A stretch of 64,000 nt of DNA, taken from Ectothiorhodosinus mongolicus. Lineage in GTDB: Bacteria > Pseudomonadota > Gammaproteobacteria > Ectothiorhodospirales > Ectothiorhodospiraceae. The translations under genes and the position numbers were made by a program. The stretch is from contig NZ_CP023018.1 in the NCBI RefSeq assembly GCF_022406875.1, positions 1,006,784-1,070,783 on the forward strand. The letters are read 5' to 3'. This document shows, one piece after another, positions 1 to 64,000 of this stretch. The first letter of the stretch is position 1, and the number at the start of each line of letters is the position of its first letter. The notes beneath the pieces are model-generated. The model was not told the origin of the DNA and searched no databases. It was given only the letters and a program-made list of their open reading frames with translations.

Positions 1-144
1 AACCGTCACATAACCACCACCCACAAACTGGCGACCAATCAGACGAACCTCAGCAGCCTTGGTCATCGCATCGGCGGCTTCAATCGCCGGTACCAGACCG
101 CGGGTTTCAATCATGCCAAGGGCAATACCCATACGCTCAGCCAT
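1..144 (-). CDS. csoS1: Carboxysome shell hexamer CsoS1 (partial, runs off window)
   Basis: This BMC-domain protein forms the hexameric facets of the alpha-carboxysome shell. Only the first 48 codons are in the window, because the reading frame continues past base 1. The visible part, with motifs such as [20 protein letters not shown] and [12 protein letters not shown], is nearly identical to the CsoS1A/B/C family. The ATG at 142-144 follows a GAGGAG Shine-Dalgarno on the minus strand. It lies 48 bp downstream of csoS4B in the same operon. Alpha-carboxysome operons usually carry two or three csoS1 copies, so more may lie to the left of the window. Confidence 0.93.
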
Positions 145-192
145 TTCACTTCTCCTCACTAAAAGACAACAACAGTTAAAACGCTCAAGTGA

Positions 193-441
193 TCAGTTCT
201 CTTCCCATTGATCGATAATTCCGCAAATGGTCAGATCCGTGATCGTTTTCTTATCCGGCATCGCCATGCGAGCCGCTGAACCACTGGTGGTGAACACCCA
301 CTTGCCCACAGGCGCGCCCACCGGATCGGTGGCTACAAACACGCCACCGCGTTGATTTTCCAGAACACGCAAAGAAGTGTGGCGAAATCCGGGAGCCCGC
401 CGGGTGCACACCAATTCGTCTGTGACGCGCATGATGTCCAT
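193..441 (-). CDS. csoS4B: Carboxysome shell vertex pentamer CsoS4B
   Basis: An 82-residue BMV (EutN/CcmL-type) protein; the family forms pentamers that cap the twelve vertices of the carboxysome shell. The N-terminal MRVTDELVCTRR, the central DPVGAPVGKWVFTTSGSAAR and the C-terminal LTICGIIDQW are hallmarks. Its ATG shares one base with the stop codon of csoS4A, so translation is probably coupled. It differs from CsoS4A at many positions, as is normal for the A/B pair. Confidence 0.95.
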   Translation of the reverse strand: MDIMRVTDELVCTRRAPGFRHTSLRVLENQRGGVFVATDPVGAPVGKWVFTTSGSAARMAMPDKKTITDLTICGIIDQWEEN

Positions 442-698
442 CAGCTGTTTTCCACACTCCAGTGGTCGATAATCCCAACAATGGTTAGATCTGATGGAAA
501 CTCTTTGCTACCTGCGGCCTCACGTGCAGCAGACGAACCCACACAAATCACCCAGTCCCCGGGAATACAGCCAACGGCATCCACCGCAACACTACGAGCA
601 CCACCTTCTTTTTCCTGTACCACCAACAAAGGACGCCGACCGAAGCCATCGAGGCGATTGGTTGAGACCAAAGTTTTTTCAACGCGCATGATCTTCAT
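441..698 (-). CDS. csoS4A: Carboxysome shell vertex pentamer CsoS4A
   Basis: An 85-residue BMV/CcmL-like protein and paralogue of the downstream csoS4B. Visible family motifs are MRVEKTLVSTNR, VDAVGCIPGDWVICVGSSAAR and LTIVGIIDHW. Loss of CsoS4 pentamers in known carboxysomes gives leaky shells. It starts 27 bp after the csoSCA stop and ends overlapping csoS4B by one base, which matches the order of the canonical alpha-carboxysome operon. Confidence 0.95.
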   Translation of the reverse strand: MKIMRVEKTLVSTNRLDGFGRRPLLVVQEKEGGARSVAVDAVGCIPGDWVICVGSSAAREAAGSKEFPSDLTIVGIIDHWSVENS

Positions 699-724
699 GG
701 TGTTCTCTCGCTCTCATCCAAGCC

Positions 725-2248
725 TTAGTGCACCGTGCACTCAGACTCAACATCCTCAACAAAACAGCCCCGCTCGCTGCCATGCACATCACTGATGGCC
801 ATTTGGCAAAACAGCTGATGGTTATTCTGCAAATGGGCATAACGGCTAGCCAAAGCGTTTTTGACCCGCTGACATCTCTGTATGGCACGCTCACGCGCTC
901 CAGGCACCCGCGAGGAGTAATGAAAATGAATGAGTACCGGCACACCGAGGCCATGCTGAATATTCAGGCCGGTGAAAATCCGGATACCCACATCCATATC
1001 ATTAGCGCCTTCCTCTACCGTATCTAAATGCGCAAAATAGAATTTGTTACGCAGTTGCAGCTCGGTCATTGCCTCGCCCACGCAAATGAAACGCTCGTTA
1101 TGGCCGATAACCTGGTAACGTCCCTCGTGATGCTGGATCACGTATTCGATTTGCGAAAGGTTGGCTTCGAGTAGATGAATAACGAATTCTCGCATTCCAG
1201 CGACCATCTCACCTTCACCGCGGCCCCAGCCATCCATATGTTGTGTCTGATCGACCGTTGATGCGATATGTTGCCGAGCCGTGGCGCTATCCATGTTAAG
1301 GGTGTCGCGATAAAGCTGGCTGCTATCAACGAAGCGGTGCACATTAAGATGGCCCTGGGCATCCGGCAAGTGCACGCGAATAGCATCAATATCCGTATCC
1401 ACACCAATCAGCAAGCAATCCGGAGCCGCGCCAAAACCGTAGATGTTGTCGATCGCTGAACGCAATTCTTTTAGGCGATCCAGTGCTGCTTCTGTGGCTT
1501 GATGATCGTTGCTTCCGTGAGCAGCACAACCTTGGTGCCCCGGGTTTGATGTACTGAAATGGTAGACGGCTATTTTTAAGTAATTGCCCTCAGCACTACC
1601 TGGCGCTAAACCATCACTCAGGCGCAATAACTCGCGATGAGTCCAGTCGGCGATATCGCTCTCAATGTCGAATAAAGCGCCGGCGTAAGCTTTGACGGTG
1701 ACGGCGCTATTGGGAGCCATGCGAAAAATAAAGGGCACCAGTCCCTGCAAACGCCCATCGGCACAGGGGCTGATGTCAACCGTATGAAAGCCACAGCCGC
1801 GGATGAAATCAGGATCTAGTAACGAACGTTCACGCAATGCCTGCTGATCGGACTCAGCGTTCTCCACACAGGCATGGAAACTTTGGAATGTGCAGTAGGC
1901 ATGAAGTGCGCGCAGATCCAGCCCGGCGATCCAAGCATCTTCCAACAGATGATCAGGCAGGGCATATCCTAGCTGCATAGACGCCAATTGCTGGGCTTTT
2001 GCGACAAAGTCTGACTGGTGACGCATGCTCGATAAGACCTTCAGTGTCTCCAAAATTCGGGTGAAACGTTCTCTAACCCGCTGTTCATACTCATACAACC
2101 GTTGATTCAATTCCCGGTCTACCAGCGCATGTGCGCACTGCTGTCCCGGACCTGCCACGCAAGCTGGGTTGGGGGGCAAAGCGACATTTGCTGCCGACAC
2201 CACCCCCGCCCTAAGCATCGCTGCTTGGCGTTTGCGCGTATTCACCAA
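725..2248 (-). CDS. csoSCA: Carboxysomal epsilon-class beta-type carbonic anhydrase CsoSCA (CsoS3)
   Basis: A 507-residue protein matching CsoSCA, the shell-associated carbonic anhydrase that converts bicarbonate to CO2 inside the carboxysome. Length is close to the usual ~510-550. The likely zinc ligands are Cys162 (in SPCADGRLQG), His230 (in VYHFSTSN) and Cys241 (in PGHQGCAAHGSND); the 11-residue His-to-Cys spacing matches the known enzyme. The N-terminal helical domain starts with basic residues, and a non-catalytic C-terminal half follows. It begins 10 bp after csoS2. In the family, the N-terminus helps recruit the enzyme to RuBisCO. Confidence 0.95.
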   Translation of the reverse strand: MVNTRKRQAAMLRAGVVSAANVALPPNPACVAGPGQQCAHALVDRELNQRLYEYEQRVRERFTRILETLKVLSSMRHQSDFVAKAQQLASMQLGYALPDHLLEDAWIAGLDLRALHAYCTFQSFHACVENAESDQQALRERSLLDPDFIRGCGFHTVDISPCADGRLQGLVPFIFRMAPNSAVTVKAYAGALFDIESDIADWTHRELLRLSDGLAPGSAEGNYLKIAVYHFSTSNPGHQGCAAHGSNDHQATEAALDRLKELRSAIDNIYGFGAAPDCLLIGVDTDIDAIRVHLPDAQGHLNVHRFVDSSQLYRDTLNMDSATARQHIASTVDQTQHMDGWGRGEGEMVAGMREFVIHLLEANLSQIEYVIQHHEGRYQVIGHNERFICVGEAMTELQLRNKFYFAHLDTVEEGANDMDVGIRIFTGLNIQHGLGVPVLIHFHYSSRVPGARERAIQRCQRVKNALASRYAHLQNNHQLFCQMAISDVHGSERGCFVEDVESECTVH

Positions 2249-2258
2249 CCGTCCTCAC

Positions 2259-4226
2259 TCAGCCGCGTGCACCACCCGAGAGGGTGACGAGCGGACCATC
2301 ATGACAACTGCCGGAACTACCTGTGATTCGGCTAGTAGGAGCTGGTGGCAGTTCCACCGTCTCCCGAAAACGTCGCGCATTTGCGCCCTCACCACGCGGC
2401 TGGCCGCGCATGGAAGGGTTGCGTACTTGACTGGAGTGACCCTCGGTGCCCGTAATTCGGCCGGAGCCATCCCAAGCATCGCCAGTCACGCGAACGCCTG
2501 CTTGGCTACCTTCACCGGTCAGACGCTGGCCGGCACTGGCCGGTACCTGTGCTTGCCCCTGGTGGGTAGAACCGCCGTCGGCATGGCGAAACTCTGGAGT
2601 ACCAGTAATCAGTCCAGCGGCCTTGTTAATGGGCCCCGTAATCCGCTCGCTATTGTAGGCGGTACCAGTTACCCCGGAAGTCGCAGATTGACCGGTACGA
2701 GCCGGAGTTTGCACACTGAAATCACTCGGTGCCGGTGGGCGCGAAGGTTGATCCCACTGCTGAGATTTCGCCAAAAACTGGCTGTCCGTCGCACATTGAG
2801 CCGCCATATTATCAGCCCCCAAATAAGGGGTCCCGCTCACTGGCTCACAGGCACCTCGATCATCACCCGTCATAGCGGCACCACCAGCACCTGGCCGGTC
2901 ACCGGTGACCGCTGTGGCACTAACCAAACCGTGAGACGGCAGGCAAGCCTCCTGAGCGGAAACCTCAGGCGCTTGGCAGAATTGACCAAACTGCTGTCGC
3001 CCCACGTAAGGAGTACCGCTGATCGGCGCACAACCACCAGACTCATCGCCAGTCACATGAGACCCTCGGCCCATGGGTGTGCCGGTAATAGACTGCCCTT
3101 TAAAAGTGTGATCACTGCTCACTTTTTGCACAGCCTTATCCGCCACAGGTGTCGCGCACACATCTTTTAGTTGGGCGCCACTCACGTAATCAGTGCCCGT
3201 GACTGCAGTGCAAGATCCCTGATCTGTGCCCGTGATCTTCGAACTACGAGCTAGATCTGAGCCGGTCACGGTGCGCCCCCCTTGAGTGGGGATAGACCGA
3301 ACCTTTGGGGCGTTGCTGTCACATGGTGCAGCATCATTCACTCGCAGATACTCGGTACCCGTAACCTGTCGACAACTGCCCGATTCATCACCTGTCACTC
3401 GCTTACTGCGACCGACTTGAGTGCCAGTGACCCGCTTAGGGTCAGAATTTCTTTCCGCAGCAGCTGCCCTCGCTTCAGAGCCACTCGGGAGGTACTCGGT
3501 TCCCGTGACGCCGGACCGCATAGCTGATTCATCGCCGGTGATTTTTGACGTGCGTGCCAACTCGGTCCCGGTGACACGCGCCTCACGCATGGAACTTACC
3601 GAGGCCTTCTTGACTTGGGTGACCGCCTCGGAAGGAGCCGCTGCCGTTTCCGCACCTGGCTTTTCCGCTTTGGGCCGTTGGCGGCCACAAGGGCGCGATG
3701 AGCTCGTTTGATGAGTCTTGCCCTGAACTGAACGCTGCTTACGCTGCTGCATCGCCACACGACGGCCATCGCTCACAGGAACAGTGGCTGACGTGACTGA
3801 GTTGGCAGCAGGCGGTGGTTGACCAGCTGGGTCGGTGGTTACCTCGTGCTTGACGTTTACAAGACTGCGCTGGGGTTGGGCCGGCGCAGCCAAAGTCGAT
3901 TTTTTGCCGTTTTTAGACAGCGCCTCGCGGCGCGCCTTGGCTAGCGCTCGGCCGCGCAGTTTGCTTGTGTCCGGTGTGTAACTATTGCCGGTCGAACCAC
4001 TGGGTGCAGCAGTCACAGCACTACTAGGCTTTGCCTGCACCGAGCTGTGGGTTGCAGCAGCAGCTTTGGCTTTGACTCTTGCCGCAGTAGCGGAGCCAGG
4101 AGTGCGGCCTGCAGACGTTTTCTGCACAGCCGTTTTGCCGTGCAAAGCCATCGCCTTACGACGCTTTTGCGCCAGCTCTCGCCCAGATAGGGTAGCGCTC
4201 GCGTAGCTGTTGTCAGTTTGTGACAT
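2259..4226 (-). CDS. csoS2: Carboxysome assembly scaffold CsoS2 (short form)
   Basis: CsoS2 is the intrinsically disordered scaffold that links RuBisCO to the alpha-carboxysome shell. The chosen ATG (4224-4226) sits 6 bases after a GAGG Shine-Dalgarno; the longer frame would need a TTG inside that site. The 655-residue protein shows three basic N-repeats of the form GRxLAxxRRxAxxxxGK (about residues 14-32, 92-108, 154-170). Five middle repeats built on VTGT/VTGDES/ISGTPY start near 217, 266, 319, 380 and 436. The C-terminal region has VTGTAY, ITGTPEF and ITGTEG units and ends VTLSGG. Best-studied homologues are about 870 residues, so this is a compact variant. Cysteine pairs recur in the middle repeats, as is known for the family. 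Confidence 0.95.
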   Translation of the reverse strand: MSQTDNSYASATLSGRELAQKRRKAMALHGKTAVQKTSAGRTPGSATAARVKAKAAAATHSSVQAKPSSAVTAAPSGSTGNSYTPDTSKLRGRALAKARREALSKNGKKSTLAAPAQPQRSLVNVKHEVTTDPAGQPPPAANSVTSATVPVSDGRRVAMQQRKQRSVQGKTHQTSSSRPCGRQRPKAEKPGAETAAAPSEAVTQVKKASVSSMREARVTGTELARTSKITGDESAMRSGVTGTEYLPSGSEARAAAAERNSDPKRVTGTQVGRSKRVTGDESGSCRQVTGTEYLRVNDAAPCDSNAPKVRSIPTQGGRTVTGSDLARSSKITGTDQGSCTAVTGTDYVSGAQLKDVCATPVADKAVQKVSSDHTFKGQSITGTPMGRGSHVTGDESGGCAPISGTPYVGRQQFGQFCQAPEVSAQEACLPSHGLVSATAVTGDRPGAGGAAMTGDDRGACEPVSGTPYLGADNMAAQCATDSQFLAKSQQWDQPSRPPAPSDFSVQTPARTGQSATSGVTGTAYNSERITGPINKAAGLITGTPEFRHADGGSTHQGQAQVPASAGQRLTGEGSQAGVRVTGDAWDGSGRITGTEGHSSQVRNPSMRGQPRGEGANARRFRETVELPPAPTSRITGSSGSCHDGPLVTLSGGARG

Positions 4227-4254
4227 CACACACCTCAAACGGTTAATGGGTGGA

Positions 4255-4278
4255 TTCGGCCCCGCTGGCGGGGCCGAA
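4255..4278 (-). promoter_or_regulatory. Strong stem-loop between cbbS and csoS2
   Basis: A perfect 10-bp inverted repeat, TTCGGCCCCG at 4255-4264 and CGGGGCCGAA at 4269-4278, with a 4-base loop. It lies just after the cbbS stop (4289) and before the csoS2 ribosome-binding site. No U-tract follows on the minus strand, so it is unlikely to be a full terminator. Inference: it may stabilise the 3' end of a cbbLS transcript or attenuate read-through, giving more RuBisCO than scaffold. Confidence 0.7.
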
Positions 4279-4288
4279 CGGCCGTCGC

Positions 4289-4612
4289 TTATCGATACAC
4301 CACAAAGGTCAAACCCTGGCTCTGGGCGTAATTGTCATAGGCGACGAAACGCACCAAATGCGAGGGGAACTCGCGATGGCAGGCTTCCAACTCAGCGAGC
4401 ACCGCATCAACGGACTGTTCGCCAAAGAAGGGCAGCTTCCACATGTACCAATAATTGGACATCGCCTTTTCTTTCTCGCTGTGCTCAACGGAAGGATTCC
4501 ACCCCTGATTGATGCAATAAGCGATCTGCTGACGGATCTGCTCTGCACTCATCGGCGGCAGGTAGGAGAATGTCTCGTATTTGGTCGACGACTTATAAAC
4601 TTGAACGGCCAT
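4289..4612 (-). CDS. cbbS: RuBisCO small subunit, form IA
   Basis: A 107-residue RuBisCO small subunit, which assembles as L8S8 with CbbL. Recognisable features are [11 protein letters not shown] at the N-terminus, [13 protein letters not shown] in the middle and the [10 protein letters not shown] segment. It starts 20 bp after cbbL, is co-transcribed with it and precedes csoS2, which marks it as the carboxysomal type. Confidence 0.97.
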
Positions 4613-4632
4613 GACAATATTCCTCTGTGGTT

Positions 4633-6054
4633 TTAGCGGTTCTGGATATCGAGTTTGTCGACGGTGTCGAATTCAAACTTGATTTCTTTCCAGGTATCCA
4701 TCGCAATTTTGAGTTCTGGGCTGTGCTGCGCGGCGGCGGTGAGGATCTCCTTACCTTCGCGTTCCACTTGTCGCCCTTCGTTGCGGGCCTGGACACAGGC
4801 TTCCAGAGCCACACGGTTGGCTGCGGCACCTGCCGCATTGCCCCAAGGGTGACCCAAGGTACCGCCACCAAACTGCAGAACAGAGTCGTCACCAAAAATC
4901 GCAACCAACGCCGGCATGTGCCACACGTGGATGCCACCTGAGGCCACGGCAAACGCGCCCGGCATGGAACCCCAGTCCTGATCGAAGAACAAACCACGTG
5001 AGCGATCCTCTGGGATAAATGATTCACGCAGCAGGTCAATCCAACCCAAAGTGGAGGCGCGGTCACCTTCGAGCTTACCCACCACAGTGCCTGTATGCAG
5101 ATGGTCGCCGCCCGACAGACGCAGGATCTTGGTCAACACACGGAAGTGAATACCATGATGCGGATTACGATCGATTACCGCATGCATAGCGCGGTGAATA
5201 TGCAACAACATGCCATTGTCACGGCACCAGTTAGCCAGGCCAGTATTGGCACAGAATCCACCGGTAATGTAATCGTGCATGATGATTGGTGCGCCGATCT
5301 CTTTGGCGTACTCGGCACGCTTGTACATTTCTTCTGGAGTTGGTGCAGTCACATTGAGGTAATGTCCCTTGCGCTCACCAGTCTCTGCTTCGGACTTCAG
5401 AATGGCTTCCATCACAAAGTCAAAACGCTGGCGCCAACGCATGAACGGTTGTGAGTTGACGTTTTCATCGTCCTTGGTGAAGTCCAGACCACCGCGCAGG
5501 CATTCGTAGACGGCGCGGCCATAGTTTTTGGCGGACAGCCCCAATTTAGGCTTAATGGTACAACCCAGTAAGGGGCGACCATACTTATTCAACACGTCGC
5601 GCTCGACCTGAATCCCCAGCGGCGGGCCGCCACAAGTTTTCACATAGGCAATCGGGAAGCGAACGTCTTCGAGACGCAAAGCGCGAACGGCCTTGAAACC
5701 AAACACGTTGCCCACCAGCGAAGTGAAGACATTGACTACAGAACCTTCTTCAAACAGATCGATGGGGTAGGCGATAAAGGCATAAAAGCAGGTGTCGTCA
5801 CCGGGAACATCTTCGATCTTGTAAGCGCGGCCTTTGTAATAGTCCATGTCCGTAAGCAAATCGGTCCATACGGTGGTCCAGGTGCCAGTGGAGGATTCGG
5901 CAGCAACAGCAGCAGCAGCTTCTTCACGATCAACGCCGGGCTGCGGGGTGATTTTAAAGACCGCCAGCAAATCGGTGTCTAAGGGCACGTAATCCGGCAT
6001 CCAATAGGTTTCGCGGTAATCTTTTACGCCCGCGTCATATTTCTTGACCGCCAT
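4633..6054 (-). CDS. cbbL: RuBisCO large subunit, form IA (carboxysomal)
   Basis: A 473-residue ribulose-1,5-bisphosphate carboxylase/oxygenase large chain that fixes CO2 in the Calvin cycle. The carbamylated lysine lies in [16 protein letters not shown] (Lys194). The catalytic KPKLGLS segment, the HIHRAMHAV stretch, loop 6 ([10 protein letters not shown]) and [13 protein letters not shown] are all intact. A GGAG ribosome-binding site precedes the ATG. It is the first gene of the carboxysome operon, and its promoter should lie in the 211-bp gap before gyrB. No divergent cbbR gene is present next to it, unlike in many chemoautotrophs. Confidence 0.98.
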
Positions 6055-6265
6055 TGCTGTCTCCTGCGTGTTATGAAAATTTTTGAGTAAGGCTGATTCT
6101 CCAGATTAAGAACTCAGCCAACAAATGACCAATAGATTGTTTAGATATAGTTGATTGAGGTCAGTCTATACTTGGATTGTCGGTCAATCACTTAAGCCAA
6201 TACCCCCTAATACTACTTGGATACTTGTCAAAGCAGACGGGTCATTTTAAGTTATTGATTTATAA
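6055..6265 (-). promoter_or_regulatory. Leader/promoter region of the carboxysome operon
   Basis: A 211-bp AT-rich gap between the gyrB stop and the cbbL start, both on the minus strand. It holds a dyad TATAG-N15-CTATA (6146-6170). LysR-type regulators such as CbbR bind imperfect dyads of this general kind, but I cannot assign the site to a regulator. No convincing -35/-10 pair with 16-18 bp spacing was found. The short repeat TTGATT-TAT-AATCAA at 6255-6269 straddles the gyrB stop and is too AT-rich to be a good terminator. Confidence 0.35.
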
Positions 6266-8692
<2,427 letters not shown>

Positions 8693-8767
8693 TTAGGGCC
8701 TCTAAAACGAAACGTGCATTATACCACCAACAGCGGTCACACCTGGTTTCACGTGGAACAATTAGGC

Positions 8768-9862
8768 CTATGCATCAGCAGAGGCATTCGCCACTAAACC
8801 CCCATGTTCCACGTGGAACAACGCAAACTCCTTCCAACAGCCAAGGTCACTAGGGTCAATATCGATGGCGGTCACGAACACCTGGGTTTGCATTTGTGCC
8901 AGCAGCTGGCCGATGGCTTGTCGTCTCTGAGCATCTAACTCTGAAGGCAGATCGTCGATAAGAACCATTGCACGTTGCCCACTGGCTCGAAAAAGGGCAG
9001 CAACCTGTATCAATCGAAGGCCCAAAACCACCGATTTTTGCTGCCCCCTCGAGGCGTGTGTACTAACCCCAATACCCGATTTCTTGAACGCTATGTCCGC
9101 CCTATGGGGCCCTAGGAGGGTGTGGCCAACCTCACGCTCACGATCACGGCCTTGCTCGAATAAAGCCGACAACTCCTCACCATCCCTCCAACCTCGTCGG
9201 TAGGACCATTCCAAATCACGCACCTCGGGGAGAACATGCTTAATCTCCTCTAGCTCAGGGAGCAAGCTAGTGAGGTAGTTACCGCGAGCCTCATCAATTT
9301 GTTTAGCGAGCCGTTCAAGCTCGATCTCCCACGGTCTCAAAAGTGTATTGGCCAGACCGTGACGCAGGCCGTCATTGCGTTGTGAAAGCACCCGACGATA
9401 ATCACGCAACAATTCCGCATAGCCGTCTTGGGTGTGAAATAGCCCCCAGTCAACAAAGGCTCTGCGCTCGGATGGGCCACCAGTGAGCATCGAATGGCTA
9501 TCTGGATGAATCATTTGCACCGGCATAAGCCGCGCAAGGTCGGACTGGGTATGAACGGACCTACCCGCAATTCGGGCCCTGGTACGCGATGGTCCCTTGG
9601 AGATACCCACCGTGGTCTCGCTTGAGGTTCCCGGTGTGTTAAGCAACCCCGCAACCATGACCTCTTTTTGCCCTTCACGAACGACCGTATCGACACGAGC
9701 ACTGCGAAAAGAACGACCGGTTGCCAAGAGTGAAATGGCCTCTAGCAAGCTCGTCTTCCCGCTGGCATTGGGGCCGACGATAAGATTTAGCCCGCTCACA
9801 GGCATCATTCGAATGCGGCTTATGATCCGCAAATTAAAGATATCGAGGCGCGTCAGCCCCAT
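8768..9862 (-). CDS. recF: DNA replication/repair protein RecF
   Basis: A 364-residue SMC-like ATPase that helps load RecA at single-strand gaps through the RecFOR pathway. The Walker A motif is GPNASGKTSLLEAI near residue 30, the signature region is STHASRGQQKSVVLGLRL, and Walker B is MVLIDDLPSELD. It lies 3 bp after the dnaN stop and so is translated from the same mRNA. Length is normal for the family. Confidence 0.96.
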   Translation of the reverse strand: MGLTRLDIFNLRIISRIRMMPVSGLNLIVGPNASGKTSLLEAISLLATGRSFRSARVDTVVREGQKEVMVAGLLNTPGTSSETTVGISKGPSRTRARIAGRSVHTQSDLARLMPVQMIHPDSHSMLTGGPSERRAFVDWGLFHTQDGYAELLRDYRRVLSQRNDGLRHGLANTLLRPWEIELERLAKQIDEARGNYLTSLLPELEEIKHVLPEVRDLEWSYRRGWRDGEELSALFEQGRDREREVGHTLLGPHRADIAFKKSGIGVSTHASRGQQKSVVLGLRLIQVAALFRASGQRAMVLIDDLPSELDAQRRQAIGQLLAQMQTQVFVTAIDIDPSDLGCWKEFALFHVEHGGLVANASADA

Positions 9863-9865
9863 AGA

Positions 9866-10966
9866 TCAGAGGCGAATAGGCATAACCACATACAATGCAT
9901 GTGTGAGTGTGCCATCTCGAACCAACACCGAGGAACCTGAGTCGCGTAAGCGTATGGCCAAATCTTCGCCTTCCAAGTGTGCAACAACATCCATCAGATA
10001 ATTAACGTTAAAGCCAATCTCCAGATGCGGCCCTTCATAAACCACAGCAAGTTCCTCTTCAGCCTCTTCTTGCTCAGGATTATGCGCCTGTAACTTCAGC
10101 AGGTTAGGCGACAACTCCATGCGCACGCCACGATATTTTTCATTCGAAAGAATCGCCGTCCGGCTCAAAGCTTGACGCAAGCCTTCACGACTCACCTGCA
10201 ACAGTGAACCATCATCACTAGGCACGACGCGCTTGTAATCAGGGAATCGGCCATCAATGAGTTTCGAGGTGTAACGCAGACCAGAAAAACTACAACGAAT
10301 ATGAGTGCCGCCCACCTCAACGGAGACAAGTTCATCGCTGTGCTCGAGCAACCTCGCCAGCTCCATCACACCTTTACGCGGCACGATCACCTGACGAGAC
10401 TCTTCAGCCCCTGTCACCGCAGCGATTTCACATAAAGACAGGCGGTGACCATCGGTAGCCACGCTGCGCACTACATTGGGCTCCATCTCCACCATCAATC
10501 CATTAAGGTAATACCGCACGTCCTGTTGTGCCATAGCAAAGGAGGTACGTTCAATCAACTCCAATAACTCACGCTGTTGCACACTGAAGGCTTGCTCACT
10601 CTGCATATCATCAAGGCTAGGGAAATCCTCAACGGGTAAGGTACTCAGGGTAAACTTCGAACGCCCAGAGGACACGACAAACCGCTCTCCGTCTTTGCGC
10701 AATTCGATCAAAGCTCCGTCGGGCAGTGCACGACAAATGTCCAGCAATTTTCGCGCCGGTACCGTCACCTGACCAGGAACCTCAACGGCATGCTGTATTT
10801 CAGCAACCAGCTCTATTTCTAGATCGGTAGCGACAAGCCGCAACTCACCCAGCTCAGCCCGCAACAACACATTACTCAGAATCTGCATTGTCTGACGCTT
10901 TTCAACCGCACCAATGACTTGCTGTAGCGGCTTTAGAAGGACTTCGCGCTCGATGCTGATTTTCAT
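9866..10966 (-). CDS. dnaN: DNA polymerase III beta subunit (sliding clamp)
   Basis: A 366-residue DNA clamp that tethers polymerase III to DNA. The start MKISIEREVLLKPLQ is the standard N-terminus; a GGGAG Shine-Dalgarno lies 8 bases upstream of this ATG, so the frame extending five codons further is not used. Other typical segments are LSTLPVEDFPSL, FAMAQQDVRYYLNGL and the C-terminal YVVMPIRL that lines the client-binding pocket. It sits 45 bp after dnaA. Confidence 0.97.
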   Translation of the reverse strand: MKISIEREVLLKPLQQVIGAVEKRQTMQILSNVLLRAELGELRLVATDLEIELVAEIQHAVEVPGQVTVPARKLLDICRALPDGALIELRKDGERFVVSSGRSKFTLSTLPVEDFPSLDDMQSEQAFSVQQRELLELIERTSFAMAQQDVRYYLNGLMVEMEPNVVRSVATDGHRLSLCEIAAVTGAEESRQVIVPRKGVMELARLLEHSDELVSVEVGGTHIRCSFSGLRYTSKLIDGRFPDYKRVVPSDDGSLLQVSREGLRQALSRTAILSNEKYRGVRMELSPNLLKLQAHNPEQEEAEEELAVVYEGPHLEIGFNVNYLMDVVAHLEGEDLAIRLRDSGSSVLVRDGTLTHALYVVMPIRL

Positions 10967-11011
10967 AAAACCGGCTCCCAATACTTTTTATATATATTTT
11001 TCAATAGGTTA

Positions 11012-12352
11012 TCAACTTGTTAAGCTGCGCATCAGATTAACAAAATCTTCATTAATTCGGGCATCAGACTCCCTGAGCTCTTGGACTTTTCGGCACCCAT
11101 GAAGCACGGTTGTATGGTCACGCCCACCGAAAGCTTTGCCAATTTCAGGCAGACTGTGGTTGGTTAATTCCTTCGACAAAGCCATGGCCAACTGTCGCGG
11201 CCGAGTGATAGAGCGACTACGTCGATTGGAGTGTAGGTCAGAAACGCGGATTTTATAGTACTCAGCCACGGTTTTCTGAATATTGTCGATAGTAACGAGC
11301 TTATCCTGCAGCGCCAGTAAATCACGCAAAGCGTCTTTGGCAAAATCCAGCGTCACTGGTTTACCCATAAAATGAGCGTTTGCCATGACTCGCCGTAACG
11401 CCCCTTCGAGCTCGCGAATGTTTGAGCGAATCCGTTTGGCGATGAAAAAAGCCACTTCACTGGGTAAGTCCATCCCAGCTTCCTCGGCTTTACGCTGCAA
11501 AATCGCCACGCGTGTCTCAAGCTCAGCTGGCTCAATAGCCACCGTCAGCCCCCAACCAAACCGCGATTTCAGCCGATCATCAAGGCCATCAACTTCCTTA
11601 GGATAACGATCACAGGTCAAAATGATTTGCTGCTGACCTTCAAGTAATGCGTTAAAGGTATGAAAAAACTCCTCCTGCGAACGTTCCTTACCGGCGAAAA
11701 ATTGGATGTCATCGATTAATAATGCATCTAAGGATCGATAGTAGTTCTTGAACTCCTCAATCGAGTTGTGTTGCAAAGCCCGAATCATATCGGCAACAAA
11801 CCGCTCAGAATGCAAGTAAGCAACTCGGGCAGCCGGTCGATCAGCAATTATGGTGTTGCCGATGGCATGCATTAGATGAGTTTTTCCCAGCCCTGTGCCG
11901 CCGTAGAGAAATAGGGGGTTGTAGGCTTTACCCACATTCGAGGCCACCTGAAGGCTGGCAGCCTTGGCTAACTGATTGGATTTGCCTTCAACAAAATTGT
12001 TAAAGCTGAAATTGGGATTAAGATTGTTGGTGAACTGCGGCAGTCCAGCAGCTGGTCGTACTTCACTCGGGGTATTCACCGCTGTCTCGACACCACTCAA
12101 ACTGCTAACAGCAGCATGACTACCAATCTCTAGTTGAACCTGCTTCCCAGCGCCAAGCACAGTGATAACCTGTTGAATACGCTCAAGAAAACGATCACGC
12201 ACTGAGTCAAGGACGAAACGATTGGGCGCCAGCAGCCTGAGTCTGTTGCCCTCTTCAACGGCCTGCAATGGACGAATCCACGTATTGAGCTCTTGATCAG
12301 AGAGCTCACCTTCAAGCTGCAATAGCGTTTCCTTCCAAAGCACACTAACCAC
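11012..12352 (-). CDS. dnaA: Chromosomal replication initiator DnaA
   Basis: A 446-residue AAA+ initiator that binds DnaA boxes and opens oriC. Domain I is the N-terminal ~85 residues ([15 protein letters not shown]). A variable linker precedes domain III with Walker A ([15 protein letters not shown]) and Walker B ([12 protein letters not shown]). Domain IV has the DNA-binding signature [15 protein letters not shown]. The gene reads away from rpmH. A perfect DnaA box about 64 bp upstream suggests autoregulation. Confidence 0.98.
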
Positions 12353-12559
12353 CAGCAGTTATAATCTGCGTAAAACGGCAAAGGGATCACTGATCATACT
12401 CTCGCCTCGAACGACTTATCCACAACTTTTTTCTTGATTTCATCGCTCGTGAAACCGCTATTACATTGACATCGGCGTCGATCACGGGTACTTTTGCCGG
12501 CCCTGAACAATGGAGACCGCTGTATCACTGGCGGCGCCTATCAACATCGGTCACGTGAC
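12353..12559. promoter_or_regulatory. dnaA/rpmH divergent promoter region with a DnaA box
   Basis: A 207-bp gap between divergent dnaA and rpmH. It contains a perfect DnaA box TTATCCACA at 12416-12424 and three GATC sites. TTGACA (12466-12471), a 17-bp spacer and TACTTT (12489-12494) form a plausible sigma-70 promoter for rpmH. A single box fits DnaA autoregulation better than a full origin, although in Pseudomonas oriC does lie in this gap. Confidence 0.55.
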
Positions 12560-12694
12560 ATGAAAAGAACGTATCAGCCCAGCAATCTGCATCGCAAGCG
12601 CACCCATGGCTTCCGCGCCCGCATGGCCACTCGTGGCGGACGCAAGGTCCTCGCTGCCCGTCGCGCCAAAGGTCGAGTTCGTCTCTGCCCCTAA
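12560..12694 (+). CDS. rpmH: 50S ribosomal protein L34
   Basis: A 44-residue, very basic L34 protein of the large ribosomal subunit. The sequence [19 protein letters not shown] followed by [18 protein letters not shown] is diagnostic. No strong Shine-Dalgarno is visible. It leads the rpmH-rnpA-yidD-yidC-mnmE series on the plus strand. Confidence 0.98.
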
Positions 12695-12698
12695 ATCA

Positions 12699-13076
12699 TT
12701 GGCTCTCGAGGAATCCAAACGGTTCCCCAGATGTCGACGACTTAACCGAGCCGAAGACTACCGCGCCGTCTTTGCTCATGGGCGTAGGTTGCGTGAAGGG
12801 CCCTTCACTCTTTTGTGGTGGTCCAATAACCAACAATTCGCCCGACTCGGGCTTGCTGTTTCCAAGCGACATTTGCGCTTCGCTCACGATCGGAACCGAA
12901 TCAAACGACTGATACGTGAATCTTTTCGTCAACACCAAAATGCGCTTTGTGGAATCGATGTGGTGGTATTGTGTCAGGCGAACATTCACAGATATCCACC
13001 ACCCGCTTTGCATCAAGCATTAACAGAGGCTTGGAATAGGCTGACCGAGAAATGCGCCGAGTCCTCATCTTCCTGA
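12699..13076 (+). CDS. rnpA: Ribonuclease P protein component
   Basis: The protein subunit of RNase P, which with the catalytic RNA trims the 5' leader of tRNA precursors. [20 protein letters not shown] is the typical N-terminus, [22 protein letters not shown] contains the conserved RNR motif, and the basic [11 protein letters not shown] segment follows. I chose the TTG at 12699, 4 bases after the rpmH stop, giving 125 residues. The same frame is open back to an ATG at 12606 inside rpmH (156 residues), so a longer product overlapping rpmH is possible. It overlaps yidD by 25 bases. Confidence 0.9.
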
Positions 13077-13291
13077 TCAAATCTTATCGCTACGTACTTA
13101 GTCCGTTCATCGGTCAACATTGCCGTTTTGAACCCACTTGTTCGTGTTATGGCATTGAAGCTGTCGAGCGTCATGGCGCTTTGTATGGCTCCTGGCTAAC
13201 CATCAAGCGCATCGCCCGTTGTCACCCTTGGTGTGAAGGGGGATACGATCCCGTTCCAGAAACTACTTCGCAGCGCCAGAAATCCAGGTAA
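13052..13291 (+). CDS. yidD: Membrane protein insertion efficiency factor YidD
   Basis: A 79-residue YidD (Haemolysin domain) protein, which assists YidC in inserting inner-membrane proteins. The three conserved cysteines and context [19 protein letters not shown], then [14 protein letters not shown], are characteristic. It overlaps rnpA and ends 6 bp before yidC, the normal arrangement. Confidence 0.96.
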
Positions 13292-13297
13292 AACCAC

Positions 13298-15007
13298 ATG
13301 GAAAACCTCCGCCCCATTCTCTATCTTTCCTTGGTCTTTTTGCTCTTCCTGATTTGGCAGGCTTGGCGCGTTGATTATGGGCCAGAACCCCTGGTTCAAG
13401 CCCAAGAGGCGGCAGCACAACTCGGACAAGATATTGCCGAACTGCGTGAAGATGTACCTGATTCTCCAGCCGCAGAGGCGAGGCGGGTTCCCACCGAGAC
13501 ACAAACCGTCACTGGGGTCTCCCGCGGAGTCGTTCGTGTGGTCACCGATACATTTGATTTGCTCATCGATACCCGCGGTGGTGACCTGATCCAAGTAGAT
13601 CTACCTTCGTACCCCGTCAGCTTAAAAACCCCGGACCAAGCCACACGCATCCTGGACGAGCGTCGTCGTTCCTATGTAGCACAATCCGGTTTGGTTCATG
13701 ATCGTATTACAGATGTTGATACTGAGGATCGCGCCCCTTCACATCATGCTGTGTTCACTGCACAGGCATCGGAATACCGTCTCGCAGAAGGACAAGATGA
13801 ACTTCGCGTGCCTTTGGTCTGGGAGAGCGATGAAGGTATTCGTGTCACTAAAACGTACACGTTCCGCCGTGGTGACTTTCTGATCGGCTTAGAACATCTT
13901 GTTGAAAACAACAGCAATCAAGACTGGATTGGGCGCCAATATCGCCAGCTCCGACATGGACCCACACCTCCTCGAGATTCTTGGTTCCTGTATACCTTTA
14001 CTGGGGCAGCCTACTTTGACGACAAATATGTCAAAGAATCACTTGAGGGTATCGGTAACAGCATCAGCCAACGGGAGATCATAAATGGCTGGATTGCGAT
14101 TATTGAGCATTACTTCCTCAGCAGTTGGATCCCTTTTGAGGGGGAAAACAACCTGCTTTATGCGCGCGAGTTATCTGCTCAGGGTCAACCACACCATATC
14201 ATCGGCCTGCGCTCTGAGGCGATGGTAGTTCCTGCTGGAAATTCGGGCGTGCTGGAATCCAGATTGTGGATTGGTCCCAAGCTGCAGCAACCTCTCTCGG
14301 AAATCACCCGCGGGCTCGAATTGACGGTTGATTATGGGATTTTTACCTTTTTAGCCAAACCTTTGTTCTGGCTGCTTCGGGTTATTCATGACTTTGTGGG
14401 CAACTGGGGTTGGGCGATCATCGTTCTCACCTTACTGATTAAGCTAGCCTTCTTCCATTTATCCGCCACCAGTTATCGCTCCATGGCGAAAATGCGCGCG
14501 GCGCAACCAAAAATGATGGCACTAAAGGAACGCTTTGGAGACGACAAACAGCGTATGAATCAAGCGCTAATGGAGCTATATAAGAAAGAAAAAATTAACC
14601 CGCTTGGTGGATGTTTGCCGATTTTAGTGCAAATCCCCGTGTTTATTGCTCTTTACTGGGTGTTGCTGGAAAGCGTTGAATTGCGGCAGGCTCCGTGGAT
14701 TTTCTGGTTACAGGATCTATCGGTTCGTGATCCCTTCTTTGTGCTGCCACTGCTGATGGGCGCCAGTATGATTGTGCAGTTCAAATTAAATCCTGCTCCC
14801 ATCGACCCCATACAGGCGAAGATCATGATGGCTTTGCCGGTTGTCTTCACGGTCTTCTTCGCCTTCTTCCCAGCTGGCCTGGTGCTCTATTGGTTAACCA
14901 ATAATATTCTCTCGATTGCGCAGCAGTACTACATCACGCGCAAAATCGAGGACTCTATGCCCAAACCAGGCAGTGGCAAGAAAGCCAAATCTAGCGCCTC
15001 TGATTGA
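13298..15007 (+). CDS. yidC: Membrane protein insertase YidC
   Basis: A 569-residue Oxa1/YidC insertase that integrates and folds inner-membrane proteins with or without SecYEG. An N-terminal signal-anchor (ILYLSLVFLLFLIWQAW) is followed by a large periplasmic domain to about residue 345. Five C-terminal transmembrane segments start at GIFTFLAKPLFWLLRVIHDF. The cytoplasmic loop with KMRAAQPKMMALKERFGDDK and the NPLGGCLPILVQIPVFIALY segment are typical. Size and position are normal for Gammaproteobacteria. Confidence 0.97.
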   Translation: MENLRPILYLSLVFLLFLIWQAWRVDYGPEPLVQAQEAAAQLGQDIAELREDVPDSPAAEARRVPTETQTVTGVSRGVVRVVTDTFDLLIDTRGGDLIQVDLPSYPVSLKTPDQATRILDERRRSYVAQSGLVHDRITDVDTEDRAPSHHAVFTAQASEYRLAEGQDELRVPLVWESDEGIRVTKTYTFRRGDFLIGLEHLVENNSNQDWIGRQYRQLRHGPTPPRDSWFLYTFTGAAYFDDKYVKESLEGIGNSISQREIINGWIAIIEHYFLSSWIPFEGENNLLYARELSAQGQPHHIIGLRSEAMVVPAGNSGVLESRLWIGPKLQQPLSEITRGLELTVDYGIFTFLAKPLFWLLRVIHDFVGNWGWAIIVLTLLIKLAFFHLSATSYRSMAKMRAAQPKMMALKERFGDDKQRMNQALMELYKKEKINPLGGCLPILVQIPVFIALYWVLLESVELRQAPWIFWLQDLSVRDPFFVLPLLMGASMIVQFKLNPAPIDPIQAKIMMALPVVFTVFFAFFPAGLVLYWLTNNILSIAQQYYITRKIEDSMPKPGSGKKAKSSASD

Positions 15008-15011
15008 GCGA

Positions 15012-16352
15012 TTGATTAATCGAGATACGATTGTAGCGATTGCCACCCCACCCGGACGCGGTGGGGTTGGCATTATCCGAGTATCTGGACCCCATGTGGG
15101 CCACGTTGCCATTACTGTCTTGGGTAAACTGCCAACTCCTCGAATGGCCCTGCTGTCCCATTTTTGGGATCTTCAGGGGGAGACTATTGATATTGGCCTA
15201 AGCCTGTTTTTCCCCGGACCCAACTCCTATACGGGTGAAGATGTCCTGGAGTTTCAGACTCACGGCAGCCCAATCATTCTTGACCAATTACTCAAAAGTG
15301 TTTTGGATTGTGGCTGTCGGTTAGCCCGTCCCGGGGAATTCACCGAACGAGCATTTCTTAATAGTCGTCTGGATCTAACCCAAGCAGAGGCGGTGGCTGA
15401 TCTTATTGATGCTGGCTCTGTGGCGGCGGCAAAAAGCGCCTTACGATCGCTGACGGGCGCTTTTGCCGAGCGTATTGAACAGTTACTTGAGCAACTCATT
15501 GGTATTCGCACACATCTTGAGGCGAGTATGGATTTTGCGGATGAGGCTCTGGAGCTGAGCTCACAGGCGCAGCTAATTCGTCAATTTGCAACGCTTCGTG
15601 AGCACATTGACCTCACTGTGCAAAGAGCCCAACAAGGAGTACAACTCAAAGAAGGCGCCAGACTCGTGATCGCCGGACAACCCAACGCCGGAAAATCGAG
15701 CTTATTGAACTGCCTTACCGATTCACAAACGGCCATTGTTACCGATGTAGCGGGCACCACCAGAGACATCTTGTCTCAACCATTGAGCCTAGATGGACTG
15801 CCATTGCACTTAATCGATACGGCGGGACTTCGAGAATCAACAGATCCCGTGGAATCTGAGGGTATTCGCCGTGCTTGGCAGGCTATTGCACAGGCTGATG
15901 CGGTTTTGCTGGTGATTGATTTAACCAAAGGTGAACAATCTGAAGATCAAAAAATCCGATCCAGATTACCGACCGACGTCCCTGTTATCACTGTTATGAA
16001 TAAATGTGATCAGATAAGTCCACAAAAGAATACATCGACTGATCCATACTTGGTCTATGTCTCCGCTTTAACTGGAGAGGGCATTGACACGCTTCGTACA
16101 CGACTTAAGGACTTGCTGCACTACTCGGGTGAGGATGCTGTGTTCATTGCTCGTAGACGTCATCTGGACGCGCTGAAGCGCGCAGCTCATCATGTTGAAA
16201 AGGCGCAACAGTTAACACAAGACAATGCTGGCCTGGAATTGGCCGCTGAAGAATGCCGTCAGGCACAATTGGCTTTTGATGAAATTACTGGCCGTTTTAC
16301 TACGGAAGATTTATTGGGCCGAATTTTTTCCGATTTTTGTATTGGTAAGTGA
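15012..16352 (+). CDS. mnmE: tRNA modification GTPase MnmE
   Basis: MnmE, with MnmG, installs the 5-carboxymethylaminomethyl group on wobble uridine of certain tRNAs. The formyl-THF-binding N-terminus (TIVAIATPPGRGGVGIIRVSG), the G domain (GQPNAGKSSLLNCL, DVAGTTRD, DTAGLRE, NKCD) and the C-terminal FCIGK motif are all present. I place the start at the TTG at 15012, just after the yidC stop, giving 446 residues as in relatives; an upstream ATG at 14916 inside yidC would add non-homologous residues. Unusually, mnmG does not follow; the next gene is a permease on the other strand. Confidence 0.95.
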   Translation: MINRDTIVAIATPPGRGGVGIIRVSGPHVGHVAITVLGKLPTPRMALLSHFWDLQGETIDIGLSLFFPGPNSYTGEDVLEFQTHGSPIILDQLLKSVLDCGCRLARPGEFTERAFLNSRLDLTQAEAVADLIDAGSVAAAKSALRSLTGAFAERIEQLLEQLIGIRTHLEASMDFADEALELSSQAQLIRQFATLREHIDLTVQRAQQGVQLKEGARLVIAGQPNAGKSSLLNCLTDSQTAIVTDVAGTTRDILSQPLSLDGLPLHLIDTAGLRESTDPVESEGIRRAWQAIAQADAVLLVIDLTKGEQSEDQKIRSRLPTDVPVITVMNKCDQISPQKNTSTDPYLVYVSALTGEGIDTLRTRLKDLLHYSGEDAVFIARRRHLDALKRAAHHVEKAQQLTQDNAGLELAAEECRQAQLAFDEITGRFTTEDLLGRIFSDFCIGK

Positions 16353-16564
16353 TGTTCTTATTCTTTTTTTAAATTGTTTTAATGGTAGTAATAAGCATCG
16401 GATTTTTTTCGGGACAACTCAAAAAAATCCATTAAAAATAAAGCGTTAAAGTCATAAAAGGCTGTTAATTGAGTGGGTGTAAGCTATGCAAAGCCTGTGG
16501 ATCAAATGTGCATAACCCCGCCAAGCCGTTTTATCCACAGCTTGTACCCAGCTTGTTCCAGCAC
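16353..16564. other. Candidate replication origin (oriC) segment
   Basis: A 212-bp gap between convergent mnmE and the TauE-type gene. Its left half is very AT-rich and contains a perfect 10-bp inverted repeat (GGATTTTTTT 16400-16409, AAAAAAATCC 16421-16430). Its right half has DnaA-box-like sites: TGTGGATCA at 16496-16504 (one mismatch), TGTGCATAA at 16507-16515 (one mismatch) and a perfect TTATCCACA at 16531-16539. An 11-bp tandem repeat CAGCTTGT[A/T]CC follows at 16538-16559. AT-rich DNA next to clustered boxes, only 4 kb from dnaA, is origin-like. The AT stem-loop could instead serve as a weak terminator for mnmE. Confidence 0.55.
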
Positions 16565-17326
16565 TTATGTGATGACCGCGTAGGCAAATTGGGAGACGAG
16601 TAAGGCAGATAAAAGCCACAGGAGTAAGCGCAGCATTTTTCGGTATTGTGAGGCATCGAAATGCTGGCGTAGTCGCATACCCACCGACAATCCGCCCATG
16701 GCCACAATAGCCAAAGGTATGGACCAGAAAATTAAGTCAGTGGTGAGGTATCCCAGGGCGGCAAAGGTGATGATCTGTGTGCTTTTACCAGCTAAAAAAC
16801 ACAAATTGATGGCTTGTACTAGAACCAAAGGTTTCACCCCAAGTTCAAGAAAATAAATCATCAATGGGGGGGCACCCACATTCACGGTTCCACCCAATAG
16901 CCCACCACCCAAGCCAATCATGATGCCGCTTTGATGGCGTTTTTTGCTTAGAATTGATAAGTCGAGACGAGATAAACGATCGGAAACCAAATAGAAAACA
17001 ATAGAGGCTGCTAGCAGTAAGCGAAAAGGATTGGGATCTAAGACGATCAATAACACGGTGCCAATGGCTGATCCTAGCGTCATGACGGCGGCGATATACC
17101 AATACTGTTTAATCGTCTGCCAACAGCCCCCGCCGTGCATTAAGCTCCAAAGATTAACCAGAACATTCGGCGCTAATGTCAGTAATATCGCTGTTTTGAC
17201 GTCGAACATTAGAGCCAAAAGCGGCGTTGCCACCATGGGAAATCCCAAACCAAAGGCGCCATGTATGAGTGCCGCTCCTATGCATACCAATAACGCTAAG
17301 AGAAGGACTTCTGGACCCAGGCTCAT
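16565..17326 (-). CDS. TauE/SafE family sulfite exporter-like permease
   Basis: A 253-residue integral membrane protein with about eight hydrophobic segments. The two TauE/SafE half-repeats are visible: GAALIHGAFGLGFPMVATPL near residue 20 and GLGGGLLGGTVNVGAPPLMIY near residue 138. Members export sulfite or sulfonate compounds or act in thiosulfate metabolism. Substrate cannot be told from sequence, but a role in sulfur-compound transport would suit a sulfur-oxidising phototroph. It ends at the candidate origin and is only 24 bp from the next gene upstream, so it may be its distal operon member. Confidence 0.85.
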   Translation of the reverse strand: MSLGPEVLLLALLVCIGAALIHGAFGLGFPMVATPLLALMFDVKTAILLTLAPNVLVNLWSLMHGGGCWQTIKQYWYIAAVMTLGSAIGTVLLIVLDPNPFRLLLAASIVFYLVSDRLSRLDLSILSKKRHQSGIMIGLGGGLLGGTVNVGAPPLMIYFLELGVKPLVLVQAINLCFLAGKSTQIITFAALGYLTTDLIFWSIPLAIVAMGGLSVGMRLRQHFDASQYRKMLRLLLWLLSALLVSQFAYAVIT

Positions 17327-17350
17327 GATTACGAGATCAAAGAGTGGGGA

Positions 17351-18796
17351 TTAGCGCAACAGATTGAGATTGAAATGACCACTCATAAAGCGTTGGAAGC
17401 GTGCGACATCTTCAAGCGCAATCAATAACCGCCCCTGTTCCATTTGTGACAGTTCAGCAAAGTCCACGTTGTTCCCGGGAGATTCAGATTTTTCAATAGC
17501 TCTAACTTGCGCTCTTAAGCGCATTTGTACTAAGAAATCAAAAGTTTCGCCGAGGTTTTGCGCTTGATCTTTGGCCAGAACCCCCATTTCAAGAAGATGT
17601 TTTATCCGTTGATGCGTCCCACCCTCTAGCGCTTTCGCCTCAATGGCTAAGGCTTTAATGCCATCAGTGATGGCAAAAATTCCGGCTTTTTTTAAATCAA
17701 TCTGCCCTGGAGGTGCCCCTTGTGTGCCTGTTTTTATTTTTCCGCGCCAATTGAGTGGTGGTGGGAAGCGCACCATGTTTTCAGTCATGCGCATCAAAAA
17801 CAGTTTGTTTTCACTGACACGGCGATAAATATGGGCTTTGAGTGAGTGTTCCCACTCAGTGGAACCATACAAAGTGCGTATATCGGCAAACATGCTGGCG
17901 TTGGGGATATTTTCGGGACTAGGGGTTGTTAGCCAGCGATCCAATTCGCGTTTCCATTGCGCCACCGTGCGTCGCCATGGTTCATTACTGGCCATGATGC
18001 CGCCAGGGCAGGCTGGTATACCGATACTGGTGAGGTCATCAATCAATGCTTGAGCAAACTTTTCAACAGAAGCTGTCTGATGGGCATCATAGACATCGGG
18101 CAAGATGATGGCATTGTCCTGATCTGTTGAGAGGGTTTGTTCGCCGCGTCCCTCACTACCCATGACCACAAAACTGAATTCACCACCAATATCGGGGAAG
18201 CGATCTTGAACCAGTAAAGCCAGAAGGCGAAGGATAATTTGGTCATTGAGATTGGCTATTAGTTTCGATAAATCGCGGATTGATGTTGCCGTGCCGCTGA
18301 GATGCACGACCAAATCTTGAATGCGTTCGTGCAGGTCTTTAAGCGTTTCCAGATCGGCCGCGTTTTCAATATCACGCACCAATTGATGGGGTGAGTGACT
18401 CTGCATACGCAGAATATCGGTGTCAGTCACAATACCAATCAGGTTACCGCCACCATTGACCACCACCAGACGATGAATATTCAGACTCGACATCCGGTAG
18501 AGTGCTTCATAGAGAACGTCGTCTTCGCCAATGGTGGTGAGCGGACTGTTCATGATGTCGCGAACACGAAAACTCGAGGTTTCACGCCCTGAAGGCACAA
18601 CCTTATTACGTAGATCTCGGTCGGTAATAATCCCAATGGGCCTATCTTCGTGGTCACATACGACGACGCTAGAAATATTGCGCTCTCGCATGATCTCGAC
18701 GACGCTGACCAGATTATCGTCGGGGAGGCAGGTCACGACTTTTGACTGATAAATGTCCCTGACTGGGCGGAAATAGGGCACGTCACCATTGGTCAT
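17351..18796 (-). CDS. CBS-domain protein with DUF294 putative nucleotidyltransferase
   Basis: A 481-residue cytoplasmic protein. Two CBS domains (about residues 12-125) contain IGIITDRDLRNKVV and IGIVTDTDILRM, which normally bind adenine nucleotides. A GlnD-like nucleotidyltransferase domain follows with GSEGRGEQTLSTDQDNAII, then the DUF294 C-terminal domain. The start is the ATG at 18794-18796 after GAGG; it overlaps the stop of the upstream gene by 4 bp. Homologues often accompany transporters or DNA polymerase exonuclease-like genes, but the target of nucleotidylation is unknown. Confidence 0.85.
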   Translation of the reverse strand: MTNGDVPYFRPVRDIYQSKVVTCLPDDNLVSVVEIMRERNISSVVVCDHEDRPIGIITDRDLRNKVVPSGRETSSFRVRDIMNSPLTTIGEDDVLYEALYRMSSLNIHRLVVVNGGGNLIGIVTDTDILRMQSHSPHQLVRDIENAADLETLKDLHERIQDLVVHLSGTATSIRDLSKLIANLNDQIILRLLALLVQDRFPDIGGEFSFVVMGSEGRGEQTLSTDQDNAIILPDVYDAHQTASVEKFAQALIDDLTSIGIPACPGGIMASNEPWRRTVAQWKRELDRWLTTPSPENIPNASMFADIRTLYGSTEWEHSLKAHIYRRVSENKLFLMRMTENMVRFPPPLNWRGKIKTGTQGAPPGQIDLKKAGIFAITDGIKALAIEAKALEGGTHQRIKHLLEMGVLAKDQAQNLGETFDFLVQMRLRAQVRAIEKSESPGNNVDFAELSQMEQGRLLIALEDVARFQRFMSGHFNLNLLR

Positions 18797-19770
18797 GTTC
18801 CACACCTCGCTCGATCACTATGGGTCGCCAAATAAAACCATTCATTACCCGGCATGGCATTGGGATTGGGGAACACAATAAAACCGTTCATGGGTGCGGT
18901 CACTAAACTATCGTCATGGCGTCGCCCGATCACGTCACCTGTTACCAAAGAATCGAAGCTCCGCCATTCTTGGACGAACTGATCCCCTTCATGGTCTCGA
19001 TCGATGACATCTATCAGTCTCAAAATTTCGATATTTGCAGTGATTTCCGGCTTGGGTAAGGCCAATAAATTTAAATGCGAGAGTGTTCTACAGATGGCTT
19101 CATAGGCGATCTCAGGGGCTTTAGGATCGTCATGTTGGCCACACTCTAGGGTTAGCGCATAGCCCCCATGGGACCGCATGTACTCGGTGGTCCCTACGCC
19201 ATATCCTGGGTCCGTGGACAGCATTTGTGCACGTAAGCTGGCATTGGGGTTAGCTGTGCGTCGGGCTACACCGCGGGCATAAGTCTCAAGCCAGCCCTCA
19301 AGCATGCGCTCTACCCCTAGACGACTTGCCCAGTCCTGTTCTTTATCAGCAAAAGAAAAAGCTTCCAACTCGCCACTATTGTTGCGCGGCCCAAGCATCA
19401 CAAAGGGCTTGCCCGGCGTATGAAACGAGTGCAAGTCCAACAGCACATCATGGTCTTCAAGCAGCGGAGCTAATTGATTGCACAGCTTATCTTCGTAATC
19501 CTGTGGTGCATCATGGCGGCGAAAATTACGATTGAGATTACGCTCACCCATGCGCGAGCGCTTATCCCAGGCCAGGGGGTTGGTAATCGGAATGAGTGTT
19601 AATTGGCCTTTTTGTAGTTTTAATTCACCCTGATCTAAAGCTGACATGAGTCGATAAATCGCCTGAGTTCCGCAGGGCTCGTTACCATGCACTGCCCCAA
19701 GCACGATGACTTTTGGCCCCTCAGCTGAAGCGTTGTAGCAAACGCTGCGAAAAAGCGAGGAATTATTCAT
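18793..19770 (-). CDS. Succinylglutamate desuccinylase/aspartoacylase-family zinc amidohydrolase
   Basis: A 325-residue M14-like zinc hydrolase. Likely metal and substrate residues are in GAVHGNEPCG, GERNLNRNF, LDLHSFH and LTLECGQHDD. The C-terminal ~70 residues form a small beta-rich domain (SLVTAPMNGFIVFP) typical of AstE/AspA relatives. True AstE acts in arginine catabolism, but no astABD genes are nearby, so the substrate is open. It overlaps both neighbours by 4 bp, which implies coupled translation with the CBS/DUF294 gene and the DUF3775 gene. Confidence 0.82.
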   Translation of the reverse strand: MNNSSLFRSVCYNASAEGPKVIVLGAVHGNEPCGTQAIYRLMSALDQGELKLQKGQLTLIPITNPLAWDKRSRMGERNLNRNFRRHDAPQDYEDKLCNQLAPLLEDHDVLLDLHSFHTPGKPFVMLGPRNNSGELEAFSFADKEQDWASRLGVERMLEGWLETYARGVARRTANPNASLRAQMLSTDPGYGVGTTEYMRSHGGYALTLECGQHDDPKAPEIAYEAICRTLSHLNLLALPKPEITANIEILRLIDVIDRDHEGDQFVQEWRSFDSLVTGDVIGRRHDDSLVTAPMNGFIVFPNPNAMPGNEWFYLATHSDRARCGT

Positions 19771-20159
19771 TCATCCTCATCACAGCTATAGCCCATCATC
19801 GCTAAACCCTCGTTCAGGTAATCAGCACCCAAGGGGGTAGCCAGTAGGTAGTCGGCAGTGCGAGGAGTCCAATTAGAAAGCGCGTCTTCCAACGCCAAAT
19901 CCCATTCATCCTCGGAATAATCGCCTCTTCCGAGCCACATCAGGGAAACAAGCTCTGCTTGTATCTGTGGCTCAAGTTCTTCTACCGCATCCTTTAATTC
20001 GAGATAAAGCACATTATCTGAGTGCTCTTGCAGGGCCTCATCCACCCAGCCTTCATTTTGTGGATCGGGCTCATCCGGCAACATCACATCTTCTTGGGCA
20101 TGAAATTGACGGGCATGTCGCACAAACCAGCAAACAAGATTTGGATTAATTTGTAGCAT
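19767..20159 (-). CDS. DUF3775 family protein
   Basis: A 130-residue acidic protein resembling the DUF3775 family of unknown function. Conserved-looking segments are NPNLVCWFVRHARQFHAQED near the N-terminus, ELVSLMWLGRGDYSEDEWD in the middle and ADYLLATPLGADYLNEGL near the end. No signal peptide or membrane segment is seen. It is first in a three-gene set with 4-bp overlaps, so it may function with the amidohydrolase. Confidence 0.75.
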   Translation of the reverse strand: MLQINPNLVCWFVRHARQFHAQEDVMLPDEPDPQNEGWVDEALQEHSDNVLYLELKDAVEELEPQIQAELVSLMWLGRGDYSEDEWDLALEDALSNWTPRTADYLLATPLGADYLNEGLAMMGYSCDEDE

Positions 20160-20183
20160 GATACTTTCCTCACCGGATGTTGC

Positions 20184-20576
20184 TTAATGCGTCACGAAAC
20201 CGCGCACTGTGTCTTCATCCTTGGCCCCCATCATGACTTGCTTGATCAGTCCTTTTTCGACACGAATCAGTGTCGGTGTGCCCATAACGCGAAATTTTTT
20301 AGCCATCTCTGGTTGTTGTCCTACATCGATGAACAACACGTTGTCTTGCTCGGACTGTAGGGATTCTAGAGTGGTCGATATCTGCTGACACATACTGCAG
20401 CGAGGGCTGAAAAAGTAGAGGATGAATTTTGCTTGAGGGTCTTGCTGAGCACTGAGTAGCGCTGCAAAATCTGGGGCAGGGCGGCCTTGCATACCCTTGC
20501 TTCGATAGAGAAAAGCGAATTGGCCCAGTAGAAACAAGGCAATTAAAATCGCGATAAGCCAGCCCGTAGTTCCCAT
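20184..20576 (-). CDS. Membrane-anchored thioredoxin-like protein
   Basis: A 130-residue protein with one N-terminal transmembrane helix (GWLIAILIALFLLGQFAFLY) and a thioredoxin fold. The redox motif is CSMC in FFSPRCSMCQQIS, and the cis-proline context is MGTPTLIRV. The topology suggests a periplasmic thiol-disulfide oxidoreductase, although the domain could also face the cytoplasm. It lies between the DUF3775 gene and the TcuB-like gene; a role in cofactor or haem maturation is conceivable but not shown. Confidence 0.8.
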   Translation of the reverse strand: MGTTGWLIAILIALFLLGQFAFLYRSKGMQGRPAPDFAALLSAQQDPQAKFILYFFSPRCSMCQQISTTLESLQSEQDNVLFIDVGQQPEMAKKFRVMGTPTLIRVEKGLIKQVMMGAKDEDTVRGFVTH

Positions 20577-20645
20577 TAGTGTAAAGCCTTGATCTCTTGG
20601 GTGCCGCGCCCCGATAGCGTGATTCTTATATTAGCACGCAAGCTT

Positions 20646-21704
20646 TCAGTCTGATTTGCTTTCCCCGTCCTCAATGAGAATTTTCGAGCGACGTTGATTT
20701 GTCACAAGTTTCTGCACTTTGGCGTCCACAAGGGCAAGAAAGCGATAACCACCATGGGTGAATTTGCTCAGAGGCATGAGTACAAAAAAAGCCAATACAC
20801 AGCCCAGATGCAATGCCACCAAGATGGGCCCGGCATTGCTTTGCAGTAATAGCTTTGCAGCCAATCCGGTGACGGCGAGCAACCCCAAGAGTGTGAGTAG
20901 CAGATATCCCTGTGCTGCAGGAGCACTGGCTTTCAGTGCTATCCGCTCTTGAGTTTTGTGATACGCCAGCAGGAGAACACCCAGCAGGAGTACGAAGCCA
21001 AATAAAACGGCGAGGATATCGGGTAACAAAGGATGAATCGGGGCAAAGATCACGCTTATGGGGGTGGCTAAAATGCTCAAGAAAAAACCATAGAAAACGG
21101 CGTGATGCGCTAAGCGGCGGTGATCGGGGTGCTGGCTTTGTTGACAACCGCCACCACCGCCATCCAAATGGCGTAAAACTAGAGTATCGATTAGAGCGTC
21201 TCGCCAGGCTTGACCAGAGCGAGCATCAACGGTGGTGGCCCGCGTTTCTCGCCAAAACTGCAGCCAGGACATCGACATGCTGAAGATAGCCCACAATAAG
21301 CCGAGTGCAAGTAATGTGGGGGTCCACACTGACGGTGCCTGTATTCCCATTAGCAATAGAGGGATCAGGCCAATGATGAGCAGCCATACTGCACCCCAAA
21401 GTGGCTTCGTTATGAGCTGATCAGCAAAGCCTTTTGGCCAAGCGAATTGTTCGTAGCTGTTAACACGCGTGCGCGCCAAAGTTGCGGGCACGTCTATAGC
21501 AAAGGGGTGGGGCGGTGCGTACTGACACGCCGACCAGCAGGCACCACAGTTGTGGCAGAGGTTGGCCAAATGCACCAAGTCCTCGAGGCGCAGTTCGGAG
21601 CGTTGCTGTGCCGAGGGAAATACCGGACAAAGTCCCGTACAAAACCCGCATACATTGCAGAGTTTGAAGACGCGCCTTGCTTCTTGGTTAGATGACGAGT
21701 CCAT
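20646..21704 (-). CDS. TcuB/CobZ-type iron-sulfur, haem b membrane oxidoreductase subunit
   Basis: A 352-residue protein with two N-terminal 4Fe-4S-type motifs (CNVCGFCTGLCPVFP and CHNCGACWSACQY). About six transmembrane helices with scattered histidines, suited to haem b, follow. This is the TcuB architecture: in Salmonella TcuB reoxidises the flavin of TcuA during tricarballylate oxidation. In Rhodobacter capsulatus the same modules are fused in CobZ, which makes precorrin-3B for B12. Three bp from the TcuA-like gene and directly linked to two cobQ genes, it is most likely part of a split CobZ; no tricarballylate transporter or regulator is nearby. Confidence 0.85.
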   Translation of the reverse strand: MDSSSNQEARRVFKLCNVCGFCTGLCPVFPSAQQRSELRLEDLVHLANLCHNCGACWSACQYAPPHPFAIDVPATLARTRVNSYEQFAWPKGFADQLITKPLWGAVWLLIIGLIPLLLMGIQAPSVWTPTLLALGLLWAIFSMSMSWLQFWRETRATTVDARSGQAWRDALIDTLVLRHLDGGGGGCQQSQHPDHRRLAHHAVFYGFFLSILATPISVIFAPIHPLLPDILAVLFGFVLLLGVLLLAYHKTQERIALKASAPAAQGYLLLTLLGLLAVTGLAAKLLLQSNAGPILVALHLGCVLAFFVLMPLSKFTHGGYRFLALVDAKVQKLVTNQRRSKILIEDGESKSD

Positions 21705-21707
21705 GGG

Positions 21708-23078
21708 CTAGTGTCTCATCGCCACAGCGGCTTGCTGGCCCGCAATGCGCCCAAATACAGCTCCGACCGCTAAAGCCGCGCCGGCAGTGTAGCCGCCTCC
21801 GAGTATCGCCGGCGCCATAATCATACCCGCAGCAAACACCCGCTCACATGGGCCACCTTCTGTTATGCATACACGCGCTTTGCCATCGACTTGTATGCCA
21901 AACCCCGTGAAGGTAATGCCTGGACATAAGGCATAGGCGCTAAACGGGGGTTTTTTAAGGGCCATCGCGAATCGGCTTTTACGCGGAGTCGCAGTGCAGT
22001 GACAGTTCGCTGACGACGTTTCGGAGACAATATGGTCATGGTATTGGGACACTGTTTTCTGCAACTGCTGGGGGTCTACGTCAATGGCGCTTGCTAACTC
22101 GGTGAGGCTATGGGCACGAACGGGTTCATAAATATGGTCAGGGAGCTGAGTTTCACCATCGGCATCCAATAACAAGTAAGAAGGGCCATCTGCGTTTTGC
22201 AACAGGGTCTGACCCCAATAAGAATAGCGATGCGGACTGGTCATTTTTGCTTCATCAAAAAACCGCTCACCGCGCTTATTGATGACAATGCCCCAGTGTA
22301 GCCCGTCTGCGCGCGTGACAATGCCACCATCGGTCAGAGGTGCATCAGCGTGGACAGCGACCGCATGACATTGATCTCGCCTGCCGACCGGTTTGGCTCC
22401 CTGAGCCAATAAGTCCGACAATAATGCACCTGTTACCCAGGGCGAGCCTCGCACACGCAGATGGTCAGCCACGGGCCCTAGGTCTTCTCTGAGCTTATCT
22501 AAATTAGCTTGATAGCCGCCGCTACAGATAATCACGCTGGCGGCCCGCAGCGTGCATTGGTCCTGTGGCTGTTGCAGCACTATTTCGAAATTTTCACGGA
22601 CATGCAGGGGCACATGCGTCACAGTAGTCTCTTGCAGGATTTCAACACCCAGTGTTTCAGCCCGGGTGAACAGTGCATTCATGGCATGTCGACCGCCACC
22701 CAAAAAGAAAGCTGTCTTACGTGAGTAGGGTAGATTGGCTTGTTCGATGGTTTCAAACTTCAGCCCTTGGCGCATGAACCAGTCGGGTAGCTCGGCAGAC
22801 TGCTTGGCCAGGATCTGACACAGCTCAGGGTCACCCGCCCCATGATTGATCGCGTTTAGATCAGCCATATATTCGTCTACGCCATACTGGCCTGGAAAGA
22901 GCGGACTGGGTTGATCATGAGCAATGCGCAAATTGCGTGAATGCCGTGCATTGCCGCCACGTTGGAATTTGGGGGCGGAATCTACCAATGTGACCTTAGC
23001 ACCATGCTCACTGGCACTGATGGCTGAGCAAAGCGCCGCTATGCCACCGCCAATAACCAAAACATCGGTGCTATTCAT
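21708..23078 (-). CDS. TcuA/CobZ-type FAD-dependent oxidoreductase
   Basis: A 456-residue flavoprotein of the succinate dehydrogenase/fumarate reductase flavoprotein superfamily. The Rossmann dinucleotide motif is VLVIGGGIAALCSAISASEHG at the N-terminus, RNLRIAHD follows, and the C-terminal FAD contact is AGMIMAPAILGGGYTAGAALAVGAVFGR. TcuA oxidises tricarballylate to cis-aconitate; the fused homologue CobZ catalyses precorrin-3A to precorrin-3B. The start codon overlaps the cobQ stop by 4 bp, so coupling to cobyric acid synthesis favours the corrin role. Which reaction it performs cannot be decided from sequence alone. Confidence 0.85.
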   Translation of the reverse strand: MNSTDVLVIGGGIAALCSAISASEHGAKVTLVDSAPKFQRGGNARHSRNLRIAHDQPSPLFPGQYGVDEYMADLNAINHGAGDPELCQILAKQSAELPDWFMRQGLKFETIEQANLPYSRKTAFFLGGGRHAMNALFTRAETLGVEILQETTVTHVPLHVRENFEIVLQQPQDQCTLRAASVIICSGGYQANLDKLREDLGPVADHLRVRGSPWVTGALLSDLLAQGAKPVGRRDQCHAVAVHADAPLTDGGIVTRADGLHWGIVINKRGERFFDEAKMTSPHRYSYWGQTLLQNADGPSYLLLDADGETQLPDHIYEPVRAHSLTELASAIDVDPQQLQKTVSQYHDHIVSETSSANCHCTATPRKSRFAMALKKPPFSAYALCPGITFTGFGIQVDGKARVCITEGGPCERVFAAGMIMAPAILGGGYTAGAALAVGAVFGRIAGQQAAVAMRH

Positions 23079-24625
23079 CGGCCGCCAAAGGGTTTTTCTG
23101 CCAAGCTCAGCAGGTGGTCTAGATCCAAATCCGCTTCAAGTTGAGCAGCGAGCTGGTCCAGCGTATTTTCCATGCGTTGCTGGTGCGCTATGCCGGATGC
23201 TTTGACGCCCAGAGTATCCAGCCAATGTGCGCGAAATGCATCATTATGAAATAGGCCATGAACATAGCTGCCAAAAACGCGCCCATCAAAGCCACACGCA
23301 CCTTCTGCATCAACTGTGTCTTGCGTTTGCAGATTCAACCAGGGACTGGACAGCGCTGGGCCCTTTGAGACCCCCATGTGCATTTCATAACCCTGGATAC
23401 GTGCCTTGGAGTGCTGATCCAGATGGTCCAGGGTACGCAAGGTTTTAGACACATCAATATGTGTTTCCATGTTGAGTAAACCCAGTCCTTGCGTACTGCC
23501 GGGCGAACCTTCTAAGCCATCCGGGTCATGGACGGCATTGCCCAACATTTGAAAACCGGCACATAAACCTACGACAACACCTCCACGGCGCACATGCGCT
23601 CGGATATCGTGATGCCAGCCTTCGGTATAAAGTGTCTTGAGATCTTCACGGGTAGCTTTTGAACCCGGAAGAATCACCACATCGGTATCTGCAGGAACCG
23701 GGGTTCCGGAAGGGAGCCAGAAGAGGTTGACCTCCGGTTCCGCCGCTAACGGATCTAAGTCATCAAAATTCGCTACACGAGGCAGTCGAGGGACTGCGAT
23801 GTTTAATTTGGCGGATCGGCCAGATCGAGGACGATCCAGCGCTAGGGAATCTTCTTGAGGCAGTTGAGCAGCGGCATCAAACCAAGAGATTAATCCCAGA
23901 CAGGGCCATCCGGTGATTTGACTCATGAGGTGCATTGCTGGGGCAAACACCTTCGGGTCACCACGGAAACGGTTAACCAGATAGGCCTTAATGCGCCGAC
24001 GATCTGCTTCTGACCAGAGAGCATGACTACCCACCACAGAAGCCAGCATGCCGCCACGAGCATCCTCGCCCATGAGGACCACGGGTAAATCGGCAGCTTC
24101 AGCCAGGCCCATATTGGTAATGTCCTGGGGGCGCAAATACGTTTCTGCACTAGAGCCGGCTCCTTCTACCAAAACCAAGTCTGCCTCACTGGCAAGACGA
24201 CGCAAGCTATCAAGAACGGCCGGCAGAAGCTGCGGTTTGATGTTTTGATAGTCAGCGGCAGAGATTTGCCCAATCACCCGACCGCGTAAGACGACCTGAC
24301 TGCAGTCATCAGACTCGGGCTTGAGGAGCACCGGATTCATATGCACAGAAAACGACGATCCACAGGCCATGGCTTGTAATGCCTGAGCTCGGCCGATTTC
24401 ACCTGCATGATCGGGCACATCAGAATCAACGGTGACTGCAGCATTATTGCTCATGTTTTGTGCTTTAAAGGGGCGTACGATAAGACCCCGGTTGGTGAAA
24501 GCCCGACATAGACCGGCAACAACTAGGCTTTTGCCCACATCCGCGTTCGTGCCTTGGAGCATCAGCACTTTGCCGCGTGTTGCGCGGTCAGGGCTTAACT
24601 TGGGGAAATCCAGAGTGCGGGCCAT
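23075..24625 (-). CDS. cobQ: Cobyric acid synthase-like protein, divergent paralogue
   Basis: A 516-residue CobQ/CbiP-type glutamine amidotransferase, which amidates corrin side chains b, d, e and g in B12 synthesis. The P-loop region is QGTNADVGKSLVVAG. The triad-type GATase domain has GVVVGLCAGFQMLG (Cys nucleophile) and FGSYVHGLFHND (His). The highly conserved GDIDRGG motif reads GEDARGG here (24050-24070), so an aspartate is lost or shifted. I use the ATG at 24625; the longer frame starts with TTG inside the upstream paralogue. It lies 13 bp after the canonical cobQ and may have reduced or altered specificity. Confidence 0.88.
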   Translation of the reverse strand: MARTLDFPKLSPDRATRGKVLMLQGTNADVGKSLVVAGLCRAFTNRGLIVRPFKAQNMSNNAAVTVDSDVPDHAGEIGRAQALQAMACGSSFSVHMNPVLLKPESDDCSQVVLRGRVIGQISAADYQNIKPQLLPAVLDSLRRLASEADLVLVEGAGSSAETYLRPQDITNMGLAEAADLPVVLMGEDARGGMLASVVGSHALWSEADRRRIKAYLVNRFRGDPKVFAPAMHLMSQITGWPCLGLISWFDAAAQLPQEDSLALDRPRSGRSAKLNIAVPRLPRVANFDDLDPLAAEPEVNLFWLPSGTPVPADTDVVILPGSKATREDLKTLYTEGWHHDIRAHVRRGGVVVGLCAGFQMLGNAVHDPDGLEGSPGSTQGLGLLNMETHIDVSKTLRTLDHLDQHSKARIQGYEMHMGVSKGPALSSPWLNLQTQDTVDAEGACGFDGRVFGSYVHGLFHNDAFRAHWLDTLGVKASGIAHQQRMENTLDQLAAQLEADLDLDHLLSLAEKPFGGR

Positions 24626-24638
24626 AGGCTTTTGGCGT

Positions 24639-26210
24639 TTAGCGCGCCAGCGACAACAGCGAATCCAAATCAAGATTGGCCTCGCAGTGATCCGCTAAAG
24701 CATCCAGCGCTGCTTCAATGCGTGCTTCGTAGGCTAGGTCCGAAGCTTTACCGCCAACTTGTGCCAACCAGTGACGGCGAAAGTCATCATTGCCGAAGAT
24801 GCCATGGACATAAGCGCCGCTGACCAAACCATCAGCGGTTATTGCCCCCTCGTCGCGAACGGTTCCTGAAGCTTCGCTGAGTCGCAACCAGGGTTTTTCC
24901 AGGCCGGGGCCTTGCGTGCGACCCATGTGCATTTCATAGCCCGTGATGCTGCAACCCGAGAATGTTTCTGTTGCATGAAGTTCCAACAGTTGTTTATCGG
25001 GTGTCATTTCAGTCTCTAAATCCAGCAAGCCTAAGCCGGGTGTTTCACCGGGCTCACCTTCGATACCAGAAGGATCACGAATCACCTTGCCCAGCATTTG
25101 GTAGCCAGCGCACAGGCCCACCACCCGCCCACCTTGGCGCACGTGCGATTGAATATCGATGTCCCAGCCTTCGCGGCGCAGCGTATCTAAGTCGCCCCGG
25201 GTGGACTTCGAGCCAGGCAGAATGATCACGTCGGTATCGCGGGGTATGGACTGGCCGGGTTTTACCCAGCGCAAGTGAACGCCCGGTTCGGCAGCCAGCG
25301 GATCCATGTCATCAAAGTTGGCAACACGAGACAATTGTGGGATCGAGATATTCAGACTCCCTCCTTGACTCATCGCTGGTCTTTCCAAAGCCAAAGAGTC
25401 CTCCGCAGGCAATTGTGCTGCGGCGTCAAACCAACGCAGAACGCCCAGCGAAGGCCAGCCGGTACGCTCTGTCATCAGCTCCATGGCGGGTTCAAACAGA
25501 GATAAGTCACCTCTGAATTTATTGATAATATAGCCCACAACCCGAGCTCGCTCATCGGCTTCATACAGGGCATGCGTCCCCACAATCGCCGCCAATGCGC
25601 CGCCGCGATCAATATCTCCCAGCAAAACCACAGGTAGATCGACTAGGTTGGCGAGTTTCATATTGGTGATATCGGATTTGCGCAGATAAACTTCGGCGCC
25701 ACTGCCGGCACCTTCAACCAGGACGAGATCGGCTTGTGCTGCAACACGATGAAAACTATCGACGACTGCTGGCAGTAGCTGAGGCTTCATCTTGTGATAC
25801 ACCTTGGCGCGACAAGTACCCAAGACTCGCCCGCGCAGCACCACCTGCGAACCGGCTGTGGTCTGGGGCTTGAGCAACACCGGGTTCATGTGAATCGACG
25901 GCGCTACGCCACAGGCTCGCGCTTGCAAAGCTTGGGCTCGCCCAATTTCACCGCGATGGGGTTGAGTCTCACCCTGTTGGTTTATTTCGGGATCACAGTC
26001 GCTGGTAACCGCTGCGTTATTGCTCATGTTTTGGGCTTTGAAAGGTCGCACAGTGAGCCCGCGTCGGGTGTAGGCGCGACAAAGGCCAGCTACCAAAAGA
26101 CTTTTGCCCACATCGGAGCTGGTGCCCTGAATCATGAGCGCCCGCGAGCGCCGCGGAGCCAATTCAGGACGTGAGGGAAAATCGATGGCTGCTTCAGGAT
26201 CATTAATCAC
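24639..26210 (-). CDS. cobQ: Cobyric acid synthase
   Basis: A 523-residue adenosylcobyrinic acid a,c-diamide amidotransferase (CobQ/CbiP). P-loop-like QGTSSDVGKSLLVAG, MNPVLLKPQ, VEGAGS and the canonical GDIDRGG motif are intact. The GATase domain has GRVVGLCAGYQMLG with the catalytic Cys and SGAYVHGIFGNDDFRR with the His. It heads the four-gene set cobQ-cobQ-tcuA-like-tcuB-like and is 86 bp from bchE, whose product needs the B12 this pathway makes. Confidence 0.95.
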   Translation of the reverse strand: MINDPEAAIDFPSRPELAPRRSRALMIQGTSSDVGKSLLVAGLCRAYTRRGLTVRPFKAQNMSNNAAVTSDCDPEINQQGETQPHRGEIGRAQALQARACGVAPSIHMNPVLLKPQTTAGSQVVLRGRVLGTCRAKVYHKMKPQLLPAVVDSFHRVAAQADLVLVEGAGSGAEVYLRKSDITNMKLANLVDLPVVLLGDIDRGGALAAIVGTHALYEADERARVVGYIINKFRGDLSLFEPAMELMTERTGWPSLGVLRWFDAAAQLPAEDSLALERPAMSQGGSLNISIPQLSRVANFDDMDPLAAEPGVHLRWVKPGQSIPRDTDVIILPGSKSTRGDLDTLRREGWDIDIQSHVRQGGRVVGLCAGYQMLGKVIRDPSGIEGEPGETPGLGLLDLETEMTPDKQLLELHATETFSGCSITGYEMHMGRTQGPGLEKPWLRLSEASGTVRDEGAITADGLVSGAYVHGIFGNDDFRRHWLAQVGGKASDLAYEARIEAALDALADHCEANLDLDSLLSLAR

Positions 26211-26246
26211 AATGTTAAAAGTCCGGTTATTTCAAGCCACAAAGAC

Positions 26247-26270
26247 CGAGGGCGCCCGCAGGCGCCCTCG
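26247..26270 (-). terminator. GC-rich hairpin between bchE and cobQ
   Basis: A perfect 10-bp inverted repeat, CGAGGGCGCC (26247-26256) and GGCGCCCTCG (26261-26270), with a 4-base loop. It lies downstream of the bchE stop on the minus strand. The bases after it read GTCTTTGTGG, a poor U-tract, so termination may be partial. It could separate bchE from the cobQ operon or set their relative expression. Confidence 0.5.
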
Positions 26271-26296
26271 TAAGCATACCTATTTTTCAGCCCAGG

Positions 26297-27967
26297 TCAG
26301 GCGTTTTCGCGGATATCAGTCTTGATTGTTTCACTGTCTAGGCTCTCCGCTAATTGCTGATCACCGCCGCCACAGACTTTCACCTGTACCGCTGCATCGC
26401 TGGCTGCTGCTTTGGCAGGCTTGCCGCCACGCTTGCGGATCGGAGCACTTTTCCACTTAATGACCTGTTCCTCAAGCTGCGGCTCAGGTTTCACCAGCGT
26501 GCGGCTGGTGTCAAAGTTCCAGTCCACCTTCTTGCGCGACTGTGGGCCCCAATAACCGGCTTTACCCAGGTCGTAGAAGCGTCGTTCAAACGCACTTTTC
26601 AAAAACGCTTTGAGGCAGCCGAGCAGGTATTTGCGACGCAAGCGATTGCGCTCCCAGGGATAACCGAGGAAGGCTTTCTTCATGTAAAAGCGTCTGTAGT
26701 TATGCATCACCCGATCCAGTAATTCACCACGGGTCATAGCTGCAGGCTTCATAATCGGTGTGACAAAGTTGTATTTTTCAAAGTCGAAAATTTCTACTTT
26801 GTCCTTGACGTCGTTGTACAAATCCGAAAATGGCCAGGGAGTGAACATCGCCCAATTCGCCATATCGGGATTCCAGTCCATACACATGCGGAAGGTTTCT
26901 TCGAGAGTTTCCGGGGTCTCATTGTCCAGACCAACAATGAACTGAGCTTCGGTGACGATACCGGCATTGCGCAGCAGTTCAATGGCCCGTTTGTTTTGGG
27001 CCACGGTGGTCTCTTTCACGAATGTATCGAGATTCATCTGCGCGGCGGCTTCGGTTCCTAGGGAAATGTGGACCAAGCCTGCCTTGCGATAAAATGGCAA
27101 CAAATCCTCATCACGCATGATGTCGGTGACGCGGGTATTGATACCCCAAAGAATGCCCAAATCACGATCGATCAGTTCCTCACAGAACTCGACGAATTTG
27201 GCTTTGTTAATCGTCGGCTCTTCATCGGCCAGGATAAAGAAGCCAACGCCATGATCCTTCATGAGGATTTCGATTTCATCGACGACTTTCTTCGGGTCAC
27301 GGACTCGGTAATCACGCCAGAACTTCCACTGGGAACAAAAGCTACAGGTGAAAGGGCAACCCCGCGACATGCTGGGCGTGGCAACCGGCACGCCAAGGGG
27401 AATGTAGATGTACTTCTTCCACTCCAAAATGCCCCAATCAGGGATAATCGAATCGACATCGCGAATGGTGGGTGCCGCTGGGGTGGCAATGACCTTGTCA
27501 TCGTCATTAAATGCGATGCCTTTGATTTCGTTGCGGCACTCAGGCCAGCGACCCGCATCAATGGCTTGAACCACTTCAAGCGTGATGGATTCGCCTTCGC
27601 CACGAATGATCGCATCAATCCAGGGTGCCTCAGTGAGGACCTGTTGGAACATGAAGGTAGCATGAATACCGCCTAATAGCGTCACCGCATTGGGACAGAC
27701 CTCTTTAGCGATTTTCAGCGTTTCCTCGGCTTTGTAAATGGCCGGAGTTACCGAGGTGCAGCAAATGACATCAGGATTTTCATGAGCAAAAATCTTGCGC
27801 AGATCCTCGTCACTGATTTCATCGGTCATGGCGTCGACAAAAATATAATCGTCATAACCGTTGGATTTGAGATAACCGGCTAGGTAGGCGACCCAGGCAG
27901 GAGACCACTTGCCGGCGATTTCAGCTCCGCCGGAATGATAGTTCGGGTGGACGAATAGGATTCGCAT
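26297..27967 (-). CDS. bchE: Mg-protoporphyrin IX monomethyl ester oxidative cyclase, anaerobic (BchE)
   Basis: A 556-residue B12-binding-domain radical SAM protein that forms the isocyclic ring E of (bacterio)chlorophyll without oxygen. [27 protein letters not shown] and [14 protein letters not shown] match BchE closely. The radical SAM cluster motif is [20 protein letters not shown], and [20 protein letters not shown] and [13 protein letters not shown] follow. The C-terminal [12 protein letters not shown] is also typical, then a lysine- and alanine-rich tail. The ATG at 27967 has GGAG 7 bases upstream. Presence of bchE implies anoxygenic photosynthesis. Cobalamin dependence links it to the adjacent cob genes. 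Confidence 0.95.
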
Positions 27968-28022
27968 ATGCATGCTCCGCAAAATAAGAAGCGAGACTTC
28001 AGAGGACTGGCGACTCGCAAAT

Positions 28023-28047
28023 ACCATAGGCATTAAAATCCTATGGT
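28023..28047. promoter_or_regulatory. Inverted repeat upstream of bchE
   Basis: ACCATAGG (28023-28030) and CCTATGGT (28040-28047) form a perfect 8-bp dyad with a 9-base AT-rich spacer. It is centred about 68 bp upstream of the bchE start, in the 173-bp gap after the Cys-rich protein gene. It could be an operator or a weak terminator of the upstream gene. The TGT-N12-ACA site of PpsR/CrtJ and the FNR consensus were not seen in this gap. Confidence 0.45.
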
Positions 28048-28140
28048 TTTCAAAATCGATCGTACGCGTGCGTTTTTACGGTTTCAACAATGCCCTAGTT
28101 TAGAGGTGTGGATACCTGATCAGGCTCAAGTTACCGCCAA

Positions 28141-28494
28141 TTAGGGAGTGCGAGGTCGATAGTCGGGGATGGCTTCCTCGGGCAAATCCACTTGGAAACG
28201 AGTTTGTGGTTTGCCATCCCACAACACAGGCTGCTCTAACCATTTTTGGATGAAGTTCCAGGATTGCTTGATGCCATTATGCGGCAAATTGCAGCCACTG
28301 CAGTCTTTGCGCCGCATGCCATTGGCATCAATGAATACCTTATAGGGTCCCGGACACTCATAGGCAATTAGCGGGCAATAACAAAACAGACAATTGAATT
28401 CTCGTTTCACGCCTTTGTGGCAGGGCATGAAAGGGCATTCGTGATTGGTAAAGCCTTTGAAGGCTTCGTTGTCGGTGGTGTCTTTGGGCTGCAT
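28141..28494 (-). CDS. Cysteine-rich small domain protein
   Basis: A 117-residue protein matching the metal-binding-type 'cysteine-rich small domain' family. Nine or so cysteines lie in HECPFMPCHKG, FNCLFCYCPLIAYECPG and KDCSGCNLPHNG, enough for more than one metal or Fe-S site. The ATG at 28494 has AAGG 8 bases upstream; a GTG at 28533 would extend it and overlap hemF by 8 bp. Family members often lie near B12 genes. Here it sits between hemF and bchE. Function is unknown; a link to corrinoid or cluster handling is inferred from position. Confidence 0.8.
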   Translation of the reverse strand: MQPKDTTDNEAFKGFTNHECPFMPCHKGVKREFNCLFCYCPLIAYECPGPYKVFIDANGMRRKDCSGCNLPHNGIKQSWNFIQKWLEQPVLWDGKPQTRFQVDLPEEAIPDYRPRTP

Positions 28495-28525
28495 GGGATC
28501 AGCCTTGGGGATTTTGCGCAGTGTG

Positions 28526-30006
<1,481 letters not shown>

Positions 30007-30016
30007 AAGACCGGTT

Positions 30017-32374
30017 TTAGCTGGATTTGCCGGCAGACCGGGCTGCACTTTTCTTGGCGCGGGGCTTGGTGGCTGTTTTGCCGCGGCCACGACGCTGCGG
30101 GGCTGCAGCAAGCAGCTCCTGGCAGGTCTCAAGGTTTAACTCAGCCGGATCTTGATCTTTGGGAATGCGCGCATTTTTGCTGCCATCCGTGATGTACGGA
30201 CCGTATCGGCCATTAAGTACCTGAATGCCCTCAGCTTCGAAGCTCTTGATAAAGCGTTGCGCATCCAGCTGTTTTTTCTCTTCGATCAGTTCCAAGGCTC
30301 TAGGTAATTCAATGGTATAGGGATCGTCATCGGCACCCAGAGAGGCATAACGTTTGCCAAATTTTACATAAGGCCCAAACCGACCAATGTTGGTACTCAC
30401 TGGCTCGCCATCAGGGGTTTCACCCAGATCTCGTGGCAAGGTGAATAGCGCCAGAGCTTGCTCAAGATCCAAGCTGTCCATTTTTTGACCCGGTTGAAGG
30501 CTGGCGAAGCGCGGTTTTTCTTCATCATCTTTGGTGCCGATTTGTACCAGCGGACCATATCGGCCCATGCGCACGGACACTGGTTTGCCAGAGTCCGGGT
30601 CTATCCCCAGCTCGCGAGATTGGACCGCCTCGGCGCGGCTGACAGAGGTCTCCTTGTCTTTCACCTGGTCATGAAAATCTTTCCAGAAACCTTCCAGGAC
30701 CGGGATCCAATCTTTCTCGCCGCGGGAAATTTCATCGAGTTCATCTTCCAAGCGGGCGGTGAAGTCATAGTCCACGTAACGGGTGAAATGCTGGGTGAGG
30801 AAACTATTAACGATGCGGCCTATTTCCGTGGGTGTGAAGCGGCGACTTTCCAGTTCGGCGTACTCACGTTGTAATAACGTGCTGATAATCGACGCGTAGG
30901 TGGAGGGCCGGCCAATACCGTGTTCTTCCAAAGCTTTGACGAGGCTAGCTTCGGTATAGCGTGGCGGCGGTTCAGTGAAATGCTGGTGGGTCAGTACATC
31001 CTGAAGCTGAATGGTTTCCCCCTCAGTGAGCTCGGGGAGCATGCGTTCATCGTTTTCTACCTTGGCATCGTCAAGGTCTTCGCGATAGACCGCCATAAAA
31101 CCTGGATCTTTGACGGTCGATCCGGTCGCTCGGAATACATGTTTGGCGTCGCCTGCGTGAAGATCGGCGCCTACCGTATCAAGCGTCGCATGAATCATTT
31201 GACAGGCCACAGTGCGTTTCCAAATCAGATCGTAGAGTCGATATTGCTCTGGAGATAGATAGGTCTTGATCTCATCAGGCAGACGCATGGCGGATGTGGG
31301 CCGAATCGCCTCGTGGGCTTCTTGCGCATTCTTCGACTTGGTCTTGTAATGGCGCGCGCTCTCGGGGAGCTTAGCGTTACCAAAGCGTTTGGCGATGAGA
31401 TCGCGTAGTTCCGACACTGCATCATTAGCCAACGATAGTGAGTCGGTTCGCATGTAGGTGATCAAGCCGATGGGCCCACCCCCCAGATCAACGCCTTCAT
31501 AGAGTTGCTGTGCGACTCGCATGGTACGGCTGGCTGAAAATCCCAGTTTGCGAGAAGCCTCTTGTTGCAGAGTCGAGGTGGTAAAGGGCGGAGCGGGATG
31601 GCGTTTGCGGTCTTTTTTCTCGAGTTTGGCTACGCGCAAAGAACCTGCCGCCGCCGCGATCAAGGTATCGCGTGCAGACTGCGCCAGAGTCTCATTGTTG
31701 ATGTCAAATTGATCGAGTTTGTTGCCTTGATAGATTTGTAGCTTCGCGGTGAAGGCTTGTGTGTCCTTCAGCGCCGCAGCGTCCAGCGTCCAGTATTCAC
31801 GCTGCACAAAAGCTTCTATCTCCAGTTCACGCTCGACAATCATGCGCAAAGCCGGGCTTTGCACTCGGCCAGCTGAGAGACCCCGTTTAATTTTTTTCCA
31901 CAGTAGCGGCGATAAATTGAAGCCCACTAGGTAATCCAAGGCGCGACGCGCCTGCTGTGCATTAATCAGGTCATTGGACAGATGCCGGGGTTTGGCGATG
32001 GCCTCACGTACGGCACCTTTAGTGATTTCATAAAACACCACGCGCTCGGCTTTCTTACCCTCAAGCAGGCCACGCTCGTTGAGCAGTTCATGCAAATGCC
32101 AAGAGATAGCTTCACCCTCGCGATCAGGGTCAGTGGCCAAGACGAGGGTATCCGCCTTTTTCAAGGCTTTGGCGATCGCCTCCACATGTTTTTCGTTGCG
32201 TTCAATAACCCGATAGTCCATGCGAAACCCGTGGTCGGGATCTACAGCCCCACCTTTGGGAATCAGGTCTCTCACGTGGCCATAGGATGCCAGTACCTCG
32301 TAATCGGATCCGAGGTATTTTTTAATGGTTTTGGCCTTAGCGGGCGATTCAACAATGACCAGGTGTTTGCTCAT
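30017..32374 (-). CDS. topA: DNA topoisomerase I
   Basis: A 785-residue type IA topoisomerase that relaxes negative supercoils. The TOPRIM domain starts KHLVIVESPAKAKTIKKYLG and contains ATDPDREGEAISWH. The active-site tyrosine is in ITYMRTDS. The C-terminal part has repeats such as SGKPVSVRMGRYGPLVQIG, NIGRFGPYVKFG and LNGRYGPYITDG instead of the CxxC zinc ribbons of E. coli TopA. It ends in a Lys/Arg/Ala-rich tail of about 30 residues. It lies 31 bp after smg. Confidence 0.96.
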   Translation of the reverse strand: MSKHLVIVESPAKAKTIKKYLGSDYEVLASYGHVRDLIPKGGAVDPDHGFRMDYRVIERNEKHVEAIAKALKKADTLVLATDPDREGEAISWHLHELLNERGLLEGKKAERVVFYEITKGAVREAIAKPRHLSNDLINAQQARRALDYLVGFNLSPLLWKKIKRGLSAGRVQSPALRMIVERELEIEAFVQREYWTLDAAALKDTQAFTAKLQIYQGNKLDQFDINNETLAQSARDTLIAAAAGSLRVAKLEKKDRKRHPAPPFTTSTLQQEASRKLGFSASRTMRVAQQLYEGVDLGGGPIGLITYMRTDSLSLANDAVSELRDLIAKRFGNAKLPESARHYKTKSKNAQEAHEAIRPTSAMRLPDEIKTYLSPEQYRLYDLIWKRTVACQMIHATLDTVGADLHAGDAKHVFRATGSTVKDPGFMAVYREDLDDAKVENDERMLPELTEGETIQLQDVLTHQHFTEPPPRYTEASLVKALEEHGIGRPSTYASIISTLLQREYAELESRRFTPTEIGRIVNSFLTQHFTRYVDYDFTARLEDELDEISRGEKDWIPVLEGFWKDFHDQVKDKETSVSRAEAVQSRELGIDPDSGKPVSVRMGRYGPLVQIGTKDDEEKPRFASLQPGQKMDSLDLEQALALFTLPRDLGETPDGEPVSTNIGRFGPYVKFGKRYASLGADDDPYTIELPRALELIEEKKQLDAQRFIKSFEAEGIQVLNGRYGPYITDGSKNARIPKDQDPAELNLETCQELLAAAPQRRGRGKTATKPRAKKSAARSAGKSS

Positions 32375-32405
32375 AGCCTGGTGACCTTAGTTTTCATGGC
32401 GGATT

Positions 32406-32879
32406 TCAGTGCAAGTACTCCGGAGGATGCTCGAAAATCATATTCTCTAACCAAGAGCATGCAGCCTCTTGGCCGGGTTCGTTAAACATGACCATTAGTG
32501 TAATCCACTTGGTCTCATCCAGACTGACGTTGTCGGCCTCGAGTTCCATGATGCGCGTGATGACGCGTTCTCGCATCGCCGACTCCAACACGCCGTTTTG
32601 TTCCAGAAACAATAAAAAACCGCGGCTATCAGCATCAAGCCGACGCATTTCTTGGGTCGAGTAGATGCGCAGTGACGATGCTGTGTTGAGCGTGCCTGGG
32701 GCGTGGTCTTCACTGGTGAGGCTCTCCAGCCATGCGAAGGCCTTACTGATCTCTTCGCCGGGGAAGCCTGCGTCCAACAAAGCATCTTGGAGTTGTTCGC
32801 GATCGGGTTCGAACTCGATATTGTCATCGATATAGTGTTCGAACAGGTACATCAAGACATCCAGTACGTTCTCTTTCAT
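32406..32879 (-). CDS. smg: Smg family protein (DUF494)
   Basis: A 157-residue Smg/DUF494 protein, conserved next to dprA in many Gammaproteobacteria but of unsettled function. The start MKENVLDVLMYLFEHYIDD and the centre SLRIYSTQEMRRLDADSRGFLLFLE are typical. It is soluble and acidic. It lies 2 bp after dprA. Confidence 0.92.
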   Translation of the reverse strand: MKENVLDVLMYLFEHYIDDNIEFEPDREQLQDALLDAGFPGEEISKAFAWLESLTSEDHAPGTLNTASSLRIYSTQEMRRLDADSRGFLLFLEQNGVLESAMRERVITRIMELEADNVSLDETKWITLMVMFNEPGQEAACSWLENMIFEHPPEYLH

Positions 32880-32881
32880 CC

Positions 32882-34009
32882 TCAGTTTTCCGACCGTGTC
32901 CGTGCGTACATTCCACCAGATAGAGAGGCCACTTGGCCGCGCAGTTCCATGATGAGCAGAATGGAGGAAACCGTCGCAACGGTCAATCCGGTGCGTCGCA
33001 CGAGCGCATCTATCGAACTGGGGTCGTACCCCAGAGCGTCGAGCACTCGCCGATGTTCCGGGTCTTGTGCGGGCGTTTCTTTAAGATTGCTCGCGGGAAG
33101 GGGCTGAGAATCTGGAATGTTCAGCCCGGCGCCGACCAGTTCCTCGAGAATATCATCCGCTGTTTCCACCAGCTTGGCGCCCTCGCGAATGAGTTTGTGA
33201 CAGCCCTTACTCAGCGGATTATGAATCGATCCTGGTATGGCAAATACTTCTCGACCTTGTTCTGAAGCGAGGCGGGCGGTAATCAATGAGCCACTGCGTG
33301 CGGCTGCTTCAATCACCAACGTGCCTAGGCTCATGCCAGCGATAATGCGATTGCGTCGCGGAAACAATGTCGGTTTAACCTCGGTACCTAGCGGCATTTC
33401 CGTAATGACCGCGCCTTCAGTGATGATTTGCTGGGCCAATTTCTGATGTTCCCGTGGGTAGATTATGTCCGCCCCTGTTGCGGTAACGGCCACGGTCAAA
33501 CCTCCCGCTTGCAAAGCCGCTGAGTGAGCACAGGCGTCAATGCCCCGGGCTAGGCCACTGTTGATCACTAGGCCGGAACGGGCCAGCTGTGCGGCAAATT
33601 GATTGGCTGTGTCCTTACCACCTGCGCTGGGGTTGCGGGTGCCGATGATCGCAAGCATCGGCCAGTTGAGAATCGTTGGGTCACCGACGACGTAGAGAAT
33701 GGGGGGCGCGTGGCCAGCAGCCAAGAGTTGTTGCGGATAGTGCGCATCTTGGCAGGTGAGGATGTGATGGTGTTCTTGCTCAGCCCACTCTAGGGCTCGC
33801 GCCGTGGCTGGCTCTTCAGCGGCATGGTGTTCCAGCGAACGCAAAGCCTCAGGTTTTAGGTCAAAGTGTTGCCAGGCGGGTGCGCCGGCCTGAATAAACT
33901 GAGTGGGCGATCCATAAACATCTAAAATCCTTTGAAAAAGGACTGCGCCCACGCCGGGCAGGCTGGTTAGTTTGAGCCAATCTGAAAGTTCAAGGCTGTC
34001 TTTGGGCAT
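32882..34009 (-). CDS. dprA: DNA-processing protein DprA
   Basis: A 375-residue DprA/Smf protein that protects incoming single-stranded DNA and loads RecA during natural transformation. The Rossmann-like core shows LAIIGTRNPSAGGKDTANQFA, INSGLARGIDACAHSAAL and SLGTLVIEAAARSGSLITA. An N-terminal SAM-like region and a C-terminal winged-helix DprA_WH domain flank it. The ATG at 34009 is preferred (AAGGA upstream); 34021 and a TTG at 34036 are alternatives. The LysM gene often found upstream is absent. Confidence 0.94.
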   Translation of the reverse strand: MPKDSLELSDWLKLTSLPGVGAVLFQRILDVYGSPTQFIQAGAPAWQHFDLKPEALRSLEHHAAEEPATARALEWAEQEHHHILTCQDAHYPQQLLAAGHAPPILYVVGDPTILNWPMLAIIGTRNPSAGGKDTANQFAAQLARSGLVINSGLARGIDACAHSAALQAGGLTVAVTATGADIIYPREHQKLAQQIITEGAVITEMPLGTEVKPTLFPRRNRIIAGMSLGTLVIEAAARSGSLITARLASEQGREVFAIPGSIHNPLSKGCHKLIREGAKLVETADDILEELVGAGLNIPDSQPLPASNLKETPAQDPEHRRVLDALGYDPSSIDALVRRTGLTVATVSSILLIMELRGQVASLSGGMYARTRSEN

Positions 34010-34122
34010 AGCAGCGCGCATCCTTTTGGCAAGCAAGCTAGAATAAGGCCCATGAAAGCACAGGCGTCTCTGCTCTGCAGGGGCTTTGTGGGTTACCTAG
34101 GTTAATTTTCGGATCAACGGTC

Positions 34123-34683
34123 ATGGCACAGCTTGATATTCTTGTTTTTCCCGACTCGCGCTTACGTCAGCGTGCGCAAGAGGTAGCGACGGTGGATGCC
34201 GCTATTCGCCAGCTGGTCGATGACATGTTCGAGACTATGTATGCGGCAGACGGTATCGGTCTGGCAGCAACTCAGGTCAATGATCATCGCCGCGTGGTGG
34301 TGATGGATGTGGCTGACCCCGAGACAGAGGAGCGCTCAGGGCAAGGCAGACGCCCGATGGTGTTCATCAATCCTGAAATTATTGACAGTGATGGACGGGT
34401 GGATTCCGAGGAAGGTTGCTTATCCATTCCCGGATTTTACGAATCAGTGCCCCGAGCCCAGCGGATTAAGGTAAAAGCACTGGATCGCGACGGTAAGCTA
34501 TTCGAACTGGATGCTGAGGGCTTGCTGGCCGTGTGTATCCAACACGAGATTGATCATCTTGATGGACGTCTGTTTGTCGACTATCTCTCAACCTTAAAGC
34601 GTGATCGTATCCGCAAAAAACTCGAGAAAAAGTCGCGTCAGGATCAGGGTGTTCAGCCGCGAGGGCAACGCGAGGTCGTCTGA
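34123..34683 (+). CDS. def: Peptide deformylase
   Basis: A 186-residue metalloenzyme that removes the formyl group from nascent proteins. The three signature motifs are intact: [18 protein letters not shown] (Cys metal ligand) and QHEIDHLDG (two His ligands and the catalytic Glu). The stop codon overlaps the fmt start by one base (TGATG), so the pair is translationally coupled. The promoter lies in the 113-bp gap divergent from dprA. Confidence 0.97.
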
Positions 34684-35621
34684 TGCGAGTGGTTTTTGCC
34701 GGTACGCCGGAATTTGCCGTACCGGCGCTACAGGCGCTGATTGATGCGGACAATCGAGTGGTCGCGGTGTATACCCAGCCGGATCGTCCGGCCGGTCGAG
34801 GGCGCAAACTTCAGGCCAGCCCGGTCAAACAGACAGCTTTGCGGGCTGGCATACCGGTTGAGCAGCCTCCTCATTTCAAAGATCCAGAAGCATTAGCCCG
34901 GCTTGCCGAATATCAGCCTGATTTAATGGTGGTTGCGGCCTACGGGTTATTGCTCCCGCAAACCCTCCTCGATATTCCTCGCTTCGGTTGTATCAATATT
35001 CATGCTTCACTGTTGCCCCGTTGGCGGGGAGCGGCTCCCATACAGCGGGCTTTGTTGGCTGGAGACGCGCAAACAGGCATCAGCCTGATGCAAATGGAGG
35101 CAGGCTTGGACACCGGTCCGGTTTTAAGGACACAGGCCTGTGCCATAGAAGCTTCGGATACTGCGCAAAGTTTGCATGATCGTCTCGCTGCCATCGGCGC
35201 TGACGTTTTATTACAGGGAATTGAGGATTTGCAGCAAGGTCGCTTCCAGGCAAAGCCGCAGGATGAAGCCTTAGCAACCTATGCAAAAAAACTCACCAAA
35301 GCGGAAGCTGAAATCGATTGGACGGAGTCGGCGATTCAGCTGGATCGGCGTGTGCGCGCGTACAATCCATGGCCGGTCGCCTACACGACCTGTCAAGGTC
35401 ATACAGTCAGACTTTGGGAGTCGGCGGTGCAGGATCAGTCAGCGGCGTCACCCGTGTCGCCCGGACTGGTATTGGCGGAGTCAGCCCAAGGTATTGATGT
35501 GGCCACAGGGGCCAGTATTCTACGTATCATGCGCCTGCAGTGGGCGGGTAGTAAGGCGCTATCCGCAGCGGAGTTCTTGGCAGGTCGCTCTTTACTGGGT
35601 CAACGGCTCGGTCAGCCATGA
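34683..35621 (+). CDS. fmt: Methionyl-tRNA formyltransferase
   Basis: A 312-residue enzyme that formylates initiator Met-tRNA. The N-terminal domain has VVFAGTPEFAVPALQAL, the folate-binding region is NIHASLLPRWRGAAPIQRALL with the catalytic Asn/His, and GLDTGPVL supplies the Asp. The C-terminal tRNA-binding domain has RAYNPWPVAYT. It overlaps def and rsmB by 1 and 4 bp. Confidence 0.97.
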   Translation: MRVVFAGTPEFAVPALQALIDADNRVVAVYTQPDRPAGRGRKLQASPVKQTALRAGIPVEQPPHFKDPEALARLAEYQPDLMVVAAYGLLLPQTLLDIPRFGCINIHASLLPRWRGAAPIQRALLAGDAQTGISLMQMEAGLDTGPVLRTQACAIEASDTAQSLHDRLAAIGADVLLQGIEDLQQGRFQAKPQDEALATYAKKLTKAEAEIDWTESAIQLDRRVRAYNPWPVAYTTCQGHTVRLWESAVQDQSAASPVSPGLVLAESAQGIDVATGASILRIMRLQWAGSKALSAAEFLAGRSLLGQRLGQP

Positions 35622-36916
35622 ATGTGCGCCTCGTAGTCGTGCGTTTGCTGCAGCGAGTGCTTGCCGAGGGTGTCTCGCTCAGTGATGCTTTACCGCATGC
35701 TCAGTCACAGGTTGTTGAGAAGGACCAGGCGCGTGTCCAAGCGCTGAGTTTTGGGGTGATTCGTTGGCACTATCGACTGCAGGCCATCTTGAATCAATGC
35801 CTGCAAAAGCCTTTGAAAAAGAAAGATCAGGACATTATCAGCGCATTGGAGTTGGGCTTGTACGAGTTGCTGGCTGGGCAGTCCCCAGCGTATGCCGTGA
35901 TTCAACAAACCGCCGAATTGGCCAGAGTGCTTAAAAAACCATGGGCAGTGAAGTTGATCAATGGTGTGTTGCGCCATATACAACGCCATGGTGCAGAGCT
36001 GCAGGCGCAAGCAGACCAAGATGAAGCCAGTCGTCATGCGCTACCCGATTGGCTTTATCGGCGTTTAGCCAAGGCTTATGCAGGCAACTTAAACGAAGTT
36101 CTTGAGGCGATTAACGCCCATCCGCCCATGACGCTTAGGGTCAATCTCGATCGTTTGAGTCGCCAGGACTATCAGTCAAAACTGACTGAGCTGGGGATGC
36201 ATTGCTCGGCTCATCCTTGTGTGGCGTCTGCCATCGTTCTATCGCAACCGGTGGATGTGTCTTTACTGCCTGGGTTTGCCGAAGGTTGGGTGTCGGTGCA
36301 GGACGCCGCAGCGCAATTGGCCGCCACCTTTTTGGCGCCGAAGCCCGGCCACAGGCTGTTGGACGCCTGCGCCGCGCCTGGAGGTAAAACCCTGCACTTA
36401 TTGGAGCACACCCATGGCAAATGTGATCTGTTGGCCTTGGACAATGACCCGCAGCGATTGCTGCGGGTCGGCGAAAACTTGAGTCGTGAGCAATATCAGG
36501 CCACGCTGCTCGCCGCAGATGCAGGAGATCCTACAAGCTGGTTCAATGGCCAGTGCTTTGATCGTATCTTGTTGGATGCGCCTTGTTCGGGAACCGGCGT
36601 TTTGCGTCGCCACCCCGATATCAAAATTTTGCGCCGTGATTCGGATGTTGCTCCGCTCGCGGCGCAACAGCAGCGCCTTTTGGAGGTGCTCTGGCCCCTG
36701 CTGGCTCCTGGGGGTATGCTTTTGTACGTCACATGTTCTTTATTACCGGAAGAAAACGTCATGCAGGTAGAACGATTTCTCCGCAGCGAGCCCTCTGCCC
36801 AGTTGATGGCTCTTCCCCTTGATTGGCAGCGCCCAAATAGTATCGGGCGACAAATCCAGATAGGTGAGAATGACATGGACGGTTTTTATTATGCTCGGAT
36901 GCAAAAGTGCCCATGA
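35618..36916 (+). CDS. rsmB: 16S rRNA m5C967 methyltransferase RsmB
   Basis: A 432-residue SAM-dependent methyltransferase. The N-terminal NusB-like RNA-binding domain spans about residues 1-140 (SALELGLYELLAGQSPAYAVIQ). The methyltransferase domain has LLDACAAPGGKTLHLLE for SAM binding. The two catalytic cysteines lie in DAPCSGTGVLRRHPDIK and YVTCSLLPEEN. The stop overlaps the next gene's ATG. Confidence 0.96.
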   Translation: MNVRLVVVRLLQRVLAEGVSLSDALPHAQSQVVEKDQARVQALSFGVIRWHYRLQAILNQCLQKPLKKKDQDIISALELGLYELLAGQSPAYAVIQQTAELARVLKKPWAVKLINGVLRHIQRHGAELQAQADQDEASRHALPDWLYRRLAKAYAGNLNEVLEAINAHPPMTLRVNLDRLSRQDYQSKLTELGMHCSAHPCVASAIVLSQPVDVSLLPGFAEGWVSVQDAAAQLAATFLAPKPGHRLLDACAAPGGKTLHLLEHTHGKCDLLALDNDPQRLLRVGENLSREQYQATLLAADAGDPTSWFNGQCFDRILLDAPCSGTGVLRRHPDIKILRRDSDVAPLAAQQQRLLEVLWPLLAPGGMLLYVTCSLLPEENVMQVERFLRSEPSAQLMALPLDWQRPNSIGRQIQIGENDMDGFYYARMQKCP

Positions 36917-37497
36917 GCGCAATGTCCTCAAGGCTTTACGTCGCCGAGCTGACAGGCTTGCTGCTGATCATGTTGCTGACTTCGTCAGCGCTACAAACCG
37001 TTCGTGCTGAGCCGAGCTTTGATGTGCGTTACGCACAAATCGAGCGGGTCAGTGATGTCTTTTACCTCAATGCAGAACTGCAGTACCAGCTGGGCGAAAA
37101 TCTGCTGGAGGCATTACATAATGGGGTCAAACTGGGGTTTGAAGTTCAAATAGAGATTTTGCGCGAGCGTCGCTGGCGCTGGGATCGCAGCGAAGCAGAA
37201 ATTTCGCAACGTTATCGCTTGGAATTCCACGCCCTGAGTCAACTGTACGTTTTGACACACATGAACACCGGCGTGCAGCGCGCTTTCTATCGCTTGGGTT
37301 CAGCATTGCAGGCCATGGGCGATATAAAGGCATTACCGCTTTTGGATGCTGCGCTAATTGATGATCAAGAAGCGCACTATTTGCGCATGCGCAGCTTATT
37401 AAGAGTTGATGAGTTACCGCTGCCGCTGCGCATGCGTGGCTATATCGCGCGGGAGTGGCGTCCGGGGAGTGATTGGTACCAATGGCCACTGCCCTGA
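36913..37497 (+). CDS. DUF4390 domain protein
   Basis: A 194-residue protein with an N-terminal hydrophobic segment ending SALQTVRA, probably a signal peptide or membrane anchor. The rest is a predicted extracytoplasmic domain with RVSDVFYLNAELQYQLGENLLEALHNGV, typical of DUF4390. It is conserved between rsmB and the NtrY-like kinase in Gammaproteobacteria, so it may work with that sensor. The ATG at 36913 overlaps the rsmB stop (ATGA). Confidence 0.85.
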   Translation: MSAMSSRLYVAELTGLLLIMLLTSSALQTVRAEPSFDVRYAQIERVSDVFYLNAELQYQLGENLLEALHNGVKLGFEVQIEILRERRWRWDRSEAEISQRYRLEFHALSQLYVLTHMNTGVQRAFYRLGSALQAMGDIKALPLLDAALIDDQEAHYLRMRSLLRVDELPLPLRMRGYIAREWRPGSDWYQWPLP

Positions 37498-39686
37498 TGA
37501 TTACCAGCAGGGGCTTAGCGCCCATGTTGACGATCTTTCTGATGTTGCTGGCATCGCTGGTCATCATGAGCAATGCCGCTCAGAACTCAGAGCATTTTGA
37601 GCGCTTTTATGTTTGGTTGCTGTTGTTCAACGCCTTAGCCTTGATCGCGCTGGCTGGGGTAATCGGCTATCGCTTATTCAAAGTCGTTCGGGCTGTCATG
37701 CGGCATGCCCCCGGGTCTCGACTCACGGCCAAGCTGGTGGCCTTGTTCGTGGCGCTGTCGATGGTCCCCGTGCTTATCGTTTTTTACTTTTCCATCACTT
37801 TCATAGACCGTGGCATTGATAGCTGGTTTGACGTACGGGTGGAAAAGGCCTTGGAGGATGCTTTGGAATTGGCCCGCACTTCCCTAGATACCCGAGTGCG
37901 CCAACATAGTCGCCAGACGGAGAACATGGCTAGTGAGTTAATCGATGTCTCAGAATCCATAGCGGTCCTAAGATTGGGCGATTTACGTGATCAGTCACAG
38001 GCGCGGGAGCTCGCTCTGTTTGGCGATAATAATCGCATTGTGGCTTTTAGCAGTGGTGAGTCTTTGCAACGACTGCCACAGTTACCTGCTGGCGAAGTTT
38101 TGTTGGTTTTATCTCAAGGCAACACCTATGCGGCGTTGGAGCCTGTGCAAGAAGATGGCTTACATGTGCGGGTCTTAGTGCCAGTGCCCTCGCGAGATCT
38201 CGCCGGCTCAAACTACATCCTGCAAGCCATATTTCCCGTGGCACCGAGGCTCGGTTTACTCGCTGATAGCGTGCAAGATGCCTTTGCGGAATACAAAGCT
38301 TTCGCTTATTTGCGAGCGCCGTTGAAACAGAGTTTTAGCATCACGCTGGTGCTGGCCATGTTGGTTAGCGTGCTCGCTGCTCTCTGGGCAGCCCTTTATT
38401 CCGCTAACAGGCTGGTTCAGCCGATCCAAGAATTAGCGGAAGGTACGCGAGCCGTGGCTGCCGGGGAGTACCACAAAAAGCTGCCCGTGACACAAAATGA
38501 CGAGCTGGGCTTTCTGGTTCGATCATTCAACACTATGACCGCGACGCTTGCTGCTACCCGTGATGAGGCGGAGCGAAGCCGTTTATTGGCAGAGAGTCAA
38601 CGTTTGTACCTACAGGCTGTGCTGCAAAATCTCTCTTCCGGGGTGATCACCTTGGACAGGGATTTGAATTTACGCACGGCCAATGCAGCGGCATCACAGA
38701 TTTTGGATTGCGATCTGCAAGCGGAGTTGGGTCGATCACTGGATGCTGTAGCCACTGATCATCCGATGATGCGCCGCATTTACCAAGCCTTGGAGGCGCA
38801 GCCTCAGGGTGCTAAGTCAGACTGGCATGAACAAATCACGGCCTTTGGCAGTGGTGGGCGCCGGGTTTTGATGTGTCATGGTGTTTGGCTTGAGCATCAA
38901 GAGGCGTCGGCTGGCGGCCCAGTGTTGGTCTTTGACGACATTACGGCCTTGCTGCAAGCCCAGCGTGATGCCGCCTGGGGTGAAGTGGCGCGGCGCCTAG
39001 CTCATGAGATAAAAAACCCATTGACCCCCATACAGTTATCGGCGGAGAGACTAGAGCACAAGTTGCGGGGACATCTGCCCGAGCAGGAAGCCGAGCTTTT
39101 GGGGCGCGGGACGCGCACGATTATCCAACAGGTTGAGGCGATGAAAACCATGGTGAATGCTTTTGGCGAGTATGCCCGCTCGCCGCAGCCGGAAATCACA
39201 GATCTCGACTTGAACCAATTGGTTCGGGAAGTCGTGGAGCTCTATCGCCACACAGAGCAAAAAGTCCGTTTGGAGGTCGAGCTGTTTTCCGGGTTGCCGG
39301 CTATTCGTGCGGATGCTGGTCGACTCCGCCAGGTTCTGCATAATTTGATCAAAAATGGGCTAGAGGCGCTGGATGGTCATGCCGATGCGCGGCTTAAGGT
39401 GAGCACCGCTTTTGCTGAGGATTCAGGACGTGGCCAGATCTTAGTTCGGGTCAGCGACAATGGTCCCGGTCTGAATGAGGAAATGCTGATTCATTTATTT
39501 GAGCCTTATGTCACCAGTAAGCCGCGTGGCACGGGTTTGGGTTTGGCGATTGTGAAGAAGATCGTGGAAGAACATAACGGTATGGTGTTTGCGGAAAACA
39601 TTCCGGCTGGCGGTGCCCAAGTCACCTTGATTTTGCCTTTAACAGCCGCGCATGGCATCACCTCAGAGTCTCGGGAGGCTTCATGA
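37497..39686 (+). CDS. NtrY-like membrane sensor histidine kinase
   Basis: A 729-residue sensor kinase. Two hydrophobic segments near the start are followed by a third (LVALFVALSMVPVLIVFYFSITFI), then a large periplasmic region and a further helix near residue 290. HAMP (RLVQPIQELAEGTRAVAAGEY) and PAS domains precede the DHp H-box AHEIKNPLTPIQLSAERL. The ATPase domain has NLIKNGLEAL, VSDNGPGL and GTGLGLAIVKKIVEEHNG. The start is taken at the TGATG overlap with the DUF4390 gene; ATG 37482 and TTG 37473 are alternatives. NtrY/X systems respond to nitrogen, redox or envelope cues in different species. Confidence 0.9.
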   Translation: MITSRGLAPMLTIFLMLLASLVIMSNAAQNSEHFERFYVWLLLFNALALIALAGVIGYRLFKVVRAVMRHAPGSRLTAKLVALFVALSMVPVLIVFYFSITFIDRGIDSWFDVRVEKALEDALELARTSLDTRVRQHSRQTENMASELIDVSESIAVLRLGDLRDQSQARELALFGDNNRIVAFSSGESLQRLPQLPAGEVLLVLSQGNTYAALEPVQEDGLHVRVLVPVPSRDLAGSNYILQAIFPVAPRLGLLADSVQDAFAEYKAFAYLRAPLKQSFSITLVLAMLVSVLAALWAALYSANRLVQPIQELAEGTRAVAAGEYHKKLPVTQNDELGFLVRSFNTMTATLAATRDEAERSRLLAESQRLYLQAVLQNLSSGVITLDRDLNLRTANAAASQILDCDLQAELGRSLDAVATDHPMMRRIYQALEAQPQGAKSDWHEQITAFGSGGRRVLMCHGVWLEHQEASAGGPVLVFDDITALLQAQRDAAWGEVARRLAHEIKNPLTPIQLSAERLEHKLRGHLPEQEAELLGRGTRTIIQQVEAMKTMVNAFGEYARSPQPEITDLDLNQLVREVVELYRHTEQKVRLEVELFSGLPAIRADAGRLRQVLHNLIKNGLEALDGHADARLKVSTAFAEDSGRGQILVRVSDNGPGLNEEMLIHLFEPYVTSKPRGTGLGLAIVKKIVEEHNGMVFAENIPAGGAQVTLILPLTAAHGITSESREAS

Positions 39687-41056
39687 GTAACGGCTGGATC
39701 TTGGTGGTTGATGATGAACCTGACATCCGCGCCTTAGTCTCAGAAATTTTGGTTGATGAGGGCTTCGAGGTTGAGGTGGCGGGCACCGTGGAAGAGGCCC
39801 AGCTCCAGCGTCGCAGACGGCGCTTTGATTTGGTGTTGTTGGATATTTGGATGCCGGATGGAGATGGCATTAGCTTGCTGAAAGATTGGGCTGAACAGGG
39901 AATGGCGTATTGCCCGGTGATCATGATGTCTGGTCACGGCACGGTGGAAAGCGCCGTTGAGGCGACCCGCCTGGGTGCTTATGATTTTCTCGAGAAGCCA
40001 TTATCGATAGCGAAACTCACGCTAACCGTGACGCGAGCTTTGGAAGCAGAACGTTTGTCTCGCGAGAATATTGGCCTGAAACGTAAGCTTGCCAGAGCAG
40101 TTTATCCTGAAGGCTCGAGCCTCATGATGGGCCAATTACGCGAGCAGGTCGATCGCATCGCTCAGCATGATACTTGGGTCCTGATACTCGGAGAGCAGGG
40201 TGTTGGGAAACAAACCTTTGCCCGATATATCCATGACCACAGCAGTCGCGCTGAGGGGCCATTTATCGAAGTGCCGGTGAGTGCCATGACGGCGGCAGAG
40301 GCAGCCGCAGAGATTTTTGGATTGGAGCAAGGCCCGCGGGTGCGCTATGGCCTATTGGAGCAAGCCGATGGTGGCACGCTGTTTTTGGATGAAGTGTCAC
40401 ATATGGACCTGCAAACCCAAGGTCGGCTTTTAACCGCGCTAGAGAGTCAACGCCTGACCCGTGTCGGTGGCACCGAGTCGCTTGGCATCGATGTACGGAT
40501 TGTTGCCTCCACTCAAGAGGACTTGCGCGTGCGCGTCACCGAGGGCCAGTTTCGCGACGATTTTTACTATCGATTGAGCGTGGTTCCGCTGCGCGTTCCG
40601 CCGTTGCGCGAGCATGCTGAGGATATACCGGATTTGCTGCTTCATTATGTGGATCTGCTGAATCAACAGGAAGGGTTGCCTAAACGCAGCTTCAGCCAAG
40701 AGGCATGTGAGCGGCTCAGTGTCTATCCATGGCCTGGCAATGTTCACGAGTTGCGCAACTTGGTGCAGCGGTTGCTGATTTTGGGCAATACTCCGGAAGT
40801 GACCTTGACCGAAGTGGAGGCTGCTTTGGGCGCGCAACCTTTGGCTTTGATTCAGTCTTCTGGGCAAGCAGCAATGGATCTGACATTACCTTTGCGTGAA
40901 GCCAGAGAACAATTTGAGCGCGAGTATTTCAGCCAGCAGCTGGGCCACGTGGATGGCAGCATGACGCGCCTGGCTGAGCGAGTGGGATTAGAGCGCACCC
41001 ATGTTTATCGGAAGCTACGGGCCTTGGGCCTTGAACCCAAAAAAACTCGGGACTGA
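39683..41056 (+). CDS. NtrX-like response regulator lacking the GAFTGA loop
   Basis: A 457-residue three-domain regulator. The receiver has Asp54 (LLDIWMPDGDG) and KP at residues 105-106. The AAA+ domain has Walker A GEQGVGKQ (170-177) and Walker B GTLFLDE. The C-terminal Fis-type helix-turn-helix is MTRLAERVGLERTHVYRKL. The sigma-54 contact loop, normally [11 protein letters not shown], is replaced by FGLEQGPRVRYG (about 212-223) and is several residues shorter. It therefore probably cannot remodel sigma-54 holoenzyme and may act as a sigma-70-type activator or repressor. Overlaps the kinase gene by 4 bp. Confidence 0.9.
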   Translation: MSNGWILVVDDEPDIRALVSEILVDEGFEVEVAGTVEEAQLQRRRRRFDLVLLDIWMPDGDGISLLKDWAEQGMAYCPVIMMSGHGTVESAVEATRLGAYDFLEKPLSIAKLTLTVTRALEAERLSRENIGLKRKLARAVYPEGSSLMMGQLREQVDRIAQHDTWVLILGEQGVGKQTFARYIHDHSSRAEGPFIEVPVSAMTAAEAAAEIFGLEQGPRVRYGLLEQADGGTLFLDEVSHMDLQTQGRLLTALESQRLTRVGGTESLGIDVRIVASTQEDLRVRVTEGQFRDDFYYRLSVVPLRVPPLREHAEDIPDLLLHYVDLLNQQEGLPKRSFSQEACERLSVYPWPGNVHELRNLVQRLLILGNTPEVTLTEVEAALGAQPLALIQSSGQAAMDLTLPLREAREQFEREYFSQQLGHVDGSMTRLAERVGLERTHVYRKLRALGLEPKKTRD

Positions 41057-41059
41057 CGG

Positions 41060-42433
41060 ATGAAAATACTGATTTTGGGAGCGGGCCAGGTTGGCAGTAG
41101 CGTGGCTCAGAATTTGGCCAGTGAAGCCAATGACATTACTGTGGTTGACACGCGTGAAGATGTTCTGAGAGCGCTTCAGGATCGCATGGATATCCGCACT
41201 ATTACGGGTATGGCCTCGCATCCTGAGGTACTGCAGGCAGCAGGTGCCCAAGATGCTGACATGCTGATCGCCGTGACGAACTCGGATGAAACCAACATGG
41301 TTGCCTGTCAGGTCGCCTATACCGTATTTAAGACGCCGCTTCGCATCGCCCGTGTGCGTGCACCGGAGTACCTTGGCTACACGGAACTATTCGACAACAA
41401 AGCCCTACCTATTCAAGCCTTGATTAGCCCTGAGCGTGTTGTCACTAATTACATCCAGCGATTGATAGAACACCCTGGATCTTTGCAGGTATTGGATTTT
41501 GCCGATGGTCGAGTCTCTTTAGTAGCCGTTAAAGCCTATTATGGCGGCCCCTTGGTAGGTCATGAGCTGCGCCAATTGACGGAACATATGCCGGGAATTC
41601 AGACACGTGTGGCGGCTATTTTTCGCCGAGATAAGCCCATATATCCTGAGGGACATACGGTGATTGAGGCGGATGATGAGGTGTTCTTCATCGCGGCGCG
41701 CAAAAACATTCGCGCTGTCACCAGCGAGTTGCGCAAGGCCGAAAAGCCTTACCGGCGTTTGATTATCGCTGGCGGCGGCAATATTGGTAAAAGGCTGGCC
41801 ATGGCTTTGGGTCCCCATTTTTCGGTTAAGCTCATCGAGCGCAGTCGAGATCGTGCAGAGAATTTAGCCAGCGAACTGGACCATGTGGTGGTGTTGCACG
41901 GCGATGCCGCTGACCATGAGTTGCTCATTGAGGAAAACATCGAGAACACGGATGTCTTTGTTTCCGTGACCAATGATGATGAGGCCAATATCCTCTCTGC
42001 TATGTTAGCCAAGCGCCTGGGTGCACGCACGGTGATGTCTTTGATCAACCGCCCCAGCTATGTTGAGCTGGTACAAAGTGGCGTTATCGACATCGCAATC
42101 TCCCCACAGCAAGTCACGATTGGTGCTTTGCTCACCCATGTGCGCAGGGGTGATGTGGTTGCCGTTCACAGCTTGCGACGCGGTGCTGCCGAGGCCATCG
42201 AAGCGGTGGCTCATGGCGATAACAAGACCTCCAAAGTGGTCGGTCGGCGCGTCGAGGAAATCGCCCTGCCCAAGGGCTGCACGCTAGCCGCGCTGGTGCG
42301 GGGTGATGATGTGATCATCGCCCACCGTGATACTTTAGTGGAGGCAGAGGATCATGTGATTCTCTTCCTGACGGATAAACGTCGCGTCAGTGAAATTGAA
42401 AAGCTATTTCAGGTGGGCGCGACCTTTTTATAG
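41060..42433 (+). CDS. trkA: Trk potassium uptake regulatory protein TrkA
   Basis: A 457-residue peripheral membrane protein that gates Trk/Ktr potassium channels through NAD(H) binding. It has the doubled RCK layout: TrkA_N ([18 protein letters not shown]) plus TrkA_C, repeated from about residue 230 ([17 protein letters not shown]). This is the standard gammaproteobacterial length. It follows the NtrX-like gene by 3 bp, a conserved linkage. Confidence 0.95.
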
Positions 42434-42443
42434 GAGGTGATCC
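42432..42443 (+). promoter_or_regulatory. Extended perfect Shine-Dalgarno before the TPR gene
   Basis: AGGAGGTGATC is complementary to the 3' end of 16S rRNA over about 11 bases. It sits 8 bases (from the AGGAGG core) before a GTG start at 42447 and just after the trkA stop. It fixes the start of the small TPR gene. So long a match before a GTG codon is unusual compared with the neighbouring genes. Confidence 0.7.
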
Positions 42444-42446
42444 CCC

Positions 42447-42788
42447 GTGAATCCAATCGATCGCTTTAAGGCTATGCTGGAAGCGGGCCAAGACAATGCC
42501 CTGCTTCGCTTAACCCTCGGCAATGCTTATTTAGCGCAAGGCCAGGCGGCCGATGCGGTCCTGCATTTGCGGGCCGCGGTTACTCAGGATCCCCATTACT
42601 CAGCAGCATGGAAAGCCTTGGGTAAAGCCTTGGAGGACACACAGGCCCTTGCGGATGCCAGCGATGCTTATGCTCAGGGGGTGGCGGTTGCTCAACAGCG
42701 TGGGGATTTGCAGGCGGCGCGCGAGATGCAAGTGTTTCATAAGCGCGTGTTAAAAAAACTTGAGCAGGAACCGCCCACGAATGCCTGA
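42447..42788 (+). CDS. Small tetratricopeptide-repeat protein
   Basis: A 113-residue protein consisting of about two TPR-like helix pairs (LLRLTLGNAYLAQGQAADAVLHLRAAVTQDP, then AWKALGKALEDTQALADASDAYAQGV). It begins with GTG after an extended Shine-Dalgarno. No signal peptide is seen. Similar small proteins follow trkA or rsmB clusters in related bacteria. It is presumably a protein-interaction adaptor, with no known partner. It overlaps the next gene by 8 bp. Confidence 0.8.
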   Translation: MNPIDRFKAMLEAGQDNALLRLTLGNAYLAQGQAADAVLHLRAAVTQDPHYSAAWKALGKALEDTQALADASDAYAQGVAVAQQRGDLQAAREMQVFHKRVLKKLEQEPPTNA

Positions 42789-43698
42789 TGCGGAGCCTCT
42801 GCCACGCTCATTGCTGCATCCCCGGCACTGGCCAACTTGGCTGGGTGTTGGCTTGTTGCGCGTCAGCTTGTATTTACCGCGCTCGCTGCGCCTACTGATG
42901 GGCCGCGGATTGGGCCGATTGCTGTGGCATGCATCATCTCGTCGTCAACACATCGCCGCCACCAATTTGCAATGGTGTTTTCCTGAGTGGAACGAGGCGC
43001 AACGGACGCAGGTCTTAAGGGCGCATTTTCGTGTTATGGGGCAATGTTTCATTGATTACCCTTTGCTCTGGTTTGGCAGTGCGCCTGAGCATCAGCGCTG
43101 CATAAAGATTATCGATGAGGCTGGGATCTTGCAGAGAGATGTCCCGCGGCCTGTGATTATCTGTGCCGGGCATGCGCCAGCGTTGGATTTCGGTGGTTTG
43201 CGTCTCAGCCAGGAATTGGGTGGTGTGTCTTTCGCCAAACCCATGAAAAATCCCGTGGTGGAGTGGATTAATACTCGCAGTCGGTGCCAGTATGGAGCGC
43301 TGGTTTATGCCCGCAAGCAAGGCTTGCGTCCTGTTTTGCGGGCGATCCGTGAGGGGCGGGATTTCTATTATTTAGCCGATGAAGATCTGGGCCCACAAAA
43401 CACGATCTTTGCACCATTTTTTGGGATAAAAAAAGCCACCGTGCCGGCTTTGGGGCGCTTGGCGCAAATGAGTGTCGCCAAGGTGATTCCAGCAATGGGC
43501 ATTTATGACGTGGATAAAGACCAATATGCATTGGTATTAGCCGAGCCGTTAGCGGACTTCCCTGAGGGCGAAGAAATGACGGATACCATAAAAATGAATC
43601 AGGCTTTAGAAGTCTTAATTCGACGCTATCCCGAACAATATCTGTGGACACAGAAACTCTTTAAGACGCGTCCCGAAGGGGAAACACCGCCGTATTAG
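42781..43698 (+). CDS. LpxL/HtrB-family lipid A biosynthesis acyltransferase
   Basis: A 305-residue inner-membrane-associated acyltransferase of the LpxL/LpxM family, which adds secondary acyl chains to lipid A. The catalytic HX4D motif is in CAGHAPALDFGG, followed by GRDFYYLADEDLGP and the FAPFFGIKKATVPALGRLA segment. The start at ATG 42781 gives the usual length; a TTG at 42760 is also in frame. Assignment to LpxL or LpxM cannot be made from sequence. Confidence 0.9.
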   Translation: MPDAEPLPRSLLHPRHWPTWLGVGLLRVSLYLPRSLRLLMGRGLGRLLWHASSRRQHIAATNLQWCFPEWNEAQRTQVLRAHFRVMGQCFIDYPLLWFGSAPEHQRCIKIIDEAGILQRDVPRPVIICAGHAPALDFGGLRLSQELGGVSFAKPMKNPVVEWINTRSRCQYGALVYARKQGLRPVLRAIREGRDFYYLADEDLGPQNTIFAPFFGIKKATVPALGRLAQMSVAKVIPAMGIYDVDKDQYALVLAEPLADFPEGEEMTDTIKMNQALEVLIRRYPEQYLWTQKLFKTRPEGETPPY

Positions 43699-43707
43699 GT
43701 CTCGTTT

Positions 43708-44787
43708 TCAGGCATCGCCGCAGCCTAAGACCGGTGTTTGATGCGCGCGGGCAAAATCCAGCATGCGTTGGGTGGATTTGAGCGCGCCCAGACGCAAGCT
43801 TTCCTCGACATGAATTTCATTAGCACCGGATTCGAGGGTTTGCAAAAGATTATGCAAGGAGTTCATCGCCATCCAGGGACAGTGGGCACAGCTGCGACAG
43901 GTGGCGCTGTGCCCACCGGTAGGGGCTTCAATAAACCTTTTTTCGGGCGCGGCTTGGCGCATTTTGTAGAAGATGCCGCTATCGGTTGCGACGATAAACT
44001 TAGGATGGGGAAGTGATGCAGCAGCTTTAATCAGTTGGCTGGTGGATCCCACCGCATCGGCGAGATCGATGACGCTGGCAGGTGATTCGGGATGTACCAA
44101 GATGCCAGCCTCCGGATGCTGCTGTTTGAGATCCAGTAAGGCTTGGGTACGAAATTCATCATGCACTATACAACTGGCGTCCCAAAGCAGCATGTCGGCG
44201 CCGGTTTTTTTGCGGATGTAAGCACCTAGGTGACGATCCGGTGCCCAAAGAACTTTCTCACCGCGACGGTGCAAATGCTCAATGAGATCCACGGCAATAC
44301 TGGAGGTAACCACATAATCTGCGCGCGCTTTTACCGCCGCTGAGGTATTGGCATAAACCACCACAGTGTAATCAGGATGGGCATCACAAAAGGCAGCAAA
44401 CTCATCAGCCGGACAGCCCAGATCAAGAGAACATTCGGCTTCAAGAGTGGGCATTAACACGCGTTTTTCCGGGCTAAGAATTTTGGCGGTTTCCCCCATA
44501 AAGCGCACCCCAGCCACCACCAGTGTGGATGCTGAGTGCTCTTTGCCAAAGCGTGCCATGTCCAGTGAGTCAGACACGCAGCCACCGGTTTCTTCGGCCA
44601 GGCGTTGCAAATCCTCGTGTACGTAGTAGTGTGCAACCAAGGCGGCATCTTCTTGGAGCAAAAGCTGCTTAATGCGTGCCAGCATCTCCTCCCGCTCAGC
44701 TTTATCCAGTGACGGGATTTGTGCCTCGACCCACGCGGTGCGCGGGCCCTGTAATGGCCGCAAGGGTGTTTCAGCAGTGACGGTCAT
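43708..44787 (-). CDS. nadA: Quinolinate synthase
   Basis: A 359-residue 4Fe-4S enzyme that condenses iminoaspartate with dihydroxyacetone phosphate in de novo NAD synthesis. Signature segments are [55 protein letters not shown] and [17 protein letters not shown]. The cluster cysteines are expected in SLDLGCP, in [14 protein letters not shown] and possibly near the C-terminus (LGCGDA). The ATG at 44787 is used; the frame is open to a TTG at 44856. It is convergent with the LpxL-like gene. Confidence 0.96.
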
Positions 44788-44876
44788 GGGCAATGATTCT
44801 CGACTATGATCGGATGACTGAGAACTGAATCTGGGGTCAACAAGGCGTAAAACCAAGACCGGAGAAGAAGTACATC

Positions 44877-45401
44877 ATGCAACAGGCTAAGCCTCAAACA
44901 CCAGCCAAAGCTTGGTGGCGTACCGTGCGCAACCTATTGGTTATTCTGCTGATCTTTTTGGTGATGAAGGCATTTTTGCAGCGGCAGATGGTCTCGGGTG
45001 AGGCTCCGGAGTTCTATGGCTTGCTCCTGGATGGTGCACCCGTGACGCTGGTTGATTATCAAGGACAACCGGTACTTCTGCATTTTTGGGCCACGTGGTG
45101 TCGTATTTGCCGCCTTGAGCAAAATAGTATTGAGGCCATTAGTCAGGATTGGCCTGTGCTCACGGTGGCGATGCAATCGGGGAATGCCCAAGAGCTACAG
45201 TTTTATATGGATGAGCACGGACTCACGCACTCGGTTGTTGTAGATCCAACAGGGGCCTTGGCGGCGCAGTTTGGGGTTTTTGCCGTACCGGCGACGTTTA
45301 TTATCGATGCCGAGGGGAATATTCGTTTTCGGGAGCGTGGTTATACGACAGCTTGGGGGCTGCGCGCGCGGCTACTGGCGGCCCGATGGTTATCTGGTTA
45401 A
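44877..45401 (+). CDS. Membrane-anchored ScsD/TlpA-like protein disulfide oxidoreductase
   Basis: A 174-residue protein with one N-terminal transmembrane helix (LLVILLIFLVMKAFL) and a periplasmic thioredoxin-like domain. The active site is WATWCRICRLEQ and the cis-Pro segment FAVPATFIID. The order resembles ScsD/DsbE-type proteins. GGAGAAGAAG before the ATG is a good ribosome-binding site. It is divergent from nadA and lies 11 bp before the acyl-CoA synthetase gene. Confidence 0.88.
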   Translation: MQQAKPQTPAKAWWRTVRNLLVILLIFLVMKAFLQRQMVSGEAPEFYGLLLDGAPVTLVDYQGQPVLLHFWATWCRICRLEQNSIEAISQDWPVLTVAMQSGNAQELQFYMDEHGLTHSVVVDPTGALAAQFGVFAVPATFIIDAEGNIRFRERGYTTAWGLRARLLAARWLSG

Positions 45402-45412
45402 GGAGTGAAGCA

Positions 45413-47224
45413 ATGACAGCACACGCACAAGTCATACCGCCTCATACCTGTCAGACGTTGGCTGGACTATTTCATCTGCGGGTACAGCAAAGCCCTGACA
45501 GCCAAGCGTATTTGCAGTTTGATAGCGAAAAACAAGAATGGTGTAGTTACCCATGGAGCGAAGTGGCTGGGCAAGTGGCTCGCTGGCAGGCCGCCCTCAA
45601 ACGGGAGGGATTTGTCCCTGGGGATCGAGTGGCTGTGATGCTACGCAATTGCATGGAATGGGTGATCTTTGATCAGGCCTGCTTGGGCTTGGGGTTAGTG
45701 ACCGTTCCCCTTTACACCGATGATCGGCCTGACAATATCGCTTACATCGTGGCTGATTGCGGTGCCCGTTTGTTACTGATCGGCGGGCCCGCTCAGTGGC
45801 GACGTTTGGCGGGCGTGGCTGAACAGATGCCCAGCTTAAAGCGTATCGTATCCCTGAATACATTTGACGAAGTCCAGCCTCAGAACGATGAACGTTTGAC
45901 TGATTTTGATCATTGGGCTGTCGATGCAGAAGCGGAGGTACAAAGTGATGTTAGTAAGCCCGAAGATTTGGCCACTATCGTTTACACCTCAGGCACTACC
46001 GGTCGACCTAAGGGTGTAATGCTAAGCCACGATAATATTTTGCAAAATGCGTTTGCCGCTCAGCAGTGCGCACCCATGGGGTCTGATGATTTGTTTCTCT
46101 CATTTTTGCCTTTGTCACATACCTTGGAGCGGACAGCAGGTTGTTATATGCCCATGATGGTGGGTGCGCGCGTGGCTTTCGCGCGGTCTATTCAGGGACT
46201 GGCAGAAGATTTACTGTACCTGCGACCGACTATCCTGATATCAGTGCCGCGCATCTATGAGCGCATCTACGGGCGCATTAAGGCGGGACTCAAAGAAAAA
46301 TCGGCTTTTGCGCGTTTTTTGTTTCAGTCGACGGTGCGTGTGGGCTGGCGGCGTTTTGAATATCAGCAAAAGCGTGCCTCATGGCATCCCCAGTTACTTT
46401 TATGGCCATTGCTGGAACGCCTAGTGGCCACCAAGGTGAAGCAGCGTCTGGGTGGGCGACTGCGTATTGCCGTCTGCGGTGGAGCGCCCCTGCCGCCTGC
46501 CATTGCTGAGTTTTTTATCGGCCTAGGTTTGCCGGTGTACCACGGCTTTGGCATGACGGAAGCCAGCCCGGTGGTCAGCGTCAACCGCCCCGAGGACAAT
46601 CTTCCCGCCAGTGTTGGCACTGTGTTGTCCGGGGTTGAGGTGCGCATTGGTGAGAATGATGAGTTGTTGGTGCGCGGACCCACTGTGATGCAGGGCTACT
46701 GGAATAATGAGGAAGCCACAGCAGCGGCCATCGATGCAGAGGGTTGGCTGCACAGTGGAGATCAGGCCCGTATTGATGATCAGGGCCATATTTTTATTAT
46801 CGGACGTATCAAAGAAATTCTCGTGCTAGCCAATGGTGAAAAAGTCCCGCCCAACGACATGGAGATGGCCATTGCCATGGATCCGTTGTTTGATCAGGCA
46901 TTGGTCTTAGGTGAGGGCAAGGCCTATCTTTCAGCATTGCTGGTTCTTAATCTTGAGGAGTGGAGAAGTTTGGCCTCCAGTTTGGATATAAGCCCCAATG
47001 ATGCCGCTGAATTGCATCAGAGTGCTGTCGAAAAGGCCCTGAGAAAGCGCGTTGCTGCGCAATTGGGGGCCTTCCCCGGATATGCTCAGATACGACGTTT
47101 GCGGGCCACGCTGGAGCCTTGGGATGTGGAGAATGGCATGCTTACCCCAACGATGAAGCTTAAGCGCTCAGTGATTTTGGATCACCACAAAAATCTTGTT
47201 GAGGAGCTCTACGAGTCGGATTGA
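45413..47224 (+). CDS. Long-chain acyl-CoA synthetase (AMP-forming)
   Basis: A 603-residue ANL-superfamily adenylating enzyme. The AMP-binding motif is IVYTSGTTGRPKGVMLSH, and further ANL motifs are YHGFGMTEASPVVSVN, GWLHSGDQARIDDQGHIFIIGR and KEILVLANGEKVPPNDME. The C-terminal TPTMKLKRSVI contains the catalytic lysine. It activates fatty acids to acyl-CoA at the membrane. AGGAG lies 7 bases before the ATG at 45413. Confidence 0.92.
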   Translation: MTAHAQVIPPHTCQTLAGLFHLRVQQSPDSQAYLQFDSEKQEWCSYPWSEVAGQVARWQAALKREGFVPGDRVAVMLRNCMEWVIFDQACLGLGLVTVPLYTDDRPDNIAYIVADCGARLLLIGGPAQWRRLAGVAEQMPSLKRIVSLNTFDEVQPQNDERLTDFDHWAVDAEAEVQSDVSKPEDLATIVYTSGTTGRPKGVMLSHDNILQNAFAAQQCAPMGSDDLFLSFLPLSHTLERTAGCYMPMMVGARVAFARSIQGLAEDLLYLRPTILISVPRIYERIYGRIKAGLKEKSAFARFLFQSTVRVGWRRFEYQQKRASWHPQLLLWPLLERLVATKVKQRLGGRLRIAVCGGAPLPPAIAEFFIGLGLPVYHGFGMTEASPVVSVNRPEDNLPASVGTVLSGVEVRIGENDELLVRGPTVMQGYWNNEEATAAAIDAEGWLHSGDQARIDDQGHIFIIGRIKEILVLANGEKVPPNDMEMAIAMDPLFDQALVLGEGKAYLSALLVLNLEEWRSLASSLDISPNDAAELHQSAVEKALRKRVAAQLGAFPGYAQIRRLRATLEPWDVENGMLTPTMKLKRSVILDHHKNLVEELYESD

Positions 47225-47236
47225 GAGGTTACTCAG

Positions 47237-47854
47237 CTAGACGCTTTGGCTGGCACTTTGAAAGTATTTCAACGCCTTTTCAATGGCATAAAACGGTGCT
47301 TGTTCAGCGGCGGTTGCACTATGGCCGGGTTCCACATCCGCATGATATTTGCGGAAAGCTAATACATGAATAGGCAGCTCTCGGGCAAAGAGTGGGTTTT
47401 CTTGGATAAAGTGTTGGGCTACTGCCAGTACCAACCAAAACCGTGTTGTAGCGGGCAGTATATCCGGGTTGACCGTGATGCGCGGCAGCTCACCCGACTG
47501 GCCGTGGATACTGACACAGATTTTTTCCTCGTGGCCTGGCGCATCGGAAGGCGCTGCATCGGCAAGCAGTTTCAGGTCAAGCTGCGCGTGCAAGCGATCA
47601 TGCCCTTTGCGACTGACATGATCGCGGGGTTGGAAGACCTTGCTGGACATGTTGACCGCCCAGAGTTCCAGAGTTTCTGATAGCTCCGCCGCGGTATCAC
47701 ATTCGCCTAGAGCGTACAGCTGTTGGGCATAGAGCATGTCCCACACCCAAATTTGGCCGTACTCCGGTAGTTCACCCTCTTGATGTACAGTGATGAGTTG
47801 TTCGCTTGTGTCATCTGCTGGTGGCGCGATGCTCAGGATAATATCGACCGACAT
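47237..47854 (-). CDS. Uncharacterised protein
   Basis: A 205-residue acidic protein that I do not recognise. It has no signal peptide, membrane segment or obvious catalytic motif. Aromatic-rich stretches such as EYGQIWVWDMLYAQQLYAL and ATTRFWLVLAVAQHFIQENPLF suggest a folded soluble domain. It is convergent with the acyl-CoA synthetase, and on the same strand as the next two genes upstream (60-bp gap), so it may be the last gene of that transcript. Codon use looks like its neighbours. Confidence 0.7.
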   Translation of the reverse strand: MSVDIILSIAPPADDTSEQLITVHQEGELPEYGQIWVWDMLYAQQLYALGECDTAAELSETLELWAVNMSSKVFQPRDHVSRKGHDRLHAQLDLKLLADAAPSDAPGHEEKICVSIHGQSGELPRITVNPDILPATTRFWLVLAVAQHFIQENPLFARELPIHVLAFRKYHADVEPGHSATAAEQAPFYAIEKALKYFQSASQSV

Positions 47855-47914
47855 AGGGACCTCGGCAATTCATGAGTCAATAACTCAGGATTATCCGCCC
47901 CATCGGTTGTGGCA

Positions 47915-48310
47915 TCAAGGCTCGCCAATGCCGGATAAAATTCCTTCTGGCATGATCACCTCGCGCATTACCCGACTTTCACTGTGACGACCGCCACAGA
48001 CGCCTAGGCTGAGTCCGTCACTGAAATGGGCCTCAATGGTGTACCCCAGTCCAGGTTCATGATTCAGTACAACGCTGCGAGTTTCGCCGGGCTGCAGTTG
48101 CAAGATGGTGGTTTTCTGCTGTGTATCGACATTGGCATAGCCAATGTCTACAGAAGGTAAGGTTTCGGCTGTGCGATTTTGCACATGTACAATCAGCGTG
48201 CGCTCGGGGAGAGCCAAGCTTGGAGTTTGCCAAAATAGAGTCAGTAGGCTTCCCGCGACTATACCCAAACCAGCTGCAATGATAAGAGCATATTGACGCA
48301 TTGGACTCAC
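47915..48310 (-). CDS. Uncharacterised membrane-anchored protein
   Basis: A 131-residue protein with an N-terminal hydrophobic helix (YALIIAAGLGIVAGSLLTLFW) followed by a predicted periplasmic beta-rich domain (TLIVHVQNRTAETLPSVDIGYAN, LQLQPGETRSVVLNH). The start codon is probably a GTG at 48310 whose GTGA overlaps the stop of the upstream ligase/acetyltransferase gene; ATG 48301 is an alternative. I do not recognise a family. Overlap with the upstream gene implies co-expression. Confidence 0.65.
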   Translation of the reverse strand: MSPMRQYALIIAAGLGIVAGSLLTLFWQTPSLALPERTLIVHVQNRTAETLPSVDIGYANVDTQQKTTILQLQPGETRSVVLNHEPGLGYTIEAHFSDGLSLGVCGGRHSESRVMREVIMPEGILSGIGEP

Positions 48311-50988
48311 AGGCGTTTGAAGACTTTTTTGATCCCCTCATCTTCGGGGCTATTCTGGATTTTAAATCCCAGACGACGTATCAAGGCTAGCATATTGGTG
48401 TTTTGCACGAGCACTTCGCCTTCGATGGTGCGCAAGCCACGTGAGCGGGCTACGTCCATCAGCTCATTCATTAAATAGCTGCCAATGCCTTTTTGTGTCC
48501 AATCATCCGCCACTGTGATTGCAAATTCACAGCTGAGTTGGTCGGGATTGGCGGTATATCGGGCGACCGCCACTTGTAACTCACCGCCATCAGGTTGTTC
48601 ACGCACGGCGATTAAGGCCATCTCGCGGTCGTAATCGATTTGCGTAAAGCGCACCAGCATATGCGGGGTTAACTCATGTACTGCTTGCATGAATCGGAAA
48701 TAGCGCGATTCGGCGGATAAGTGGCGCACAAACTGCTGTTCGATCTCGGCATCCTCAGGACGGATCGGGCGAATGGTCAGATTCGTGCCGTCCGCCAGCT
48801 GCCATTGTTTGACCAAATGCGCGGGATAGGGGTGAATCGCCATATGTGCGTAGCGATCCGGCATGCTGGGTGGGTAATCCACACTGATACGGGCATCGAC
48901 TGCCGCCAGACCGTTTTCATCAGCAATCAGCGGATTGATATCTAATTCCTGGATTTCCGGAAGCTCACAGACCATTTCTGAAACGCGCAGCAAAACGCGT
49001 TCCAAGGCTTCTTTATCGACCGCAGGCATATTGCGGAATTGTTTGAGCATGGCTGCCACTCGGGTGCGGGCAATCATCCCTTCGATAATGACCTCATTAA
49101 GTGGCGGTAAGGCCACAGCACGATCTTTGAGAATTTCCACCGAGGTACCCCCCGAGCCAAAACTGATCACGGGACCAAAAGCCGGGTCGCGTATCACGCC
49201 GACCATGAGTTCACGACCATGGGTGCTTTTGTGCATGCTTTCTATAGTGACGCCAGTGATGCGCGCGTCGGGCCTTATGCGTTGGGCGGTTTCCACCATC
49301 GACTGAAATGCACTGCGCACAGATTCAGCACTACTGATGTTTAAGCGTACGCCCTGGACGTCAGATTTATGACTGATATCGGGGGAATCAATCTTCATGG
49401 CTACCGGATAGCCTACAGTGCCGGCCGCAACCAATGCCTCTCCGGCTGTCGTGGCTCTGGCAGTTTGGGTAACCGGAATACGAAAGGCATTGAGCACCGC
49501 TTTGGACTCCATGGTGCTCAGCACTTTGCGGCCATCACTTAGGGCACCCTCGATGATCAGCCGAGCGCTCTTGATATCTGTGCCATTGCGGTCTGTTAAT
49601 GGGCCAGGTACCTGCAGCAGTAAGCGTTGGTTGCGTTGGTGTGCGGCCAGATAGGAAAAAGCCTCGACACCCGCCTCGGGGGTGGTGAACTGAGGCAGAT
49701 GTTCCCGCGTAAAATGCTCGCGGGCTGTGGCCACTTGGCCTTTCCCCATCCAACAAGCAATCACCGGCTTTTCGGCACTGGCAGTAGCCTGGGTCACCAC
49801 TTGGGCAGCACCGAGAGGATCAGTCATGGCCTGAGGCGTGAGCAGCACAATCGTGGCATCTACGCCTTCATCGGCGAGACAGACTTCAATGGCTTTTTCA
49901 TAGCGGGCCGGTTCAGCATCTCCCAAGATGTCGATAGGATTGCCATGCGACCAATGCTCAGGCAAAACACCATCCAGAGCATCGAGACTTTGCTCCGAGA
50001 GATGCGCGATGGCTAGGTCCAATTCCACTGCCCGATCTGTGGCCATGACCCCGGGGCCGCCTGCATTGGTGATAATGGCCAAGCGATTGCCACTGACTCG
50101 GTAGCCGCTGGAGAGAATGCGTGCCGCGGAGAACAATTGCTGAATGGTGGTGGCGCGCACAGCACCAGCTCGCTCCAGCGCTGCATCAAACACATCATCG
50201 GCACCAACCAAGGCGCCGGTATGGGACATCGCCGCTTTGGACCCTTCGGCATGGCGCCCGGCCTTGATCACGATCACCGGTTTCATGCGAGCTGCGGCGC
50301 GCAGGCCACTCATGAAACGTCGGGCATTTTGGATGCCTTCGACATACAACAAGATACTGCGCGTCTCACGATCTAAAGCCAGATAATCCAAGACATCCCC
50401 GAAGTCGACATCACAGGCATCCCCCAAGGAAGCCACGGCAGAAAAGCCGATTTGTTCGCTTTCGGCCCAATCTAAAATAGCCGTACAAATGGCCCCTGAC
50501 TGCGACACCAGGGCCAGTTTTCCGGGTGTCGCTCGGTTCTTGCTGAAGGTGGCATTGATGCCGCGACTGGGGCGCATCACGCCAAGGCAATTGGGACCGA
50601 TGATGCGCAGATCAAACTCGCGGGATAGCTCCACGACTTCTTCCTGCAAGCGTTTGCCACCGGGGCCGCTCTCACCAAAGCCGGCGGAGAGAATGACCGC
50701 GGCGCGGACACCATTTTCACCACAGTGACGCAGCAGGGCAGGGATAGTTTTGGCCGGCGTGGTAATAACCGCGAGCTCGACGGGTTTGCCTATAGTTTCA
50801 ATATCCGGAAACGCGCTAAGGCCTTGGATGGTTTTGTGTTTGGGATTAACGGGGTAAATGGGTGCTTTAAAACCCGCGTCAAGCAGGTTTGCCAAGACAA
50901 TCTGGCCCAATGCATTCTCGCGCTCGCTGGCACCAATAACGGCAATGCTTTGGGGAGTGAAAATGCGATTCAGATAATGCGGACCCAT
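48307..50988 (-). CDS. Fused ADP-forming acyl-CoA synthetase-like / GNAT acetyltransferase (Pat-like)
   Basis: An 893-residue protein. An N-terminal CoA-binding Rossmann domain (SIAVIGASERENALGQIVLANL) and succinyl-CoA ligase-like domains come first, with KAAMSHTGALVG around His256. An ATP-grasp domain follows (about residues 470-700, GYPVAMKIDSPDISHKSDVQGV). The C-terminal GNAT domain (about 725-893) has an acetyl-CoA-binding segment QKGIGSYLMNELMDVARSRG. This is the architecture of the protein lysine acetyltransferase Pat of Salmonella, which inactivates acetyl-CoA synthetase. Relatives with an active ligase half make or use acyl-CoA. Divergent from a deacetylase gene. Confidence 0.92.
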   Translation of the reverse strand: MGPHYLNRIFTPQSIAVIGASERENALGQIVLANLLDAGFKAPIYPVNPKHKTIQGLSAFPDIETIGKPVELAVITTPAKTIPALLRHCGENGVRAAVILSAGFGESGPGGKRLQEEVVELSREFDLRIIGPNCLGVMRPSRGINATFSKNRATPGKLALVSQSGAICTAILDWAESEQIGFSAVASLGDACDVDFGDVLDYLALDRETRSILLYVEGIQNARRFMSGLRAAARMKPVIVIKAGRHAEGSKAAMSHTGALVGADDVFDAALERAGAVRATTIQQLFSAARILSSGYRVSGNRLAIITNAGGPGVMATDRAVELDLAIAHLSEQSLDALDGVLPEHWSHGNPIDILGDAEPARYEKAIEVCLADEGVDATIVLLTPQAMTDPLGAAQVVTQATASAEKPVIACWMGKGQVATAREHFTREHLPQFTTPEAGVEAFSYLAAHQRNQRLLLQVPGPLTDRNGTDIKSARLIIEGALSDGRKVLSTMESKAVLNAFRIPVTQTARATTAGEALVAAGTVGYPVAMKIDSPDISHKSDVQGVRLNISSAESVRSAFQSMVETAQRIRPDARITGVTIESMHKSTHGRELMVGVIRDPAFGPVISFGSGGTSVEILKDRAVALPPLNEVIIEGMIARTRVAAMLKQFRNMPAVDKEALERVLLRVSEMVCELPEIQELDINPLIADENGLAAVDARISVDYPPSMPDRYAHMAIHPYPAHLVKQWQLADGTNLTIRPIRPEDAEIEQQFVRHLSAESRYFRFMQAVHELTPHMLVRFTQIDYDREMALIAVREQPDGGELQVAVARYTANPDQLSCEFAITVADDWTQKGIGSYLMNELMDVARSRGLRTIEGEVLVQNTNMLALIRRLGFKIQNSPEDEGIKKVFKRL

Positions 50989-51101
50989 ACTACCCTCGTA
51001 AAAAATACTTCTAACAGGGTTTTATTATACGACGATTGCTGCGCTGCAACGTGGGTCGTTTGGGTTAAACTTTTGTGAAACCCACTGGAGTCAAGAAAAC
51101 C

Positions 51102-52031
51102 GTGAGCATCGCATTCATTACCCATCATGATTGCACCCGCCATGAGATGACCCCTGAGCATCCAGAGGCACCCGAACGTTTGGGTGCTATCGATGATCGC
51201 CTGTTGGCCTCGGGCATTGGCATCTTATTGCGTCATTACGACGCACCTTTGGCAACCAATGAGGCCATACTCAGGGCCCACGCCCCGGCCTATTTGGCTT
51301 GGCTGGAACAGCAAGTTCCCGAAAAGGGTTCTTTGGCATTGTTGGATCAGGGTGATACCGCGATCAATGCCTACTCATTGACCGCCGCACGCCGCGCGGC
51401 AGGCGCTGCTGTGCTGGCGGTAGATTTGGTCATGTCGGGGGAAGCCAGTAGTGCATTTTGCAGCGTTAGGCCCCCAGGGCATCATGCTGAGCGCGCGCGA
51501 GCTATGGGTTTTTGCATCTTTAATAACGTTGCTGTGGCGGCGATGCATGCCCTCGAACATCATCACTTATCGCGCGTGGCGATTGTGGATTTCGATGTGC
51601 ATCACGGCAATGGCACAGAGGAAATCTGTAGCGATAAACCTCAGATTCTTTTTTGTTCAACGTTCCAGCACCCATTTTACCCTTTTGTCGGTGAGGCATC
51701 AGATACAGACACTTTAGTGAATGTGCCGTTACCGGCTGGAACCGGGAGTGCCGCATTTCGCCAAGCCATACGTGACCATTGGTTGCCGGCGCTGGAGCGG
51801 GTCAAGCCTGAACTCATCATCATTTCTGCGGGGTTTGATGCGCATCGCGAGGAAGATATGGGGGGTATGTCATTGGTTGAGGATGACTTTGCCTGGGTGA
51901 CCCAAGAATTGAAGGCTATTGCCAAACGCCATTCGCAGGGGAGGTTGGTTTCCTGTTTAGAGGGCGGCTACAACCTGTCGTCACTGGGGCGCTCAGTGAC
52001 CGTACATCTGGATGCCCTCATCGGCCATTAG
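51102..52031 (+). CDS. Histone deacetylase family protein (AcuC/HDAC-like)
   Basis: A 309-residue zinc-dependent deacetylase. Active-site motifs are all present: RPPGHHAERA, FDVHHGNGTEEI, SAGFDAHREED and CLEGGYNLSSL. The GTG at 51102 gives the usual start (MSIAFITHHDC); a GTG at 51075 would add nine residues. Bacterial members deacetylate acetyl-CoA synthetase (AcuC) or small substrates such as acetylpolyamines. Divergent placement from the Pat-like gene favours a protein-deacetylase role, as inference. Confidence 0.92.
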   Translation: MSIAFITHHDCTRHEMTPEHPEAPERLGAIDDRLLASGIGILLRHYDAPLATNEAILRAHAPAYLAWLEQQVPEKGSLALLDQGDTAINAYSLTAARRAAGAAVLAVDLVMSGEASSAFCSVRPPGHHAERARAMGFCIFNNVAVAAMHALEHHHLSRVAIVDFDVHHGNGTEEICSDKPQILFCSTFQHPFYPFVGEASDTDTLVNVPLPAGTGSAAFRQAIRDHWLPALERVKPELIIISAGFDAHREEDMGGMSLVEDDFAWVTQELKAIAKRHSQGRLVSCLEGGYNLSSLGRSVTVHLDALIGH

Positions 52032-52066
52032 TCAATCGGTGGCAGCGCCACCGAAGACTCAGGCTT

Positions 52067-52624
52067 TCAGGCTTTCCACTTGATGTTACAACCCAGACTG
52101 GGTTTTTGCTCTGCGGGAGCTGGCTTGCCAGCAAGTAAGTCATCCAGAGCGGCCCGCATATCTTCTCCGGTCACGGGGATATCACTACCGGGCCGAGCAC
52201 CATCAAACTGGCCTCGGTAATAGAGTTTGCGGTCGGCATCAAACACGAAAAAATCCGGTGTGCAGGCTGCATCATAGGCCTTGGCGACTTCCTGAGTTTC
52301 ATCGAATAAATAGGGGAAGGTATAGCCAAATCGCCGCGCCTCATCCTGCATTTTCTCCGGGCTATCTTCCGGATAATTCTCGACATCATTTGAGTTGATG
52401 GCGATAACGGCTATCCCCTTCGCAGAGTAAGCCCGACCCAAGCGGGCAAACTCGTGACGCAGCAATTGCACAAACGGGCAATGGTTACAAATAAAGGCGA
52501 TCAGGTACCCCTTGGCTTCGGGAAAATCACTTAATGAGACGTGTTTTCCACTGCTTGGGTCCAGCAGGCGGAACTCGGGAGCCGAAGTTCCCAAGGCGAT
52601 CATGGTGGATTCAGTGCGTACCAA
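52067..52624 (-). CDS. Thioredoxin-fold (AhpC/TSA-like) protein
   Basis: A 185-residue soluble thioredoxin-family protein. The redox motif is CNHC in IAFICNHCPFVQLL, followed by INSNDVENYPEDSPEKM and a TPDFFVFD cis-Pro region. I accept the TTG at 52624 because GGGAG lies 8 bases upstream and homologues keep the short ESTMxxLGTxAPEF N-terminus; ATG 52603 is the alternative. It follows prk by 14 bp. The partner is unknown. Confidence 0.85.
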   Translation of the reverse strand: MVRTESTMIALGTSAPEFRLLDPSSGKHVSLSDFPEAKGYLIAFICNHCPFVQLLRHEFARLGRAYSAKGIAVIAINSNDVENYPEDSPEKMQDEARRFGYTFPYLFDETQEVAKAYDAACTPDFFVFDADRKLYYRGQFDGARPGSDIPVTGEDMRAALDDLLAGKPAPAEQKPSLGCNIKWKA

Positions 52625-52638
52625 GTTGCGTTCTCCCG

Positions 52639-53529
52639 TTACCGACGTCGCTCAAGAAGATCATGAATGATCGGTGCCAAAATAATTTCCATGGCCAGAC
52701 CCAGTTTTCCGCCTGGGATCACGATCGTGTTACGCCGCGACATGAATGAGTCCTTCAGCATATTCAATAGATATGGAAAATCTACCCCGAATTTTTTGGG
52801 GTTGCTGAAACGAATCACAATTAAACTCTCGTCGGGAGTTGGGATGTCGCGGGCGATGAACGGGTTGGACGTATCCACCGTAGGAACACGTTGGAAGTTA
52901 ACATCCGTGCGCGAGAACTGCGGAGTGATGTAATTCACGTAATCGGGCATGCGCCGCAAGATCGTGTCAACAATGGCCTCAGCAGAATAACCTCTTTCGG
53001 CATTATCGCGAAAAATCTTTTGAATCCACTCAAGATTAACAATGGGCACGACACCGATGCCTAAATCGACATGCTGCGCACAGTTGGTATCACCATCGGC
53101 AACTAAACCATGCAAGCCCTCATAAAACATCAGATCTGAGCCTGTTGGGATATCTTCCCAAGGCGTGAATTCGCCTGGCTTGAGGCTGGTGCCAAGCCGA
53201 CCATTGTGTGCTTCAGCTTCTTCGTCACTGTGCAGGTAATAACGTTTTTTACCGCCGCCGGTGGCGCCGTAGGTCTTAAACAGGTCTTCAAGCTTGTCGA
53301 ACAGGTTTGATTCTGGTCCGAAATGGCTGAAGTGATCATTGCCGTGGGAGGCAGCCTCTTGCATCGCCTGTTTCATTTCCACGCGATTAAAGCGATGAAA
53401 GCTGTCGCCCTCAATGATGACCGGATTGATCTGCTCACGGCGAAAAATATGTTCGAAGGCATTCTTAATGGTAGAAGTTCCAGCTCCCGAAGAACCAGTA
53501 ACCGCAACAATCGGATGTTTCGTGGACAT
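52639..53529 (-). CDS. prkB: Phosphoribulokinase (class I, bacterial)
   Basis: A 296-residue enzyme that phosphorylates ribulose 5-phosphate to the RuBisCO substrate. The P-loop is AVTGSSGAGTSTIK near residue 9, then IEGDSFHRFNRVEMK, the HFGPESNLFDKLE region and LMFYEGLHGLVADG. It is the octameric proteobacterial type, allosterically controlled by NADH and AMP in relatives, not the redox-regulated plant type; only one cysteine is visible. It lies 47 kb from cbbL, outside the carboxysome operon. Confidence 0.96.
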   Translation of the reverse strand: MSTKHPIVAVTGSSGAGTSTIKNAFEHIFRREQINPVIIEGDSFHRFNRVEMKQAMQEAASHGNDHFSHFGPESNLFDKLEDLFKTYGATGGGKKRYYLHSDEEAEAHNGRLGTSLKPGEFTPWEDIPTGSDLMFYEGLHGLVADGDTNCAQHVDLGIGVVPIVNLEWIQKIFRDNAERGYSAEAIVDTILRRMPDYVNYITPQFSRTDVNFQRVPTVDTSNPFIARDIPTPDESLIVIRFSNPKKFGVDFPYLLNMLKDSFMSRRNTIVIPGGKLGLAMEIILAPIIHDLLERRR

Positions 53530-53615
53530 ATCAGACTCCCCAAAGGCTTAAAATAATTGGTCGCTGCCATCATGCTTAGATAGCAGCGTTTCCCCATAGT
53601 GTGTATGGAATTGCC

Positions 53616-55457
53616 TCAGAAAACCAGATTTAGCATGGTCAGCGAGACGACGAGGAACAATATCGTCATGATGCCGCCGGCTTTCATGAAGTCAATCACC
53701 CGATAGCCACCAGGGCCCATGATGAGAGCGTTGACTTGATGTGTGGGGATGAGGAACGAATTTGAAGTGGCAATGGCGACGGTCAATGCAAAGACCCGAG
53801 GATCTGCATCCATTCCCATGGTTTGAGCAGCCATAGCAAAGCTCACAGCCAGCGGTACTAACAGGACAGTGGCTCCAACATTCGACATTACCAAGGTAAA
53901 AAAGGTGGCGAGAATGGCCATAGTCGCTTGCAAGACCCAAGGTGAGACAACCCCGAGGAAATTGAGCGTTTCCTGAGCAATCCATGCCGCAGTGCCGGTT
54001 TGTTCTACCGCGGCGCCTAAGGGGATGAGACTGGCCAGCAGGAATACAGTTTTCCAGCTCACGGCTTTATAGGCTTCGTCAATGCTCAAGACACCAGTGA
54101 GAATCATGCCCAAGGCACCGGTCAGTAGGGCAACTGATAGGCGTAGATCAGTGAAGAGAATCAGGCCTAAGGTGATGGCAAAAAACACCAGTGCATAGGG
54201 TACTTTTTTGGGGCGTAGATCCTCATGCGGGTAATCGCTGGTGATGACTACGAAATCGCGATCTTTATCGACGCGCGCCAAAGAGTCCCAACGGCAATGG
54301 CAGACCAAGGTGTCGCCCGCCTGCAAAGCGACGTCGCGCACATTGTCGCGGATCGTGTCCTGATTGCGATGAATGCCTAGAACCGAGAGGCCATAGGTTT
54401 TACGCATGGCGATATCAGTGACCCGTTTGCCCAGCAGCCCAGAGCCGGGGGGCAGCACCACCTCAGCAACACCCGATTGGGTCGCAGCCATGGCGTCTAA
54501 AAAGACATCAAGCCGATCTTTAAGTGGCTGGCCTGCGCGTGCGGCGAAGGCTTCTAAAGCCTCGCTGCGACCCATGATGGCAAGGTGGGCATTGGCTTCA
54601 ATGACTAAGCCTCCCCATGGGCCTACGCGCAACTCGCCATTCATGAAAGTGCCAATGATGAAGATGGGAAACTCCGCCTCGATGTCGCGAATGGTTTGTC
54701 CAGCTAGCGGGCTTTTCTCACCCAGACGCAGTTCACGAATAACAAAATCCATCCCGTAGACCCGCTGGAAATATTCCTCGGTGCTCTCGATGCCAGCCGT
54801 CGCATCGGCTTTTTTTGCCGGCAGGACAAAGCGCCCTAGCAATACGAAATAAAGGATGCCAGTGATCACCAGGGCGATACCGATAGGCGTCACATCAAAT
54901 AGCTGAAAAGGTTCCATCCCTGCAGGCAGCAGATCATTGAGCAAAATCAGCGGGCTTGAACCCACCATGGTCATGGTGCCACCTAAGATCGCACAAAAGC
55001 CCATAGGCATGAGCAAGCGTGACATATTGAGCCCCGTGCGGGCGCTGATGCGCGATACCACAGGAAGGAACAGTGCTGCCGCACCCACATTTTGCATGAA
55101 GCTGGAGATAACTCCGACTGTGCCCGAGACCATGGGGATGATCCGTTTTTCTGTGGTACCACCGGTACGCAGAATAAACGACGCGACACTCGACATAATC
55201 CCCGTTTTATCCAGGCCAGCGCCGATGATCATCACGGCGATAATGGAGATCACCGCATTACTGGCAAATCCGTCAAAAAGCCGTTGGGGATCGCTGATAG
55301 ATTCTAGGCCTGGGACCAGGCTTAGTAAGCCCAGCAAAACCATGACCGCGACGGCCGCAACATCGATTCTAACGACTTCGGTGACAAAGAGAACGATGGT
55401 GAGAGCCAACAACCCTAAGACGACCGCCATTTGCGGTGTGAAAATGATTTCTTGCAC
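53616..55457 (-). CDS. SLC13/DASS-family transporter with TrkA-C domains
   Basis: A 613-residue membrane carrier. About five to six helices (VVLGLLALTIVLFVTEVVRIDVAAVAV onward) precede a cytoplasmic insertion with two RCK_C/TrkA-C domains (about residues 215-385). A second set of helices ends with the family-like SNVGATVLLVPLAVSFA and TSNSFLIPTHQVNALI. Such fusions transport sulfate, dicarboxylates or other anions; sulfate or another sulfur anion would suit this organism but is unproven. The start appears to be GTG 55457, with no clear Shine-Dalgarno; ATG 55430 is in frame. Confidence 0.88.
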   Translation of the reverse strand: MQEIIFTPQMAVVLGLLALTIVLFVTEVVRIDVAAVAVMVLLGLLSLVPGLESISDPQRLFDGFASNAVISIIAVMIIGAGLDKTGIMSSVASFILRTGGTTEKRIIPMVSGTVGVISSFMQNVGAAALFLPVVSRISARTGLNMSRLLMPMGFCAILGGTMTMVGSSPLILLNDLLPAGMEPFQLFDVTPIGIALVITGILYFVLLGRFVLPAKKADATAGIESTEEYFQRVYGMDFVIRELRLGEKSPLAGQTIRDIEAEFPIFIIGTFMNGELRVGPWGGLVIEANAHLAIMGRSEALEAFAARAGQPLKDRLDVFLDAMAATQSGVAEVVLPPGSGLLGKRVTDIAMRKTYGLSVLGIHRNQDTIRDNVRDVALQAGDTLVCHCRWDSLARVDKDRDFVVITSDYPHEDLRPKKVPYALVFFAITLGLILFTDLRLSVALLTGALGMILTGVLSIDEAYKAVSWKTVFLLASLIPLGAAVEQTGTAAWIAQETLNFLGVVSPWVLQATMAILATFFTLVMSNVGATVLLVPLAVSFAMAAQTMGMDADPRVFALTVAIATSNSFLIPTHQVNALIMGPGGYRVIDFMKAGGIMTILFLVVSLTMLNLVF

Positions 55458-55573
55458 TTTTGTTATAAAGGTATGAGTGAAGGGAATATAGAGTGTAAGT
55501 TTTTTCGCGGTGCGATTAAAGGTGGCTGGCGTTTCCGTTATGCTTCAATGATCAAGAAACGAGGTGTTTTTTT

Positions 55574-56428
55574 ATGGAAAATGTGCTTCAGCCTGTCGGG
55601 CGATTCGAGTCAATTGTTCTGGCCAGTGATGGGACAGAACACAGTGAGGGCGCCAAGACTCTGGCTTTCTCCATTGCCAAAGCTTGCTCTGCCGAGCTAC
55701 TGATCATTCGTATCGTGCTGACCAATCCGGAATATGAGTACATGGCTCCTGACCGTGTCGAACAAGAGACACAAGCGGCGCAAGAGTCACTGGAGGCCAT
55801 GCAAGCTGAGGCTCAGGCCATGGGTATTTCATGCCGTATCGCCGTAAGGCATGGGGTAGATCCTTACATGGGGGTGGTCAATATAGCGGAGGAATCTCAT
55901 GCCGATTGCGTGGTTGTTGGCCGCCGCCACCGCAGCGACTTAGCGCGTTTGTTGGTGGGTGATTCCACAGCGAAAATGATTGGCCACGCTGCCTGCAATG
56001 TTTTGGTTACCTCTGCGGATGCATTGGCGCCCCAGCAAGGCATTTTGGTGGCCACCGATGGCTCGCGTCAGGCTGATGCCGCCTGTATGGCGGCAGCGCG
56101 ATTAGCCACTGAATATCGCTTACCCCTCAAAGTGGTCTCAGTTGCTCAAGAGGCTTCAGGTAGTCAGGGTCAAACCGATGCAGGGTATTGCGTCGAGCGC
56201 GTGATCACTGCCTTAGCGCCAGCTCTTGCTGATGTGGGCGTTGCCATTGAAGGTTTGGTAGAGGTGGGGCGCGCTGATGAGGCCATCAATGAGGCCGCCA
56301 GAAGACACGGTGCTGATCTTGTGGTGGTTGGCAGTCACGGCCGCACAGGCTTGCAGCGATTGATCATGGGTAGTGTGTCCGAGCGGGTTGTGGCCCACGC
56401 CAGCAGTCCTGTGCTCGTGGTTAAGTAA
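55574..56428 (+). CDS. Tandem universal stress protein (UspA x2)
   Basis: A 284-residue protein with two UspA domains (about residues 12-145 and 150-284). ATP-binding-type motifs are VVGRRHRSDLARLLVGDSTAKMIGHA (split over two lines of the fold) and VVGSHGRTGLQRLIMGSVSE. GAGG precedes the ATG. It is divergent from the SLC13 carrier and overlaps trmB tail-to-tail by 8 bp. Confidence 0.92.
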   Translation: MENVLQPVGRFESIVLASDGTEHSEGAKTLAFSIAKACSAELLIIRIVLTNPEYEYMAPDRVEQETQAAQESLEAMQAEAQAMGISCRIAVRHGVDPYMGVVNIAEESHADCVVVGRRHRSDLARLLVGDSTAKMIGHAACNVLVTSADALAPQQGILVATDGSRQADAACMAAARLATEYRLPLKVVSVAQEASGSQGQTDAGYCVERVITALAPALADVGVAIEGLVEVGRADEAINEAARRHGADLVVVGSHGRTGLQRLIMGSVSERVVAHASSPVLVVK

Positions 56429-57092
56429 GCGCTGCTCGCGTGTACATTAAATCCCAAACGCCATGCCCCAGGCGTTGCCCACGTTGTTCAAACTTGGTGA
56501 GCGGCCGATACTCAGGTCTGGGGCTGAAACAGCCGCGCCCCGCATCATTCTTCAAACCGGGCTCCGCATCCAGTACCGCGAGCATCTGCTGTGCATAGTC
56601 TTGCCAATCCGTAGCCAAATGGATCTGACCTTCGGGCCGCAAACGCGCACATACCAACTGGATAAATTCGGATTGGATTAAGCGCCGCTTGTGGTGCCGC
56701 TTTTTGGGCCAAGGGTCAGGGAAAAAAATCTGCACCCCATCGAGGCTGTTTTCTGGTATCGATTCCCGCAGTACTTCTACAGCGTCATGACACAGAATAT
56801 GTATATTCGTGAGTGACAATTGTTCGATTTGTTGCAGCAATTGGCCCACGCCCGGACGATGTACCTCGATACCAATGAACCGCCGGTCGGGACGAGCGGC
56901 GGCCATGGCAGCTAGGCTTGCACCGTTGCCAAAGCCAATCTCCAGTGTCACGGGTGCAGGCTCAGCGAGTAGTTCGGATAGGCGGGGATCGGCGAAGTCT
57001 AAACCCCAGAGCGGCCACAAGGTCTCAAGGGCGTTAGCCTGCCCGGTGGTGAGTCTGCCCTCGCGGCGGACGAAACTGCGAATTTGTCGAAT
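56421..57092 (-). CDS. trmB: tRNA (guanine-N7)-methyltransferase TrmB with a non-canonical start
   Basis: TrmB makes m7G46 in the tRNA variable loop. SAM-binding LEIGFGNGASLAAMA, GIEVHRPGVG, FPDPWPKKRHHKRR and the C-terminal TKFEQRGQRLGHGVWDLMY are diagnostic. The first ATG/GTG/TTG-type start is TTG at 57018-57020, but the frame stays open for 24 codons upstream and encodes IRSFVRREGRLTTGQANALE, the conserved TrmB N-terminus. No ATG, GTG or TTG occurs there. The likely starts are ATT at 57090-57092, which overlaps the thiG stop by one base, or CTG at 57093-57095. The product would be about 223 residues, close to the usual length. Confidence 0.88.
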   Translation of the reverse strand: MRQIRSFVRREGRLTTGQANALETLWPLWGLDFADPRLSELLAEPAPVTLEIGFGNGASLAAMAAARPDRRFIGIEVHRPGVGQLLQQIEQLSLTNIHILCHDAVEVLRESIPENSLDGVQIFFPDPWPKKRHHKRRLIQSEFIQLVCARLRPEGQIHLATDWQDYAQQMLAVLDAEPGLKNDAGRGCFSPRPEYRPLTKFEQRGQRLGHGVWDLMYTRAALT

Positions 57093-57877
57093 CAGAAAAA
57101 AGTCCCATCAAGCGGTGATGAGGCAGAGGCATAGCGCTTGCGCGGCATGCGTCCGGCGAGAAAAGCCTCGCGACCTGCCTGAATGGCCTTTTTCATGGCT
57201 GAGGCCATGAGAACAGGATCTTTCGCCGCGGCAATAGCGGTATTCATCAATACGCCATCACACCCCAACTCCATGGCGATCGCTGCATCCGAAGCAGTGC
57301 CCACGCCCGCATCCACTAAGACAGGCACCTGAGCATTCTCCACAATCTCCAAGACGTTATAACGGTTTTGAATACCCAAGCCCGAACCGATCGGGGCAGC
57401 CAATGGCATCACCGCGATGCAGCCAATAGTCTCAAGCTCGCGGGCGATGATAGGGTCATCGCTGGTATAAACCATGACTTTGAAACCCTCGGCAACCAGT
57501 GTTTCGGCAGCTTTCAAGGTTTGTACGACGTCGGGATACAAGGTTTTTTCATCACCCAGAACTTCCAGTTTGACCAAGTCATGGCCGTCCAGTAACTCCC
57601 TGGCCAGGCGACACGTGCGCACCGCATCTTCGGCGGTGTAACACCCTGCGGTATTTGGCAGGATGGTGTATCGATCAGGCGGCAGGACATCCAGCAGATT
57701 GGCTTCGTTAGGATTTTGGCCGATATTGGTGCGGCGAATAGCGACCGTGACAATTTCCGCTCCAGAGGCTTCGGTAGCCAGTCGAGTTTCCTCGAGATCC
57801 TGGTACTTGCCGGTACCGACCAACAAGCGCGATTGGTAGGTTTTGCCGGCGAGGGTAAATGCATCTGTATTCGACAT
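57092..57877 (-). CDS. thiG: Thiazole synthase ThiG
   Basis: A 261-residue TIM-barrel enzyme that builds the thiazole phosphate of thiamine from deoxyxylulose phosphate, dehydroglycine and ThiS thiocarboxylate. [17 protein letters not shown], the Schiff-base lysine region [29 protein letters not shown] and [22 protein letters not shown] are conserved. It is 30 bp after thiS. The stop codon region is preceded by a T6 run and overlaps the probable trmB start. Confidence 0.97.
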
Positions 57878-57907
57878 CTAAGCTTCCCTAAGAGACTGGG
57901 TTAAACA

Positions 57908-58108
57908 CTAGCCACCACCGATGGCCTGAACAATCTCAACCTTATCACCTGAGCGCAGTTGATGGCTGGCAAAATGGCTGCGTGGTAGAAGCTCACCATT
58001 GATTTCCATGGCCAAGCGGCGCTCGGTAAGACCCAGGTGTTGAATAAGCTCTGCAGCCGTCAAAGGATCCGAAAAATCTTGGGTGGCGCCATTCACTTCC
58101 AGCTGCAT
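57908..58108 (-). CDS. thiS: Sulfur carrier protein ThiS
   Basis: A 66-residue ubiquitin-like sulfur carrier for thiazole synthesis. The C-terminal Gly-Gly tail is VEIVQAIGGG. The ATG at 58108 has AGGA 7 bases upstream; an open frame continues to 58159 but adds a non-family leader. It precedes thiG. A dedicated thiE or thiF is not visible in the window. Confidence 0.95.
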   Translation of the reverse strand: MQLEVNGATQDFSDPLTAAELIQHLGLTERRLAMEINGELLPRSHFASHQLRSGDKVEIVQAIGGG

Positions 58109-58176
58109 AGCTTTGTCCTGTTGTTCCTGCATTGCACTCATTTTATCGCAATCTATCATGTAAACTATGAGGCTTC

Positions 58177-58250
58177 GCGGGTGTAGTTCAATGGTAGAAC
58201 CTCAGCTTCCCAAGCTGATGACGTGGGTTCGATTCCCATCACCCGCTCCA
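58177..58250 (+). tRNA. tRNA-Gly (anticodon CCC)
   Basis: A 74-nt tRNA with encoded CCA. The acceptor stem pairs GCGGGTG with CACCCGC, the D-stem pairs GTTC with GAAC, and the anticodon stem TCAGC/GCTGA encloses loop TTCCCAA (anticodon CCC). The T-arm is GTGGG-TTCGATT-CCCAT. It sits between divergent thiS and thiO. The 3' end is only 43 bp before the thiO ATG, so thiO may be transcribed with it. Confidence 0.96.
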
Positions 58251-58293
58251 AATATCTATGGAGTCTCAGTCCGATACTCCTGGGAGATATGGC

Positions 58294-59382
58294 ATGACCG
58301 ATTGTGTCATCGTCGGTGGCGGCCTGATGGGCATGTTGTCCGCACGCATGCTCCATGACAAGGGATTGAACGTCACTGTGGTGGATAAAGGCACCCCCGG
58401 ACAAGAATCTTCCTGGGCAGGTGGCGGCATTCTCTCACCTTTGTATCCTTGGCGTTATCCCGAGCCGGTAACCCGACTAGCAGCTCTTACGCAAGGGGCC
58501 AGCGAAGTCTTGGCTCAGGAATTGCTCGAGGAGACTGGTCTCGATCCAGAGTGGACGCAAAGTGGCTTATTGGTCATCGATTCCGAGGAAGCATTGACAG
58601 CCACCGCTTGGGCGGATGAGCATTCCGACATTCCGCTTCATCTTCTTCATGGACAGCAAGCTATAACGGCAGTCGAGCCAGCCATTGCAGCGTTGCATAA
58701 CGAGGCTATTTGGATGCCGCAGATTGCCCAGTTTCGCAATCCGCGCTTGGTTAAAGCGCTGCGCGCGAGTCTGAAGCACCGAGGCATACCAATACTGGCC
58801 GATTGTGCGGTCACAGAAATTCAGGTGACTCAGGGCAAAGTCATCGGTGTCAACACGGAGCAGGGGCCTATGCCGGCGGGTCAAGTGTTGGTGTGTAGTG
58901 GTGCGTGGTCAGCGCGTCTTGTGGAATCTTGGGCCAGCTTGCCGGTCGAGCCAGTAAGAGGACAGATGTTGGCTTTTGCTGCGCCTCATGGCCTTCTTAA
59001 TCGTATGGTCTTACACCGTCAGCATTATTTGATTCCACGTCGAGATGGGCTGATCCTGGCGGGTAGCACCATTGAGCACGTGGGTTTCGACCACTCGGTA
59101 ACACAGTCAGCGCGTGATTCATTGACTTCTGCTGCCATTGATATTTTGCCGGCACTGAAAGACTGCCAGATTGCCCATCACTGGGCAGGTCTGCGGCCGG
59201 GGTCACCCAATGGGGTCCCCATCATCGGCGAGCACGCGGACATCAAAGGGCTTTTTATCAATGCGGGTCACTATCGAAATGGTGTGGTGATGAGCTGGGG
59301 ATCTTGTCAGTTATTGACGCAATTGATGTTGGGCGAGGTGACCTGTTGTGACCCACAGCCGTATCGGTATGCTTTCAACTGA
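58294..59382 (+). CDS. thiO: Glycine oxidase ThiO
   Basis: A 362-residue FAD-dependent D-amino-acid-oxidase-family enzyme that oxidises glycine to the imine needed by ThiG. The FAD-binding VIVGGGLMGMLSARMLHDKG, SSWAGGGILSPLYPWRYP, PVRGQMLAF and the C-terminal WAGLRPGSPNGVPIIGEH plus GHYRNGV are hallmarks. GGGAG lies 7 bases before ATG 58294. It faces away from thiSG but belongs to the same pathway. Confidence 0.94.
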   Translation: MTDCVIVGGGLMGMLSARMLHDKGLNVTVVDKGTPGQESSWAGGGILSPLYPWRYPEPVTRLAALTQGASEVLAQELLEETGLDPEWTQSGLLVIDSEEALTATAWADEHSDIPLHLLHGQQAITAVEPAIAALHNEAIWMPQIAQFRNPRLVKALRASLKHRGIPILADCAVTEIQVTQGKVIGVNTEQGPMPAGQVLVCSGAWSARLVESWASLPVEPVRGQMLAFAAPHGLLNRMVLHRQHYLIPRRDGLILAGSTIEHVGFDHSVTQSARDSLTSAAIDILPALKDCQIAHHWAGLRPGSPNGVPIIGEHADIKGLFINAGHYRNGVVMSWGSCQLLTQLMLGEVTCCDPQPYRYAFN

Positions 59383-59441
59383 AGCGGCTTTATCCGAGGG
59401 TTTTACTGGACTTTAGCGCATTCCCGCCTATACTTTGAGCT

Positions 59442-59873
59442 ATGGGGCATAGCACACTCTCAAAAACGCCAAGCCGCGAAGACATCCTGGTTAAGCTGCG
59501 CGATCACGATGTCACGCCGACACAGCAGCGCTTGGATATTGGTATGGTGCTGTTTGAGAAACCTCAGCATTTATCGGCTGATCAGGTGCTCTCCAAGGTG
59601 AATGAGAACGGCCCATTGGTCTCTAAAGCCACGGTTTATAACACTTTGGGATTATTCGCTCGCCAGGGACTGGTCCGCGAGGTGGTGGTTGATCCCACGC
59701 GCCTGCTCTATGACTCCAACCTAGACCCACATCACCATGTGCTCGATGTCGACACTGGCGATATGCATGATGTTGAGGTGGCCGGTGTCCACGTACACCA
59801 ACTGCCGCCCCTGCCCCCAGGTGTGGAGGTAGAAGGTATTGATGTGGTGATTCGTATTCGCCATCAGTCTTGA
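59442..59873 (+). CDS. Fur-family regulator without cysteines (Irr-like)
   Basis: A 143-residue Fur-superfamily DNA-binding protein. The winged-helix part shows VTPTQQRLDIGMVLFEKPQHLSAD and SKATVYNTLGLFARQGLVREV, and the metal-binding HHH is in DPHHHVLDV. There is no cysteine, so the structural CxxC zinc sites of classical Fur and Zur are absent. The LVREVVVDPTRLLYDSNLDPHHH pattern resembles Irr and PerR-like members that sense haem/iron or peroxide. TATACT at 59429-59434 lies only about 8 bp before the ATG, so the mRNA could be leaderless. It overlaps ntrC tail-to-tail by 10 bp. Confidence 0.88.
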   Translation: MGHSTLSKTPSREDILVKLRDHDVTPTQQRLDIGMVLFEKPQHLSADQVLSKVNENGPLVSKATVYNTLGLFARQGLVREVVVDPTRLLYDSNLDPHHHVLDVDTGDMHDVEVAGVHVHQLPPLPPGVEVEGIDVVIRIRHQS

Positions 59874-61276
59874 TGCGTTCCTGAACTCATATCTAATTCG
59901 TTGATCTTGCGCGTCAGGGTATTTCGACCCCAGCCAAGTAGGCGGGCCGCGTCTTGTCGCCGTCCACCGGTTCGTTTTAAAGCCGCTTGAATCATGATGC
60001 GCTCGAAAGTAGGCAGAGCCTGGTCAAGAATACCGCTGCGTCCTCGAGCCAATTCTTGTTCAGCCCAGTGTGCGAGATTGTGCTCCCAGCTGCCCCCGGC
60101 TGTCTGAGTGTCGCGTTCATGCAGCTCTGGGGGTAGGTCATCAATATGTATCTCTCTGCCCGAGGCCATAACAGTTAGCCAGCGACAGAGATTTTCCAGC
60201 TGACGCACATTGCCGGGCCAGTCCAAGGCCGATAGGTAATCGATCACCTCAGGAAGAGGTACTTTGCGCTCCACGTTGAGCTCCGAGGCCGCCTGAGCTA
60301 AAAAATAATTGAGTAACAGCGGTATGTCTTGGCGACGGTCGCGCAGCGAAGGGACATGAATGCGAATGACATTCAGTCTATGGAACAAGTCTTCTCGGAA
60401 TAACCCGTCTTTGACGCGCGCCTCAAGATTCTGATGAGTCGCGGCAATAATACGGACATCAACGCGAACCGGCATATGCCCGCCCACGCGATAGAACTCC
60501 CCATCAGCCAGAACCCGCAACAAGCGCGTTTGCAGTTCAGCCGGCATATCGCCGATTTCGTCTAAGAACAGTGTGCCGCCATCAGCTTGTTCAAAGCGGC
60601 CGCGGCGAGAACTTTGCGCGCCCGTGAATGCCCCTTTTTCGTGTCCAAATAGTTCGGACTCCAGCAGATCGCGAGGAATAGCTGCGGTGTTGAGTGCGAT
60701 GAAGGGCATGTTGGCGCGAGGACTATGACGATGCAGCGCATCTGCCACCAATTCCTTACCAGTCCCGGACTCGCCATTGATGAGTACCGTGATATTGGAG
60801 CGCGATAAGCGACCAATGGCACGAAACACTTCCTGCATCGCCGGTGCCTCACCAATGATTTCAGTGGTTTTCGTGAGTCCTTGTGCCGATTCTTTGCCCT
60901 GTTCACGGCGTGCCTGACAGGCGCGGCGCACCAAGGAAACCGCTTCATCGACATCAAAAGGTTTTGGCAAATATTCGAAAGCTCCGCCCTGATAAGCAGA
61001 AACGGCACTTTCTAGATCAGAGTGTGCGGTCATGATGATGACGGGCAGGTCGGGGTGATCTTTTTTGATGCGGTCAAGCATTTCTAGTCCGTCCATGCCA
61101 GGCATGCGAATGTCGGTGAGTAAGGCATCAGGTACCTCCTCATGTAAAGCTTGTAAGGCATCACCGGCACCGGCAAACGAGGTGACACTGATATCGGCAC
61201 GGTTCAGTGCACGCTCTAAGACCCAGCGAATGGAACGATCATCATCGATCACCCAGATGTGCTCACGATGCGTCAT
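59864..61276 (-). CDS. ntrC: Nitrogen regulation response regulator NtrC
   Basis: A 470-residue sigma-54 activator controlling nitrogen assimilation. The receiver ([26 protein letters not shown] with the phosphorylated Asp) leads to AAA+ with Walker [20 protein letters not shown]. The intact loop [10 protein letters not shown] and FLDEIGDMP follow. The C-terminal Fis domain ends [20 protein letters not shown]. The ATG at 61276 is the normal start. It overlaps ntrB by 14 bp. Confidence 0.97.
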
Positions 61277-62333
61277 CTTGTGACTCCACAGGTAGTAAAA
61301 TTGAAAAATTGGTTTCACCGGGCCTTGATTCACATTCAATCAGGCCGCCATGCTGGTTGATCAGGGCTTGGGCAATGGATAGACCCAAGCCCGTGCCCCC
61401 ATCTTTACCCGACACCATGGGAAAAAAAATCCGCTCACTTATGTCTTGGGCTATACCCGGCCCATTGTCGATCACCTCGATTTGCGCCACGAGCTTATGC
61501 CGCGTCTGTCCAATGGTGAACTGACGAAGCACACGTGTGCGTAAAATGACGTTGCCCGATTGATCCAAAGCTTGAATGGCATTGCGTACGATATTCAGCA
61601 GTGCTTGGATCAGCATATCTCGATCGGCGCTGATCTCAGGGATGCTGGGGTCATAATCGGTCACCCAGGTGATGGCCAAAGGCGCTTCAGCAGAGACCAA
61701 TTGGCGCACATGTTCGAGGATTTCATGCACATTGATGTGCTGCATTCGGGGCAGGTTGTTGGGCCCCAGCATGCGATCTAAGAGGTCCTGCAGGCGATCG
61801 GCTTCACCGATAATGATGCGTGTGTACTCTCGTAATTCGGCATCGGGAAGTTCGCGTTCCAGTAGCTGGGCCGCACCTCGCAACCCTCCTAGAGGGTTTT
61901 TGATTTCATGGGCGAGACCGCGCAGCAAGGCGCGTGCTGCAGCATGTTGGGTGAGCAATTGTTCTTCTTTGAAGATCCGCATTTGGCGATCGATTTGCGT
62001 GATTTCCATGAGCAATTTGCGCTCGTGGCCGGGCTCGGAAATCGGCGATACTGTGATATCCACCGTCAATTCGCGGTCATGAGGCAGGCGCAGGGGTCGC
62101 TCACGCTCGGTAAACGGGTGTCCGGTTTGCAAGGACTGCCGCAAGCTGGCAATCAAGTCATCATGATCCAGTAACCACTCAGTTGCGGGCAGGCCCTCGA
62201 CCCGTTTAAAGCTGTTCTCCAGCAACATTTCCGCAGCGGGATTCAAATAGCGCAGCCGCAATTGCGCATCTAGCATCACCACTGAAGTGGTCATGCTATC
62301 TAGCAGTTGACGGTGTACGCTGAGGATTTGCAT
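61263..62333 (-). CDS. ntrB: Nitrogen regulation sensor histidine kinase NtrB
   Basis: A 356-residue soluble kinase/phosphatase partner of NtrC. A PAS domain (MLDAQLRLRYLNPAAEMLLENS) is followed by the H-box LAHEIKNPLGGLRGAAQLLE and the ATPase motifs NIVRNAIQAL, VIDNGPGIA and GGTGLGLSIAQALINQHGG. It lies downstream of the glnA terminator and so needs read-through or its own promoter in 62334-62381. Confidence 0.96.
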   Translation of the reverse strand: MQILSVHRQLLDSMTTSVVMLDAQLRLRYLNPAAEMLLENSFKRVEGLPATEWLLDHDDLIASLRQSLQTGHPFTERERPLRLPHDRELTVDITVSPISEPGHERKLLMEITQIDRQMRIFKEEQLLTQHAAARALLRGLAHEIKNPLGGLRGAAQLLERELPDAELREYTRIIIGEADRLQDLLDRMLGPNNLPRMQHINVHEILEHVRQLVSAEAPLAITWVTDYDPSIPEISADRDMLIQALLNIVRNAIQALDQSGNVILRTRVLRQFTIGQTRHKLVAQIEVIDNGPGIAQDISERIFFPMVSGKDGGTGLGLSIAQALINQHGGLIECESRPGETNFSILLPVESQDDAS

Positions 62334-62381
62334 GTTTTGGTTTAGTGCCGCTTAGTAATGTGCCTATGGTTTGTTGTTAGG

Positions 62382-62411
62382 AAAAAAAACCCCCGGCGTT
62401 GGGGCCGGGGG
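62382..62411 (-). terminator. Rho-independent terminator of glnA
   Basis: On the minus strand, an 8-bp GC stem (GCCGGGGG 62404-62411 with CCCCCGGC 62390-62397), a 6-base loop and a run of eight T follow the glnA stop by about 30 bp. The form is textbook. It would limit transcription into ntrBC. Confidence 0.92.
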
Positions 62412-62442
62412 TTTCGGATCCCAAGTTGGATCGCAGCCCCTC

Positions 62443-63852
62443 TTACAGGCTGTAATACATATCGAACTCTGCGGGATGCGTGGTCATGCGCAGGCGCGTG
62501 ACATCTTCCATTTTCAGGTCGATATAGGCATCGATCATGTCGCTGGAGAAAACGCCGCCAGCCATCAGGAATTCACGATCTTTGTCTAAAGCATCTAGAG
62601 CTTGATCCAAGGAATGGCAGACTTGCGGGATCATCTTTTCCTCTTCCGGCGGCAAGTCGTACAAATTCTTATCCATGGCTTCACCTGGATCGATCTTGTT
62701 CTGGATGCCATCAATGGCCGCCATGATCATGGCCGAGAAGGCCAGATAGGGGTTAGCGGTTGAGTCGGGGAAGCGCAACTCGATACGGCGTGCCTTCGGG
62801 CTGGTCACATAAGGAATACGGACCGATGCCGAGCGGTTACGAGCTGAGTAGGCTAGCATCACCGGTGCTTCAAAACCGGGCACCAGACGCTTGTAGCTGT
62901 TGGTTGACGGGTTAGTGAATGCATTGAGTGCACGGGCATGCTTAATCAAACCGCCGATCGCATACAGAGCTTCCTGAGATAGGCCACCATATTTGTCACC
63001 GGCGAAGATATTTTTGCCGCCCTTGGACAAAGAGAAGTTCACATGCATGCCGTTACCGTTATCGCCCACCAACGGCTTTGGCATGAAGGTAGCGGTCTTG
63101 CCGTAGTTATGTGCCACGTTGAGCACAACATATTTGAGAATAAGCACTTCATCGGCTTTACGGGTCAGTGCATCGGCGCCAACGCCAATCTCACACTGAC
63201 CAGCGGTCGCCACTTCATGATGGTGCACTTCGGTTTTAAGGCCCATCGCATCCAAGGCCAGACACATCGCTGAGCGCAGGTCCTGTAGGCTATCAACCGG
63301 CGGCACGGGAAAATAACCGCCCTTGACAGTGGGTCGGTGACCAATGTTGCCGTCTTCAAAGACTTTCTCTGAGTTCCAAGAGGCTTCGTCAGCATCGATC
63401 CGGAAAAATGAGCCGTGAATTGAGTTGCCCCATTTAATGTCGTCAAAGACAAAGAATTCGTTTTCTGGACCAAACATACTACCGTCGGCAATGCCGGTGC
63501 TTGCCAGATAGGCTTCCGCACGCTTAGCTAGAGAGCGAGGGCAACGATCATAGCCTTGCATGGTGGCCGGCTCGACAACATCGCAGCGGATGATCATGGT
63601 GGAGTCATCGAAGAAGGGGTCCATGACCGCACTGCTGGAGTCAGGCATCAGGATCATGTCGGAGTCATTGATGCCTTTCCAGCCAGCAATGGAGGAGCCG
63701 TCAAATGTTTTACCGCCCTCAAGTACATCTTCATCGACCGTGTGTGCCGGAACCGATACGTGCTGTTCCTTACCGCGGCTATCCACGAACCGGAAATCGA
63801 CGAATTTCACGTCGTTATCCTTCATCATTTTCAATACTTCACTGGTAGACAT
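62443..63852 (-). CDS. glnA: Glutamine synthetase type I
   Basis: A 469-residue GSI-beta enzyme that assimilates ammonium into glutamine. [19 protein letters not shown], the metal- and ATP-binding [32 protein letters not shown] and [11 protein letters not shown] are conserved. The adenylylated Tyr is in [10 protein letters not shown], so activity is probably controlled by GlnE. Transcription is likely from the sigma-54 promoter just upstream, linking it to NtrBC. Confidence 0.98.
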
Positions 63853-63938
63853 CTGTGCTCCTCCGGGGAACGAGTTGAGTTTCAGGTTGAAGCGGCGCGT
63901 CCATGCAACGCCGCATGGAGAACCTTGCAGAATTAGCT

Positions 63939-63954
63939 AGCAGGAACCGTGCCA
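63939..63954 (-). promoter_or_regulatory. Sigma-54 (-24/-12) promoter of glnA
   Basis: On the minus strand the sequence TGGCACGGTTCCTGCT has the GG-N10-GC spacing of RpoN promoters and matches the -24 element TGGCACG exactly. Predicted transcription starts about 75 bp before the glnA ATG. An NtrC-binding dyad should lie further upstream; the window ends 46 bp beyond and only a weak half-site is seen. The neighbouring ntrBC genes support the assignment. Confidence 0.8.
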
Positions 63955-64000
63955 TCCATCCTGAAACTGCCAATATAGTGAAAACACGGCATTTTTTGCC

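Follow-up and report, generated by a model that had tools for sequence, protein, structure and literature searches.

A loop-altered CobQ paralogue encoded next to cobyric acid synthase in Ectothiorhodosinus mongolicus

The window analysed here, 64,000 nucleotides of Ectothiorhodosinus mongolicus (contig NZ_CP023018.1, positions 1,006,784 to 1,070,783), carries two adjacent cobQ genes, and the product of the second, CobQ2, bears an altered loop that is fixed throughout its clade. From comparison of the sequences we lean, with modest confidence, towards CobQ2 being an active, specialised paralogue, born of a single duplication of a purple-phototroph CobQ and retained alongside CobQ1 by several lineages, that probably performs an amidation related to, but different from, that of CobQ1. 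A natural paralogue with a fixed loop change, adjoining in the genome, offers a ready-made comparison for the specificity of corrin amidation.

Background

Canonical cobyric acid synthase introduces the last four corrin amides, starting from the a,c-diamide, at positions b, d, e and g. We know of no structural understanding of how one CobQ/CbiP amidates four carboxylates while sparing others. One passage of a review gives the four amidated positions as b, d, e and f (PMC7242693). According to another paper, cobalt-free corrinoids have been reported from some purple sulfur bacteria, and the CobQ of one such bacterium amidates cobalt-free corrin in E. coli, yielding hydrogenobyric acid (PMC6771967). 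That enzyme probably belongs to the clade of the window's CobQ1, because ten Chromatiales genomes each have one CobQ, which is of that clade; the CobQ clade found here probably holds the amidating enzyme of purple sulfur bacteria that make cobalt-free corrinoids. In the open-access PMC literature (titles and starts of abstracts, among the matches listed) no report of paralogous CobQ in phototrophs was found; the names cobQ1 and cobQ2 do occur there. No assay of a CobQ2-type amidase was found in the literature.

Two full-length CobQ proteins

An earlier note on this DNA had claimed two tandem CobQ paralogues, and the profile models agree: both proteins are full-length and pass NF001989 (CobQ1 621.4 bits, CobQ2 575.1; cut-off 273) and TIGR00313 (417.6 and 393.9; cut-off 309.9), and they are 61% identical. 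Each joins a CbiA-type ATPase domain (PF01656) to a GATase_3 domain (PF07685), as expected of the CobQ/CbiP family. The CobQ2 reading frame has an alternative TTG start at 24673, within cobQ1; residues of CobQ2 are numbered here with the codon preceding the ATG as 1. The motifs CAG[FY]QM and YVHG, with the glutaminase Cys and His, are common to both copies, as had been noted of the two residues (C356 and H457 in CobQ2, C367 and H469 in CobQ1), and both residues are retained in all 15 aligned CobQ2 rows. CobQ2 would be expected still to form amides from glutamine and ATP.

Table 1. Features of the cobQ region (positions counted from the first letter of the window; codon positions by arithmetic)
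Feature	Position	Strand	Remarks
TcuB / CobZ C-terminal-like 4Fe-4S protein	20646..21704	-	TIGR02484 261.5 bits (cut-off 246.6)
TcuA / CobZ N-terminal-like flavoprotein	21708..23078	-	TIGR02485 437.5 bits (cut-off 372.55), NF006130 484.6 (369); start overlaps cobQ2 stop
CobQ2, CobQ paralogue with altered loop	23075..24625	-	ATG start; NF001989, TIGR00313
Glutaminase His457 codon of CobQ2	23258..23260	-	YVHG
Glutaminase Cys356 codon of CobQ2	23561..23563	-	CAGFQM
GEDARGG loop of CobQ2	24050..24070	-	residues 187-193; end of strand, before helix
CobQ1, cobyric acid synthase, canonical GDIDRGG loop	24639..26210	-	523 aa, GTG start; PF07685 + PF01656
GDIDRGG loop of CobQ1	25599..25619	-	
BchE, cobalamin-dependent anaerobic cyclase of bacteriochlorophyll synthesis	26297..28033	-	TIGR02026 792.8 bits (cut-off 481.35); upstream of cobQ1
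Cys-rich small domain protein	28141..28533	-	PF04071 49.2 bits (cut-off 27); near cobQ in other phototrophs too

The altered loop

GEDARGG lies exactly where the earlier note had placed it, and the upstream copy does read GDIDRGG. CobQ1 thus has the canonical loop (Asp, any residue, Asp/Glu) and CobQ2 does not. All 20 CobQ2 rows of our tree show the pattern [GA][DE][DE][AS]RGG. Among aligned sequences, some of them non-independent (E. shaposhnikovii was entered twice), position 3 of the loop is acidic in 15 of 15 members of the CobQ2 clade and in none of 115 other CobQ, while position 4 is Ala or Ser in all 15, never an acid, as against Asp or Glu in 111 and His in 4 of the 115. One further copy, from Rhodobacteraceae, has GDINRGG, which shows that an acid at position 4 is not universal outside CobQ2; an acid at position 3 was found in no sequence outside CobQ2, the further ones that we read included. 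The loop difference between the copies is not due to chance, and its conservation suggests that the loop helps to define function. As would fit an active paralogue, the window's CobQ2 deviates in one of the 84 columns conserved in at least 95% of 129 other CobQ sequences. Set against the other members of its clade, it departs from them at 10 of their 212 invariant columns and at 135 of their 260 variable ones. Halorhodospira abdelmalekii CobQ2 likewise deviates in 10 of 212 invariant columns.

If CobQ2 is the specialised paralogue that we favour, the acid shifted by one loop residue may alter which corrin carboxylates it accepts or, alternatively, which form of corrin (metal-free, cobalt-bearing or partly amidated). 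CobQ1 would carry out the standard four amidations, and CobQ2 would act on a subset of them or on an extra substrate of the same pathway. In Salmonella CbiP, mutation of one Asp is reported to scramble the order of amidation partly; by arithmetic on the sequence, this residue presumably lies in D-I-T-N-M, which is kept in both copies and is outside the altered loop.

Origin and maintenance of CobQ2

The phylogeny of both copies, which the earlier note had proposed as a check, was computed with the motif columns removed and places all 20 CobQ2 rows in a single clade (support 100/99) whose sister is the CobQ1 of purple bacteria; CobQ2 therefore goes back to one old duplication of a purple-phototroph CobQ. 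For the lineages that have both copies, the CobQ1 subtree mirrors that of CobQ2.

CobQ2 is present in all ten Ectothiorhodospira-genus genomes examined (the genus set, host included), and also in one intact Halorhodospira, Rhodocyclus, Rubrivivax, Rhodovulum and two Cereibacter plasmids. The host itself is phototrophic (PF00124 was tested in it and in relatives, and BchE was searched), and we take the other genera to be phototrophic as well. Intact CobQ2 was found in 19 genomes or plasmid records, 18 of which also have CobQ1, the exception being the draft genome of Halorhodospira abdelmalekii. The search found no CobQ2 in those Chromatiales and alphaproteobacteria whose genomes have CobQ1 but lack the pair, and one phototroph of the host's own family yielded a member of neither clade. 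By score, and among the matches listed, the pair occurs in 2 of 295 Rhodobacteraceae genomes, with motifs read in the best 30 loci; BchE occurs in 69 of the 295, both pair genomes among them.

The earlier note had suggested that the second copy might be specialised for some positions. The old duplication, the fixed loop, purifying selection and the close spacing of the genes speak for specialisation, but a clean division of the four amidations between the copies is less likely, provided that the ten Chromatiales make B12, because the search of their genomes found one CobQ only, of the CobQ1 type. CobQ1 thus seems to work alone there. It is doubtful, though conceivable, that some purple bacteria need CobQ1 and CobQ2 together, as a cobyric acid synthase that is heteromeric or consists of two enzymes, for the four amidations or for a metal-free or unusual corrin, with the CobQ2 loop supplying a second, differently tuned active site; if true, this would be to our knowledge the first known division of labour within this step.

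Slow decay, also raised in the earlier note, finds little favour within the genus, where dN/dS of CobQ2 is 0.037-0.067, indicating purifying selection (values for 9 of the 36 CobQ2 pairs of nine genus genomes, no pair with the window genome among the nine). The tenth genome's CobQ2, omitted from this comparison, has a match without internal stop. Decay does fit one Halorhodospira relative, in which CobQ2 is truncated at its 5' end: the reading frame begins just before the motif, and no N-terminal half was found in that genome. The copy is dispensable, since it is absent, as far as found, from genomes with CobQ1 only and truncated in this relative, which counts against the reading that we favour. 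It would fit the same picture, of a redundant, weakly selected copy that is being lost and whose loop is a tolerated relic of early drift, that dN/dS is lower for CobQ1 (0.016-0.051) in nine of nine pairs and that the window's CobQ2 has a long branch (0.72 against 0.31 for CobQ1, lengths that depend on the sampling of relatives). This branch, 2.3 times that of CobQ1, leaves room for weaker constraint on the window's CobQ2; the ratio is the same for the truncated copy (0.51 against 0.23). We nevertheless regard loss of a redundant gene as improbable: values of about 0.05 are still low, only one of the 20 CobQ2 tree rows is truncated while the glutaminase residues persist, the same loop pattern recurs in alpha-, beta- and gammaproteobacteria, and in four genus members that have the pair, host included, no third, ordinary CobQ was found.

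Gene neighbourhood

In the window, cobQ1 is followed after 13 bases by cobQ2, which overlaps a tcuA/cobZ-like gene by 4 bases (ATGA); tcuB comes 3 bases later. The last two pass the CobZ_N-term/TcuA and CitB/TcuB models, which do not separate CobZ from tricarballylate use. Of 20 CobQ1-clade loci outside the genus set, 12 have bchE close to cobQ1, and so do nine of nine further genus loci. Together with a loop unlike that of all other CobQ compared, this could point to a substrate other than corrin, such as a tetrapyrrole of the bacteriochlorophyll pathway, as the earlier note had considered, or an unrelated acid. The linkage of bchE to cobQ1 says nothing direct about CobQ2, however, and we think such a substrate very unlikely: in Cereibacter azotoformans cobB, cobQ1 and cobQ2 follow one another with 4-base overlaps and cobU is nearby, CobQ2 remains close in sequence to CobQ1, the Rhodobacteraceae pair is rare beside BchE, and we know of no amidated bacteriochlorophyll intermediate. 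In E. shaposhnikovii, cobK, cobJ and cobI occur farther along from the cobQ locus.

Three other associations were considered and set aside. A tie of the pair to late cobalt insertion was rejected, as CobN exceeds its cut-off in 7 of the 10 genus genomes and the pair is also present in the three without it, the host included. A tie of the pair to BchE had too few Rhodobacteraceae pairs to build on. The idea that the odd CobQ reflects a host no longer able to make corrins was rejected because cobH is present in all ten genus genomes and the host carries cobA, cobM, a CbiE-type gene, cobK, cobJ, cobI and cobH together.

Fold and comparison with known systems

The predicted model of CobQ2 (pLDDT 92.9) has as its closest solved fold dethiobiotin synthetase (1dae, Z 19.4, rmsd 3.2, 209 aligned), which matches the N-terminal half; GatD of MurT/GatD (6fqb_E, Z 18.1) matches the C-terminal half. 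No solved structure related to CobQ over its whole length was found by sequence. The CobQ2 loop aligns with LPVILVVGVKLGCINH of E. coli dethiobiotin synthetase (sequence E 1.2e-6, the loop-bearing stretch just 0.0073), and we presume by analogy that it is a substrate-binding loop. In dethiobiotin synthetase the loop acts across the dimer. If CobQ paired in the same way, the two active sites of a mixed CobQ1-CobQ2 dimer would differ, each with its own loop, and might serve different side chains. Two papers describe dethiobiotin synthetase as a homodimer holding the diamino acid in a cavity between its subunits (PMC8659263) and CobQ as dimeric (PMC8123684), and nearly all records with intact CobQ2 have CobQ1. 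Such a dimer still seems unlikely to us, given the ten Chromatiales with CobQ1 and no CobQ2, the H. abdelmalekii draft with CobQ2 and no CobQ1, and a spacing of about 2-6 kb between the genes in three Ectothiorhodospira genomes.

As a putative specialised paralogue, CobQ2 can be set beside several known enzymes. With CobQ/CbiP (adenosylcobyric acid synthase, EC 6.3.5.10) it shares the domain order, the ATP loop, EGAGS, D-I-T-N-M and the GATase_3 Cys and His, but it lacks the second Asp of GDIDRGG and has gained an acid one residue earlier. The a,c-diamide synthases CobB/CbiA and CfbB have the same two Pfam domains (checked on the host's CobB), yet CobQ2 falls far below the CobB model NF002204 (40.5 bits, cut-off 254). 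It likewise scores only 22.4 bits against the dethiobiotin synthetase model TIGR00347 (cut-off 83.3); BioD and GatD resemble its two halves in fold but are separate proteins with other substrates. Finally, CobQ2 forms a sister clade separate from the presumed clade of the CobQ that amidates cobalt-free corrin (PMC6771967).

The cobQ pair in the window and in the host genus

CobQ2, the tandem paralogue (loop GEDARGG) of the canonical cobyric acid synthase CobQ1 (loop GDIDRGG), is a real, old and selected paralogue, and a specialised corrinoid amidase is the best reading, one that we somewhat favour. Both proteins comfortably pass the profile cut-offs for cobyric acid synthase and share 61% identity; the CobQ2 motif, at 24050-24070, and the catalytic residues are as the earlier note described them. 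Only 13 bases separate cobQ1 from cobQ2, the cobQ2 stop and tcuA start overlap in the sequence ATGA, tcuA and tcuB are spaced by 3 bases, and a hairpin-like stretch was noted by eye between bchE and cobQ1.

Positions of genes in the window and at the other loci discussed
Feature	Sequence	Position	Strand
RuBisCO and carboxysome-like genes	window	725-6054	
tcuB	window	20646-21704	minus
tcuA/cobZ-like flavoprotein gene	window	21708-23078	minus
cobQ2	window	23075-24625	minus
cobQ1	window	24639-26210	minus
bchE	window	26297-28033	minus
PF04071 Cys-rich small protein	window	28141-28533	
Corrin-ring genes	G000:C1 (window genome)	957,884-963,643	
cobB	L132 (C. sphaeroides EBL0706 plasmid)	13210-13929	
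Intact CobQ1	L241 (G380:C1:945000-964000)	5680-7224	
5'-truncated CobQ2	L241 (G380:C1:945000-964000)	10986-12065	

A CobZ-like function is apparently split over the adjoining TcuA-like and TcuB-like genes (20646-23078); CobZ of Rhodobacter capsulatus is a fused form. The PF04071 protein turns up again close to bchE/cobQ in several loci of Chromatiaceae, Rhodopseudomonas, Rubrivivax and Cereibacter, and the RuBisCO and carboxysome-like genes of this purple phototroph, recognised by eye, lie near dnaA.

Reaction-centre genes (PF00124) are present in the window genome, a single contig of 1,995,095 bases, and in all nine genus relatives searched, and the pair with GDIDRGG and GEDARGG occurs in 10/10 genomes of the genus searched. 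Ectothiorhodospira shaposhnikovii belongs to this genus, its record having both CobQ sequences in common with relative G002. Six of the ten (G001, G005-G009) encode a third, ordinary CobQ (ADIDRGG) elsewhere, always between cobB and cobU, an arrangement differing from the late B12 locus of the window genome (cobB, cbiB, cobU, cobT); none was found in G000 (the window genome), G002, G003 or G004 at E 1e-30.

Descent and distribution

In a tree of 82 rows, drawn from 130 by omitting 48 mostly distant or repetitive ones, CobQ1 and CobQ2 fall into a single 45-row clade (100/98) that divides into CobQ2 (15 rows, 100/99) and CobQ1 (30 rows, 97/88). With the seven motif columns removed, a 70-row tree again gave one CobQ2 clade (20 rows, 100/99; one label change on the tree) and one CobQ1 clade (31 rows, 99/93). 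Each clade unites Rubrivivax, Rhodocyclus, Rhodovulum, the Rhodobacteraceae genome G336 and Cereibacter in a cluster distinct from the Ectothiorhodospira group. Since clades and mirrored groupings hold without the motif, the trees place a single duplication before the spread of the two types, and the loop change did not create the clade. The pair may then have spread by vertical descent with losses or by joint transfer.

Beyond the genus, CobQ2 was found in Rhodocyclus, Rubrivivax and Rhodovulum (GDESRGG), in G336 and two further Rhodocyclaceae, and on plasmids of Cereibacter sphaeroides and C. azotoformans (ADDSRGG, ADESRGG). By score the pair is scarce, in 2/295 Rhodobacteraceae genomes among the matches listed and 3/199 Rhodocyclaceae. 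That CobQ1 and CobQ2 work as a mixed dimer is unlikely; CobQ2 (GEEARGG) occurs without CobQ1 in the draft genome of Halorhodospira abdelmalekii. This family's 12 genomes comprise that one with intact CobQ2, one (G380) with CobQ1 and a partial CobQ2, six with ordinary CobQ only, and four without a match at E 1e-60. Among genomes picked by CobQ2 similarity search, and so not a random sample, ten Chromatiales have one CobQ each at E 1e-60, all of the CobQ1 clade, and in Rhodopseudomonas, Rhodoblastus and Magnetospirillum fulvum a CobQ1 type is accompanied by one other CobQ. G013, a phototroph of the host family, has a single, ordinary CobQ.

Constraint on CobQ2

The suggestion that CobQ2 is slowly decaying is not supported within the genus, where dN/dS over nine pairs is 0.037-0.067 (CobQ1, 0.016-0.051; lower in 9/9 pairs), and retains some ground elsewhere: the G380 copy keeps GEDSRGG, is truncated just ahead of it, and its N-terminal half was not found. 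The window CobQ2 keeps its catalytic residues, with 1/84 family-wide conserved columns altered (G215A), and differs from other CobQ2 at 10/212 of their invariant columns, the same count as H. abdelmalekii, and at 135/260 variable ones. Its branch is long (0.72 vs 0.31 for CobQ1), a ratio shared by the truncated copy of G380, so that constraint may be weaker in the window species. That CobQ2 is a relic nevertheless seems doubtful.

Corrinoid pathway and the altered loop

As the earlier note held, a single CobQ/CbiP normally completes the last four corrin amidations (PMC7242693, PMC8123684). Judging from its gene content, the host synthesises the corrin ring, with cobA, cobM, a CbiE-type gene, cobK, cobJ, cobI and cobH grouped together. 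Despite these and the late B12 genes, the window genome yielded none of the cobalt chelatases CobN (above cut-off), CbiX and CbiK; its sole related match, below cut-off, was taken to be BchH. The C. azotoformans locus, where cobB, cobQ1 and cobQ2 follow one another in that order with four-base overlaps and cobU is close by, assigns CobQ2 to corrinoid synthesis, and action on some other substrate is improbable. The cobB ahead of the pair on the C. sphaeroides EBL0706 plasmid encodes 239 aa vs 448 aa in C. azotoformans; both ends match, the middle apparently being missing. In PMC6771967, CobQ of a purple sulfur bacterium, expressed in E. coli alongside the genes that make a cobalt-free diamide, yielded hydrogenobyric acid, so a CobQ of such kind takes metal-free corrin. 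We infer that it belongs to the CobQ1 clade, from the ten Chromatiales genomes with their single CobQ.

The loop was compared over 130 sequences, some of the same species. The 115 outside CobQ2 all carry Asp at position 2, with Ile, Leu, Asn or Val at position 3 and Asp (106), Glu (5) or His (4) at position 4. The 15 CobQ2 sequences show Glu (12) or Asp (3) at position 2, an acid (Asp/Glu) at position 3 in 15/15, and Ala (12) or Ser (3) at position 4. Further sequences beyond these added no acid at position 3 outside CobQ2, and Asn at position 4 in one. Four more columns divide CobQ2 from the CobQ1 clade (V95, Q128, L142 and Q258, counting the codon before ATG as 1). Structure modelling at the motif, proposed earlier as a check, placed the loop of both proteins at a strand end with a helix next (pLDDT 92.9 each).

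Among solved folds, the N-terminal half comes closest to dethiobiotin synthetase and the C-terminal half to GatD. The N-terminal-half profile matches E. coli dethiobiotin synthetase at E 1.2e-6 over the whole sequence and 0.0073 for the loop-bearing stretch, where the CobQ loop is paired with VVGVKLGC, a stretch which we take to contact the substrate carboxylate from the other subunit. In that enzyme the diamino acid occupies a cavity at the interface of two subunits (PMC8659263). By analogy, the CobQ2 loop change would affect substrate choice.
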